This document shows positions 1-64,000 of a DNA stretch of 64,000 nucleotides, piece by piece. The DNA is taken from contig NC_039358.1 of NCBI RefSeq assembly GCF_003573695.1, forward strand, positions 230,405,560-230,469,559. The letters run 5' to 3'. The position numbers and the translations under genes were made by a program. Positions within the stretch are counted from its first letter, which is position 1. Each line of letters opens with the position of its first letter. The notes below the pieces were generated by a model, which did not search any database, was not told the DNA's origin, and saw only the letters and a list, made by a program, of their open reading frames with translations. Source of the stretch: Papaver somniferum. Taxonomy: Eukaryota; Streptophyta; Magnoliopsida; Ranunculales; Papaveraceae.

Positions 1-329
1 TACTGCAGTTTTTTTTTTGTATGCAGTTAGATTTTTAGATTTTTAGGTTGTTGGTGGATCATTTTGATTTCTTTTCGTTGATGTTTTGTTTCATGGTCGA
101 AAAATCTCTGGAATTCAGTTTTTATGGGATCAACTCCTGTTATTGCAGCATTTTTTATGGGATCAACTACTGACTCCTATTGTTGACATAATTTCCTTTT
201 GATTAGTATAGTCATGCTTGTAGTTTAAATCATGTTTGTCAAAAAAAATAGTTTAATTTCTTGCTGGTTTGTGTTTGTGTATTGATGTGGTGTTGTTGTA
301 TTTTATAGTTGTAAAGTTCTTCAAATGTT

Positions 330-400
330 GAATTTGTGGTGCAATGGTAGCATGACTGACTCCACGCCAGATGATGCATGTTCGACTCACGCCAAGTTCA
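330..400 (+). pseudogene. tRNA-Trp(CCA)-derived segment
   Basis: The 71 bases align along their length with plant tRNA-Trp: an A box (TGGTGCAATGG), ACTCCA at the anticodon position, and a B box (GTTCGACTC). The anticodon arm is one base short and the acceptor ends do not pair well, so it is probably not a working tRNA. Because the same segment sits at the same place in the other copy of the surrounding repeat (39518-39588, minus), it is part of the repeat and may have supplied an internal RNA polymerase III promoter. Confidence 0.7.
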
Positions 401-947
401 CTTATTCATATATGTCATTTTTTTGTCAAACATTGGTTGTTGCAGGCCAAAGATGGTTGTTGCAGAGATTTTTGATTCACTGCTCTAGCATGAAAGGGCT
501 TGATTCACTAAAACTTTTTTTTGCATGTTTTTTAGGTTTCATACTAGTTGGATTTTTTTTTTATGTTTTTTAGTTTGTACTTGTTATGTTTGTAACGACA
601 TACATTCGGATTTATTTTTTACGAATGCTATTCTTGTGTTTCTTAATGATATGTCAGTTTGCAGGTTCTAGGTTTATTAGTTTTTACAGGAAACAGACTC
701 ATATAAATGGTGTCAACTCCAACTATTGATCCCATTTTTTTGTGGATCAACTTCCACTGTTGATCCCACTTAACGGGATCAACTTCAAATGTTGATCCCA
801 CTTAAGGGATCAAATTTGGTTGTTGACGCTATAATCTGGAAACATTGCTCTTGAGTTCCGACTTTTTGGGTCAACTTCCATTGTTGATCCCACTTACATT
901 GTTGACACAACTGAACTAGAATAATTTCTAGTTATTTGTTCTGAAAT

Positions 948-1139
948 TTGATGGCGGCGACGGTGGTGGCGGCAACGACAGTGGTGGCAGCAACAATGGT
1001 GACAACATCGACAATGGCGGTGGTAGTGGTGGAATATTATTGGCGGTGGTGGAATGGCAGTGGCGGTGTTGGTCGTGGTGGAGTGGTGGTGGCGGCGACG
1101 ATGCTGGTGGTGGTGGAATGGTGGTGGTGGTTGCTATGA
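948..1139 (+). repeat. GGT/GGC-rich trinucleotide tract
   Basis: Degenerate GGN repeats that happen to be open for 63 codons (Val, Ala, Thr, Trp rich). The second copy of the parent repeat has the complementary CCA-rich tract at 39100-39300, and 40810-41090 is a third such tract. It is low-complexity DNA, not a gene. Confidence 0.75.
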
Positions 1140-1394
1140 AGTAATAGAGAAAGAAATCTGTTAAGGGATAAGATTTTTAAATGAAAAATAATATTATAAG
1201 TGAGTGTATTAAGATAATCTATTTTTTAATGGATAAGATTTTAAATGATAGGGGTATATGTATTTTTGTATAAGGATATATTTGTTGGGCGTCAAAACTA
1301 AGATATTTAATGAATATACTTTTTTTTTTTAGCTCACGGTATAAATTTGGAATCACGTGATGAATTTAGATTTTGATTTAGGGAAAGATCAGTG

Positions 1395-2450
1395 ATTCTG
1401 CTCGGCCCACCGGTCAATCCCACTATCAAACCATTACTGACTTGGGTTGACTTTTACATTTTCTTGGGTCCATAGCTAAGGGTTTTATTCTGGGTCGTTT
1501 TGTTCAAGTTCTGGTTAAAAAAAAAAACAAGTACTATCATTCGAAATTCACATCGAACATTAGTACTTGAACAGATCACCCTTCTTTCATGTGCGGATGA
1601 TTATCTGATTATTACGTACATGTTAATTATTGTATTATTCAGAATGGGATGAAGTAGGTGTCTTTAGAACTTCACAATCAGTTGCCACTATGCAGCTTCT
1701 TAGCCATGAGAGGAAAATATCAATTTTCTTCTTACGTTTCTGATTCATGTGACAGAGAAAATGATAGTGTTATGTGCACCTTACCCTTCAGTTAATGATT
1801 CATGGAATCATGATACCTACTGCAAATGTCCATGAATACTTGTCTAAACTTCCATTAGGCATAAATCATGTACAAGCAACATAGATGACCAATTTAATCA
1901 GTTTCAGAAATAAATTTTGGCAAATATTCTTTCAACCTTTGTTTGATTTCTTCGAAATCCGTTAATTGCAACTTCAGTATTCGATTTCCGCAATGTTTTT
2001 TTTTTGTTGTTGTTGTAAACTTTACCAAATCCACCAAACCCAAATAGATCTGTATCTGTATAGGCTTTCGTTGTGCGCTTCAAAGAGTATCTACAGGTAC
2101 CAATATATATCGATTTCCAATGATCAATCACATCTCTATTCCTAGATTTCTCGTAACCCCCAAAACTTACACAACTAGATTTTCAGTCCCAATGAAATAA
2201 GCTTTATTTATTTATTTTCAGATTTATAAGATTCTTGAACGAGTTTTTGGTTGATATATTTATAAGCTAAAATCTGTTCAGCTGCTAATGTTCGATGCGA
2301 GTTTTTGGATGATAGATCGAAGATTTTTCGATTGCCTATTTTGCGACCAGAACTTGAATGAAACGAAGAACGAGAAATAAAAGTCTAGCCACGTCACGGC
2401 CACCTCAGCGGTGGGTTTGAGGGTGGGATTGACCGATGGGCTGAAAAGAA
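1395..2450. other. Possible small element bounded by a 30-bp inverted repeat
   Basis: The segment at about 1402-1432 (CCCACCGGTCAATCCCAC core) recurs inverted at about 2411-2441 (GTGGGATTGACCGATGGG core) with a few mismatches. The inside is AT-rich and has no convincing coding sequence. This may be the remains of a roughly 1-kb non-autonomous transposon; no clear target duplication was found. The neighbouring DNA up to 3010 shows nothing else I can name. Confidence 0.35.
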
Positions 2451-3015
2451 TTATTGGGGAAAGATAAAGATTTCTGCTCGAGGAACGCATTTCGTGCTAT
2501 ACACGCCAAGTGTTGGGCCTCAACTGTAGATTTTGGGTCATGGTTCGTATTTTGCTCACTATGCACTATCTAAGTTGTCATGCTATTTTTGCCGGTTTTT
2601 ATTTTTATTGTTATTGATGAAAGAAAACTTGTATTACCACTATATAAAGGTTTGACACGATGGGTATAAATTTCTCCCAATATTGGAGGTCAGCCTTTAC
2701 AAAAAGTAAAAAAGTCTCTCAATATTGTTTAGTTGTTTGGTAAGGAAAAACCCAACTATATTTCTTTCTTCTGTTCTTCGTTTTTGTTCTCTCAATATTT
2801 CTTTTCCCTATAGACTAATAAAAAAGAGAAGATAAAATCTAACAGTAGTTTCAAATTCTTCCAAATCTCATCGTAGTTTCAAAGTCTTCCACAATACCAT
2901 CATTTTGGAGGTATTGTGGCGATGCAGGACCGTCTCTGGCATCTAGATGACAACGAGCTAAAGAGCTTGAATGCCTTTTAATGCGATTTTTTTTAATGTG
3001 CATATAATTTATATT

Positions 3016-3180
3016 TGTTATAGGGTCTATGGTCCATGGATGTGCGGTCCGTTAGATGATTAGGTTTTCCCGTTTCTATATATAAAGAACATTGTGTTAT
3101 GTAATTCTCTGATGCCTTTTTATCAAAAAGAAGTTCTTTTCCTTCTCTATCTTTTACTTTAATCTAATTGTTACTCCAAA
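3016..3180 (+). repeat. 5' LTR of the copia element
   Basis: Begins TGTTATAG and matches 9172-9316 along its length, including the shared stretch GGTCCATGGATGTGCGGTCC. It is about 20 bp longer than the 3' copy because of an indel near 3120-3140. The sequence GGTATCATGCACGAAGC straight after it is a weakened version of the TGGTATCAGAGC primer site used by many copia elements. Confidence 0.8.
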
Positions 3181-3734
3181 ACGGTATCATGCACGAAGCT
3201 TTACCGCAAAACTAAATGGGATCGATTATTTTTTTTTTCTTTTTCTACATGGATGATTTACATCAACGCAGTTATAAAATTATCGGCAAGCTAATGTTAA
3301 AATTGCTGGAATCAAATTAGCTAAGTTGGATCTATTTTTTCTCCTATATATTTTTTGTTGTTCACTGTTTTTTTATTTTGACATATACATTAGGTATAGT
3401 AAATCTGCAGCGAAAATTGATTTGATTAGGAATTAAAGATTATTTTGATTAATTTATTTGTAATCATGAATTATTTTGATTAATTATTTTTGGTACTGTT
3501 CATGACTTTGATTATTTTGGTACTAATTAGAGTACTAATCAAGATATTAATCATAATCAGGAATTACTTTGATTAATCTTTAATCTGTAGTCATCGTCTT
3601 TTGTAATTTGGGATTTGCTAACGATGTAGATTTAGATCGGTGGGAAATCAATCTGTTTGTTAATGTTTCTCTTTTTTTCTTAAGGAACTGTTCACGTTCC
3701 TCGGAGGAGAAGAAAAGGTGTGCAAATAAATTCT

Positions 3735-3870
3735 CCAAACCTCGGTCCGGTCCAAACCGGTCTGATCTTGTCCGACCCAACCCTTTTCGGTCCGATCCAA
3801 CCCAACCTGTTCCGGTCCGGTCCGACCCAACTTGTTCCAGCCTCGGTTCTGGTGTCCTGTTCCAGCATGG
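3735..3870. repeat. GGTCCG/GACCCA-rich degenerate minisatellite
   Basis: Short imperfect units built on GGTCCGATCC, CCGACCCAAC and related words repeat about eight times. The tract keeps both strands open for over 100 codons (Arg/Ser/Asp/Pro rich on either strand), which is a property of the repeat and not evidence for a gene. It lies inside the copia element, just after its 5' LTR, where the gag region should begin. Confidence 0.6.
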
Positions 3871-6800
3871 TTTTTCTGTTAGGCTCTGCGTGGCCAAGTT
3901 TGTTCCGGTTCCGTCTATATATAGCGGGAACAAAAAATTGAAGTATGTAACTAACTAACGTGGGTTTTTACATACATTGAATATTTGTTGGGCTTATTTA
4001 TACTTGCTTTTAGAACATGTATAGTTCTGTTTTTTTTTCCTTAACATAAGTCCATAAACGGCCAATTTAAATTATGGGTGCTGATTTCGATCATTAAGAA
4101 TTTTGGTTGTACCAACTCGATTCAAATATATTTATTTTGGGTTTAGAAGTACTTGAACACCATTATTGCGTACATGATATTTTCTTCCCAAAATTTAAAT
4201 GTTTCGTGGAAATGACTATTAGTAGTTTCAAAGATACGTTCAAATAAAATCACATGTATTCCAATTTTTGTGGAAGAACTCACAAAAGATGATATGAGTC
4301 AGAAAATTTCCATTTCTCTACTTCATCCATGGTACTAACGAACTAGTATATGTTGAAGTATGACAACAAGAGAACTATCTTTAGTAATATATTCAACCTA
4401 AAGTAAGTGGTTGACATGTGTAGTGAGATTCTTTTGACCTCTTGAGATAAATAAATTTCTCAAATTACGCTAAATGTAGCAAACATTGAAAATGGAAAGA
4501 ACCCCGAAGTAATGAGGGTTAGACATACCGACTCATATAAAGCATGTGAAAAGGGACATATATATCATCAGACAAAGATGCATTCCCCCTTCCGGTAGTA
4601 ATGACACCAAAGTACAAGTATCAACTGAATATGGGTTGAATCTAAGATGTAATTCTAGCTCTCACCAAAGGGTTGGAATGAATCTTCTTACCGATATTTG
4701 TACAAGCAATGCAATGTGGGTACCATTGTAGCAACCAATTTCCATGGAAAGGTCATACTTGAGATATCAACTTTAATGACAAGAATAATTTTCCTGGCCA
4801 ATCGACTATTTATTTGAACTAGATCCAATGTCTGCGCTTATGGAATGAAAAGTACATCATTCCCACGAGACATAAATTCTCTATAGCACTTGAGATATGT
4901 CCGGATGAAAAATGTATCAACCCCCTGAAACATAACATATATTCACTCTAAAGTACTTGAGTTGAGTCTCACTTTTGTTACTAATAAGGCCACACCACTT
5001 ATTTCATATCTCAAGAATCAATGTCTAACAGATAATGGTTTCCCTCCCACCAGCTTAAGGAATTTAAACTAGTTGTTGAACCATTTCCTTATAATGTGAC
5101 TACGAGGATTGGATCATCGAGCGCAGCACTGCTCAAAATTTGTTTTCAAGATAGAACAAAGATGTCACAAAATCTCTACATGTACCGAGAGATAATCGCA
5201 CCTTGTTAAATTCCAAAGAAACCCATGTAAATGGATATCATGTGGAAACTCACAGTGATAAGAATGTAGTTGATTGCATCTTTTATAACCTTTAATGAAT
5301 GTGGAAGAAGCATATTCTTAGAGAAATTCATGAGTCAATTTGGTGAAATATAAATCACTAGTATTTGGATTACTGAATCCATATTGACCCCGACAATCAA
5401 ATATTGGGTATTGACTCATACAGACTTTGGCATAACCATAAAGCTACTTTGGTTGTAACATGATGATCGTTTTGTAAGGACTCGTACATCACTTTATTTG
5501 AGTGAACGAGACAACGAAAAAAATATTGACATAATGCGAAGTGACGACATACCTCTAAATAAGTTTTTTCTAAAGTACTAGATACACAACCCCCCTTCCC
5601 ATGATGCTTTTAAGTAATAAAGCATATCACTCATTTTAAAAAGTCTTCAGTAAAACAGGATCGAGATCATCCTAAGATGCAAATTGAAAACAACCTATAG
5701 TATAAAAAAAACAAGGTGATCTAGAAATATGTCCACGCAGAATACGGACCATTAAAGTGACTTATGGCTATGGTGGATGCTTTCACACTTTGGACTAGTT
5801 ATAGTTCCCAAGAAGTTTTGCGTTTGGAAAACTACAAGCACATATTATACATGTAAGGGCTCACCACCCCTTGTAAATGCTAGCTAGTGCACATCAAAAG
5901 GACTTGATTGTTATTGCATATTTAATAGGATCAACGCAGAGCATCCTACACCTCATGGTCTCTCAAAGGCTATCATCAAAGGTTACAGATGATGCCTAAG
6001 GCATGGTAATGCGTACAGACATACCTTTAACTGCTTGGGGGATATGCAATATTAAACGCACCTTTACTTAAATTCGTTATAGAACCCAATATTAGTCAAC
6101 CTTTTAAGCGTACAAGTTGGTAACTGGATATAAGCCTGACATTCGTATTCTTACGCATATTTTGGTTGCACTATCAAGGGTCACGGAAACGATTAAGTAG
6201 TTATGTTGGATATTTACTCCCAACAATTATCCGCGTATTAAAACCTTTGGAAGGAGATCTCTTACCGCTGGATTTGCGAGTGATTACTTAGTGAGACAGT
6301 CTTCCCGTCGTCAGGGGGAGATAAGAAAAAGTATTTTCTTAGGAAACGACAAGAATTGTCATGGTCTGCTCCCACTGTGTCTCATATTGATTCTTGTACT
6401 CCACAAATGTAAATGTGAAACGACAAAGAATAATCGATTTTCAGAATGTACACTGATGTCGCTAAAGTGATAATATCACACATACCAGCTGCAAACCTAC
6501 CTGCAAGGTTACGAATCCTCAATAATGGATATACACCATTGACTAAGGTGTTGCAACTAAACTTAGTGGAAGTGTGGTTGAGGCCGTGGCTCCATAAAGG
6601 AAGTTGGAGTGACCACTTGGTTCGATCAATCTTCACCTATAAAGGAAGTAGGTGAGTAAGACACAACTTATTTTTATCATTTATGAAATCATCACATTTG
6701 ATTGTCTCTGACTATGTCCATGAATCAATACTGGAGGACGCTCCGAAGTTTAATGATTCCAGAGAACAATGACATCCCAAGTGGATTATGAGAATGGGCA

Positions 6801-7339
6801 CGAGTTAATGGAAATATCACGCGAGGATATTGATGATTAATTTCGCATACACTTGTGTAAGGAAATAGAGCAAGATAATATCGAACCAAGCTCCTTGTTG
6901 CTTAATGTCAACAAAGAGCATATTTGGCCTATACAATCCAGGTAGAACTTGGTGCTTTGACAAATATACAGGTATTTGGTGTGGTAGTGCTAACCAACCA
7001 AGTGTAAAGCCTATTGGACATACATGATTAATTTGTCACAAAGTATAACGAGAATAAAGCGGTCTTAAAGTATAAAGACTCGCCTTGTGGCGCGAGGTTT
7101 CTCACAAGGCCCTGGAATTGTTCTCTTGTAATGAACTTTATAGTGTTCTGTTACTTAGTTAGCTTGGTAATTTCAAAAGGACTTGAAATGCAGTACATGT
7201 ATGTGGTTGTTACGTATCTCTGAAAGAATCAAGAAATAGAAGATACTTACAAAAGTACTTGATAGCCTTTTGTTACCCAAATCAAGTGACTCTAAACCAT
7301 AGAGTGCGTTTACAGTTAGATAGAACGTTCACTTATAGA

Positions 7340-7770
7340 TATAAGCAATCAGGTGGATGTGGTATACCCGTCTAAGTGGCTATTTGATTTGGAGGGAATA
7401 TACAAGTAAGTTAGTTTTCCTTGTGTCTTCACAAGAAAGTTACTATTTGGAATTGTAGCTATCTATATCGATGGTACAAACATAATGGGTAATGTTGATG
7501 TAATAAGATACCTCAAAAGCTATTTGAAATCCGAATTTGAGATGAAAAATCTGGGGAAAACTCGACCGAATACTGAGATTGTGGTATATTATTCCACAAG
7601 TTTGCATATGTCTAAAGTTGTCAGGAAATTTAATAAAGACATGCATCCTGATAGCACTCCCATGATTAGTCGACGTTCAAATGTAAGTAAGTGGCCATTT
7701 CGCCTTAAGGAAGATGACGAAGATGTGTCGGGGATGAAATTCCCATATCTAAGTACAATAGACTAATTGT
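7340..7770 (+). pseudogene. Copia reverse transcriptase fragment
   Basis: The translation gives, across frameshifts, the late reverse transcriptase region: SGRMWY-like residues near 7346, then YLKSEFEMKNLGKT at about 7530-7570, followed by the HMSKVVRKFN, HPDSTPM and PFRLKEDDEDV blocks that in intact copia elements lie between reverse transcriptase and RNase H. The YVDD catalytic box is decayed to YIDG. The longest uninterrupted part is 93 residues. Family membership is secure; function is lost. Confidence 0.85.
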
Positions 7771-8194
7771 TGTACTTAGTATAATAATATACTCGGTTAA
7801 ATTTTACATCATAAGGGAACTTTTTATCTAGATATAACTCAGCGCCAACACAACGTCATTGGAATGGTACAGTGAATGTAATTATGTACATAAAACTAAT
7901 CAATGACATGAGTTTGTTTTATCTCTGCAAAGACATAAAAGGAATGATAAAAGAACTATAATCCAAATGTTGTTGATTATGAAGGAAAAATAATATCTTC
8001 TCCAACGAAAGTAATCAGGGGTAGATATGGTAGACTATTTTCTAAGTCATTACCGATATTCAGTTTCGAAAAGTACATGACTAAATAAATTGTCTGTAAC
8101 AACTCTGAAAGTAATATGGGGAGGGGAGATGCCGACATCAGTGGGAGGATCCAAGGATATGATGTCGACATATTTTACTTCGAATTTGAAGATG

Positions 8195-9062
8195 TGTTGT
8201 ACTCTTTTTGCCTTCGATCGAGAATAGTTTTTCCCAAAGGGTTTTGTTACTCGACAAGGTTTTTAGTGAGACAACACTAAAAACATCAAATATGTTGAAC
8301 GTTGAACACATAAAGATCGCGTTGATATTACTGAAAATATTTGAGTGAAAGAAATGAAACATGATAGTATGTTAAGCAACGTAACTTCCAGAATCAACAA
8401 CAGGGCCTTGTAAACATTCAAGCCACCAAAGTAAAGTGTGATAAACTCCTTTTGACTGCATTAGACTAATGAAAATTTTCTGACATCAGGGGGAGCATCT
8501 AATGGTGTGTTGAACTATTTTCCTTCACCGAGGTTTCTTTTTCCCACATGGTCTTAATACTCGGCAAGGTTTTTAATGAGGCAACAACAAACACCGGGAA
8601 TGTAATTTCCCAGCTAAGGCTATTGTCTTTCCCATGAGGATTATCTGCCTTTAGAGTTGTGAAGCAACTAGTCAACATCAACGGAGTAAAGTGATCATCT
8701 GCAACGGATCACCTTTACTTGCATCTGTCACGTTGTACTATTTTCCCTTCGTCAAGGTTTTGTCCCACCGGATTCTTCCTTGTCAAGGTTTTAATGAGGC
8801 AACATATTCAAGTCCAACTATGTTCTAAGTTTACTTAATATTGGACTCCTTTTCTTTAGTTCAGGTTTTGTCCCTCTGGGTTTCCCTGACGAAGTTTTAA
8901 CGAGGCAATTAACTTAGACTAGTCGGTTCTTGGAGATCGTACAACATGTGAAGTACTACATGTAAAATATGAGATAACATGTGAAGTACTACATGTGAAG
9001 AGCCGTACTAAGGTTTTGTCCCACTGGGTTTTTCCTTGTCAAAGTTTTAATTAAGCAATTGA
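8195..9062 (+). repeat. Iterated 3' untranslated motif of the copia element
   Basis: A motif of roughly 60-80 bp recurs at about 8200, 8510, 8735, 8850 and 9008. Each unit has a TTTTGTCCCACTGGGTTTTTCC-like core (interrupted and variable) followed by GTCAAGGTTTTAATGAGGCAA. It lies between the coding region and the purine tract, where several plant copia families carry repeated untranslated blocks. Confidence 0.65.
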
Positions 9063-9171
9063 TTTCGGCACAAGTCATCAAGGAAAGAACTACATTTGAA
9101 GAACTACATTCAAAGCACTATATGTGAAGCATTATGTATAAAGCTTTGTTACTGAACCAGACAAGGAGGAG

Positions 9172-9316
9172 TGTTATAGCGACTATGGTCCATGGATGTG
9201 CGGTCCATTAGATGACTAGGTTTCCCTTTCCATATAAAGAACATTGTATGTATGTAATTCTTTGATGCCTCTTTATCCTTCTCTATCTTTTACTTTAACC
9301 TAATTGTTACTCTAAA
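9172..9316 (+). repeat. 3' LTR of the copia element
   Basis: Pairs with 3016-3180. It is preceded directly by a purine-rich tract and followed by the ATATT target duplication. Both LTRs end in a decayed form (AAA and not CA). Confidence 0.8.
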
Positions 9317-9321
9317 ATATT

Positions 9322-10131
9322 TTTATTTAATTGAGACAGTGTTGTTGTTCACATTTTTTACTTTCCCTTTGTGTCTAAATATCCACTCTTAGTTGTATGA
9401 CCATTTTAGTACGCATATTATTATTAATACAATATATGAAATCAAGTAGCAAAAGCTATATTAGTCGTGATTTCCAAACGGCCGAATAAACAGTGTAATA
9501 TTAGATGTTTAGCTTGATTAAAATTACGGTGAAAAGATTTGGTTCCAAGGGTTCATGGTTCACTTGATTCAGGTAGTACTTCCTCACGTCTCTATAAGAA
9601 AATATCCAATATCATTGGTTCTCTGCTTGTCTGCACAATTCTCTCCATATAAAGACGTTCGTGAGTTATTAGTCAGAATGAAAACTAACCAGGTCAAAGA
9701 AAACATCAAAAGACACAATAATAAATTATGGAAACCATTAAACTACCGAAAATGCTAGAAAATGAATCCCGAAGTTTATCCCACAACACACAAAACAGTG
9801 GAACTCGGGACCAAATGTCGGTGCGTGTAGCACTGCTCTTAAACTAGTCCACTAACTAGACAACCTAAGAAATAAAATGAGTCATATAGTTAGATTAATA
9901 GATTCGAAGACGTCAACTACTCGCTAGAACATAAACTAATCAAAATAAGCAACTCTAGGGTTTGTACTTCTTAACATGAAGTCGTGAATCATAGCTACAC
10001 ACTTCACTTGTCTTCGATTTTGGGCTTAAGAAAGTTTTTTGATGTAGGCCCATCCACAATTAAAACTAAATAAGAAATCCCGGTTCCTCGATTTAGTAAC
10101 TCACACAGGAACAAAGAGATTTTTCCACCAT
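9322..10131. other. Intergenic DNA, no gene seen
   Basis: AT-rich sequence with only short random open frames. It lies between the end of the copia element and the gypsy insertion; after removing the gypsy element it would join directly to 18772. Confidence 0.6.
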
Positions 10132-10136
10132 GTGGT

Positions 10137-10615
10137 TGTAGTAGTAGAAAAATCCTATTACTACACCCCTTAAACAATCTATTTATCAAACTAAGAAAAC
10201 ATTATCAAGAACATCAAAGAATCATTTCATTAAGTATAGAAACCAATACAAAGATGATAGATAGAATCCTAACTTTGGAAACAAATAACTTTCTCTCTCC
10301 TAAAGTTCTATCTCTACTCTCCAAAAGATCTCTCTTCTCCAGAAGGGTGGCTGGTCCTATATATAGGGATTTTACATAGTGGGAGACAACTAATAAAGCC
10401 CCTATTTTTGGATGTAACATACGAGTCGCTCGCTCCCGTACATTGTGTATTCTCGCACATACTCTAGGACTTCGCCCATCTCTCACACTTTACTCGTGAC
10501 TTTGTGACGTCATTGATTCTGTCATTTAAGATATGCTAAATGCGAACACTGTTCGCTCCTTAGTAATTCAGTTGTCTCGCACGAGTATTCATGTGTGCGA
10601 TGTTTAACCCCTACA
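10137..10615 (-). repeat. LTR (3' LTR in element orientation)
   Basis: Begins TGTAGTAG and ends CCCCTACA on the plus strand; carries a TATATATA box in its middle. Next to it (10616-10635) the complement gives an AAGAGAAGAGGCAA purine tract suitable as the plus-strand primer. Confidence 0.9.
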
Positions 10616-10656
10616 TATTGCCTCTTCTCTTACCGATCTTGATCTTGAAATGAGCG

Positions 10657-13036
10657 ATGAGAGAAATTCTTTCTCAGCTATTTTCGCTCCTTTACATGTT
10701 GACTTCGCACCCCTTTAACTGTCCATATTCTTTAACTGACAGTATTCCGAGATCTCGGCCTCATTTACTCCACGTGTCGCTTTCCTCGTCTCGATGGGTT
10801 GTTCGCGTAAAGAGAAAAGATGGCCTCGCAGAGAACCAGAGGATCATGCAAGATGTTGATTTTATTTACAAGACCAATCGTACTGCACGAAATTCCAATG
10901 ATAATCGCTGGGATGTGTATCCTTTAGTTCTTGTAGGTCCTTATATCACTGGTTATGGTGATACCAAATCGATAAATCCTCTTCCTAAGGGTTTTCCAGT
11001 TTACTCTCCCTGGGAATTTAACTGGATCAGGGAGATAAAAGTGGTACGTCATTCTGAATTTCGCTCCCTTTCCGATCTTTCTTTTCTTTTTCTTAACAAC
11101 ATTCTTTTCTTTTTCGTAGGTAGCCAAACTAAAGAAGGATTATAAGGCCAAGAAGAGACCAAGTACTCTGAAAGCGCTACATTCGATCACTGATGAAGTA
11201 AGAAATACTTCTATTTGCACTTTAACAATATTGTTGCCTCTATTTCTTATCTTTATCTGTGTGCGAAGGTGCACGGGCAGGATTCCGATGATTCTGGTGA
11301 CGAAGATTCTTCTAAGCACGAAAAGGAAATTACTACTCGTGCGAAAGAAAAGGGCAAGGTTGTTTCCTCTAAAACTTCTTCGAAGAATATTAATAAGAAG
11401 AACATCCATTCGAATAAAAGGAAGATTTCTTCTACAAACTCTTCTCCTAATCCTTCTGCTCCACAACTTCGGGGAGATGAGTTGCCGTTTCCTGATGCAT
11501 TTTCATCGGTTTCTCCAATGTCTCAGCTGTCTCTCATCTTCCAAGATCCCTTCACAGATGTTGGCGATGAGAATTTAATTCACACATGCTAGATGATCTC
11601 AGCCATATGAGACGACCCTACCTTGAGTGATGAATCCCTATGAGGATCTGCCTCAGCTATTTCACCAGAATTCTTGTTTTCCCTGGGTTCTATTGTATGT
11701 TGTACCCTTCTTCTTGTGTTTTAGTGTGAGTCCGAAACTGACATTTTTTCCGTGTACTTTGATTTAACTCTTTTGTTATCTCATCTTTTCTGACTCACAA
11801 AGCAAGATTCAATCTTTGGAGGTTGAGTGCGCGGAGCTTAGAGGGGAACTTTCGGAAAAGACCGAGGATTCCGAGACCCTTCGTCAGAGAATAATCAATT
11901 AATAGGTGTGTTTCTTTCCATTTCCTTGCTTCGCATCGCCTTTACTTTATCTTTATATTTCTTCTATTACTTATACTTGTAGAGCTCTATAATTTGACCG
12001 AAGAGGCGTCTAGACTTCTTGATGATAATGATGCCCTTTTAGAGCTCCTTAACACCTCATTGGATAATTTTCCCATGCGTGGTCTTGAGGATCTTAGCTG
12101 GAAAGAACTAGGGAAAAAATATGAAGCTCTAATTTGTGACCATAGGCCATTAATAGTTTGTTGTAGGAATCTTCAACGTCGTACTCATGAGTATAAGGAG
12201 ACAATTAAAGCCTTAGAGGCCAAAAAGAATGCTCTTATCTCTGAGAAAGATCAGGTGACTTTTAATGGTGCGAAAGCTTTGAAAGATCTTCATGATACTA
12301 TAGTCGAAGTTCAAATTGAAAGAGGTCGTGCTATTAATGAGAGGAATGCTCTTCTCGCTCGCGAGAATGAAATTCGTTCTCGACTTCTGATTGAGAATGA
12401 TGCTGAATTCGCATGGGCTTCTAGAGTCCTTGATAATGCCAGATTGAAGTTGGCTACGAGCGTTAGTTTAAATTCTGACTATGATTCCCTAGTGGAAACC
12501 ATTATTTACGAAAAAGAAGGTTTCCCATTTGCTTTTTGCCCTTTCTGCCGCTTTATTTTTCCCCTTGGATATAGGTTGTGCGTGATTTTAACATATGTTC
12601 TTTTCTCTTCGCAGCTTCAGAAAAGGAATTTCTTGAAAAGGATAAGGACTATCAGCGAAATATTGAAAGTCTGCAGAAGAAGTCTCAGGATGAAATTCAT
12701 AGGTTGGAAACGAGGCTTGATGATCGTAATATCAAGTATAGTCGTCTCAAGAAAAAGCTCAAGGACACTGTTTCCAACCTTACTAAGGATGCTATTCGTA
12801 TACGTGATTCAACCCTTAAAGAAAAATTGGGCGATCTCTGCTCTCAGCATCAAATTTCTTTTTCTTCACATTACGAGTTCGCAGATCCCCCTGCAAACGA
12901 GGAACTTTCCGGGATTTCTGATAGTGATTTTGTGGATGAAGATTCCGAGGAGGATGACGATGACTCTGAAACTGATGAAAGTACTGAGGGGGATCGTGAC
13001 TCTGGAGTTGATAAAGATAATGTTGGGAAGAGTTAG
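10657..13036 (+). CDS. Antisense-strand multi-exon coiled-coil gene of the Tat-like element
   Basis: Read as about six exons: 10657-11043, 11120-11197, 11269-about 11590, about 11803-11905, 11983-12519 and 12615-13036. Introns have GT..AG borders and T-rich 3' ends. The N-terminal part has a conserved-looking block (YPLVLVGPYITGYGD, then LPKGFPVYSPWEFNWIRE). The middle is Lys/Ser rich. The C-terminal 300 or so residues are strongly coiled-coil (Glu/Lys/Leu/Arg heptads) and end in an acidic Asp/Glu/Ser tail, stop at 13034-13036. It lies opposite to gag in the region between integrase and the 3' LTR. It resembles proteins labelled putative gypsy-type transposon domain in plant databases, but I could not search. 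A stop at 11590-11592 means exon 3 must splice earlier or the gene is damaged. The role is unknown. Confidence 0.6.
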
Positions 13037-13160
13037 TCGTTCAATGTTTTCTTCTTTCACGCTCTTTATTTTCTTCCTTGTACACGATCAAGATCTTGAA
13101 GTCAATATTTTGAACACATTTCCTCTTTTAATAGATTTCGCCCCTTCTTTTGGCTGTTGA

Positions 13161-14754
13161 TCAAAGAATGAATGTTGTCTTTCTAACAACTTATGTCAGT
13201 TTCAAGGTTAGGTATGAATAGCCTATGTGCATAAGTTCACCATTCATAGGAATATGTTAATATGAGTGTATGTGTCTTCTATGTGTGCGAATGTAACGGT
13301 AGATGCCATGATCCTGTCATATATACAATTATAATAATACATGGGTAGATATTTATCATACGTGCGAATAGTTATTCATGTTATAATCTCATCATATATG
13401 TGAATAGTTATTCAAGTTATAATCCTATCATATGTAATAATGTAATAATATATGTGTAGAGATTTACCATACGTGAGAATGTAATAATACATGTTGTCAT
13501 TGTTATCAAGTTTGACTCAAAGCAATCAGGCTAGTGCGAATATCACCTTCCCATTAAGTTTAAAATCCCCTTCTTGCCTCTGATATTCGCATCAGGGTGA
13601 TTGCTTCTTCTAAATCCTTATTTTTTTCAATTTACCTTTGTGATCACCTGTGCAAGGTTGTATTTCATGGTTTGATCGCCCTTTGGCTCTAATTTGATAT
13701 CTACAAAAATGATGTTAGTACGGTCTGTTGTGTTTATTCATGAGGTCTTATTGAACCTCCCTAAGTAGAGGTCTTAATCAGCCTCCCCTGTTAACATGAC
13801 TTATTTTTGCCTCAAGGTATTCATTTGGGTCATGCGACGAAATCGCAGGAGGTCTTTACGCTTTTGCGTATTGACCCATTGATCTGGCCTTATAATCTTT
13901 CGTATTATTGCCTCTGGAGGATATATGCGCCAATATGACAGGTCTATCCTTTTTTTTGAGTTATAGTCCCATGGTATTGACGTCTTTTGACACAATTCAA
14001 CTCCCTAGTGGAGGGTGCCGCCCTTATCCTCCCCCTGGTTTCCCCTTCAAGGAGACGTACCCCTACTGGGTTGCGGTGGGCTCCTACCATCCAGTGATGC
14101 AACAACCAGTTGTTTTCACAGACTCTTTCGAGTCTTCTCCCTAGGTGGGGTTTCTTGAGGACCGATTTATCATAGCCAGGACTTGCCAAGAGTGGCGAGG
14201 TACGCCCCAGACGCCCCCGACACCCTTGGATCAACCATGTACCGCGACGCCCTGATCGAGTTTCTACACTCCATAATAGAGAGCTTAGTACCTTAGCCTT
14301 TCGACCAAAAGGTCTCTAACGGATAGGCTTTTGTTTCGCCCCCACCTTATGTGACTCAGATCTCAGGGTTGGTATTTCTTTCGCCTGAGCCATGCATTAC
14401 TAGGTTTTCCCCAATTATGACATGCGTTAGGGCTTATTTAGTTTTCTTCTTGCACAAGTGCGAACTAGGGTGCACGCCATAATTGGTTACCCAGCCTCCC
14501 TAGTTAGAGGTTTTAAGCTTTATTGCCCCCTATTGAGGTCTTACTTTGTCTGTGTCCTGTCCTTCTTTTGTATATTTTAAATACTCATATATATGAAAAA
14601 TAATATTTTTCTCATAATATTTTTTGCTCGTACACATCTGATTTTTCTTTTTCATCTTTATTCGCACACATATAAATATCCAACTAGTACTTAAAAAATT
14701 AGTCACTTCTCCACTCCTTTTATCCCTTCATTCATTTTGCACGCACATAACATA
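13161..14754. other. Non-coding interior of the Tat-like element
   Basis: Between the end of the antisense gene and the integrase remnant no frame looks coding. At 14400-14500 the complement contains GCACCCTAGTTCGCA and CCCTAACGCATGTC, which recur in the same order at 62610-62670 in the second Tat-like element. This is therefore conserved untranslated sequence of the family and not random DNA. Confidence 0.6.
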
Positions 14755-14991
14755 TTAACCATAATGCTGCTTCAAGTACTTCTTATTGTAAAGTCGACTT
14801 TCCATTTTCTCCATATTTCTTCCATACCTTTCCATTAGCTGGTACATCCCATCACCAACATATTTCTTCACCACATACGGTCCAACCCATATATTTTTTC
14901 CTTCTTCTTTCTTCCTTGTTTTCGATAAGGTGGCATTTCGCTCATGACTAACTCCCCTGGTTGAAAGTCTCCCTTTTGGATTGCTTTGCAT
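14755..14991 (-). pseudogene. Integrase C-terminal remnant
   Basis: The 78-residue frame carries IWVGPYVVKKYVGDGMYQL then LYNKKYLKQHYG, the GPY-type fold at the end of gypsy integrases (typical form GPY.V...G.Y.L....WN..YLK.YY). Everything upstream of it in pol is missing: the next recognisable sequence upstream is the end of the protease region, only about 100 bp away. This is the 3' edge of a large internal deletion. Confidence 0.8.
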
Positions 14992-15093
14992 ACTTAAGCC
15001 CTTCTGTTCCTTCGACTTTCTTCTAATTTAGACCACTATTACTCCCTTATTCCTTTGAGGATTTTTCACTCTTATCATCATCCCCTTCTTTTG

Positions 15094-17986
15094 TTATGAA
15101 ACTAACCATCGTACTTTCTCTCCTCTTGCTTTCCAGACGTTCCTTCTCTTAATCGCACACTCTTCACTTTTCTCTACATCTATTTCATTACATGCCTTTG
15201 CTTCATTAGTGTCTCCTTTTATGATTCCAACACCTTGGGGTAATGGGAACTTTATGCACTGATGGTATGTTGAAGCCACGCCCAGGATGCTATGTAACCA
15301 TGGTCTCCCAATGAGTTCCTTATATGGAGATTCGACATCTACAACACAAAATGTTACTTTGATAGAGATTGTCTTCGCATGGTGATTTCTCCTTTCGTCT
15401 TGTTTGCCGTTCCATTGAAGCCGTATATTTTGTATATTGACGGGATCAAGTCTTCATCTCTTCCTCCCATTGTCTTGTATGCGTGGTAAAATAGAATATC
15501 CACAGAACTTCCTGAATCAATTAATATCTTATTTATCGCCCACGCGAGGTCTTCTTTCTCTTCTTCCTTGTTCGGGTTTTCTTTCGGGATTATCTATAAC
15601 TTAACCACTAATGGACTGTCGTGAAATTCGCCTCCTCCAGTTACTTCTTCTGCACTAAATGTTATTGGTTGTTTCTGCCATTCCTTGAGTTTTGGTATCT
15701 TTGCTAAATTAAGAATTTCTTTACCTTCAGCATCCCTCGCGTATACCCGACTTAACACATTGTCATGGAAGTCCTCTATGCTTTTGTACGAGTGTATTAT
15801 TGAATTGCATTGTAGATTTTTGGCATTCTCTCCCACTTCAATGAGAAAGGTATTTTTGCTTTTATCTGCTCCTAACGATGATTCTCCTGTTGTTGGTTGC
15901 GCTGGTGGGGGTGGAGGTAGTGGCGTAGCTAGGAAGTGATTAAGCTTTCCTTGTCCGATCATTCTTAATATTATTCTTTTAATATTCTTGCAGTTATTTG
16001 TTGTGTGGCCATGGAAACGATGATAAGCGCAAAACTATTTGCTTCTTCTTCCCGACGGTGGTTCTTGCCCAAGGTTGGATGGTGGTGTTATCTCCTCCAT
16101 CAATATAACAGCTTCCCAAAATTTCTTCACTGTTGTGTTTAGAGGTGGCATCCTGACCTCTATTCCTCTGTAGTTCGTACCCTGATTGTAATATCTCTTA
16201 TTTCCTCCACACCCGTCTTCATGATTATCACATCTTGCTACTTTGTTGTTTCCTCTGTGGTTGTTACTGCCTCTCTCTGTATTCTTGGTCGTACATTTCT
16301 TGGTCTCTGCTACTCATTGCAACTTGTCTGGATTGATCTTCTGCAATTATGATTTCTTTGCTTCCCTGCGAAGTACTTGCAACTGCATTTTCCATTCTTG
16401 GTAATAGACTAGCATTCCTGTCCTTTCGTTCGCTACTGCGATTGGGTAAGACTCCGTATCTCTCTGCTTTTCTTCGAGTGCGATGTACTCCTCTTGGTAC
16501 TCGCGCAGCTCAGCCATTGTTATTCTGTCTTTCATTTTGAAGATCTGTATAAACAACAATTCAGTTGGTAGCAGTTCATTGATATATGGCAAGATGAGAT
16601 TTATTTCATCCACTCGCCCCGCCATTTCACTACTCATTGTTCTACATCTGTTGGCCATGTCTCGCAGACTTCCGTTTGTTATTTTTCGCAGGCTGAATAC
16701 TTTTTCGATTCCAGGTTTTAGCATACTACTACTGATGTATTTCCCTAAGAACAGACTCTGTAAGTGCTCGAATGACTTTATTATTCCTACTGGTAACCCA
16801 TAAAACCATTTCAAGGCTTCTCCTGCGAGGCTAGCTGGAAAAAACTTGCATAAGACTGCCTCATTATCCTCATATTGTAACAAAGCTAAGATGTATGTCT
16901 TTATGTGTTGGATCGCACATGTAGATCCATCAAAGATGCTAGGAAATGCAGGTAGTGCGCACTTTCTTGGTATTGTTACTGATTATATCCTCCATGCGAA
17001 GGGTGTTCTTGCTACCTCTTCTATCGCATCATCTAATTGTCTTCTTCCTCCATCTTTCCCTTTAGTTACTAATTATCTTAATTCTGCTATTTCTCTTCGG
17101 ATTTCAGCGTTTTGGAGTATCTCTTCTTCTTGTTGTTCCTTTGGCCTTTTCAACCGGGCTTTTCTCATCCTGTTTTCATGTCTGCTTTGTGGGATTGCCT
17201 CTTCTAGATGTTGCCGTTCTTCTTCATTTCTTCTTTCCCTTCGCCTTTCCCTTTCATTTCTCGCATGGTCTTGAGCTGCTCTATAACTCTCATCATGCTG
17301 TCTCATCATCTCTCGTTGTTCGTCATTATGTGTGCGATTTCGCTTTTCATTCTGCTCCAATCTACCTTCTCTACGACGCATTCGCCTGAGCTCATCTTCT
17401 CCTACTTGGATATACCTATGCTCTATGTGATCTCCTTCGTGCTCCTCCTGCGTATTTTCATTTTCCTGAAAAGTATTATCCAATCACTTCCCTTGTGTAT
17501 TATCTCCGTGCTCAGATCTACTCCTCCTTGTGGTACTCCTGCTCGTCCTTGATCTTGAGCTCGCACGTGTTGTTCTAGATCTCGATTGTGACCTTTGCTC
17601 TTGTAGTCTCTGATTTTCCTCTCGTAACTCATCATTTTGTCGTGTCAAATTCGCACTTAATTCTGCTTCTCTGCTTCTTCTTTCCTCTGCCTTAACTCTG
17701 CAATGGTTGTGTTGTATTCAATCTCTCCTTCAGCTCCTTCTGCATGTCTCATGTCCTCATCTTCCTCAGCGGTATCTGTATCCGTTGTATGAACACTTAC
17801 TGCATCGTAATTTCTTTGATCGTTCTCCCTTTGTTCCTGTTGGATCTCGGATCTGTTCGGTTGAGATCTGTTGTTTCTCTCTCCCATTCTTGATGTCTCT
17901 GCTATTTCACCTCTTCTTCTACCCGCAATTCTTCGACTCCTCCTAACCGGTGTTGTATTTTCTCCTGCAGATGTTTGCCTCGCCAT
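15094..17986 (-). pseudogene. Gag-protease region of the Tat-like element
   Basis: The start is MARQTSAGENTTPVRRSRR at 17986, followed by a charged, Glu/Arg/Gln-rich coiled-coil N terminus (17986-17073), then the retrotransposon gag capsid domain (16883-16347; LAGEALKWFYGLP, then SLRDMANRCRTM and ITMAELREYQEEYIALEE), a CX3HX5HX4C-type zinc-knuckle (CAYHRFHGHTTNNC, about 16005-16045), a Pro-rich linker, and the protease active site ILIDSGSSVDILFYH at about 15485-15530. The last piece, STYHQCIKFPLPQGVG near 15255, is the usual protease-reverse transcriptase junction. The frames do not join without shifts, so the polyprotein is broken. Order and motifs are those of Tat/Ogre-type plant gypsy elements. 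Confidence 0.85.
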
Positions 17987-18270
17987 TTTGTGTTCTTGAA
18001 ATAATACTTATGCAGACTTATGAAAGCTACAGCTAAAACGTGAGTAAACTAAAATTTCTTTTCTTAACACAAACCGTGTTATGGTAGCAATCAAAATCTT
18101 TCGCAAAAACAAGAACAAATTAAACTTCGAAACAAGAACGATGAGGAACTTCACGTTAAAAGAAAAATTATTCTCAAATAAGAGCAATAAGAAACTTTAC
18201 TTTGTAAAATTTTTTGAAAAATAAACTCATCTTAACATTTTCACAAACAGATCCAACCCTACTTCCGAGA

Positions 18271-18288
18271 TGTATTCTAGCGCCAAAA
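18271..18288 (-). other. Primer binding site
   Basis: Directly inside the right LTR, the complement reads TTTTGGCGCTAGAA. The TTTGGCGC start is shared with the second Tat-like element at 58494-58502 and with many plant gypsy primer sites. Confidence 0.6.
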
Positions 18289-18766
18289 TGTAGTAGTAGA
18301 AAATCCTATTACTACACCCCTTAAACAATCTATTTATCAAACTAAGAAAACATCATCAAGAACATCAAAGAATCATTTTATTAAGTATAGAAACCAATAG
18401 AAAGATGATAGATAGAATCCTAACTTGGGAAACAAATAACTTTCTCTCTCCTAAAGTTCTATCTCCACTCTCCAAAAGATCTCTCTTCTCCACAAGGGTA
18501 GCTGGTCCTATATATAGGGATTTTACATATTGGGGGACAGCTAATAAAGCCCCTATTTTCGGATATAACATGCGATTCGCTCGCTCCCGTACATTGTGTC
18601 TTCTCGCACATACTCTAGGACTTCGCATAGCTCTCACACTTTACTCGTGACTTTATGACGTCATTGATTCCGTCATTTAAGATATGCTACATGCGAACTA
18701 TGTTCGCTCCTTAGTAATTCAGTTGTCTCGCTCGAGTATTCATGTGTGCGATATTTAACCCCTACG
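18289..18766 (-). repeat. LTR (5' LTR in element orientation)
   Basis: Matches 10137-10615 over its full length with about 94% identity by eye. Its outer base is G where the partner has A, so it ends CTACG. It is followed by the GTGGT duplication. Confidence 0.9.
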
Positions 18767-18771
18767 GTGGT

Positions 18772-19780
18772 GAAGTTCATCTTGCCACCCTTCAAATTGG
18801 GCCATGATGCTGAAAAAAGAATAGGACCATAACATCTTCCCATTCGAGATGCTCTAGCGCTTAGCAAGAGATTTACCATCTCTTTGAAACTCTCTCGAAT
18901 TCTCAAATACACACTTACAAGTTCTCAAATCACTTTTCAGATTATAGTTTTTTCTCGGCACCACAATTCAAAAGAAAAAGAAAAAAAAGAAAAAAGAAAG
19001 AAAAAGAAAAAACAAAACAAAGCAGTTAGAGATTTATTGGTCGTTTTATTGGGGACGTAATGGTCCCCAAAATCGTGAGTATGTAACGTCAAAAAGAAAA
19101 CAAAAAGCTAATCAACCTCAGAAATAGCTGATTATTCTCGCAACCAAACAATGTATAACACTTTCATCGGCCGGGGATTAACATATCGTTTTAGGGTCGT
19201 CCAAAACGACGGTAGCCTTTGAGAAGCTTTCCGTTGGGACATCCATTTCATATTATCGTACACTGTATCCATGTGCACTTATAACTTACGTTGACCTATA
19301 TTATCACCTAATAGCATCTTCTACAATGATTAGGGGCATATAATTGATCAAGGCTTTGTACAATCTCATACTCCAACCGTGAGTACTAACAATCTAATGG
19401 CATGTCCCTGTAACTTTGACAGCATTAACAACCGCCATCATTGGAGAATAAAGCCACATGGTAACTCCCATTACATGCTCTCGTCTTGTCACATGCACAT
19501 GGAAATATATCCATTAACGTGAACAAGCACGACTTATTGTACAAAATCCGCTAGTCAGGGCATAGGGCTTATAGGACAGTGACACACAAACACTATTCGA
19601 TACAATAATTAGTGTCCAATGATATAAGCTCGAAGTAAGCCACTTATCCCGCCAATGATCACTCTTTCTTCCATGTGCATGTTCTCCCTTCTTCACACTT
19701 ACCGTGTCATTAAATTTTGTTTCAACGTACTTCGATTCCTTGATCAGTTTTCTTGGTTAGATCATCATCAAACTCTAATC
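18772..19780. other. Upstream region of polygalacturonase A
   Basis: No gene is visible. It includes a purine-rich A/G tract (18972-19015). Short blocks near the gene (for example TTCCATGTGCATG and TTCTTCACACTTACCG at 19665-19705) loosely resemble the region before polygalacturonase B (41618-41660), suggesting the duplication included the promoter. Confidence 0.5.
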
Positions 19781-19783
19781 AAC

Positions 19784-19791
19784 TATAAATA
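19784..19791 (+). promoter_or_regulatory. TATA box of polygalacturonase A
   Basis: TATAAATA followed by CTTCCA lies 64 bp before the start codon. Polygalacturonase B has the same TATAAATACTTCCA string at 41702, about 80 bp before its start, which supports both. Confidence 0.7.
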
Positions 19792-19854
19792 CTTCCAACG
19801 GTATTTAACTTGCATTCATCTATCAGTTTTGTACTCTCTCTATTTCTCTCTACA

Positions 19855-21449
19855 ATGGCTAATCTAAATAGCATCTCATTTTCTCTAAAACTCGTACTTC
19901 TCTTCATCATATTCCCATTATCAACAAATGCAGCTAGTTTTAGTGTTTTAAGATATGGAGCGAAACCGAACGGTAGAACCGATTCGACGAAAGCTTTTTC
20001 ACGAGCATGGTCTTTAGCTTGCCAGTCTAGAAAACCGGCGACAATGTGGATACCAAAAGGAACTTATTTGGTAAAGAAAGTAACTTTTAATGGTCCGTGT
20101 AGAAGTAAAAGAGTCACAGTACAATTTGATGGTAAAATTGTGGCACCTCCTAAGAACATTTGGGTCATTGGGAGTTCCCGGAATTGGATTTTGTTCCATG
20201 GTATCAATGGGTTAACGATCACTGGCGGGGTGATAGATGCTCGTGGATCTCAGTATTGGAATTGTAGGAGATCTGGTGGAAGATGCCCACAAGGTGCAGT
20301 GGTATGTATAATATTTCAAATTGATCTACATTGTAAGTCTTTTTTTTTTATACATATATTGCTTCCTTGAACAAATCATACAGATGTTTTGTACCTCCCA
20401 TATGCAGTAGTACAAAAACTTTGAATTTGAAATTTTCATGTGTCCATATGCAGTCACTGTCGATAGACAATGTGAAAAACGGTGTAATCAGCGGTTTAAC
20501 ATCAATCAACAGCCAACAATCTCATATATCTATCAATGGCTGCAACAAAATGCTGATTCAACGAGTCACTATTATTGCACCCCGCCAGAGCCCCAACACA
20601 GACGGAATACACCTACAGGCGTCAACAAGTGTGACAATCATTGATTCTACCATTGGAACTGGGGATGATTGTATTGCAATTGGTCCGGGGACTAAAAAGC
20701 TACTGGTTCAACGCGTAAAATGTGGTCCTGGACATGGAATTAGGTTCGTTAAACCTCTAACTTAGTACTCAATCACATTATATGCTTCACTCATCTAATT
20801 GAACACAAGATTTTACATTATATGCTTCACTAGTCTGATGCTTGCGCAAATGAATTTGCAGTATTGGAAGTTTAGCTAGAAGTCAAAATGAAGCAGGAGT
20901 ACAAGGAATTGTGGTGAAGGACGTAACGTTTGACGGATCAGACAATGGCGTACGGATTAAAACATGGGCTAGACCAAGCAACGGTTTCGTAAAAAACGTT
21001 CTTTATCAAAATATCGTGATGAAAAGCGTTCGACATCCTATAATTATTGATCAAACATATTGCCCTGGTGACAACGGCTGCCCTAACCAGGTAAAACTCA
21101 ATAACCTTTAACCAAATATTTTGTACATCATTTCTTAAATTCGTTTGATTTGAAAAAATTCACATCAACATGCATGTAATGAAACAATTTCTGTTCTGTT
21201 CTGATTTTTGTTTTTTTGTTTAAAAATTAGAACTCTGGAATCAAGATCAGTGGGGTGACATACTTAAATGTCCATGGAACGTCGAGATCACCAATTGCCG
21301 TTAGCCTACATTGTAGTCGCACTACCCCATGTACAGGGATCAAATTATACAACGTTAAGCTGAGTTATTCAAAAAAACCTGCCAAGTCTTTTTGTTACAG
21401 TGCCGCCGGTACATCTCGAGGACAAGTCCTGCCAGGAAGCTGTTTCTAG
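19855..21449 (+). CDS. Polygalacturonase (GH28 pectinase), copy A
   Basis: Four exons, 19855-20301, 20454-20743, 20862-21090 and 21231-21449, all with GT-AG borders and compatible phases, give 394 residues. A signal peptide (hydrophobic LVLLFIIFPLSTNA) is followed by the mature start FSVLRYGAKPNGRTDST. All four family motifs are present: SPNTDG, GDDC, CGPGHG (split Ser at the exon 2/3 junction gives GHGISIGS) and RIK. The paired aspartates of GDDC and the upstream Asp are the catalytic residues in this family, which hydrolyses alpha-1,4-galacturonan in pectin in the cell wall. Length and motif spacing are normal, with no stop, so it looks functional. Exo- versus endo-activity cannot be decided here. 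Its paralogue is at 41791-43236. Confidence 0.95.
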
Positions 21450-22640
21450 TCTAGTAATTGAAGTTCAATCGAGTGGAGTTTTTTTTTCCCCCCTCTCATT
21501 TCCCCCCTAATTATGTTGTAATTATATATGACGAGTTCACCTACTAGCATAACGCGAGTATGAGTTAGCAAAAGAAACTTGTCTGCAGTACTATTTACCA
21601 TTCTTGATGAGAATTAAGGGCAAGGTCCTAAAAAATTCTTCATCACCTCACAATGTTGCATATATATTCCTTGGTGTGGCTTAAGATTGTAGCTTTTATT
21701 TGAGCTTTTTTCTTCTTCTTTTTTTTGTAACAGAGAAAGCTTGTCATTGTATTTCTGTACCTTTATATTAATCAAAACCGTAGGTGCAGTAAACCAATAT
21801 TTGATCGCCGGTATTTTCCTATGCAAAAATGTAAGCAAATTTTTTGCACAAACTAAACATTGTTACCCACTGATTTTACAGTGCACAATGAGACATTGTC
21901 AACCATGCCGGATTTATCACGGTCGTGCTTGCATTTGAGAATCTGATTTGACTGGTGGCATATCTCATTACCCTATACAATCAATACTACCTAGCAGATC
22001 GATTCAAAAATGAAACAAATAAAAATATTAGACACTGATCTAAAAGTTTTTGAATATTAGACACTGATCGAAAAATCTGAATAATATATTATCTTTAATT
22101 CTCTGATACCTCTTTGTCTACGAAGTAGAATATGAACATAAATATATATGAAATCCTATGTGAATGTGATTCGATCTCTGGAAACCAATGACAAGTTTCG
22201 AATTTGAATTTCAAACAAATCGGAGCAAATGGTGTGATTTTTATCTTGAATCGTGTCCGACTGTCTGGTACCTTCAGTTATTTATTTTTGTATGACCATG
22301 TGCACGACATCTACTGAGTACTTGTTTGTTGCGTCATTGGTGATGAATTTCGTTGAAAGAACAGACGCAATAATAAATTAAACAAAAGAATCACTGTGCC
22401 AGAGCAAATCCCCTCCCTTCTGCAACCTCTGAACCAACGGTAAATCCAGATTTCCTTAACAACTATATCTGACAACAAAATAACAGAAACAAACTAATAA
22501 AGACAGTTGTCCCTGAAAAAGTATCTCACCCTCTATCACGAAGTGAAGGAGAATCACTTTAAGCTTGCCTTAAGAAATTCAAAACTCGGTGAGTGTACGT
22601 CTGAACGTGTTAGAAACCTTCAGTAGAAAGATAATTAAAG
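21450..22640. other. 3' flank of polygalacturonase A
   Basis: The first 180 bp contain blocks shared with the 3' flank of copy B (CTAGCATA..GCGAGTA.GAGTTAG near 21545-21570, and GGCAAGGTCCT at 21619-21629 versus GACAAGGTCCTC at 43381-43392). The rest is AT-rich without a supported gene. Confidence 0.55.
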
Positions 22641-22685
22641 GGTACATCATTTATATGTCTCTACTTTTGACACCCAATAAATATA
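22641..22685 (-). repeat. Severed tip of dispersed repeat copy 2
   Basis: The sequence TTTTGACACCCAATAAATATA is the complement-strand equivalent of copy 1 at about 1275-1297. The rest of copy 2 resumes at 38966, beyond the Mutator-like element that split it. Confidence 0.75.
22678..22685. other. Target site duplication, left (TAAATATA)
   Basis: Eight bases immediately outside the left terminal inverted repeat, identical to 38966-38973. Copy 1 of the host repeat carries the unduplicated site. Confidence 0.85.
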
Positions 22686-22726
22686 GAACCATTAATTGGG
22701 GATAAAAAAAGGAATTGGAGATATAA
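22686..22726 (+). repeat. Left terminal inverted repeat of the Mutator-like element
   Basis: Matches the complement of 38923-38965 at about 37 of 41 positions by eye. Beyond this the two ends diverge, so the terminal repeats are short for the superfamily. Confidence 0.85.
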
Positions 22727-22951
22727 GAAAAGGACAAAAATTGGTTCCAGATATCAATTCGGGGTCATCCTTTATCTAAGTATTTTACGTATTACCTAAT
22801 CTACCCTCACTAATCAGAATTAGTGATTAATAATAATTAGTAAAATCTTAAGATTTTTGATAAATGATTAGTGTGTGTTTTATTTGAATTTGGGTGAGTG
22901 AGGTGAGAGTAGGAGGGAAAAATATTTTTGAGTGGAATTTTTTTTGTGAAA

Positions 22952-25155
22952 ATGGAAGATGATTGTGAGGAGAGCGTTGCAGCTGCTGAATCTTTAGCTC
23001 TACTACAACAAGGAGCTAACGACAACAACTCTCAATTGCAACTCTTTGTTAAGCCAACACCCTTGAATGATGATTTTGACGAGTATGGAGAATTTTTCGA
23101 AAAAGCTACACAAGAAACTAAACTTGCACAACATGCAAGCATCCCCAATACACAGGTAAAGCTGCTAGGAGGTTGAAAAAACGATTTTTTTCTTTAAACC
23201 CGCCATTTTTTCGACTGTAAAACCTCGGTGCCGGCATGGTCGTAGTATGAATACCATGTCGGCAGACGCGTTACCGGCATGGTATTCATACTACGACCAT
23301 GCCGGTAAAGCGATATCCCCCAATTTGAATATTGATCCGGCATAGTTTTCTACCAAAAAACTATGCCGGTACACAGTTAACTTTTTTACCTACCAAGGAA
23401 TATACTACGGAATATTAAACCGGCATGGGTTCATTGATAGGTTACCATGCCGGAACTGCATGAAAAAAATACAGGAAACATTTCCATGTAAAACCAAAAA
23501 CCGGCATGGAAAATTAATAACCATCAACGCCGGAACCAGTTACCGGCGTCGTACTATCAATTTCGAGAATGCCGGCAGTGGAACCGGCGTTGTTGAGTTT
23601 CAAATTTACTACGCCGGTACCTACAAAAAAACATACAGGGAATAAATATTTTCCAGAACTAAATACCGACATTACATATCAATTAATTGGAATGTCGGTG
23701 GCGTGTACTGACTTGGGACAATAAATTACGACAGTGCCGGCACCTTGTTTTACGGTGTTGCTGTCTAATGAATAATTTATGCCAGAATATGTTTCAAATT
23801 TGGTATTCAGTTTTGGCTAAGTTCGACAATGCCAGAACATTGGTCGAGCATGCCGGTACTTGTTTCCGGCATAGTGTTTTAATTTCGTTTGGAACTAATT
23901 GTCGTTCGATCTTTAGGTGGTGACATATATTGATCCAACAAATACAAAGCCGCTTTATCGGGATACGTCGGAATACTATAAAATACCTCCGGTATGTGAC
24001 CAAAGAATACTTTACTAATGGATTGCTGGTAATGAACATTATAATGAATGTGAAATTGATCTTATGTAGGGAATAATAGATAGAAATGAAGCAATCGCTT
24101 GGGCTAAAGAGACGGCTCTTAAGAGCATGTGTGTGTTGGTGAGGAATACCGAACGTTCAAAGAGGCGTTTTGAGATGGCTTGCGAGAGAAGTGGGAAATA
24201 CAAGGAGAAGAATAGCCACAAGAGAAAGGATTATGTATATCCAAAGAAGACTAATAGGGTATACAAGACTCGTACGGGGAAGAATGATTGCCCGTTTAAG
24301 CTTGTTTTCCGTTTAAATGACATGAACAATTGGGATTGTGAGGTTTTCTGTGGTTGTCATAACCACCGGGATCCGAAAGATTTTGTTGGTCACTCCCTAA
24401 TTGCGAAGCTGAAACCTCATGAGTTCGAGGATGTAAAGAGATTGACCAAAACACTTATCAAACCGAGAAAAATTCTCACAGGCTTCAAGGAAAAGGATGA
24501 GTCCAACGTGTCTTCTCTACGTACAATTTATAGCGCACAAACAACTATTAGAAGGGTGGAATGGGAAGGGAGGTCCGTTATGCAAGAATTTGATAAGATG
24601 GCTTGGGATTACAACTACACGCGTATCATTAAAAGAGGGCCGGACGAGAAGCCCCTTCAAATATTCATTTCGCATCCTTTGCTTTCACAATTGGAAAATA
24701 CATGTTGTGGTGTTCTTATAATGGATTGTACCTACAAGACAAACAAATACAATAAGTCGTTGTTCAACATCGTGGGGCTAACCTCGGACAAGGTAACATT
24801 CACATTGGCTTGGTGTTTAATGGAAAACGAGAGGGACTATAATTATCATTGGGCATTACGAAAATTGAAATTATTCTTTCGGGAAAATAAACTTCCGAGG
24901 GTGATCGTAACCGATCAAGATGATGCATTAATGAAAGCAATATCCGACGTCTTCCCGGACGCACAAAATTTCCTATGTACATATCATATAGGTCAAAATA
25001 TCATAAAAACTTTCCATGCCTTGTTTGAACCCACTAAGGAGGATATTAAGAAGATAATGATTGTTCAACTAGAGGAAGATGTTCGAAAGAACAAACTATC
25101 CCCCGAAGAAGAAGAAGATGAGAGTGGCAAGATAAAGGAGCAAGTGGACAAATAA
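22952..25155 (+). pseudogene. MULE transposase with FAR1-type DNA-binding region (N-terminal part)
   Basis: Exons 22952-23155, 23917-23991 and 24070-25155 join in phase and encode an acidic N terminus, a FAR1-type zinc-binding region (VFCGCHNHRDP, with earlier CPFKLVF), and the MULE catalytic core with VLIMDCTYKTNKYN (first Asp, about 24715) and VIVTDQDDALMKAISDVFPD (second Asp, about 24905), followed by CTYHIGQNI. The frame ends at a TAA (25153-25155). The same protein clearly continues: after a frameshift the residues AAESAHGRFK (catalytic Glu) lie at about 25390-25420. Intron 1 is 761 bp and is packed with CCGGCAT motifs. Transposases of this kind cut and paste Mutator-like elements via their terminal repeats. 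Confidence 0.85.
23221..23890. repeat. CCGGCAT/ATGCCGG motif array in transposase intron 1
   Basis: About twenty exact or one-mismatch copies in both orientations, many as inverted pairs 15-40 bp apart. It includes a near-perfect palindrome: arm 23231-23262 is complementary to 23274-23305 at 31 of 32 positions, with an 11-bp spacer. The array fills intron 1 and stops at the exon borders. Confidence 0.9.
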
Positions 25156-25229
25156 CATGCGGAAAATCATAAAAAGTGGTTTAATTTCTAAGAGATTGGA
25201 AGAAAGTTTATTTTTCTCTTACCGAGATT

Positions 25230-26051
25230 ATGTACGAAAAGAGATTGGAGAAGTTTATTGCCTATTGGAACGAAGTTTATCCGACTGCCGTCTGGTATTG
25301 TCGGACTCAATGGTTGGATAAGTTCAAGAAAAATTTTGTGCGTGCATGGACAAACCGGTATAGACACTTCAAGACTGAAGTAACTAGTGCAGCAGAGTCC
25401 GCTCATGGGAGATTTAAAGATATCATCCAGTCCGGTCAAGGCAACGTGGTTACGGTCACCGAGGCAATGGAGCAATACTTTAAGGCTGATATCAATAGGA
25501 TCAAGGTGGCTTTTGAGAAAATCTCAATGGAAAGGATGACTCAATTTCTTCGTTATCTTAAGTTGCTCTAAGGAATAGAATTCAACGTCTCTCATTGGGC
25601 AATAAAACATATCATGACACAAATGGAATATGAGAAAAATTATGGAAAACCGGGTGATGTGTGTATTTGTCCCGACATGTCCTCATTGGGGCTTCCGTTT
25701 CGTCATATGCTTGTGAAGTATGAAGAAGTGATACCTATTGAGGTTACTGATCCGTTTTGGAAGCAACTATCTTTCGACCCTCCCCCTTCGGGAGATCCCG
25801 GGAAATCTCCATGGGATACGAATGAAGCAAAGAAATTCTACGAAGCTTACACACGTGGCACCTCGGTAAGCCGACAAGTCTTGTTGAGCCAACTAAGGCT
25901 AATTACTCGTCCATGGATCACACAAAGCGAAGATCCAGGAAAGGGAGATCCAATAGGTAGACCCCAAACTAAAACGTCAAGGAGAAAACAAAGGGTAGAA
26001 TTGAAAGGAATGACTCAACATGAAGAACAATGCGCAACAAGTAAGAAATGA
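25230..26051 (+). pseudogene. MULE transposase, C-terminal part with SWIM-like motif
   Basis: Continues the transposase after a frameshift near 25200. It contains the catalytic Glu region (TSAAESAHGRFK), then after a TAA at 25569 the SWIM-type zinc motif CICPDMSSLGLPFRHML (about 25660-25710), then a basic linker. Stops at 25569-25571 and 26049-26051 break it. Without these the frame would run directly into the AT-hook repeats. Confidence 0.8.
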
Positions 26052-26094
26052 GATCTAACCGCAAGTGATATTTCGGAACAAAGGTTCATGGAAG

Positions 26095-26780
26095 CGCAGG
26101 TTCCAAAAAAAAAAGGTAGGCCGAGGAAGGAACCGCTATCAAGTAAAAAACAAACGAAGGATTCCGTATCCGTACCAAAAGCCAACTCATCGGAGGTTCC
26201 AATGAAGAGGGGTAGGCCGCCAAAGGTATCAACATCAGGTTACAAAGAACAACAAGGTGAGCATTCTGAAGCCATACCCATAGTCGATCTAGCGTAGGTT
26301 CCAAGGAAAAGGGGTAGGCCACCAAAGGTATCAACATCAAGTGACAAAGAAAAACAAGGTGAGAATTCCGAAGCCATACCCTTAGTCGATCTAGCGGAGG
26401 TTCCAAGGAAAAGGGGTAGGCCACCAAAGGTATAAACATCAAGTGACAAAGAACAACAAGGTGAGCATTCCAAAGACATACCCATAGTCGATCTAGCGGA
26501 GGTTCTAAGGAAAAGGGTTAGGCCACCAAAGGTATCAACATCAAGTGACAAAGAACAACAAGGTGAGCATTAGGAAGCCATACCCATAGTCGATCTAGCG
26601 GAGGTTCCAAGGAAAAGGGGTAGGCCTCCAAAGGTATCATCATCAAGTGACATAGAACAACAAGGTGACGAGGCAAAGTTGGTGACAAACTCAAGTGATA
26701 TCAAAGTTGATGTAGTTTTAGTTCCAAGGCGAAGGGGTGGGCCAAGTAAGTACGGACTCCCATCACATATCGAAGACAGT
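26095..26780 (+). repeat. AT-hook-encoding tandem repeat, 102-bp period
   Basis: Units recur at exactly 102-bp steps (GGTAGGCC at 26211, 26313, 26415, about 26517, 26619) with diverged units at about 26116 and 26740. Each 34-residue unit encodes a KRGRPPK AT-hook core followed by STSSDKEQQGEHSEAIPIVDL. AT-hooks bind the minor groove of AT-rich DNA. In-frame stops at about 26294, 26432 and 26570 show decay after the array formed. The array links the transposase part to the OTU part in the same frame. Confidence 0.85.
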
Positions 26781-27565
26781 GCAAGTGTAGAGATTGCAGA
26801 GGATGGTTTGGATATAATCAAGTTAGAAAAGGGTAATATAAAGATGTATAAGGATCCCAGAACAGGTAGGACAATTAGAAGTTATCATACCAAGATACAA
26901 TCTTACATAGACCAAATTTCTGAGGTTATTCGCGAGTATATTGTATATACAGATGATGTCGATGGAGATGGAAATTGTGGCTATCATGCTGTGACAGAAC
27001 AATTAGGAGTCTTTGACACGGCGGGTAGTAGAGGTATGACACCATGATGATATGATAGAACGAGGATGGCCGAACAACTTGTGAACAAAGGAGATTTTAT
27101 GAGCAATTGGTTGGTGTAGGCGAGGGGTTTGATGTTATGCATTCTCAAATATTAGGGCCCGAGCAAGAGATGAACTTTCTTCCTTCTCAATATTGGATGA
27201 GAATGCCGCTTTTTGGGCATCTAGTGGCGGATACATTTAGATGTGTTTTTCATTATTTTACCCCCACCGTAGAAGTAACATTTACCCCAAAGTGGCAAAA
27301 ATGCGAAGGATCCCTTAAGAAGAGAAGAGTTGTTTTGGCGTTCGTGAACGGTAATCATTTTGTAATTCCAAAACTCAAGGACAATTGTCCTTTGCCACCT
27401 GTTTGTGGGATGGTAAAAAACAAGGATCTAGATACCAATATCTGGAAGGGATGGATGACATTGTATGAGGATAATCACCAATTTTGGTATGCGTTGGCCT
27501 TATCAAAGAAACATCTTCAAGAGGAGGAGATTAAAGTTAATACGTGTGGAAGCGATGATGAGTAA
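26679..27565 (+). pseudogene. OTU-type cysteine protease domain
   Basis: The frame at 26679-27047 contains DVDGDGNCGYHAV, the Asp..Cys active-site block of OTU deubiquitinases (catalytic Cys in GNCGYHAV, about 26975). After stops near 27045 and a frameshift, the frame 27107-27565 contributes the domain's second half, with LAFVNGNHFVIPKL holding the expected catalytic His at about 27355. The piece follows the AT-hook array in frame, so the ancestral product was probably one large transposase-AT-hook-OTU protein. OTU domains fused or next to MULE transposases are known in plants. Whether it cleaved ubiquitin, SUMO or a precursor is not visible. Confidence 0.8.
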
Positions 27566-27644
27566 TTTCTGTATATGTGGTTCACTAATACGTAACCTTT
27601 TGTTTTTTTAGGAAGTTTGAATTGTAAACATTAAATCATATTCT

Positions 27645-27935
27645 GATGCCTATGCCGACATAGTTGTGTTTTATAATTATTACGTCGGAACTTTTGTGCC
27701 GGCGTAGATTGTTGTTTTGGAACCATGCCGGAAATACAGAAAAAACATCCAGAGAAATCAGTAAATTCGCCGGCATAGAAGTTAACATCATAAAGGTGCC
27801 GGTTTTCTGTAAAAAACATATTTTCCAAGGAGATTGCAGACCACCGGCATAGTATACAAACACATTTAAATGCCGGAACTCTTTCATTTAGGAAACCGGC
27901 ATTGATTTTACTCTTTTCGAGCATACCGGTACTGC
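27645..27935. repeat. CCGGCAT/ATGCCGG motif array between transposase-OTU and PMD gene 1
   Basis: About nine copies, in both orientations, in the spacer between the two convergent genes (for example at 27699, 27725, 27768, 27798, 27842, 27870, 27894). Nothing else is recognisable in this spacer up to 28220. Confidence 0.85.
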
Positions 27936-28219
27936 AGATAACTTAGAAATTTATGTGATCTTGCCACATTCAAACTCTGTAAAAGAGGTAATTTGACACA
28001 AGTTTATCAACATAATAAATATAATAACAATACTAGATTCTATACCAGAACAAACTCCAAAGGTATGTTGTTCCAAACCGAAAACAAATCAAACATAAAC
28101 CAAGTCAAGCAAAGAGTTTAGCAAAGACACAAACAAACACATTGTTCAAGACTCGCAAACAAACATAAACCAACAGTAGATTGTTCAAACCAAACTAATA
28201 CCACAGAAGAAACAGACGA

Positions 28220-31137
28220 TCACTCGGTTCTTGGCTTCTTGTGTGCCCTCTTCTTCCTTTCGCCCCACAAGTCTTTTGCCGCCGGATCTTCAATTTTGTC
28301 GATATTTTTCTCGACGTTCTCCATTTCTTTCTTGGTCAGCACCTCTCCTTCCTTGTTTTTTTTCTTAAAGAACTTTGACAAATTTCCAATCCGCTTTAAG
28401 GAATTATTAAACATCTACTTAGTATGTACAATTGTATAACTTCATAGATATAGATTAAAAGATTACTAATGAACAAGACGTACATACCAACAACGTAACG
28501 AGCTGTAGAAGTGCGGGTACAGTTGTCGGAGTTGTGGAGGGACGTGCTGGTGGTGGAGGAACTTCTACCACATCCGGGCGTACAACATAAGGATGCGAGT
28601 ACTTCCGATGGCCTCTTAGGAAGGTTGGTTCACTCTCATAACCGTTTTCAGCCAATTCCCAATCATCCCTATCCAATAAAATTCCTTGTTCTTCCCTCTC
28701 ACTCCAATGCGCAAGAATAGCTTTTGGGTCGTAAACTACGAGAGTATTGTTCTCATTTGATTGGCATTGAGGAAAGTCATGAGAGAATTTCTGATAAGAT
28801 GTATCCGTGAGATCTTTCTGCTTGTACCCAAGTTGGCGCATTACACGTCGAGGGTTGTGCATAACAAATCCTTTTGGATGAAATAACGATCCGTTGTAAA
28901 ATGAAACATTGTCACGCCTTTCGAAGTGAACTCCTCTGGAATTACTACACGGGTCAAACACAACATCTTGGACAACCATCGAATGCAAATCCAATCTTAT
29001 TTCTAATAACCTTTTCTTGTTATTGGGCCTTGGGGTATTGTTGAAGAAGTATTTATGACATAGAGGCCCATTCTATGGATAATCAGGGACAACCTCCAAT
29101 CCTTTATACCGTATGAACAATTTTGTGAAGTGTTCATAAGCCCACACCTACGCCAATGAAATATCGTTCCAATGAAATGTATAAGAAAATAAATAATTGG
29201 ATACTAACAAATTTAATGACAACAATAAAAAAAATAAGTAGTTCACTATACCTAAATTACAGTGAAATTCCCATTAAATTGACGGGCGTAATCCTTAGAA
29301 GCTCGACGCATTTCTGCCAAAAAAATGTGCCAAGAAAGCAGTGCCCCATAAATACTCAAGGATCCAAGTATTGTAGGTTGTTCATATGCACCATGTTACC
29401 ATTATCGTCAGGGAATATAGCGGAGCCCAAGATGAACAACATATAAGCAGCGACAGTTTGCTGAACTTGTTCGAGATTCAATTCCTTGTTCTTCGTGTTC
29501 CCAAACAATTCAACGAGATTGACGAATGTGATGGTCTTTGTTTGGGAACTCTTTGTCTTTTACATATTTTCCAAAGTGGTTTCCTTGTCCCATTCAAACA
29601 ACTTAAAAGTCAGCTCATAGATCTTGTCCCATCCAAGGTCCTTAGAGTCATCTCCTACCTTAACGACTTTCCCAAGAACCTCTAGACCTATTATCGTTTG
29701 GACATCTTCAGGGATAATGGTCATCTCGCCAAAAGGAAAATGCATGGTATCAGTTTCACCAAAAAACCGCTCCAAAAAGCAGTTCACCGTCACGGTATCA
29801 ATGGACACATAATTTTTAATCGCGGGATACAACGCAGATGTTTTGACTATTGCTTTAACAGCGGCACACTCATGCTTCAAAGGCCATAAGTCCGCCTGTT
29901 GATGGCGCCTAACACGGAAGGCTTTTTTGTGGTCCTATAAAAACACACCAAACTTAATTCAATTCACTTGATCACAGATAAATAATACAATAACAAGATA
30001 AATAATATAATAAGAAGACGCAAACGTCTTACATAAGATTGATAGATCCAACGAGCCCAAGAGTCTTTATAAGCAAATAAGAGTTGCGGGTTTATCGGTT
30101 CACCCCAATATTTGCCGTCATCGCGGTTTGGAATCATGTCATATTTATCAGGAAGGTGGGATGGGGGTGCCTTTTCATTATCCTCAGGGGCTTCAACTCC
30201 GACACCAGAATGTCCCAAGCCACCTGCTTGTGAGGATGAGCCACCTGCTCGTTTCGGTACAGGTAATTGTTCCCACTCATCATCATCATCACTGCTGGTT
30301 GAGTCGCTTATAGGTTGATCCTGAATTGTCACCTTAGCAGTAGCCGTATCAGGATGGCTACGTCGAGAAGACCTATGTTTTGGTTCTACAAAAGCTTTGC
30401 CTTTTCCTTTGTTCTTTTTTTCTGCTGTTGACCAATGTTCCAATATTTAAACTGAGTTAAATAATCACAGCCGGCATATATGTTGAACATAACATCAATA
30501 CCGGCTCTTGATAGCGGCATGGTATATATTTACAAATCCATGCCGGTTGTCTTGAATTTTAGACACGGAATTAACGATTTTTTGTAAAGAAAACCGGCAT
30601 AGAACTTTCACATATAGACACTGCCGGCATTGTTGCCGACATTGTAAGATATGTACTGTGTATGCCGGAACATTGTAATTTCAGTATAGAGTTTTTAACA
30701 AAAGAGGCTAATGAAAACGACATAGTATTGATCAAATATACAACGCCGGAAACGGAAACCGACATGGTATTCAATTAATTTTTCATGCCGGCAGGGTCAT
30801 GCAATAAAATAGGGATTCAAGACATATAATCTGGCATGATTTTCAAGTTGAATTCTACCGCGAATCAAACATGTAACTAAACTACAAATTTCAATTTTCA
30901 AAATTTACTTATAGTGTAGTAAAAAGACTAAACATACAAGTTTCACTTTGGATAAACCCTAAAAATACTTCAATTCAACATATACATCACTTACCGGAGC
31001 AATTGTGTTATTTCAGCCTCACCAACAAACTCTTCAGACTCCTCCATTTCTTGCGCTTTTGATTTCGATTTACCACCATCATCAGCAGATTCTTCAGGAT
31101 TTATTATGGGTTTTTAACGAGGTTTGCGACGACCCAT
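28220..31137 (-). pseudogene. Plant mobile domain (aminotransferase-like) gene, copy 1
   Basis: Read right to left: first exon 31137-30995 (MGRRKPR then an early TAA, later Glu/Ser-rich), an intron holding a motif array, an exon about 30443-30033 (acidic, Ser-rich, ending ARWIYQSY at a GT donor), an exon from 29934 with the domain core (ETDTMHFPFGEMTIIPEDVQ at about 29730-29690), then C-terminal exons 28994-28455 (FHPKGFVMHNPRRVMRQLG) and 28414-28220 (Lys-rich tail). Stops at about 29560 and 29360 and a frameshift break it. Plant mobile domains occur in host MAIL/MAIN proteins, which act in silencing and genome stability, and in many transposons. It is paralogous to the gene at 35447-38628. 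Confidence 0.75.
30468..30835. repeat. CCGGCAT/ATGCCGG motif array in intron 1 of PMD gene 1
   Basis: About thirteen exact or near copies in both orientations (for example 30471, 30502, 30541, 30593, 30623, 30662, 30744, 30786). It occupies the first intron as in the transposase gene and PMD gene 2. Confidence 0.85.
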
Positions 31138-31367
31138 TGTCTTTGGTATAGAAGATGAAACAAAATGGGAGAGTGACTACAAAGGGAGATTGAATAATTT
31201 CCTTTCTATAACCGTCACTTAAATATAATGAAGGAATTTGTAACCGGCGCATAAAATGGTATTAAGGATTTTATAACCGTCAAATAAGGGGATAAAATAG
31301 TTTGTAACCGTCAAATTAGTGAAATGAAGTAGTTTGTAACTACCACATAACTTGTGTTTGTAACCGT

Positions 31368-31480
31368 CAGAATGCCGGCATGGAAAGATGGCAAAATTCA
31401 GTTCCGGTACTGGTGACAATAAGTTTCAATTGCAATCATAAAACAGGCACAGTATGCTGATCACATTTCAACGCCGGTAG
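31368..31480. repeat. Short CCGGCAT-type motif cluster upstream of PMD gene 1
   Basis: Four or five copies (31373, 31402, 31470 and degenerate ones) in the spacer between PMD gene 1 and the unknown ORF. The adjoining stretch 31200-31370 holds repeated GTAACCGTCA words (at about 31208, 31265, 31305, 31358), a second small repeat. Confidence 0.65.
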
Positions 31481-31650
31481 TGATTCTTGATTCATTATTA
31501 ACGCTTCTCCAAAAGGTTTAAGCAAGCAAACTGACCCAAATTGGGCTTCATACTAAGGAAATAAATTAAAAAACATTAAACACATAAACAACGTTACAAA
31601 TAAACATTAAACACATTAAATGAAAGATTTCTAGCTAATTGCAACTAACA

Positions 31651-32265
31651 TCATTTCTTGGTACGAGATTCAACAAACAACACATCTTCGAAATGCCTAA
31701 AAGGCTCTTTTCTCCATTTGGTATATGCGGCCTGAGCTTGATACCTATTATCTCGGTATATTGCGAGAAACTTATTGTATTTGCGACCCAATTTTATGTG
31801 GGCAATTGTCTGGTTCGCTACAAACTCATCCCCGTAATCCATTTTGCGTTTCTTGCACTTACCGTCATATAACCTCGACATATAAGGACCATCCTCAACA
31901 AGACCCCAAAAAAGGTTTGAAGGGCGGTCATCTTCCTGCAAATACGAAACTATGAAGTAATTCTTAATCCATTCGGTTTCTTCCTCAACATCCGCTTCTA
32001 TCTTCGCTTGTTTTACACGTTCGATTATCTCTTTAGTTTCTTTGCGATATTTTTCTTGTATTGCTTCCTCTTCTTGTAATCTTTTCCTTCTAAGTATCTC
32101 TTCTTTCGTTGCGGTAAGTGACTTGGTGGTTGGCTCCTTCCTTTTAAGTTTTTCTAGTATCATGGGAATTGAGTTGGTGGTGGATGATGATTGATTCCCT
32201 ATCGGAGTGAATTTTTTTTTATATAAAAAATCTCTGAAATCGGTAGTTCGTGATTTCTTTGCCAT
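31651..32265 (-). CDS. Unknown 204-residue basic protein, intact
   Basis: One uninterrupted frame starting MAKKSRTTDFRDFLYKKK. Residues about 55-110 are a charged coiled-coil (EEILRRKRLQEEEAIQEKYR); the C-terminal half has aromatic and charged blocks (WIKNYFIVSYLQEDD, NLFWGLVEDGPYMSRLYDGK) and ends VESRTKK. I do not recognise the family. It lies between PMD gene 1 and the SANT gene, all on the minus strand, and motif arrays flank it on both sides. Absence of stops in an element whose transposase is dead suggests either recent decay of the latter or supply to relatives in trans. No zinc-finger, membrane segment or catalytic motif is visible. Confidence 0.65.
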   Translation of the reverse strand: MAKKSRTTDFRDFLYKKKFTPIGNQSSSTTNSIPMILEKLKRKEPTTKSLTATKEEILRRKRLQEEEAIQEKYRKETKEIIERVKQAKIEADVEEETEWIKNYFIVSYLQEDDRPSNLFWGLVEDGPYMSRLYDGKCKKRKMDYGDEFVANQTIAHIKLGRKYNKFLAIYRDNRYQAQAAYTKWRKEPFRHFEDVLFVESRTKK

Positions 32266-32374
32266 GAGAGAAATGTGGTGGAGGTCACCTATTATTTTTT
32301 TGAGGTATCAACTGCAATAAGTGTATCCATTCCTTTAAATAGATGAGGACACAACGGCTCTTTTCCACTTTAAC

Positions 32375-32650
32375 ATTCCGGCATTTTCAGTATTTTAGAT
32401 CCCACGCCGGAAATGGTCTTTACTTGTTTATGGTTCAAAAAAATAGCCGTTATGCATTGAATGCTCTATTCAGGCAGTGAACGTTAGATTTTCGACAATG
32501 CCGGAAACGGTTACCGGCACAGTAATGTATATAACTAAAAAGTCGGAACATTGTTTATTGCACTCAGAATTTTGACACTTAATTCCAGCATATAATAATA
32601 TAAAAGATACCGACATGGAATTACGCAAACATAAAATGCTGGAAATGTAA
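32375..32650. repeat. CCGGCAT/ATGCCGG motif array between unknown ORF and SANT gene
   Basis: About seven exact or near copies (32377, 32405, 32498, 32513, 32542, 32586 and degenerate ones). It spans the whole spacer between the two minus-strand genes. Confidence 0.8.
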
Positions 32651-32809
32651 TTTATTTGAAATTTAATCCTTGTCGACGGAACAACGAATGCACTTAGCAT
32701 GTGCATCAAGCCTTTGAACCCCTAAGCGACCCTAGTGGACGAGTTATAGTCTAGTGAGGGTTTACATAGAGATCTACCCACAAAACCTACACAAAAAATT
32801 CTAAATCCA

Positions 32810-33321
32810 TCAATCTTCGTCCGAGGACGATACACCCTCCATCATCTCCGGGGCATACTCCGGGATTTTGGATTCCATGAATTGGTAGCTTGAATCGAAT
32901 GCGAATGCTTCCCCCTTTTCCTCCAAGTAGTGCGCTTTGACGACTTCATGCTACAAAAACATAGCACAAACTTACTTGGTTAGTTGTGTTTAGTATGAAC
33001 ATCAAACAACATGGATCACGTAAAATAAACCACAACAATACTTACAAATTGGTCAATGGACAAGTTAACGTGGGGATCATTGAAAATTGGTTTTTGGATT
33101 TCTAAATAAGCAAGTATCGCACTTTCGATGACTCGGTGCCTATCATGAATCTGTTGAACACTTCTTCTATTCGGATTCCCAAACTCTTGCATATATTTGT
33201 TGTATACCTTACCCAAAAAGGTCACGGAATCCACCCTTACGGAGGACTGGCTTCTATCTCGAGTTTCCGCGTACCAAGCTTTGGTGATCGCCAAATCTTC
33301 ATTTGAATCAAAGGATGCCAT
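32810..33321 (-). CDS. SANT/Myb-like transposon protein, intact
   Basis: Two exons, 33321-33046 and 32950-32810, both in phase 0 with GT-AG borders, give 138 residues. The N terminus MASFDSNEDLAITKAWYAE followed by VDSVTFLGKVYNKYMQEFG and RSVQQIHDRHRVI has the pattern of Myb/SANT-like proteins found in PIF/Harbinger and other plant transposons (acidic start, W in the first helix, a W/F..V...Y second helix, and an R..Q...R third helix). Such proteins usually bind transposon DNA. The C terminus is acidic (SSSDED). A TATAAATA box lies at 33436-33429. A diverged copy of exon 2 lies at 33910-34050. It looks translatable. Confidence 0.75.
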
Positions 33322-33428
33322 TGCTTTGTATGTTGAAGTGTTGGTAGAGTTAGAAATATTATATAATGATATCAGTTTTTTAGAGTATATGGAACCAGGT
33401 GTGTGTTGTTTTGTAGGGATAAAAAGTG

Positions 33429-33436
33429 TATTTATA
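33429..33436 (-). promoter_or_regulatory. TATA box of the SANT-like gene
   Basis: TATAAATA on the minus strand, 108 bp before the start codon at 33321, following ATCC. It is the only good TATA box in this interval. Confidence 0.55.
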
Positions 33437-33511
33437 GGATGGTGCCCAAATATGGCCGTTATTGTACTCAATCAATGAAGTTTTACTTGCAAAAATTTGA
33501 ATTTTGAATTT

Positions 33512-33715
33512 TCCGGCATAGTAATAAGGATAAACGACGCGCCGGAAGTTGGAGCCGGCGTTGTTTCGTATATATCATTAATGCCGGTACCTGGTTTATT
33601 ATACACAGAAACAATATAGTGCTTGATACTTTATACCGGCATGTAATAAATATATAAAATCCATGCCGGTTCATGCTACCATCATGGAATTATGTAAACA
33701 TAGAATGCCGGAAAT
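33512..33715. repeat. CCGGCAT/ATGCCGG motif array upstream of the SANT-like gene
   Basis: About seven copies (33513, 33540, 33553, 33582, 33635, 33664, 33706) in the promoter-side spacer between the SANT gene and its truncated copy. Confidence 0.8.
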
Positions 33716-33909
33716 GTAATTTATTTCAAATGTAATCCTTGTCGAAGGAACAACGAATGCACTTAGCACGTGCATCAAGACTTAAACCCCTAGGCGACCC
33801 TAGTGGACGAGTTATAGTCTCGTGAGGTTTTACATAGAGATATACCCACAAAACCTTACGAAATACCTAACCAAATGCCCTAAAAAACTAAGCAAACACC
33901 ACTAAACTA

Positions 33910-34150
33910 TCAATCTTCTTTAGAAGAATCCGTCTCCGATTCACCCAACTGGTGGTACTCCGTGACTTTGGTTACAATATGGTTGACTTTGGCTTCAAAC
34001 ATGAATGCTTCCCCCTTTTCTTGTAAGTAACGCGTTTTCACGGCTTGATGTTACAAAAACAACACACAAACTTTGTTTGTTTCATAAAATTTGCAAACGA
34101 GTAGATTATGTCGAATTAGTCATAAAGATACTTACGAGTTGTTGATTCAT
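33910..34150 (-). pseudogene. Truncated duplicate of the SANT-like gene
   Basis: The interval 34050-33910 is exactly as long (141 bp) as exon 2 of the SANT gene and still encodes 46 related residues (HQAVKTRYLQEKGEAFMF start, SSKED end). The acceptor before it has changed from GTAG to GTAA, and the first exon is reduced to a few codons (MNQQL then a GT donor near 34133). The DNA on its 3' side, 33683-33870, is nearly the same as 32614-32790 downstream of the intact gene, so a whole gene end was duplicated. Confidence 0.8.
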
Positions 34151-34256
34151 TGTATATAATACCCCCCATTCCTTGGGAAAAATCTACACAAATCACCCAC
34201 CAAATAACAAAAATCTTTCTCTCAAGAAAGCAAGCACGGTTAAAGCTTCACAAGGG

Positions 34257-34727
34257 ATGGGAGATTCATCATCTAGCTCTATTTGCAAAGTAAGTAGAAT
34301 AAACATTACTAACAATATAATCTTCACTACTAGGACGCATAACTAATATAATCTTCTCTTACAAAGTCATCATTGCAAGTGTCAAATTTGCAAGTCACCT
34401 TCTCATCTAGCCATGGACTGTCCTTTTATTTATTCAAAGTGTAGAAGCTGTGATGGGACACGCCGGTTTTGGATTGCAAAAACTGATGATGCTGAAAATG
34501 GAAGAATGTTTCTAAGGTGTTTGAATCACCCAAAGTGCGATGAGTTTCAATGGTTTGACAAAGCTGTTGAACTAGCAGAGTCAAGAGAAAACCACAAGGG
34601 CCAATGCAATCCTATCGATGGGTGTGATGGGTGTTATATGAAGGGAAAGGAATATGTTGAAAGAGAAGAAGAACCAATGAAGATGATCCTTGACACCCCC
34701 ATCCGGACGATGTCTTCGAACAGATGA
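34257..34727 (+). CDS. CCHC zinc-knuckle + GRF zinc-finger protein, intact
   Basis: Two exons, 34257-34289 and 34380-34727, phase 0, give 126 residues starting MGDSSSSSICK. Exon 2 opens with a perfect CX2CX4HX4C knuckle (CQICKSPSHLAMDC) and continues with a GRF-type zinc-finger (KCRSCDGTRRFWIAKTDD, then GRMFLRCLNHPKCDEFQWFD). The tail is acidic. Both finger types bind single-stranded nucleic acid in known proteins; they occur together in topoisomerase III alpha. The exon 2 acceptor was chosen because it keeps the frame; an acceptor at 34366 would shift it. The gene is the only small plus-strand gene in this half of the element, divergent from the truncated SANT copy. A TATATAAT box lies near 34153. 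Confidence 0.7.
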
Positions 34728-34904
34728 AACGCTCAAAGGTTCCACAATTGTTGAAAAGGGATGGAAATAGTTAATCTTTACCCAAATGTAATCCATTATA
34801 TGTTTTTTAGCATGTTTTAATTTAAAGTATCAAATCCAATGTAATAGACTTCTTAGGAATGAAATAAAAGAACATTCGAAATGGATTTATACTCAAAACT
34901 AGCA

Positions 34905-35180
34905 GACTGTCGGCATAGAAGCGACCAATATTACAGTGCCAGTTTTCTGTCGACTATGAAAATTTGGGAAAAAATCATAAAATCGGCATAGATTATAGAA
35001 AAACGACTATGCCGATACCTTCCAATTTCTATACAGGAACATGAAATTTTTAATTTTCTAGTTCCTGTATGGTTTTATGAAACATTTCCTTGCCGGTACA
35101 AGAAATCGGCAATGAACTGTAATTTTCTCGCATGACGGAACCTGTACCGGCGTTGTTGAACCAAAGATTTTCCATGCCGG
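34905..35180. repeat. CCGGCAT/ATGCCGG motif array between GRF gene and PMD gene 2
   Basis: About eight exact or near copies (34911, 34983, 35009, 35092, 35105, 35135, 35148, 35177), several with one changed base (TCGGCAT). It lies between two convergent genes. Confidence 0.75.
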
Positions 35181-35446
35181 AAGCAGTATTAAATAAATCT
35201 TACAAAAATAACATTTCACTAGAAATCTAAACATGTTCAACATAAAGCAATCACTCGAAACCTAAACATGTTCAACACAAACCAAACAACTGGATTATGC
35301 TTAAATGTTCTTAATCCAGGTAACATAAACTAAAAGCAAACCAAACAACTAAAGAGTTAACCATGAGGTACAAACGAAAACAAGTTCGTAATTGTTCAAG
35401 AGGTAACAACCACCATCCAGTAAAAGAAACACAACTAAATAGTTAA

Positions 35447-38400
35447 TCAATTGGTCTTTTGCTTCTTTTGCGCCGGTTTCTTCCTAATTTCACCGAACAA
35501 ATACCTTGCACTAGGGTCAGTTTCTTCAATTTTATCAAGCTTCTCCACGACTTCCTTCACTTCTTCATTGGATAGACCCGCTCCTTCATCGTACTTGCAA
35601 CATAAATGGTTCCTCAACTTGCCAAGCCGACGACGCTAGTTTCATACATACAACACATAATTAGTATATATATGGTCATATAATATTATGTGTACATTAA
35701 ACGACTAAGTAATTAACAATACTTACTAGCAATCCAACAGTCTTATTAAGTTGGACGATCGTAGGTGGTGGCGGTGCGGGAGTTGGAACGGGAGGGTGTT
35801 TCTGGGGTGGAACTTGAACGTCATCCGGGCGGACGACAAAAGGATGTGACCATTGCAAATAATCTTCCATGTAGTTGGCATCAACCTCGTCACCGTTTTT
35901 CGCAAGCTCCCACTTATCCCACTGACTAATATCTACCAAACGACGTGGTTCCCTATCCCTCCAATCTGTTGGATCCGGTTTTGGATCATACTCTACATGC
36001 AACCGATTAGGAGTTGAAAAGCACCAAGAAAGGTCAAGAAAAAAACATTGAAAAGAGTCCGTCTTGATATGTGATAATTGCTTGAATCCAAGTTGGCGCA
36101 TCACACGTGTAGGATTGGCCATAACGTATCCTTTTGGGTGGAACAACGGCCCATGGTAGAATGCAACGTTAGTATACCTCAAAACTTGGAAGTTTACTCT
36201 AACCTCCTTGTAAGGGTCGTAGACAACAACTTGGGTACACATCGCGTCCAAATCCAACCTCATATCGATCAGTCGACCTATGTTACCGGTCTTCGAAGTG
36301 TTGTTGAACTCGTATCTTCTAGCTATAAGCGTATCGGGTTCGGGAAGGTCTTTGATCTTCAAGGAGGTCCAGTACTTGAACAAGGTGGGTAAGTGTACAT
36401 AAGCCCACACATATTCCGAGGTGAAGCAATAAGTTTTGTTTCTAAGTTCACGATAAGGGTAAATGTGAACAATATACATAATACATAAGTTTAAAAACAA
36501 AATTACCTGCAGTTGAGTGAAATTCCTGACAAATTGGTTGGTTTTAGCCTTAGAGGCCCTTCTCATCTCCATCATCAAATGCGCCATTACCCCGGTGCCC
36601 CAAGAATAACCATAGACATCTTCCAATGGATCCAAGTACTGAAGGTAGTTCGCACTAACCCTGTTGCCATTAGTGTCAGGGAATACCCTAGTGCCCAAGA
36701 TGTATAACAGGTATGCAGCGGCAGTATAACGAATTTCTTCAGGGTCCCATCCATCCTCCAAACATATTTTCTTTGTGTTTTCAAACTTCTTCTTTAGTAG
36801 CGTCAACTTGATTGTCTTTGTCCTACCAGACTTGGATTCATAAAAGCTCTCCACAGAAGTTTTGTAGTCCCAACCCAACAGATTCTTAGTCAGAGCGTGC
36901 AACTTCGACCATTCTAGGTACAGAGACTCAATTCCTTCTGCAATTGATTTGCCCGTAACATTCAAGCATAGAATTTTTTGAGCATCATCAGGGATGAAGA
37001 TCATCTCCCAAAAAGGGAAGTGCATGGTATCGGTTTCACCATGATACCTTTCGACGAAGCAATTGACAGTCACGGAATCAGGCTTCACATAATTTTCAAC
37101 CAAAGCATATAGACCATATTCCATTACTATTTATTGGACCTCTTCGCATTCATCGGACAATTTCCAACAATCCGCGACTTGGTTTCGGCAAACACGCACA
37201 GCCTTCGTATGATCCTACAATTAGGAGACAATACAATTAAGATATTTTACATAAATACACAAAAATACATATGCACAAGATAAAAAATACTTACATAGGT
37301 TTGATAGATAGTACGAGCCCACGAGTGCTTGTATCCAAATAGTATTTTCGGTTCCGGAGATTCACTCCAAATTATACCACGTTCAAGGTCAGGTATCATG
37401 TCATTAATATGAGGAAGGTGGGAACCTTTAATTTTCACTTTTCCATTGCCCTTCTTGCCATTGCCTTGTGTTGGCTGTTGACTTGGACCACCAACTTCGC
37501 TTTGGCTTGCTAATTGACTTGGAGGAACCACATTATCTTCATCTTGCTCATCTTGATCATCGTGGTCACGGATTACAGCTCGACTACGGTCACCACCACT
37601 CTCTCAAATTATCCCTCTTGTCTCAGCCCCCAAACGCTTTTTACGACCTTCATCTTTCCCTCGAGGAGGGAGAGATTGAGGAGTATCAAGACCGTCCTTC
37701 CTTCTTCTCTTAGTGACAACATCTTTAGTTTTTCTTTTATTAGCCTCCTTGGCTTTTGACCTATATCATAAAATCACACGAAATGAATGTGAGACAACTC
37801 ACTTTCAGTTTTTCCACCGACATTGACTTACTGAAACAAAGCACGCCGGTTGTCTGTTTCAGCATTAAACAATAACTGTCGAAAATGCCGGTAATCATAT
37901 GTAATTCTCTTGTACGTTTTTAGTCCACTACCGGCATTCTCGAAATAAATCAATTACATGCCTTAACCTGGTGCCGGCATTCAAATCAACCTAAAAATGT
38001 ATGCCGGTACCGGTGATAAATTCATAAACTCTCCTGTATGGTTTAAGTCCACTACCGGCATGCTCGAATTTTCACAAAAGAATGCCGATACTATAAAACG
38101 GCATACAATGGAACCAAATGTCTATGCCGGTACTGGTGACAAATTCATAAACTCTCCTGTATATTTTTAGACCACTACCGGCATACACGAATAGTTATAA
38201 ATGACTGCCGGTACCAAGAACCGCAGGGAATTCGACCCAAATTCTATGCCGGTATCTAAAATTCAGTTTCTGATGAATCTGCGAAGTGAAACCGACATTG
38301 CATTTATCCTAGATTGAATGCCGGAAGGTAAAACCGGCACCGTATTCATATATATTTCAGTGCTTGTAATCACTGAAACTCAATTGTTTCAGTTAGGGTT

Positions 38401-38628
38401 TGCGATTCTAACCTAAACCCATTGCTATAAATCGATTAAAACACTCATAAAGTATTTCAAAATCACTTACCTTCTCACAGAAGCCATGGTTGCGAGAGGT
38501 TGATTGTCTGAATCCGCTGCTTGTTCTTCTTCTTGCTCTTGAGAAATCTTAGCAATTCTTTGTTCCTGTTTTTGTTGAGCAATCGATTTTGAGTTCGATT
38601 GGGCATTCGTTTTCTTTCGTGAAGGCAT
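35447..38628 (-). pseudogene. Plant mobile domain (aminotransferase-like) gene, copy 2
   Basis: Four exons read right to left: 38628-38471 (MPSRKKTNAQSNSKS, Gln/Glu-rich), 37760-37295 (basic, nuclear-signal-like KRKTKDVVTKRRRK, ending ARTIYQTY), 37214-35727 and 35635-35447 (Lys-rich end KKPAQKKQKTN). All junction phases agree. The mobile domain core is ETDTMHFPFWEMIFIPDDAQ at about 37045-36990, with WGTGVMAHLMMEMRRASKAK near 36600-36540. Exon 3 may hide a short intron after NFTQLQ (about 36510). In-frame stops at 37604-37606 (TGA) and 37131-37133 (TAA) probably kill it, otherwise about 766 residues remain. It is less decayed than its paralogue at 28220-31137. Confidence 0.8.
37820..38345. repeat. 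CCGGCAT/ATGCCGG motif array in intron 1 of PMD gene 2
   Basis: About eighteen exact or near copies in both orientations. Part of it is a tandem repeat with a period of about 123 bp: the string CTCCTGTA..TTT..GTCCACTACCGGCAT recurs at about 37905, 38030 and 38153. As in the other two long genes, the array occupies the first intron. Confidence 0.88.
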
Positions 38629-38922
38629 TGTTTATGATTCGGGTAGGTTAATCGTCGAAGAAATTTTTGAATCGACGATTAATCGACGAAGAACGGATGA
38701 AGAACGATGAAGAACGATGATTTTTTTTTTCAAAAACCTAAACCTAGGTCAGTGCCGATAGATGGAAGAATGGGGTATATGTGTTTGGTTTTTAGATTTT
38801 AAGTTTTAGGGGAAAGGGTATAGTAGTCTTTTCATATTTTTTTTTAATTAATCAAAGGGTATTTTAGTATTTTCATGCACAAAAATCACCCCTTAGCACA
38901 CACCATGGGTTGGGGGAAGTAA

Positions 38923-38965
38923 TCAATATCCCCCAATTCCTTTTTTATGCCCCAATTAATTGTTC
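38923..38965 (-). repeat. Right terminal inverted repeat of the Mutator-like element
   Basis: Complement of the left terminal repeat, including CCAATTCCTTTTTTATGCCC. It ends GTTC, directly followed by the TAAATATA duplication. Confidence 0.85.
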
Positions 38966-40000
38966 TAAATATATCCTTATACAATAATAAATATATCCCT
39001 ACTTTTTAATAACCTTGTCCATTCAAAATTAGATTACCTTAATACCCTCACCCATATAATATTTTTCTTTATTTCAAAATGGAATAAATTTCTTCCTCTA
39101 CCGCTTCACCACCACCACCACTAGCACCACCACCAACATTCAACTACTAATCCACCACCAACGTTCAACGACCACCACCTACCAACCGCCACCACCACTA
39201 ATATTCCACCACCACTCCTTCACCACCACCATTACACCACCACCAGTCTTCCACCACCATTACTCTATCGCCGCCATCACCACTAGTCCGCCACCGCCGC
39301 CGCCACTGGTTCAAATATTTTTGTATCAACAACAATAGTTGACCCAAATAAAAATAGAACCAACAGTAGAAGTTGATCCAATTTAGAGGATCAACAATGG
39401 TAGTTGATCCAAAAAAAAAAGAATCAACAGTAGAAGTTTATCCAATTTAGGGGATCAACAATGGTAGTTGATCCCCTAAACTGGATCAACAATGAACGTT
39501 GATCCATGTAAATCGAGTGAACTTGGCGTGAGTCGAACACGCATCATCTGACGTGGAGTCAGTCATGCTACCATTGCACCACAAGTTCAACATTGGAAGA
39601 AATTTACATGATTTAAACTACAAGCATGATTTAAACTACAAAGCATGAATATACTTATCCCAGAAAATATTGTCAACAATAGGAGTTGAAAGGATCAACA
39701 ACAGTAGTTGATCCCATAAAAAATTGGGTCAACAACAAGAGTTGATCCCATAAATGGATCAACAACCTAATTGGTCCCATAAAAAATTGGGTCAACAACA
39801 AATTGATCCCATCAAAATAATTAAGTAGATGCTTTGAAGTTTCAACACCAATTCGAACCGTCTGAACCAATTGAGCACCCCAATAATATGTACAACATGC
39901 ATGAATCTATTCGTGGTGTGGTGTCACTAATATATCCAACACTATGTTTTAGTATCCGCGTATCATTGGGAACACATTCAAAATAATTGAGTAGATGCTT
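38966..40000 (-). repeat. Dispersed repeat, copy 2 (main part)
   Basis: Complementary copy of 1-1275: AT-rich tail (38974-39095, including ATATATCCTTATACAA), CCA-rich tract (39100-39300), GATCAAC/GTTGATCC motifs (39325-39505), the tRNA-Trp-like segment (39518-39588), TTTAAACTACAAGCATG (39612-39628) and more GATCAAC motifs (39660-39815). Its tip is on the far side of the Mutator-like element at 22641-22685. The boundary near 40000 is approximate. Confidence 0.75.
39518..39588 (-). pseudogene. tRNA-Trp(CCA)-derived segment
   Basis: Same 71-base segment as at 330-400, with only a few differences. Here the anticodon stem pairs as CTGAC/GTCAG around a five-base loop TCCAC, again one or two bases short of a normal seven-base loop. 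A and B boxes are intact. Confidence 0.7.
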
Positions 40001-41690
40001 GTGACTGCCTATTCTGAATGGAGGTTGTGTATTCACCTGGTCACGAGACTTGCAGATGCACTCAATTAAGTACTGGTAAGAGTCTTGGTCACCTGCTGCA
40101 ACTAACTATAGGAAAATGAGTAATAATCATACCTGCAACAGTTGTTGAAATATCTATGAGTTGTATAAACACCAAATGCAGGGAACTTAAGTATCTAGAG
40201 TGAAACATTTATACGACAACAAATATTAATCACACCTCACATTTTTGAGCAATGAGACATTGTTCATTAGATAATGAGACAGAGCTCCATTAATCTAAAA
40301 ATTCTAACTAAAACTGGACATTCAACAATAGGTGACAAATGTAAGATTTTCTGCTAGCTTCAGCAAAAGCATATGCAGAAGTTTATGAAGAATATTGCAC
40401 TTTTAACCATGGTTTCAGAAAATACTGCACTTAGCCCTATAAATGTGTGAAAAAAGGATTGCCTCTTCACACATTTTTAAAACTAAAAGTGTTTGCAATG
40501 TATGAGTCGATATTCCAACTGGCTCAATTGACTCATTTGTCTGTTAGGTACTTAACCTAGACCGTACTACTGAAATATTGGAAACTAATGGTAAGAATTC
40601 ATTGTAAATTCAGAACAATTGGAAACTGAGATTTATTAAAGTAAAAAAAAATTGTTTTGTGTTGAATATCTTGTCAAACAATTGAAGTTCAAAGCAATCC
40701 AACGCAAAGAATAGCAGTAGTTTGTCATAACATAAATTATTCATATGAAGGCCAAAACCTAACAACAAAACAAACAATGAATACAAAATTAACTCTCAAA
40801 GTCCCGTACCAGTTGGCTGCGACGAAGGTGGTGATAGTTGCGGAGCTGGTGACTATGAAGATGGTGGTGGTGGAAGTGGTTTGGTTTGATTTGATTTTCA
40901 ATCACAGAACTCTCTTTCTCTTTCTCAAATCTAATCAATCTCAAATCTAATTGATTCATGAATCAGGTGTAAATATGGAGATTTAGATGGCGACTAAGGA
41001 GGTGGTGGTGGTGGTTATGGTGATGGTACTGGTGATGTTAGTTGTGGTGGCGATGGAGATGGTAGTGGTGACGGCAGCGATGAAGATGCTCGATTGGTTT
41101 CGTGTTTTTATCAGAAATGGAGAAGAAGTATATAACACATAAGAGGTTAAAAATGGAAACTATGAAAATTACGATTTTAGATAAAATTTCAAGTATGCCA
41201 CCAGGGATATTTGTAAAGTCTGTTAGGAATATTTATGAAGGCCCATCAAAAATAGGGACAATAATCCAATTTTCACGTAATGAAATGGGTTGAAATGACT
41301 TGGTTTACACTTGGGAAGCATTGATACAGACACAAGGCATGCACATGTCGCCACGTGGACACAAAGACGCTGCCAAGCGCGACCATCTTGTTAATCTTTC
41401 TTGGCGAACAATAACAGGTAGACGAGGTTTGGATCTAGGTGAGGTATAAACACCCAACTTTACATCTCTACAAACCACTCTACATATTAGCCTAGAAATT
41501 GGCATCTTTTATCAAAATATTTTTTAACAAAAGATCGCACCTACACTGGCTAGCTCCATGATGTTTGCTTGAATGAAGGCTTTCATCCCGCCTAATATTG
41601 CTCCCCTTAATTCCTTCATGTGCTGCTATACGGCTTCACATTCTCACTGCCGTACGACTTTTTGGTTCATGAACCTAAGTATCTACCGAG
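40001..41690. other. Intergenic DNA with a GGT-rich tract
   Basis: No gene is supported. The stretch 40810-41090 is another GGT/GAT-rich low-complexity tract followed by AT-rich sequence, possibly a third, diverged member of the dispersed repeat. The 250 bp before the polygalacturonase is its presumed promoter. Confidence 0.5.
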
Positions 41691-41701
41691 AGTAACTGTA
41701 T

Positions 41702-41709
41702 TATAAATA
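41702..41709 (+). promoter_or_regulatory. TATA box of polygalacturonase B
   Basis: TATAAATA with the same following CTTCCA as in front of copy A. Confidence 0.7.
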
Positions 41710-41790
41710 CTTCCACCCGCCTATCATATACATTCAATCAACCTCTCTCTTTTTCTGGTTTCACACTTTCTAGCTAGTGTGACCAAAAAA

Positions 41791-43236
41791 ATGGCTAACG
41801 TAATCGTATTATTCTCTCTTCTCTTCATCGTTGCATTTCCACTATCAATAAATGCAGCAACTTATAATGTTCTAAGATATGGAGCAAAACCAAATGGGAG
41901 AACAGATTCGACAAGATCTTTCCTGCGAGCATGGTCTTTGGCATGTAAATCTAAGAAACCAGCGACAATGTGGGTACCTCGAGGTACTTATTTAGTCAAA
42001 ACAATTGTTTTTGGCGGTCCATGTAGAAACAAAAGAGTTACTGTTCAAATTGATGGTAAAATTCAGGCGCCTCCTGGCAAGAATTATCGGGTTATTGGGA
42101 AGGATCGGAATTGGATTTTGTTCACTGGTATCAATGGTTTGACTATCAATGGTGGTATTTTAGATGGGCGTGGATCTAATTTTTGGAATTGCAGGCGGTA
42201 TGGTGGAAATTGCCCAGACGGTGCAATTGTACGTATATCTTCTTAACTTTTGCTAGCTAGAAAATTTTTCAATTTAATACATATCAATGGCATGAACCTG
42301 ACATGAATTTCTCTGTATGTGCATACGCAGTCGCTATCATTAAACAATGTGAGGAACGGGATAATTAGTGGATTGAAATCGATTGACAGCCAATTTTCTC
42401 ATATGGCTATCAATGGTTGCAAAAATATAATGGTTCGAAGGATGACTATTCTAGCACCAGATCAAAGTCCTAATACGGATGGCATAGACATACAATCATC
42501 AACTGGCGTTAAAATCATCGATTCAAGCATAAAAACTGGTGATGATTGTATTGCTATTGGTCCTGGAACAAAAAAGCTATTGGTTCAGCGTGTAGGATGT
42601 GGACCTGGACACGGTATTAGGTACGAATTATCAGAACAAATCACTAAGAACTTGTTTAATTATATTTTATAATTATGTTTCATAAATGTGCAGCATTGGA
42701 AGTTTGGCAAGAAGTCGGAACGAAGAAGGGGTTCAAGGAATCGTAGTAAAGGATGTAACGTTCACTGGATCAGACAATGGTTTAAGGATTAAAACTTGGC
42801 CGAGACCAAGTAATGGTTTTGTAAAAAATGTTCTCTATCAGAACATTGTTATGAAAAATGTTCGAAATCCTATCATTATTGATCAGGTATATTGTCCCGG
42901 TGGTAACTCACAGTGTTCTAGGCAGGTAAGATGTGATCAAAATTTTCCAATTAAAATATTTCATCAAGTAGCTTATGATTTTTATTTGATATTTTTTAGT
43001 TTTTGTTCAAAAATTAGCATTCTGGAATCAAGATTAGTGGCGTGACGTATCTAAATGTCCGTGGAACATCGGCAACACCAATTGCCGTTAATCTCCATTG
43101 TAGTGCTACTAACCCGTGTAATGGAATCAAATTATACCATGTAAAGCTCACTTATTGGAAGAAGCCGGCTACGACATTTTGCTACAGCGCTATCGGAATA
43201 TCAAAAGGAAAATCTCTTCCAGGAAATTGTTTTTAG
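41791..43236 (+). CDS. Polygalacturonase (GH28 pectinase), copy B
   Basis: Exons 41791-42228, 42331-42620, 42694-42925 and 43018-43236 join in phase to 392 residues, with intron positions identical to copy A. The start is the first ATG (MANVIVLFSLLF), giving a clean signal peptide; a longer reading would need a GTG start. Motifs SPNTDG, GDDC, CGPGHG and RIK are all intact and the length is normal, so it should be an active secreted pectin-degrading enzyme. It is about 70% identical to copy A by eye. The pair arose by duplication, and transposons later pushed the copies apart. Confidence 0.95.
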
Positions 43237-44800
43237 TAACGTTGATTTTCCTTTTCCCATAATCTTTTTATTATAACGTGTTATTATACATAGGTTGAGC
43301 TGACCTGCTAGCATATCGTGCGAGTACGAGTTAGAAACTTGTCATTTAATTGTAATTAGCTTTTTATGTCCTAAATTGAGGACAAGGTCCTCAAAATTGA
43401 ATTCAAGAATCAAAAGAATCTCAAAATGTCTCATGATCTTTCTGTCAATGTATGGTTCAAAATGTAGTTGTTTGTTATGCGGTGGTCTTTCTGAGGATAG
43501 ATGTAAAAGTGCTTCTGCCACTCCAAAAACAGAAGTTAACCTCCGAAACTACAAGCAAAAAGATCATATTTTCTCGTAATATAACTTTTTCCAACTTAAT
43601 TTCTGACCGTTTTGTATTTTGAAATCAAAAAATTACTTCTTAACAGTATCTAAACAAGAATGACGTAGGGAAAATACATGAAGGGGTAAAAGGTCATTAG
43701 GCGATAGCCCCTAGATTTCTCCCACTCCTCGCCACCTGCCTACCTTCCGGTCACATGACTTTATGGTTGGTCTGGCCTTTAGGGATATATTTTTATTTAT
43801 TTTTTTCTCCTTGCAATACGGCTTCCTACATTTCACGTGAAATGCGGAAAAGAAACATGCAGGATAAATTTCTTACTCTAGCCTCTAGGGGTACACAGTT
43901 GAGAATCTTACCAAATCTGTGATTACTTATCAAACGCGCTTATCGTTGGAAAAGCCATGTGGAAACCTTAAAGGTTATAATCAAGTTGACTTATCTTACA
44001 TTGGAATGTAATAGTGCAACCTACATGCAACAACTGGGAGGCGTAGAAATCGGAGATGTATTTGCTTGCTTATACGTAACTGATAAGCATGGAAAATAGA
44101 AATGTAATATCGGTTTATGCTGCTTTTTTTACAGTCTATCAATAGTTGGTCGACAATTAATCGAGGTAATCACCCTAGGGTTTTCAAACCTGCCGGCGAT
44201 AGTGTTGGAAGTTTCAATGTTCGATGACTATTTGATTGGGTCATGTACAGAAAAATCATTTTCACCATTTGGCAGACCCGGCGGGGGTTAAAGAACTGGT
44301 TGCATAATGTTACATAGACCAAAGGCTTTTACCCCGCCTGCTGTATATGTACTATTCCCAATTTACCTTTCTTCATGTGTCATGTGGCATGCATGCAACA
44401 TTGATTTTGGATCTGGTGGGATAAATGGAAAGATAACTTGAGTTTCCTAGTGTACATAAAATCTCATCTTAGAAAAATGTATACATAAATGAATGGTGGT
44501 GAACAATGGTAACTGGGATGTGCATGACAAGAAAATTGGAGTTATTGGACCCTAGCAGAGATCGAAGAAGATCGCAATCAACAATCTAAAAATTCAATAT
44601 CATCCCTCACTCAAGAATAAAAGTAGCACTGATAGAGCATACCCTATCTCTTATTGGTTGGTGAACGTAACCTCGCGTTCTCATTGGCTAATTGAGAAAC
44701 CATTAGTATTCGTCGGATAAATTTCGTTAGATATGGTGCGTTTATCTGACAATGTGCGGCGTAGATTGGGTGGATTGTTGGAACACAATTGACAGACGAC
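43237..44800. other. 3' flank of polygalacturonase B and intergenic DNA
   Basis: The first 160 bp resemble the 3' flank of copy A. At 44308-44395, AAAGGCTTTTACCCCGCCTG followed by CTTTCTTCATGTG resembles the promoter region of copy B at 41572-41625 (GAAGGCTTTCATCCCGCCTA, then CCTTCATGTG), perhaps a leftover of another duplicated promoter. No coding sequence follows it. Confidence 0.45.
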
Positions 44801-45017
44801 CCTCGTTATTTAGAAAAGTTGCTATATTAATTTCGTGTTATAATTGTAAAAATCCAAAAAATAAAGAAAACTAATATATTAATTTCGGATATTTATGATT
44901 AAAATAAAAAAAAAATCAATTCAACATATATATGGAATCTATTAATATAATTTAAATTTTTTAATCTTTTATAATTTCATATAGTTATTATAAAAAATCC
45001 AGAAAATAAAGAAAAAT

Positions 45018-45130
45018 ACAGTTCACGTCAGTCTCTAGCATTCACGACAGTCTCTAGCATTCCGTATAAAGACTTACTAAACGCAGTGCTTCAAAGGCAG
45101 TTCACGACAGTCTCTAGCATTCCGTATAAA
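45018..45130 (+). repeat. Short direct repeats at the LINE 5' boundary
   Basis: CACGACAGTCTCTAGCATTC occurs at 45048-45063 (partly) and again at 45103-45122, each followed by CGTATAAA; a third, degenerate CACGTCAGTCTCTAGCATTC is at 45024. The spacing is 25-55 bp. They lie where the long LINE-like frame begins and may reflect insertion or template switching. Confidence 0.6.
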
Positions 45131-47838
45131 TGCAGGCTTGCTTTTGCGAGAACACTAAAGGTATGTCTTGACAGGATTATTGTAAATCCTGGTAGCTTAT
45201 CAGCTTGGTTACATCTTATCATTCTCCCAATATGCACGCTAACCTTGTTCAAGCCAAGAAGCTCCACCGAGAAGAAATCCGGCAACAGAAAACGTTTACA
45301 GGTTGCAGCCATTAATCGGGCTCTTGCTGTTTGGAAAGAGCCTAACGGCTGTTCTATTTTGTTAAAGAAACTTCTACAGCAGCCTTTACGTTTTGGGTCT
45401 AAAGTGGCAGATGAGAAGAGACAAGACGCAGCTACCTTGTTAGCTTGTCAAAAGAAGATAAGTTGTGGCCATTTCGCAGCAGCCATTCGAGTGCTCTCTT
45501 CGTCTGGTTTAGCTCCTCGTAACGAGTACACGTACTTGGAACTGCTAGACAAGCATCCACCTGCGCCTATGCCCACTGTTTCCTGTGATGAGGCCATGGT
45601 TGACCCAATTATAGTAGATTCTCGGGTTGTTTTACGGGCTATCAGGAGCTTCCCCAAAGGCACTTCATGCGGTCGTGATGGTTTGCGTGCTCAGCATCTG
45701 GTCGACGCAATCAGTGGGGCGGCAGCTGCTATTGCAGATGATTTACTTGTTTCGATTACTGGGGTTGTCAATCTTTGGTTGGCTGGTAGGTGTCCTGCGG
45801 TTTTGGGAGAATTTATTGCTAGTGCACCTTTAACCCCTTTACTTAAACCTGGAGGTGGTATTAGGCCCATTGCAGTTGGTACAGTTTGGCGCAGATTGGT
45901 CTCGAAAATAGCTGTTGTCTCGGTTGGTAAGGATATGTCTACTTATTTGGGCGATTACCAATTCGGGGTTGGTATTCCTGCTGGTGGGGAAAGTATTTTA
46001 CATGCTGTAAATCGCCTACTGGAGATGAATGGTCACTCAGAGGAAATGTCAATGATGCTCATTGACTTTTCCAATGCCTTCAACATGGTGAGCAGATCGC
46101 AGCTCATCAAAGAGGTTCGCCTTCATTGTCCAGGTATTTCTCGTTGGGTAGAATTTTGTTACTCGAGGCCTGCCAAACTCTACTATGACCATTATATTTT
46201 GTCATCTGCACTTGGAGTTCAGCAAGGTTACCCCCTTGGTCCTCTGCTCTTTGCATTGACACTTCACCCCCTAGTGAAGACTATTGCTTCTCAATGCAAA
46301 CTTGACTTGCACGCTTGGTACTTGGATGATGGTACAATTATTGGTGATACATTAGAGGTAGCTAAGGCTCTGAGCATAATAGAAACTGAGGGACCACGCA
46401 GGGGTTTACATCTTAATGTAAAGAAAACCGAAGTCTTTTGGCCTTCTACTGACCCCAGAAGCACAGCTGACGGAGTTTTCCCCGCTGATATTGGTAGACC
46501 TTCTAATGGTGTTAAACTATTGGGTGGACCGGTGAGTCTGTATTTGAACTTTATCAGTGATATGATGTTGAGCAGGGTGAATAAGACTGTTCAATTGATG
46601 TCTGCTATCAAGAAACTCAAAGACCCTCAAAGTGAGATGCTATTACTTCGCAATTGCACTGGAGTTTCTAGATTGTATTTTTCAATGCGTACTACCAATC
46701 CTGCAGCCTTACAATCTGCCACTGCCCTTTTTGATGATCACTTACTTAAGTACTTGAGACTTCTCATCACTGGTGATGGTGCGGGGTTTGGTCCTCTACA
46801 GCAGCGACTATCTACATTGCCCATCAAAGATGGTGTACTTGGCATTTACACCATGGCTGACACTAGCGCCTATTGTTACCTTGCTTCTCACTGTCAGACG
46901 ACTTCGGTACAAAAGGTGATCCTTGGTAATTCATTCTCAACTGAAAAAGGCTCTGCTTATCAGTTTGCACTACAGAATTTTGCTCAGGTATGTGGCTTGC
47001 CTTCTACATACTGTGTCGATGATACTGCCCCCCCATCCATGCACTCCCTGGCAGTCACTTATTTTGATACAGTTAAGAAGCAAATCCCAGACAATTTTCT
47101 ATGTCCGCAAGAGATTCCATCCTGTGGCAGTGCAACCGTATGAAGCATGCACAAGATTATTTAATGGCTGTACCCATCATTGGGCTTAATCAGTGCCTTG
47201 GACCTAGACATATTAGAGCTGTACTTTGCTATCGTCTTGGTATCCCATTGTTTCTTGAGAATGGCTTGTGCCCAAGTTGTAATAAAACCATGGACATCTT
47301 TGGTGATCATGCACTTCATTGTGCTAAGGATATAGGCCCCAAGTTTCGACATGATATTGTTCGTGATGTAGTCGTCGACATTTGCCTCAAAGCTAGTGTT
47401 CCTGCTCGTAAGGAAGTTTCTTTGGGATTTCTGACGAATGATGACAAAGAGCTGAAACCTTTTGATATTCTTGTGCTTAACTGGGAAGACTGAAAGGATG
47501 TTTGTATGGATGTCACTGGTGTTTCTCCCTTCGCAGGTGATGGAATTCGCTCTTTCGTCCCAGAGAAAGCTATATCTAATGCGGTTTCACGTAAACACTC
47601 TAAATACTTGGACAAGTGTATTTCACATGGCCATGGATTGAATGTTTTGGCTTTCTCTACTCTAGGAGAGTTGGGTGAGGATACTTTGTGTTTTTTCAAG
47701 CGCCTGAAGAATTGTTTAGTTAGTAACGACGCTAGTAGTGGTTTTGGTAGCTTTATTTTTCATAGATTAGGCGTTGCTATTCAAAACGGTGTTGGAGCCC
47801 AGCTTGTTGCTAGGTTACCAACCAAAAGTTTTGTATAA
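45086..47838 (+). pseudogene. LINE-like reverse transcriptase with restriction-like endonuclease C terminus
   Basis: A 685-residue frame (45086-47143) is followed, after a frameshift near 47100, by a frame 47101-47838 broken by one TGA (47491-47493). Reverse transcriptase motifs are present: KPGGGIRPIAVG, LIDFSNAFN (motif A), ALGVQQGYPLGPLLFAL (motif B) and YLDDG (motif C, 46319-46333). The C terminus has CPSCNKTMDIFGDHALHC, a CCHC-type zinc motif, then RHDIVRD, and KPFDILVLNW followed by DVCMDVTG, the spacing of the restriction-like endonuclease of R2-type LINEs. A poly-A-rich tail (47870-47905) ends it. The 5' part is missing. Two lesions make it a pseudogene, but it is otherwise well preserved. 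Confidence 0.75.
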
Positions 47839-48183
47839 TGATTAATTACAAACTGTAAATTAGTGATTTTTTTTAATAAAAATAAAAATAAAAAAATAAA
47901 AAAAAATACTATATTAATTTCTTACATTTATGAATGAAATAAAAAAAATCAAGTCAAAGTATTTATGGATAAAGTAATGAGATTCATATTTTTAAAATCT
48001 TTTGTAAGGAAAAAAAGAAAATAAATATAGAAATGACAAAAAGGATTACTATGTTAATCTTTTATAATTTCATATACTTATTATTATAAAAAATTCAGAA
48101 AATATAGATTTGCAAAATCTCTAAAGGAAAAAAAGTTCTGGAAATGGCAAAGAAAACTACTATACTAATTTTGGGATTTTTTG

Positions 48184-48927
48184 CGTCTGTTCCTCTATTG
48201 CAGTCAATCCCCAAACGCCATGTATCTCCTATTACAACTAACTCCCTTTACAAATTTGGATGTGAGATACTTGACTAATTTAACGAATTTTTTAAGAGGG
48301 AAATTAGGAAATAAAGATTTCTCCCTTAATTATCTATTCCGTGACTTCCTTCCTCCTTCCTTACCCAGCAACATACTCCCCAGTCCTCACCCACAATTTT
48401 GCAGTCTGATGTTGGTTCTCTTTCCAGACACCTAAAAAAGAAAATGAATCAAATGTTAGTCATACTGTCCATGACCATTGGTTCTCAATCTCCCCTTCTC
48501 CACGGGTTTTGTCCTTTGCTTTGTTAATTTGCTAATAGCCATGTGTCTCCTATTATAATTTGCTAAGGAAGAACTTGCTAAAGCATGTGTAAAAGCAGCA
48601 GCGACGCGGTAGATATTATCTGCCTGCAACTTCTGCATATACGTTGTGGTGGCTCTTTTAGGATCAAAATTTCATATATAATAGCTAATCTTGTTACCTG
48701 TTGATGCTCCATGAACAAAAACAAAACACGACTAATTAGTGGGCTGTAAAGAAGAAGATGATATTGGGGAGTGTAAGTACTCGTGGAGAAAAGATATAAG
48801 GCGAATTAAAGATTTCCTAATTTCTCTCTCGGAGGATCTGTTAAATTAGTCAAATATATCCCGTCCAAATTTTAGGTATAATAGGAGACACGTGGCTATT
48901 GGGATAGGATGGAATAGAGGAACAGAG
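48184..48927. mobile_element. 0.74-kb foldback element with long inverted repeats
   Basis: The ends, CTGTTCCTCTATT at 48186-48198 and the complement of 48915-48927, are inverted, and similarity continues inwards for about 150 bp (for example TTGACTAATTTAAC at 48270 against 48841-48858, and GGGAAATTAGGAAA at 48297). An internal third copy of the ATGTGTCTCCTATTATAA block is at 48541-48558. No coding sequence. The class is uncertain; no clear target duplication was found. Confidence 0.6.
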
Positions 48928-49910
48928 GTACTTGGTAACAGACGATCCGGAGCTGAAAAATTAATTCAACATATTTATGAAATAGGATAAAATAATGATG
49001 TTTGTATTTGTTGAATATTTTATAAGGGAATTTTTTTTGAAAAATGACTATATTAATTTTTAATATTAATGATAAACATCTAAAAAATTACTAACAACAT
49101 CTAAAAATTACTATATTAGTTGATATTTTAGATTAATATTTATTAGAGTATCTGAAAAAATCTAATTATTTACCTGAACACAATCTTACAGGTTCCATAA
49201 ATACAGTTAATTTACTAATATAAACAAAGTCAATGCTTAATATGGTAAAGTTTGTAACCATTGTTCAGATTAAAACCATATTTATGTGTTATATTTATTT
49301 ATATTGCCATATAACAGGAATTAATTCCAAAGAAGTTGTAGAGGTTTTCTTTAGAGCCAAGTTTCCAACATCTATACAAAGGATACAAATCATTCTTTAG
49401 CCCCATACAAACCCACATACTTTCAGTTTCTGTGAAAAGGAGGTAGCGAACAGGAGATATCGACTAGGACTTTTGAAGAAAATCACATCGAAGAGGGAGC
49501 AGTGGCAGTTGATTTCCATGTTATGTAAACCTATTCAAGTGTCACAGTTTGGATATGCATTTATAAGATTCCTAGGTTGCCGTTTTTTTTCTCTAAGCAA
49601 TTTTTATTTGTAACAAGCAAATGCAAAATTTTAATGTTTGTTATGTATATGTAGGCAAGAAACCTTCGGGGACATTTTATACCCTCTTTAAGCGCCTGGT
49701 TAGGAATTAGACACATTAGAAACTCGTGCAGGCTTAAGTTCTGAAAAAATAGAGATTTGAAAACAAAAAAAAACAGGTCAATTATGGAATCTTGACTTGC
49801 ATCTCATGGAACAAGAGGTGAGTTAGTCGACCTCTGACGCACATTCTTGGTAAAAGTTTTTTCTTTTTTGGGGGGGAGGGGGTCGATAAAGTGTAGTTTT
49901 TAATTGTTTA
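48928..49910. other. AT-rich DNA without a supported gene
   Basis: Part of the Helitron-like region. A stretch at 49310-49520 may include upstream exon pieces of the RPA-like fragment, but I see no reliable frame. Confidence 0.4.
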
Positions 49911-49919
49911 TTGAACGTA

Positions 49920-50345
49920 ATGCAGGGTACTCAGATGCATTCTAGGGTAGGCAAAGATTACGTAGAGTTGTTAGAAGGGAAATTCGAGGAGGGAAATGTG
50001 TATTCCATTCAAAGGTTTAACATTGCCAAACCATCAGTCGGTTACAAAATTGTGTCATTTGAATATGTAATGTGGCTGAACAGGTTTACCAAGGTGGAAC
50101 ATCAAAAGTTGGCCTCCCAACATTTCCCCAGGAGATATTCAGTTTTCTTTCTCTCGAGAATGTTAGTACCAGAAAAAATGATACTACATATTATACAGGT
50201 GAACAGTCAAAAATATAAGATATACTATTTTTTTTTTGAAAAAAAACATTGTAACTAACATTAACCTCTTCTTATATAATTCTTGCAGCTGTGATTGGAA
50301 GGCTAAATTCCGTGTCAAATGTTATGACGAAATCGATGGTAGTGG
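49920..50345 (+). pseudogene. RPA1-like OB-fold (DUF223) fragment
   Basis: The frame reads GTQMHSRVGKDYVELLEGKF then EEGNVYSIQRFNIAKPSVGY and MWLNRFTKV, the typical beta-strand order of DUF223/RPA1-like OB folds in plants. A frameshift follows (NVSTRKNDTTYYTG continues in another frame to a GT donor at 50200), and after an intron VIGRLNSVSNVMTKS at 50293-50340 continues the domain. A short open piece at 50968-51030 (KADHAESKDDAIDHLRGRLS) could be its last exon. These proteins bind single-stranded DNA and are common passengers of plant Helitrons. Confidence 0.7.
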
Positions 50346-51959
50346 TGGAACATTTATCTAATGTCACCATAATTTGTTTGCTTTGTACTATTTAAAGAAA
50401 CCACATGTTTGGCTGCGATAAAAAAATGTAAAAATTACTATATTAATCTCTATTTCCTATAATTCCTAATTAAAATCCAAAAATAAAAAAAAACTATATT
50501 TTTTTTCTAAATTTTATGGTAAGGAACTCCCAAAAATAAAAGAAAAATCTTAATTTTTACGATAAATGTTTTTGTAAGCTTATTTTTGGACGTAAAATAT
50601 ATAAAAAATCTTGGTTTTTATCACAAGTGTTTTCGTAAGCTTATTTTTGGTAAATATAATTAATTATCTAATAATATAAAAATTATAATAATTATAACAA
50701 TAATATTTTTAGATATCGATTATATATATCATTTCCAAAACAAAATCTTTACTTTTATGTAATATATGTGATTTCCAAAAAGAAATGGAAAGGAAAGAAA
50801 GTGAGTTTTGGATTTGGTATCTCCCTTTGTATATATAGGAATTCACATAAAAACTAAATCTGTTTCGGCGGTTCTTCCTTTATGTTTAGCTTTCGCTGTT
50901 TTTTTTCTTCTTTTCTTGCGTTTTTTCCTATGCTTTCGATGATGTGATTTCATAATTTATTGCGCAGGTAAGGCTGATCATGCAGAGAGCAAGGATGATG
51001 CCATTGATCATCTGCGCGGAAGATTGTCGTAGCCTGTTATGTGAGGTGCATCACGCTAAGTGTTGAGCTAATGTTAACACAATCCAAACTAAGCTAAGTG
51101 TATCCAGGAGAAACATGTAAACCTGGTGAGGTGCATCACGTGATTGTAATTAACATTGCATCATCAATGTTTCAATCTTAAGACACTCAAATTTTATTTT
51201 AAATTTACTGATTATATGTCCATCTGCATTTTATAAACCACAATTCCAAAAACTGAAGTACGCATCTGTAATGTCTGAGTCCTTTCCAAAACCCAAAATA
51301 GTGGAAATCCATAAACTTAAACAACCTATATGTAGAGTTTGAATCCTTTCTAAAGCAATGAGAACCCATAAATGAGAATCCAGAAACTCAACCAGTCAAC
51401 CCTGGCAGTTCTGGCATTAGTTTTAGACGTAATGCCAAAACATGTCATCATGTGCCACTAAATGTATTGTGTGTTGAAATTGCTATCTATATCATGGACA
51501 AGATATGTATGAGGAATATTCTAAATGACGATTCCTCATGTATGCAAGTTATTCAGTTAGTATTACGAACTAAGCATGCATTTTAGATTGTCTAGAGTTG
51601 CATGGATATGGTGTCCATTCTCGCAGATTAGGGGCTTGATGTATGTGGTTAAGAATCCCATTGATTTGCATAAGGTAATATTTGTGTAGAAAATACTATC
51701 AATTGTGTTTACTTAAATCCATTATATCATCTGAATGGTCTGTAATCAGAACATATTAGAACATGAAAGATGAATCAGTACATTCAATGTGAAATTGTTT
51801 TGAAAATGCTTAAAAGAGATGTAGGTGGATTTGGAAAATGTGGTGGTAGCTTACGAGAAAATAAAAGACACTGAGGACGAGGTAGGCAAAGTGGAAGGCT
51901 ATAATCTCCAATTGATCTTGCGACAATTTAAAAGGATTAAAAGGATTTCTTAATCTCCA

Positions 51960-53890
51960 ACAATGGAAACAGTGCGTAAATGGTGAATAATTTGGTTCTA
52001 ACTGTTAATCTACTTACTAAATGATAATTGGCGCTTTCATAATACAATTTGGAACCGCTTTTTGGACGGGTGAATAATTTGGTTCAAACAGTTAATCTAC
52101 TAAATGATATATGGTGTTTTTATTATACCCTGCAGTTGTTAATTGGGACCCTTTCTCGGACGGGAAGCACTTCATATGCTTTGCACTATTTAAAGTTGGC
52201 AATCTATTTTATATTAATATCACCATTTTTGTTAGTTTCTCTACTATCAGATATCGTTACCTATACAATGAGTGTGATTTTTCATTTAACTATAAGAAGT
52301 TGGATCCTGGAAGATCAGTTGGGTTGGTCCATTGATTCTTAACGCAAATATAGGATTTTCGAAGAAAGATACACCCACGCATTTTCTTAATTATATATTA
52401 TTTGACGGGAAACACTTTATAAGTTGTGCACTATTTAGAGTTGGCAATCTATTTTATATGAATATCATTTTTTTAGTGTTTCCAATATAAGATATCGACT
52501 GTGTAGCAAGTGTGATTTTTTATTTAACCAATAGTACTAATATTGACAATGTAATGAACTACTTAATGATTTCAAAGCTTAGTATAATTTTTCAAAAGTA
52601 TTTTCAGGATTTTTTAATCTCCAACAATTTAAACAGTGCATGAATGGTGAATAATTTGGTTCAAACTGTTAATCTACTAAATGATAATTGGTGCTTTCAT
52701 AATACATTGCAGTTGTTAATTGGGACCGCTTCTTGGACAGGTGAGTAATTTGGTTCCAACAGTTAATCTACTAAATGATAATTGGTGTTTTCATTATACA
52801 CTGCAGTTGTTAATTGGGACCCTTTCTTGGACGGGAAGCACTTCATATGCTTTGCACTGTTTAGAGTTGGTAATCTATTTTACATTAATATTATGATTTT
52901 TGTTAGTTTCTCTAAAATCAGATATCAGTAGCTAAATAATGAGTGTGATTTTTCATTTAACTATAAGAAGTTGGAGCCTGGAAGGGCAGTTGAGTTGGTC
53001 CATTGATTCTTATGCAAATATAAGATCTTCGAAGAAAGACATATCAATGCATTTTTTTGATTATATCTTCTTTGACAAGAAGAACTTCATAAGTTGTGCA
53101 CTATTTATAGTAGGCAATCTATTTTATATTAATTTTTTTTTGTGCCTTCAATATCAAATATCGATACAACTGTATAACAAGCGTGATTTTTCATTTAACC
53201 AATAATACTAATATTCACAATGTAATAAACTACTTAATGATTTCAAAGGTTGGCGTAATTTTTCAAAAGTATTTTCATTAAAATGATTTCTTAATCTCCA
53301 GCAATTTAAACAATGCGTTATTGGTGAATAATTTGGTTCCAACTATTAATCTAATAAATGATAATTGGCGCTTTCATAATACAATGCAATTGTTAATTGG
53401 GACCGCTTCTTGGACTGGTGAATAATTCGGTTCCACAAGTTAATCTACTAAATGATAATTGGTGTTTTGATTATACACTACAGTTGTTAATTGGGACCCC
53501 TTCTTGGATGGAAAGTACTTCATATGCTTTGCACTATTTAGAGTTGACAATCTATTTTATATTAATATTATGATCTTTGTTAATTTGTCTAATATCAGAT
53601 ATCAATACATGTATAATGAGTTTGATTTTCATTTAACCATAAGAAGTTGGAGCTTGAAAAATCAGTTGAGTTGGTTCATTGATTCTTTACGTAAATATAA
53701 GATTTTCGAAGAAAGATATATCAGTGCATTTTCTTGATTATATGTTATTTGACGGGAAGCACTTCATATATTGTGTACTATTTAAAGTTGGCAACCTATT
53801 TTATATGAACATCCTTCTTTTTAGTGTTTCCAGTATCAGAGATCGATATAAATGTATAACAAGTATGATTTTTATTTTATTTTATTTGTA
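51960..53890 (+). repeat. 675-bp tandem repeat, about three copies
   Basis: Landmarks recur at steps of 672-677 bp: GGGACCCTTTCT/GGGACCCCTTCT at 52144, 52816 and 53490; TTTGACGGGAA/TTTGACAAGAA at 52393, 53070 and 53747; GGTGAATAATTTGGTTC at about 51981, 52643 and 53321. Each unit itself holds two related halves sharing GGGAA.CACTTCATA..TTGTGCACTATTTA.AGTTGGCAATCTATTTTATA-like sequence (variable). The open frames in it (up to 97 codons) are repeated with it and match no family I know. Confidence 0.85.
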
Positions 53891-54057
53891 GAATTGATTT
53901 CTGTTTTGTTAGATTGCTTGAAATTAGTTTTCAGAACTATGTGAGATGTTTAGATTATAAGAGGATTATACATTTTATTATTAGAAAGTTTCAACTGTTA
54001 ATTATCAATCGGTTGGATAGTAATTCTATAATAGGTTATAAAAACTCTTATTGGGAC

Positions 54058-54147
54058 GGGTGCGGGGCGAAGCCCCGCCTCAATGGACATGACCAATGGT
54101 GTAAGAAATCCCAGCAATCCCGGTGCTTAGAATGGGTTTCATACTAG
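54058..54147 (+). other. Helitron-type 3' terminus
   Basis: A strong hairpin GCGGGGCGAAGCCCCGC (54062-54078) is followed by a degenerate hairpin CCCGGTGCTTAGAATGGG (54119-54136) and, 7 bases further, CTAG (54144-54147) followed by T. A palindrome shortly before CTRR and insertion in front of T is the Helitron signature. Confidence 0.6.
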
Positions 54148-54582
54148 TTTTAGGTAAACCACATACACTAACAACCGATGAACAACATGAGTTAAAAATT
54201 AATACACCTAATGACTCTAGCACAAGTTCATGCTACAATAGGCTAGTACAGTAGACCAACATACAACCACCAGATGGGTATAAAAGGTCCCTCGTAAAGT
54301 GCAATTTTTCATCTGGTTAGCTGCACAAAATGCATACAAATTATCAATAATCTTTTCAGAAGAGGGTGTGTATCCTCTCTAACACTATGTGCTTATTATG
54401 CAAGCTACGATGAGGGATTGTAAGTCACTTATTACCACATATATATTGTAACTATGTTTATAAAATTTGGAACTACTTCTTTGGTGGATACAATGTAAAA
54501 TGGGCTCAAGGAAGGAATTTGGGAGATTAATTACAAGCCTGAAAATTCATAAGAGACAGAAACAAAGAGAAAAATCTGGCCC
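54148..54582. other. Intergenic DNA, nothing recognised
   Basis: No LTR or gag could be identified before the copia integrase remnants begin. Confidence 0.4.
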
Positions 54583-57500
54583 TTGTTGATCCTAGCAATT
54601 ACTTGGGCTTCATTTAGAGATTGGATTTCTCATCGAAAGGTTATTATAGATTATAATCAGTTCTTAACTTTACTCGTTATCGGAGTTTCTTTAAGCTCGT
54701 GTACTCTTCAATTCAAAATTTATCATTTAGCTCAAATACTCATTTTACATCCTATGATTGCCTATTCTTTTGTCTGGCATAATAGATTAGGTCATCCATC
54801 TAAGAAAATTGTGCATCATTTGAGCTCAAATAAGTCTATTACTCTGAATTCTATGATCCTCTCTGTCATTCATGTCAAATTGTGAAAAGTAAAAAACTTC
54901 CATTTCATCTTTCAGACACTCGTGAATCAAATCCTTTGTCTATTATTCATTGTGACTATCACCAATATCTTCTTATGCTGGTTATAAATACTATATAGTT
55001 TTTATAGATGATGTCAGTAGATTTCACTGGATTTATCCTATGAAATTAAAAACTGATGTTTTACAGTGCTTTACACATTTTAAAAATCTTACTGAGAATT
55101 TATTTTCTACAAAAATTATTTATTTTTAAACTGACAATGTTTGTGAGCTTGCCAAAGGTGTTTTCAAACAATTTCTTGACTCTAAAGATATTCAACTCAG
55201 ATTTTCGTGTCCTAATACCCCATAGAAGAATGGGCTTGCTAAAAGAAAACATAGGCATATAACAAAAATGGGTAACATTTTTCTATTTCACTCCTCTTAT
55301 CCTAAGTCATTCTGGTCTGATGTTTTTCTTACTGCAACATTTCTTATCAACAGAACTACTACACCTGTTTTATCAATGAAATCACCTTATGAGTTTCAAG
55401 TTCAACCTAATTATTTTGTCTTGAAAGTTTATGGTTCAACCTGTTTTCCTTAACTTGGTAATTATAGGCATGATAAATTGTTTCCAAAATCAGTTAAATG
55501 TGTCTTCATTGGTTACAACCCTATGCATAAGGTTTATAGGTGCTTTGATCCTTTATCTAAGAAGATACATATTTAAATACATGTATTTTTGATGAGACAT
55601 CACTTTACTATGCATCTTCACCTTCATCTGTTTCATCTTCCAATGTTATTGCTATTCTTCACTCTGATTCAGAATCCTCATATTTTGCTCTCATTCTTTC
55701 TACTTCTCATAATCTTGTTGTCACTAGGTCCATGAGAGGTATTTAAAAATAAATAAATAAATCTTGATTTTGTTTTAAATAACTCAGTTAAACATCCTAT
55801 TCCTAATACTTTTACTTAATTATTACACCCTATTTTTGAGCCAAAATCTTTTAAAGAAGCTTCTAGAAGTGTGCAATGGGTAGGATCAATGAAGGATGAA
55901 ACTAAGGCTCTTAGGCTAAATGAGACATGGACTTATGTTAATCCTGAACCACACATGAACATTCTTGGTTGTAAGTAGGTCTACAAAGTTAAGCTTAAGG
56001 ATGATGGAAGTGTACATAGGCTTAAATCAAGATTAGTTGCACTAGGTTATAATCAACAAGATGAAGTTAATTTTGGAGAGACATTTTCACCAGTTGGTAA
56101 GACTACAACAGTGAGAGTGGTTCTTACTTTAGATATTACAAATGGTTGGATAGTAAAACAGCTGGATGTATCTAATGCATTTCTGCATGGATATCTTTCT
56201 TTGGATGTATATATGAAAGAACCTCCAAGATTCACAAATCTTGACTTTCCTAATCATGTATGTGATCTAAAGAAGTACTTATATGGTCTGAAACAAGCAC
56301 CTAGGGCCACTCTATGTTCAGATATACAGGTGAGTCAGACATGCTGGTTCTTTTGCTCTATGTTGATGATATTCTACGAACTGGTAGCTCTGCTTCTCTT
56401 TATTCATAAATTGATTATGTCTTTGAGTAAGGAATTTGCAATGAGAGATTTAGGGAATCTTCACTGTTTTCTAGGAATTGAAGCCTCTAGATTTGATGAG
56501 GTTATTGTTCTGACACAACAAAAATATACTTTAGAACTGTCAAGTAATGAAAAGATTCTTGAATGTAAACCTTATGATACACGAGTAACTAAATGTAAAA
56601 GATGTTTAGTTCATAATGGAGTGTTGTAACTGATACTATAGAGTACAAAACAATTGTGGGAAGTCTTCTATATCTTACACATACAAGGCCTGACATATGT
56701 TTAGGTGTAAACTATGTTTATCAGTTTATGCGTGCACCAACTGATCAACATATGTTGTTAGGCTAAGTCATATGGGCTAGATTGAGCTGCTAGATTAGCA
56801 GAAAAGTGTTGCAGTTCAAAAAAAAGTGTGGCCTATTTGTTAGCGCTATTTCTCTCTCCTAGCATGTGCTCGCAGTTGATCTAGTAGCGAGATCTAAGCG
56901 CTGAATGGTTCAATGCTCAAAAAGTGACATTTACGCTGAATGATTCGGCGCTCACAAAACTCACACGGATCACAAAAATCACAAAATTTGATCTGACGAT
57001 TGAAATTCGTTGTGCTGAACCAAGCAACGCTGGTGCTGAACCAAACAGCGCTGGACAGTAGTCCAAAATGACGTGGTCTACTAATCTAGCTGCTAGATTA
57101 TCACGCCCATAGGACTTAGGAGGTTGTCCTAGCTGACGTGGACTACTAATCAAGCTGCTAGATTAGCAACCATAGGACTTAGCTTTAGTAAAGAAGACTT
57201 TAAGATATCTTAAAGGAACTTTAGGTACTGGTATTTCTTTACAAAGAGGTGATATTTATTCTCTGTTAGAATACACTGATTCAGATTGGGCTAGTTGCCC
57301 AGATACAAGAAGATTAAGCTCTGGTTATGGCGTATTAATGGGTAACTTTGTTGTTTCTTGGTCTTCAAATAAACAACCTACAGTTTCTAGAAGTTCTGCT
57401 GAAGCAGAATACAAATGCCTTACTTCAGCTGCTGTAGAATTACAGTGGGTTACTTACATTATGTCAGAACTTCATATTTTTGTCTCATATCCTCTAGGAC

Positions 57501-57779
57501 CAAAGTGCTATCTGTCTTGCTTCTAACCATGTTTTCCATGCTAGGACCAAACATGTGGAAGTATATTATCATACAATAAGGGAACTAGACGAAAATGGAT
57601 TTCTCAAGGTAGTGCATGTTATTTCTGAAGAGCAATTGGCGGATGTTTTTACAAAAGCACTATGTTATCCTACATTCTCAAGATTATTGTCTAGCTTACT
57701 TCATTTTCCTGATACTGTTGCTGATAATTCCTCTGCTAATGCTACTTCTTCTACTACTACAGTTGCTGAAGCTGATTAG
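54583..57779 (+). pseudogene. Ty1-copia polyprotein remnant
   Basis: In order: gag-pre-integrase block (VWHNRLGHPSKKIVHHL, about 54770), a broken integrase core, its C-terminal side (FWSDVFLTATFLINRTTTPV, about 55310; YGSTCFP), reverse transcriptase (VKQLDVSNAFLHGYL, about 56150; KYLYGLKQAPRA, 56275; LYVDDIL in another frame near 56360; FAMRDLGNLHCFLGIE, about 56435), and RNase H (SRSSAEAEYKCL, about 57390; EEQLADVFTKAL, about 57630). Many stops, frameshifts and a deletion after KQAPRA make it inactive. No LTR was found on either side. A MITE interrupts it at 56761-57184. Confidence 0.88.
56761..57184. mobile_element. 424-bp Tourist-type MITE
   Basis: Terminal inverted repeats GGCTAAGTCATATGG (left) and the complement of CCATAGGACTTAGCT (right) are flanked by TTA on both sides (56758-56760, 57185-57187). 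Removing the element plus one TTA restores the copia frame across the site (..HMLL-VKKTLRYLKG..), which confirms the borders. TTA duplications and GGC ends fit the PIF/Harbinger superfamily. The right end is duplicated internally: TCTAATCTAGCTGCTAGATT..CATAGGACTTAG occurs at about 57080-57122 and again at 57143-57183. Confidence 0.85.
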
Positions 57780-57893
57780 TTAGCTTCTTCTTTTTCTTTG
57801 AATTTTGTTGAGTTTCTTTGTCTTTTACATATTGGCTCTTGTTGGGCATATGTGTGTTTTTATCACTCAGGTCCCTGTTGGATGAGTGTTCTT

Positions 57894-58493
57894 TGTAGGT
57901 ACACGAAATACGATTGCCACGTGTCATACCAGGTAAGGTAAGGACATCCTAGTCAAAGATCCGTGTCAGTGACCTTTCAAATCAGTCAACATTAGAAGGA
58001 GAAATACAAATCCCAAGCGCGAGGTAACTCTCCACCCCGAATAAAGTAGAAGGACCATCAAGATACTAAGGCGAAGTCACGAAAATATTACTTGGCGAAG
58101 AAGATAAGCCAAGAAGTAGGAGCAGTAGGGCGCAAGAAAAAGGACAGGTGTCCCGAAAAGACCACGTGAAGTCAACGAAAGGTGGGAAAAAACTTTATGG
58201 AATATGCACCGGGCGAAGCATAAAGTAACCACGGAGAGATGATATGAGTTGTATGCCACTAAGGTTGCTTAGGCCTATAAATAGAGACCTCCGGACAATG
58301 TAAAAGGGGAGATATTTTAGAGAAGGAAAGGTCTAGCACAGGAGAGAGAAAGAGTTAGGTTTTCCTTGTAACCCACGAGTGTAACTTGTATTTCGCTTGA
58401 GATTAATAAATCAGTTTAAGTTCTAGTGTTTATTATGTCTTAGATCTTGCATATTCTCCATTTGGGTGTGTCGCTGGATTTCCAGTAATCACA
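57894..58493 (+). repeat. 5' LTR of the second Tat-like gypsy element
   Basis: The right edge is firm: ...AATCACA is followed by TTTTGGCGCCCAGAAAT, a gypsy primer site equal in its start to that of the first Tat element. The left edge, TGTAGGTACACG at 57894, is chosen because the first element's LTR also begins TGTAGG in sense orientation; 57840 is an alternative. A TATAAATA box lies at 58276-58283. The partner LTR is outside the window. Confidence 0.55.
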
Positions 58494-58678
58494 TTTTGGC
58501 GCCCAGAAATAGGGAACTTAGATTGGGGATTTATCCTCATCTAAGAGTTAGAAAAGAAAAGAAGTTGTCTTAGAGATTGTAGAGATTATAGATCTAGCGA
58601 GTTGTTTGAAGTTAGGGTTGTAGATCTTGAGTTTTTACATTCGTATACAAGGTTAGGGACATAGAATAGGAAGAGATC

Positions 58679-60745
58679 TTGGAATTTTGCGTGGAGAGCA
58701 GAGAAAGATCGTGGAAGTTGAAGATTGTTAGATGGTCAGGGCACCAGATCGAGAAGGCATGTGATAGAAACAAGAAAAAGAAAACGTATAGAGGCGAGGA
58801 GAGGAAGGATGGAACGGGCCGGAACATCAGCTGTAGGAGGCAGACAAGAAGAGAACCAACGGCAGACGGAGAAAGATGGCCTCAGGGAAGGTTCAATGCG
58901 CACATCCGATATAGACACCGTTGTCAAGTAGGAGATGACTCGCAGGAGATGGAAAAGAATATCGGAGAAGGAAACATGACGTTGGACCAGCTAAGGGATA
59001 TACTCCATCGTGAACGAGAACGAGACTGGGACTTAGCGGAACAACATGTGCAGTTGGAAAGGCATAATGCTAGGTTGAGGAAGCAAAACCGGCAACTAAA
59101 CGAAAACGTGGAGATGAATACCATAGATTCGGAAGGAAACACTGTATCTTCGGAGGAAGATGAGCTGCGGCGAAGGAGATATGAACACGAGGAAAATGAA
59201 GGAGGACAAAGAAGAAGACGACAAATTAATGAAGACGAAGAAAGAGACTTGAGAAGAGGACTGGAGATATCACAAAGGGAAGATCAGAGGCGGAGACATG
59301 AGGAGGAAAAGAGGCAGGAGGACGAACTGCAACGTCGGGAGAACCTTATCCGAGGCGAGGAGGAAAGGCGACGACCAGGCGAAGGGAGGCTTAGCGTGAT
59401 GAGAGGTCGTCCCCATGAGGAGGATGGAGGAAAATTGAACCAAGAAGTCCTGAACGAGTTGAGAGACATGAGGGCTTTAATTAATAACTCATGAAGAGGT
59501 GGAAAGGTAGAGTTAGCGGAAGCAATAGAGGAAGCAGATAAATCGCCATTCACCTATGAGATCATGCATGCGGACATCCCGGAGAAATGCGTATTACCAA
59601 CCCTAGCAAGCATATTCAGTGGATCGGAAAGTGCAGTGCAACACTTGAAGCAATATACCCTTTCGCTGATGCAATAGGGACGAAATGACGTAGTACTTTG
59701 TCGATATTTTCCTGCGAGCTTAACAGGGGAGGCATTAGCCTGGTTTGATGGACTCCCGGAAAAGTCAATATATTCATTCAAAGATTTGCAGAGGCTATTC
59801 TTGACGACGTGCATAAGCAACAACTTGTTGAGACCAGGGATAGAGACATTGTTCAACTTGAGGAGAAGGTCAACAGAAAGCTTGCGGGGGTTGGTCGCGA
59901 GATGGAGAACAGTGTGCAGTGAGTTAGCCGGGAGAGTTGATGAAAGAAACTTCATCTTAGCCTTCGTGAATGCTTTGATCCCAACGGACCTGTTGTACAC
60001 ACATATATTCATTATTCGAAACTCGATAACGATGAATGAGCTGAGGGAGTACCAGGAGGAATACATCGCGTTGGAGGAAAATCAGACGCAGGTCAGCGAA
60101 ATGACGTTGGACCCAGCGAAAGAAGGGAATTCTAGGCTATTACCAAGGGCGTTGCACGCAGTAGGGGATAAACTCGGGCGAGGAAAGGGAGAGCCAGCAG
60201 TTCCCGTCCCAACAAAGCTTGTGGCCGTCTCGAGTGGAGATCAGGAGTGGATTGATCAACAAAGGTATGAGGAGTCAAAACGAAGAAATCATGAGCCACG
60301 AAGCTACAATACGGGATACCAACCTAGGAATAATCAGGGACCCAGATACGGGGAAAGGAGGACCAATGGACCAATCTTTGAAGATGTGAAACTCCCACGA
60401 CTTAACACAACTGTGAAAAAAGTGTGGGAGGAAATGGTGCTGAAGGAGGAAATCCCTCCCCCACCAAATTTCGGAAAAGATCCCCCACCAGGGTCTCGAA
60501 GTCATGAATTTTGTAAGTATCATCGCTTCCATGGACACCAAACAGGTGAATGCAGGAACGTTCGGAGAATTATACTTCGCTTGATAGACCAAGGGAAACT
60601 CGCGCATTTCCTAGAGGTTTATGTGCCACCTCCGCCACCTCGTGAGAATCAACCAATATACCGGATCGAGATAGACCGAGGAAAGCAACAATTAAACTGC
60701 AATTTGATAATTTCACGCTGCAAGAAGTCTCCAAGACTTTCATGA
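58679..60745 (+). pseudogene. Gag of the second Tat-like element
   Basis: A basic N terminus (58725-58931 frame, RSRR..GTSAVGGRQEEN) and a long charged coiled-coil (58946-59494; MTLDQLRDILHRERERDWDL) lead to the capsid domain (PASLTGEALAWFDGLPEKS at about 59710-59765; SLRGLVARWRTVCSELAGRV near 59880; NSITMNELREYQEEYIALEE near 60020-60080) and the zinc knuckle CKYHRFHGHQTGEC (about 60510-60550). Frames change near 58930 and 59494, and TGA/TAG codons occur at 59492 and about 59675. It is clearly homologous to the gag at 15.9-18.0 kb. Confidence 0.85.
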
Positions 60746-60749
60746 CAAA

Positions 60750-61345
60750 GTGCTTAAAAGAGGACACAAGAGGGATTTCGAGGGAAACGAAATATTCAGC
60801 GTCATGACGAAAGAGCCGCTAGAAGAATGGAAGAAGAGGGAGATAACCTTCTCGGCGAAGGATGCACCTGATGGGGAAATTTCGCACACAAATCCTCTGG
60901 TCGTGACCTTGGGATTCGGAAAATATTCTAGATGGGAGGAATAGCAAGCTGAGGAAAGGAGAATTTGGGCAATAGACAGAATCTTGGTTGATACTGGGAG
61001 TTCAGTCGATATCCTCTTTTACCATACCTTTAGGACCATGGGATACAAGGACTCGGATCTTGTACCTTATACATATAACATATATGGGTTTAATGGATAG
61101 CGTCTAAGCTGAAGGGGGAACTGACCGTGAAGATTATCGCTGGCGAACTAGAGACGAAGGTCACAGTCTATGTCGTAGATGTCGATTCTCCCTACAATGC
61201 TCTCATAGGGCGGCCTTGGATACATGGAATAAAGTGAGTTGCGTCGACATATCACCAGGCGATCCGATTCCCAGTGCCAAGCGGAATCGGCGAGATAAGA
61301 GGATATCTGAGAAACGCAAAAGAATGTATAACAAAAGACGTGCAT
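60750..61345 (+). pseudogene. Protease region of the second Tat-like element
   Basis: Contains RILVDTGSSVDILFYHTFR (active site DTGSS, about 60980-61035), then VVDVDSPYNALIGRPWIHGI (about 61170-61230) and the STYHQAIRFPVPSGIGEIRG block that leads into reverse transcriptase in related elements. Stops at 60942, about 61098 and 61237 interrupt it. Reverse transcriptase should follow but does not. Confidence 0.8.
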
Positions 61346-61639
61346 AACTAAAAGGAGAAGTTAAGAAAGGAAATGGAACAAAGGAAAAAAGTCAGCGAAG
61401 AAAGAAGAGCCGATTAGATGATGGTATTTACGATAGAGTCTAGCAAAGAAATGAGCGGAACGCAGGAGGATGAGGAGGAAACCAATGAAGCAAAAATTCG
61501 TATCGCGGAAGATAATAACGCAATTCCAGAGGAAGGAGGCCAGGTCAATCAAAAACAAGGTGGAAAGGCCAAGAAGGGGTAGGTTTCTGAAGGAAATTAA
61601 ATGACAAAGAATAAAAAGGAAACTCCCGCGACAAAGGAG

Positions 61640-62400
61640 AAGCAAATTCTACAAGAAGGAGGGAAGATGAAGCGGTCAAGAGGAAAAATGGCACAAGGAC
61701 AAGAGCCCGAGGAAATCTTTGAATAAGGTTAAAGGAAGAACTTTATCAAGAGAAGCGAAGGAAAGAGGATCTGGTCAGAGAACGAATAAGGTTAGAAAGG
61801 GAAAATGAGAAGTTGATCATCATAAATAATCATTTGAAAAGGAAGCATGCGGATAATAATATGCAGGAGGAGAGATATGCTATGGGAGAAGCACGAACTA
61901 AAGAAAGACATTACACGCGAAAACGAGAAGGCCTGGGACGAGGTGAGCAAAAGGAGCGAGAAGACTTGAAGAAGGCCATAGAAAGTAGCAGAAGAGAATT
62001 CAGGGAAAGGGAATATTGAATGCAACAATCAATAGAAGTTATTCGAGGAAGAAACAATATCCCCAAGGAAAGGAGATAAAGTGATTTGCAAATGGTAAAC
62101 AAATGCTCAATGAATGAACCGTGCAAGCCAGAAATAGCAGCGCTTTTCTCGTTGAGGCAAAAGGAGCATGAGAGCTTCAGAAGTCTTGTCGCAAGATAGG
62201 AAGCAGTATGCAAAGAATTGAAGGGAAGAATCTCGGAAGAGGAGTTGGTGCGATCGTTCATCTATGCTTTATCAACCGGGCAGCCGTTATTTTCTGCACT
62301 ATTCAAGATAAGAAATGCAGTGCGAATGAAAGAGTTGAAAAATACCAACCCGAGCACATTCGTATGGAAGAAGAATAAGAAAGATACAATGAGATAAGAT
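61640..62400 (+). pseudogene. Second, more decayed gag copy
   Basis: A charged coiled-coil stretch (61813-62019, RKHADNNMQEERYAMGEART) is followed by LFSLRQKEHESFRSLVAR, VCKELKGRISEEELVRSFIY and LFKIRNAVRMKELKN (62135-62345), which line up with the capsid blocks of the first gag at 59850-60050. So a degenerate gag replaces the expected reverse transcriptase. Confidence 0.65.
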
Positions 62401-62589
62401 AAATGTATTCGCTTTATTTTGATGATAAAAATGAAACGATCGATGTACTCAATTTTCAAGAGCATAGCAATAAAAATTTGATGAAATATTGATGAAATAA
62501 ATATTCGCCGAGTAACCAAAGACAGTAGGACCTCAAGATTAGGAGGCAAATAATGAATATGAAATAAAAAGGTTCTAGGGAAACTTAAA

Positions 62590-63900
62590 ACCTTCTCCTA
62601 GGAAGGATGGGAACCCACGACATGCACCCTAGTTCGCATGAAAATGCAAGAGGCAAAGACCTAACGCATGTCGTGGACAATTTTCAGGAAGAAATCTAGG
62701 GGCAATAATAAGACCTATCCGCTGAGAGTCCCTTTTATGATGGCCTTCGGTAAGGGTTGCAGAAATATGACCAAGGCGCCGAAGTATTCGGTTGAGCTGC
62801 GAGTGCCTGGGACGTCTGGAGCGTTACCGGCCATGTCCGTCTGGCAAGTCTTGGCTACGATGCACTTGATCCCAAAGAAACCCCAATTAGGGTGTGACTT
62901 CGTAACTCCGAGCCTTATCGGCGAAGAGGATAAGAAGTAACAAAAACAACTGAATGTCGTAATAACCGGATGGGAGGAGACCAACATGCATGTTAAGGTT
63001 AACCTCCTTGAAGGGGCACTCAGGGGGAATATAAAGGGATGTCACCCTCCAGATTAGGGAGTTGTGTGACCAAAAAAGACGGCAATGTCATGGGGATGCT
63101 ATTCATGGGAATAGATAGGCCTATCACATTGTCCCGGAAAGAAAACTTATCAAAAATGTTAAGGCGAGGTTGATGGATTGCTATTTGCAAAAATAGTAAG
63201 CGCCTGAGACTTCGCCGAAGTAATACCCTTAAAAACAGGGTGAGGCGCAATAAGGCCTTACTTAAGAGGCGCAATAAGACCTCATAAGCAAGAAATATAC
63301 ACAGCTACTAAAACAGTAAAGTTATAAAGAGCATTCTCAGTACCATCTCGTCTCGATTGGATAATGCCAACAAGAACAAGAGGCAAGTATATACTTTTAT
63401 ATTTTTTGTTCTTTTGGCGTTATCCGCACGAAACTACAAAGCGCTTAAGATACAATCTAAGGCTACACGATAGGGCAAGAAGAAACCTGAAGCAAAAAAC
63501 TAAGACCGGGCGCATACTTTAGCAATCAGTGCTCCTCACTCTTTTAAATTAGCTTTCTCAACGTCGCCGAAAAGCAAAAGGCAGCAGGGATGAGTAAATA
63601 AAGAAAGCCGGAACTGAGGGTGATTTGAAAGGTGAAGGCAAAAACGAAGACGAAAACTCGCAAAAGAATAAAAGGCAAGTATATACTTAAAGGCTTCACT
63701 ATTCTTTTGAGAGTTTCCATGGTCAGTATATACTTGAGGCAAATGGCGGAAATCAAATAAACACACGCATGATAAAACAGAATTATAATACCATGAAATG
63801 TGATGATTCCCAAAATAAAGCGTTTTCCCCCAAAGCTTGGAAGCGCCCATAAAAATTATTAATTATAAAACACTAATCTGAGACGAGAGAAGACAAAACT
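62590..63900. other. Untranslated 3' region of the second Tat-like element
   Basis: GCACCCTAGTTCGCATG and CCTAACGCATGTC (62620-62672) match the corresponding part of the first Tat element. The string GGCAAGTATATACTT occurs at 63382-63396 and 63673-63687. The open frame at 62668-62940 has no recognised domain and is probably fortuitous. Confidence 0.5.
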
Positions 63901-63907
63901 AAAACTG

Positions 63908-64000
63908 CTACTGAGGAATGGCACTATCGATGATGGTTGACTCAGGGATCTCGCCGCCTGCCTCGGTAATGCTAAGTAGAATCTCCCTTGGACCCCTCGT
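63908..64000 (-). CDS. Possible C-terminal end of an antisense gene (partial)
   Basis: On the minus strand the frame reads GGPREILLSITEAGGEIPES then TIIDSAIPQ and a stop (63908-63910); it is open to the window edge. In the first Tat element an antisense coiled-coil gene occupies the same relative place. The evidence is position and an open frame only. Confidence 0.3.
   Translation of the reverse strand, partial: TRGPREILLSITEAGGEIPESTIIDSAIPQ

Follow-up and report, generated by a model that had tools for sequence, protein, structure and literature searches.

Why should a transposon repeat one short word, CCGGCAT or its reverse complement ATGCCGG, throughout its introns and spacers? The question is raised by a Mutator-like element (MULE) of 16.3 kb in the window, i.e., the whole stretch of 64,000 nucleotides of Papaver somniferum DNA that was analyzed here. 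On balance, we favor the view that these arrays are family-private, paired and phased sites for a protein encoded by the element itself, which would keep the element unsilenced as VANC does for the VANDAL elements.

Structure of the element

The element is bounded by terminal inverted repeats (TIRs) and a 9-bp target duplication (8/9 match), and its plant mobile domain (PMD) genes lie inside these boundaries. The transposase body gave a Pfam MULE match at 24127-25152 (E=5.7e-25), and its OTU-like end is a sub-threshold Pfam match only. Three of the 14 proteins in the PMD2 evidence set are named "MAINTENANCE OF MERISTEMS-like," and a homology search returned no homologue of the 204-aa protein at E<=0.001. 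The reading frames of the window's transposase and PMD1 are broken. The features are as follows, with the strand in parentheses where one applies:

22678..22686: left target-site duplication, TAAATATAG, 8/9 against the right copy
22687..22736 (+): left terminal inverted repeat (TIR of 42 nt, 86%; element span 22687-38965)
22952..23155 (+): transposase (MURA) exon 1, limits set by eye, aligned with relatives
24069..27565 (+): MULE transposase body, broken frame with several ORFs, C-terminal repeats, OTU-like end
28235..31137 (-): PMD1 gene, exons located by tblastn using Papaver homologues except for the first, which was placed by eye; stop inside one exon
31654..32265 (-): ORF of the 204-aa protein
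32817..33321 (-): small protein labeled SANT-like in an earlier note on this DNA; two exons, placed by eye
34413..34770 (+): GRF-like zinc-ribbon protein, sub-threshold Pfam match
35453..38628 (-): PMD2 gene, Pfam PMD match at 35700-37124, exon 1 at 38470-38628
38916..38965 (-): right terminal inverted repeat, partner of the left one
38966..38974: right target-site duplication, TAAATATAT, 8/9 against the left copy

The motif is confined to noncoding DNA

The window holds 42 exact copies of the word, 20 forward and 22 reverse, of which 41 fall inside the element, at 23231-38324. Counting the element as 22677-38974 (16,298 bp) and splitting it along exon limits approximated from ORFs and tblastn, we found all 41 in the 6,838 bp of noncoding DNA and none in the 9,460 bp of coding DNA, while the 47.7 kb outside held a single site, at 21905. 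A first-order Markov model predicts 0.34 sites for the noncoding part, in which ATGCCGG is the most over-represented 7-mer. Adding five common variants raised the counts to 78 noncoding, 4 coding and 6 outside. The earlier note had described the exons as almost free of the motif and the rest of the window as free of clusters, and had named a lack of enrichment, or an equal density in exons, as outcomes that would speak against it; the counts bear out its description. Site mapping likewise recovered the eight clusters that it had placed in first introns and spacers (no strand assigned):

23221..23890: array 1, transposase intron 1; 11 exact sites
27645..27935: array 2, tail-to-tail spacer between transposase and PMD1; 5 exact sites
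30468..30835: array 3, PMD1 intron 1; 6 exact sites
31368..31480: array 4, spacer upstream of PMD1; 2 exact sites, the palindrome ATGCCGGCAT and variants
32375..32650: array 5, spacer; 2 exact sites and variants
33512..33715: array 6, spacer; 5 exact sites
34905..35180: array 7, tail-to-tail spacer between GRF and PMD2; 1 exact site and variants
37820..38345: array 8, PMD2 intron 1; 9 exact sites

All eight had been called dense, which holds for five of them, but 31368-31480 and 32375-32650 (two exact sites each) and 34905-35180 (one) consist otherwise of one-mismatch variants. The clusters reach about 8 kb inward from either end of the element, and the exact motif is absent from its terminal 544 bp and 641 bp. 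True tandem repeats are present at 38000-38254. The observed/expected CpG ratio is 1.27 in the arrays and 0.79 in coding DNA, an excess that we do not take as a sign of low methylation because it is partly a consequence of the motif itself.

Sites are paired, phased and shared by related elements

The sites are arranged as convergent pairs 25 to 27 bp apart (start to start), with repeats at 42 bp. In 30 other family-A elements, picked by protein similarity with the motif ignored (locus L029, which lies inside L035, was omitted), 77 of the 78 convergent pairs within 8 to 60 bp had the 25- to 27-bp spacing, and 27 of the 30 showed the 42 ± 1 bp repeat spacing; since the loci are homologous copies, these counts do not represent independent events. 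In the window alone, enrichment of exact sites in the 42-bp class was weak (3 versus 0.76, P about 0.04). The interiors of the pairs have diverged (mean identity of 0.352 versus 0.289 when shuffled), with arms and spacing unchanged. Genome-wide, the convergent pair was found 5,539 times at the 6 gaps 17-22 and the backwards control 4 times, compared to 361 and 54 at the 18 gaps 23-40.

The motif was present in the 1.5-kb flanks of all 30 PMD2 loci, the window's own copy included, and in an exon of none. A sister element, E10, whose PMD2 shows 66% amino acid identity, carries 37 exact sites in the matching introns and spacers, and the distant relative E6 has only 12 left. The motif persists in related elements; its absence from relatives with the same genes had been named in advance as a ground for rejection. 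Nine of 14 sampled genomic clusters were short and gene-less, and seven of these nine had both element ends; the words are also repeated within short derivatives. Repeats at 21 bp occur in a short derivative, as in L001. Pairing, spacing and genome-wide recurrence, including that in gene-less derivatives, go beyond the earlier note.

Conservation was analyzed in one intron, the first of the transposase. Over five copies, the motif columns were 87.5% identical to the window, compared to 66% elsewhere; in the alignment, the row of L050 covers exon 1 and only part of the intron. Random 7-bp windows taken from this intron averaged 67.8%, and none of 5,000 draws attained 87.5%. The motif bases of this intron evolve about as slowly as exons, and their most conserved part is the CpG.

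A second PMD family carries a different word

A sister family, family B, harbors the word RGTCGTY in PMD intron 1 and spacers, again as convergent pairs. None of the 56 sites in the first element lay in assigned exons, and neither did any of the 23 and 31 sites at two further loci, but 2 of 12 did so in a fourth. The words of families A and B numbered 393 and 17 in the 30 family-A elements and 1 and 87 in five family-B stretches from four elements. A different word in matching places in a second PMD family is what one would expect of a VANC-like system, in which words are specific to a family. A weak relative of the SANT-like protein is present in the family-B element. Two further candidates were set aside: a possible third code, the GTTATGCA array in L052, lies within an apparent nested insert (sequence read by eye), and a 69-bp repeat in L037, considered as a replaced array, may be foreign and belongs to a truncated element.

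Candidate reader proteins

Among the element's products, we infer that a PMD protein, alone or with a partner, is the best candidate for the reader or effector. Pfam scans, AlphaFold2 models and Foldseek recognized no DNA-binding fold in the candidates; the AlphaFold2 model of PMD2 had a mean pLDDT of 38. The earlier SANT label found no support from Pfam or from Foldseek, which returned nothing at E<=0.001 with a low-confidence AlphaFold2 model of the exon (pLDDT of 55). By tblastn, the 204-aa gene was not found in E10 (which lacks the whole matching segment), in E6 (which is truncated) or in 15 kb of the family-B element, and this weakens, although not decisively, its product as a putative shared reader. 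A search of viral contigs for PMD relatives gave none, and a profile search for further PMD proteins gave 9 proteins, 0 of them new. Back-translated, intron-derived peptides of annotated PMD proteins point to the motif; as these proteins come from the same genome, we did not count this as independent evidence.

Alternative explanations for the arrays

Partly similar arrays could come from a transposase or from a host factor. Like the protein proposed here, TnpA of Spm/En is encoded by its element and recognizes short motifs present as repeats, and it reverses methylation; its sites are subterminal repeats in a CACTA element. The arrays of the poppy MULE might in a similar way be accessory sites for transposition: the transposase, which has AT-hook-like repeats, or else a partner would assemble on them and bring the ends together. 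The retention of ends and arrays by gene-less derivatives, as transposition in trans would need, and the very large number of paired sites across the genome fit this explanation. Nevertheless, we consider it unlikely, given that the eight clusters extend far into the element and that its ends, where TnpA sites would be located, are devoid of exact sites. Less probable still is that a host transcription factor reads the arrays, which would then act as enhancers, in introns and between genes, to drive the genes of the element. Enhancers are commonly located in intron 1 and 5' spacers, but two arrays (27645-27935 and 34905-35180) lie in tail-to-tail 3' spacers, gene-less derivatives keep the arrays, and a single invariant host factor fails to account for different words in matching places in two families.

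The words might also be handles by which the host recognizes and silences these families. They contain CpG, and VANC and RdDM targets overlap in VANDALs, as stated in excerpts of PMC10398659, but selection would remove such words, which are instead conserved and repeated in short derivatives; we regard this as very improbable. We give hardly any credence to functionless remnants of neutral tandem duplication in introns. Some true tandem repeats do exist (38000-38254 and the 21-bp repeats in L001), but arms and spacing are intact around diverged interiors, the motif columns in transposase intron 1 evolve slowly, and coding DNA is avoided.

Comparison with known systems

Within the open-licence literature searched, motif-directed anti-silencing of transposons is described for VANC-bearing VANDALs, which does not imply that it is absent elsewhere. 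Work by Sasaki in 2022 is said to have found helical periodicity of the VANDAL motifs and their use by non-autonomous copies. According to excerpts of PMC5735166, VANC binds noncoding DNA of the Arabidopsis VANDALs at short motifs, tandem repeats are present, and the motif changes between families. The earlier note had seen here a VANDAL-like layout with a different motif and different proteins, and the likeness stands: both belong to the MULE superfamily, short family-specific words are confined to introns, intergenic and other noncoding DNA, tandem repeats occur, and related families have different motifs. In contrast, the poppy words CCGGCAT and RGTCGTY differ from the VANDAL motifs YAGTATTAY, AGTTGTCC and AGTTGTAC. 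The poppy element has PMD, GRF-like and SANT-like genes instead. Pfam scans of 11 of its distinct ORFs or exons, which lie outside the repeats at 26.1-26.7 kb, exon 2 of PMD2 and those exons of PMD1 that are upstream of 28994, gave no match to DUF1985, DUF287 or Ulp1. Furthermore, it has a TIR, whereas VANDALs are called non-TIR in an excerpt of PMC13317346, and its strict convergent pairing is not mentioned for VANDALs in the excerpted text of PMC5735166.

MULE and PMD have been met together before. The excerpts of Ikeda et al. 2017 (PMC5418596) report PMDs captured by MULEs in grasses and Amborella and speculate that they serve anti-silencing. There, PMDs are described as transposase fusions and motif arrays are not described in the excerpted text, whereas the poppy, a eudicot, has them as separate genes, two in the element of the window, alongside arrays. 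The host PMD proteins MAIN and MAIL1 have a link with silencing and perhaps also with a DNA motif (PMC9899485 and PMC7156037, in part), the "DOWN" promoter motif, which reads CATGCAGTTT in the promoter of MORC1 (PMC9899485). Unlike the poppy proteins, these are products of host genes; motif recognition by PMDs is a hypothesis in those excerpts, and the motif is a different one, not described there as arrayed.

A model for the paired sites

We infer that a protein binds the arrays and counteracts silencing, and by analogy with VANDALs, anti-silencing is probably the purpose of the predicted paired sites. A DNA-binding protein would be made by better-preserved members of the PMD-bearing family. 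Two subunits would occupy two inverted half-sites, CCGGCRT and AYGCCGG, 26 ± 1 bp apart, and such pairs would recur every 42 bp, equal to four helical turns, or every 21 bp in short derivatives. The protein would act in cis, at the first introns and spacers of the element that encodes it, and also in trans, at derivatives that have no genes, and the bound regions would be kept or made unmethylated, allowing escape from host silencing.

More tentatively, and as a possibility that we hold with some reserve, poppy MULEs may have evolved, independently of VANDAL/VANC, a modular anti-silencing system based on PMDs related to host MAIN/MAIL1, with a paired-site code for each family that gene-less passengers use in trans, and with two or more codes side by side in one genome. 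If true, this would be a second case of motif-directed anti-silencing, one that relies on other proteins, follows a strict paired-site grammar and has at least two words in a single genome, and private address codes would be something that transposons invent again and again. Natural modules for DNA binding or demethylation, with targets that can be predicted, would be a further gain, and the role of plant mobile domains, left as speculation in the excerpts of Ikeda et al. 2017 (PMC5418596), would become directly testable.

Structure of the element and distribution of the motif

The Mutator-like element (MULE) in the window extends from 22687 to 38965, limits set by its terminal inverted repeats (42 nt, 86%) and by a 9-bp target duplication in which 8 of the 9 bases agree (TAAATATAG / TAAATATAT). 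Its genes include a MULE transposase (Pfam E=5.7e-25) and a pair with plant mobile domains (PMD). Of these two, PMD2 is recognised by Pfam (E=3.2e-22) and PMD1 was assigned through similarity to Papaver PMD proteins. A GRF-like zinc ribbon (a sub-threshold match), a small protein labelled "SANT" in the earlier note and a 204-aa protein for which no relative was found at E<=0.001 complete the set. Because the transposase frame is split into several ORFs and one PMD1 exon contains a stop, this copy is not intact. Inside the transposase gene, a 102-bp tandem repeat (26191-26668, 4.7 copies) encodes, by eye, repeated KRGRPPK-like segments, which we take to be AT-hook motifs; stops break some of the copies. 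Furthermore, positions 32651-33322 and 33720-34145 both align to a single place in the sister element E10, indicating that the SANT-like gene and its flank were partly duplicated inside the element.

We then counted CCGGCAT in both orientations. The exact word occurs 42 times in the window, 41 times at 23231-38324 and once at 21905, the latter being the sole exact site beyond the element and having no exact neighbours. All 41 sites of the element fall in its 6,838 bp of non-coding DNA, where a first-order Markov model predicts 0.34, and none in its 9,460 bp of coding DNA (approximate exons). None of the three outcomes that the earlier note had counted against its reading was observed: the word is enriched, exons do not have it at equal density, and related elements carry it. 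The word ranks first among the 7-mers of the element's non-coding DNA, and together with five common variants it gives 78 non-coding, 4 coding and 6 external sites. Another repeated word, GGATCAAC/GTTGATCC, forms clusters of alternating orientation on both sides of the element and beyond its limits (127-883 and 39372-39741), and two related 94-bp tandem duplications (52646-52832 and 53322-53508) lie in A+T-rich flanking DNA.

Spacing and orientation of the sites

Convergent neighbours (CCGGCAT...ATGCCGG) are spaced 25-27 bp, start to start. With variants allowed, the window contains 29 such units; exact pairs number 6 versus a mean of 0.40 under random re-placement within the arrays, and none of 20,000 draws reached 6. 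In the window alone, the same-orientation class at 41-43 bp is weakly enriched (3 versus 0.76, P about 0.04).

The same grammar was analyzed in 30 other elements of this family (family A), which had been selected for their PMD similarity or taken as complete elements, independently of the motif. Here, a spacing of 25-27 bp is shared by 77 of the 78 convergent pairs that lie 8-60 bp apart. Divergent pairs within 60 bp are mostly at 54 (29/66), 16 (13), 46 (6) and 3 bp (5), and same-orientation pairs within 8-135 bp mostly at 123-124, 42-43, 71-72 and 80-81 bp; a pair at 42 +/- 1 is found in 27 of the 30 elements, at 123 +/- 1 in 25 and at 81 +/- 1 in 21. Scanned for periodicity, the same-orientation distances give a maximum at 10.2 bp (0.72; 0.55 at 10.5), near one helical turn; the test is soft since the copies are homologous. 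Across the genome (2.715 Gb, 34,283 contigs), pairs at the 6 gaps 17-22 number 5,539 versus 4 for the backwards control, and at the 18 gaps 23-40 they number 361 versus 54.

Conservation in related elements

PMD2 matches at least 114 stretches of the genome with 56-100% identity (90 of 12,747 candidates scored). Exact motifs were found in the 1.5-kb flanks of all 30 fetched PMD2 loci (own copy included) and in the exon of none. E10 (L035+L036) carries a transposase/OTU-like sequence, the 3' end of PMD1, the GRF-like gene and PMD2 in the order of the window, and its 37 exact sites lie in transposase intron 1, PMD2 intron 1 and the spacers. It has no counterpart of window 28.7-32.65 kb, a segment that spans the 204-aa gene and most of PMD1, and ~3.2 kb is inserted within its GRF-like gene. 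E6, a more distant and truncated copy, keeps 12 exact and many one-mismatch sites, suggesting that old copies lose the word. In L037, a degraded family-A relative, a G+C-rich 69-bp tandem repeat (331-1143, 11.6 copies) stands 5' of the PMD gene, about where intron 1 is expected.

For transposase intron 1, the one intron aligned, the window was compared with E10, L003, L039, L048 and part of L050. Identity to the window is 87.5% in motif columns, 66.2% in the rest of the intron and 85.2% in exon 3, and 5,000 draws of random 7-bp windows from the intron gave no value above 79.6%. Conservation is highest (95-97%) for the CpG at motif positions 2-3, although CpG usually decays first in methylated DNA. 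The interiors of the pairs resemble one another little more than shuffled sequences do (0.352 versus 0.289).

Derivatives without genes

The first pair sites on one contig defined 18 clusters, and sequence was obtained for 14 (L001, L003, L039-L050), a sample from which the four densest multi-kilobase clusters were excluded. Nine (L001, L040-L046, L049) are short sequences that resemble the window element at its ends and match none of its proteins; four (L003, L039, L048, L050) contain transposase, and L047 could not be assigned to a class. Both ends are present in seven of the nine; in L043 the right end is missing its outermost part, and L044 has a single end. Ends plus an array without genes is thus the commonest form among the 14 clusters, the presence of the array reflecting their selection through the motif. 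The L001 element measures 1,276 bp, is flanked by a perfect 9-bp target duplication, has no ATG ORF above 85 aa and carries seven ATGCCGG in succession at 21-bp steps. In the nine short clusters, 61 successive same-orientation distances do not exceed 130 bp; 19 of these equal 21 bp and 10 equal 42 bp, whereas just 1 of the 30 gene-bearing loci shows 21-bp steps.

A second family with a different word

A second family (family B) has PMDs ~38-40% identical to those of the window; at least 200 stretches match the PMD query P0012 (74 of 14,993 candidates were scored). RGTCGTY is the dominant word in L051+L053. Its 56 sites there occupy PMD intron 1, the 3' spacer and two other non-coding clusters, and none falls in the 2,763 bp of assigned exons; of the 23 convergent pairs that lie 8-60 bp apart, 16 are spaced 27-29 bp. 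Similarly, L054 and L055, whose PMD is about 53% identical to P0012, contain 23 and 31 sites; these occupy the spacer adjoining transposase or OTU-like sequence and PMD intron 1, with none in assigned exons, and 5 of 7 and 6 of 12 close convergent pairs are at 26-28 bp. Of the 12 sites in L052, 2 fall in exons, and its close convergent pairs are at 26-27 bp in 2 of 6 cases. The paired form GAGTCGTN{20,22}ACGACYC occurs 967 times genome-wide versus 17 for the control. CCGGCAT and GRGTCGT number 393 and 17 in the 30 family-A elements and 1 and 87 in five family-B stretches. Taken together, the two families place different words in the same anatomical positions and with similar geometry (26 versus 26-28 bp).

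One family-B element, viewed over 15 kb, encodes a small protein weakly similar to the SANT-like one (28% over 68 residues; E=2e-8 for one comparison). Near a family-B element, an ORF at L053:4750-5154 matches RNA polymerase Rpb1 domain 1 (Pfam E=3.8e-16) and is either a captured gene piece or a neighbour. At L052:4880-5345, an apparent nested insert within a PMD intron contains 22 sites of TGCATAAC/GTTATGCA in a 53-bp tandem array, possibly another element with its own array.

Proposed function of the arrays

Sites that pair strictly in inverted orientation, about 2.5 turns apart, and recur almost in phase with the helix suggest a putative reader that would bind as a dimer, its copies aligned along the DNA. 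Arrays in gene-less derivatives point to action in trans, and family-specific words to a reader encoded by the elements rather than by the host. The PMD gene is common to both families and is our favoured candidate for reader or effector, with perhaps slightly less than even confidence. In grasses and Amborella, MULEs are known to have captured PMDs in the form of transposase fusions, for which a use in anti-silencing has been offered as speculation (PMC5418596).

The layout of the arrays works like that of Arabidopsis VANDAL elements and their VANC proteins, although the poppy element has no VANC domains in the ORFs and exons scanned and, unlike VANDALs (called non-TIR; PMC13317346), possesses terminal inverted repeats. 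In Arabidopsis, VANC21 binds, and CG methylation is lost, over introns and spacers (PMC5735166, PMC10398659). The poppy arrays cover the same kinds of region, so that anti-silencing would be their most economical role; we infer both this role and the binding of a protein.
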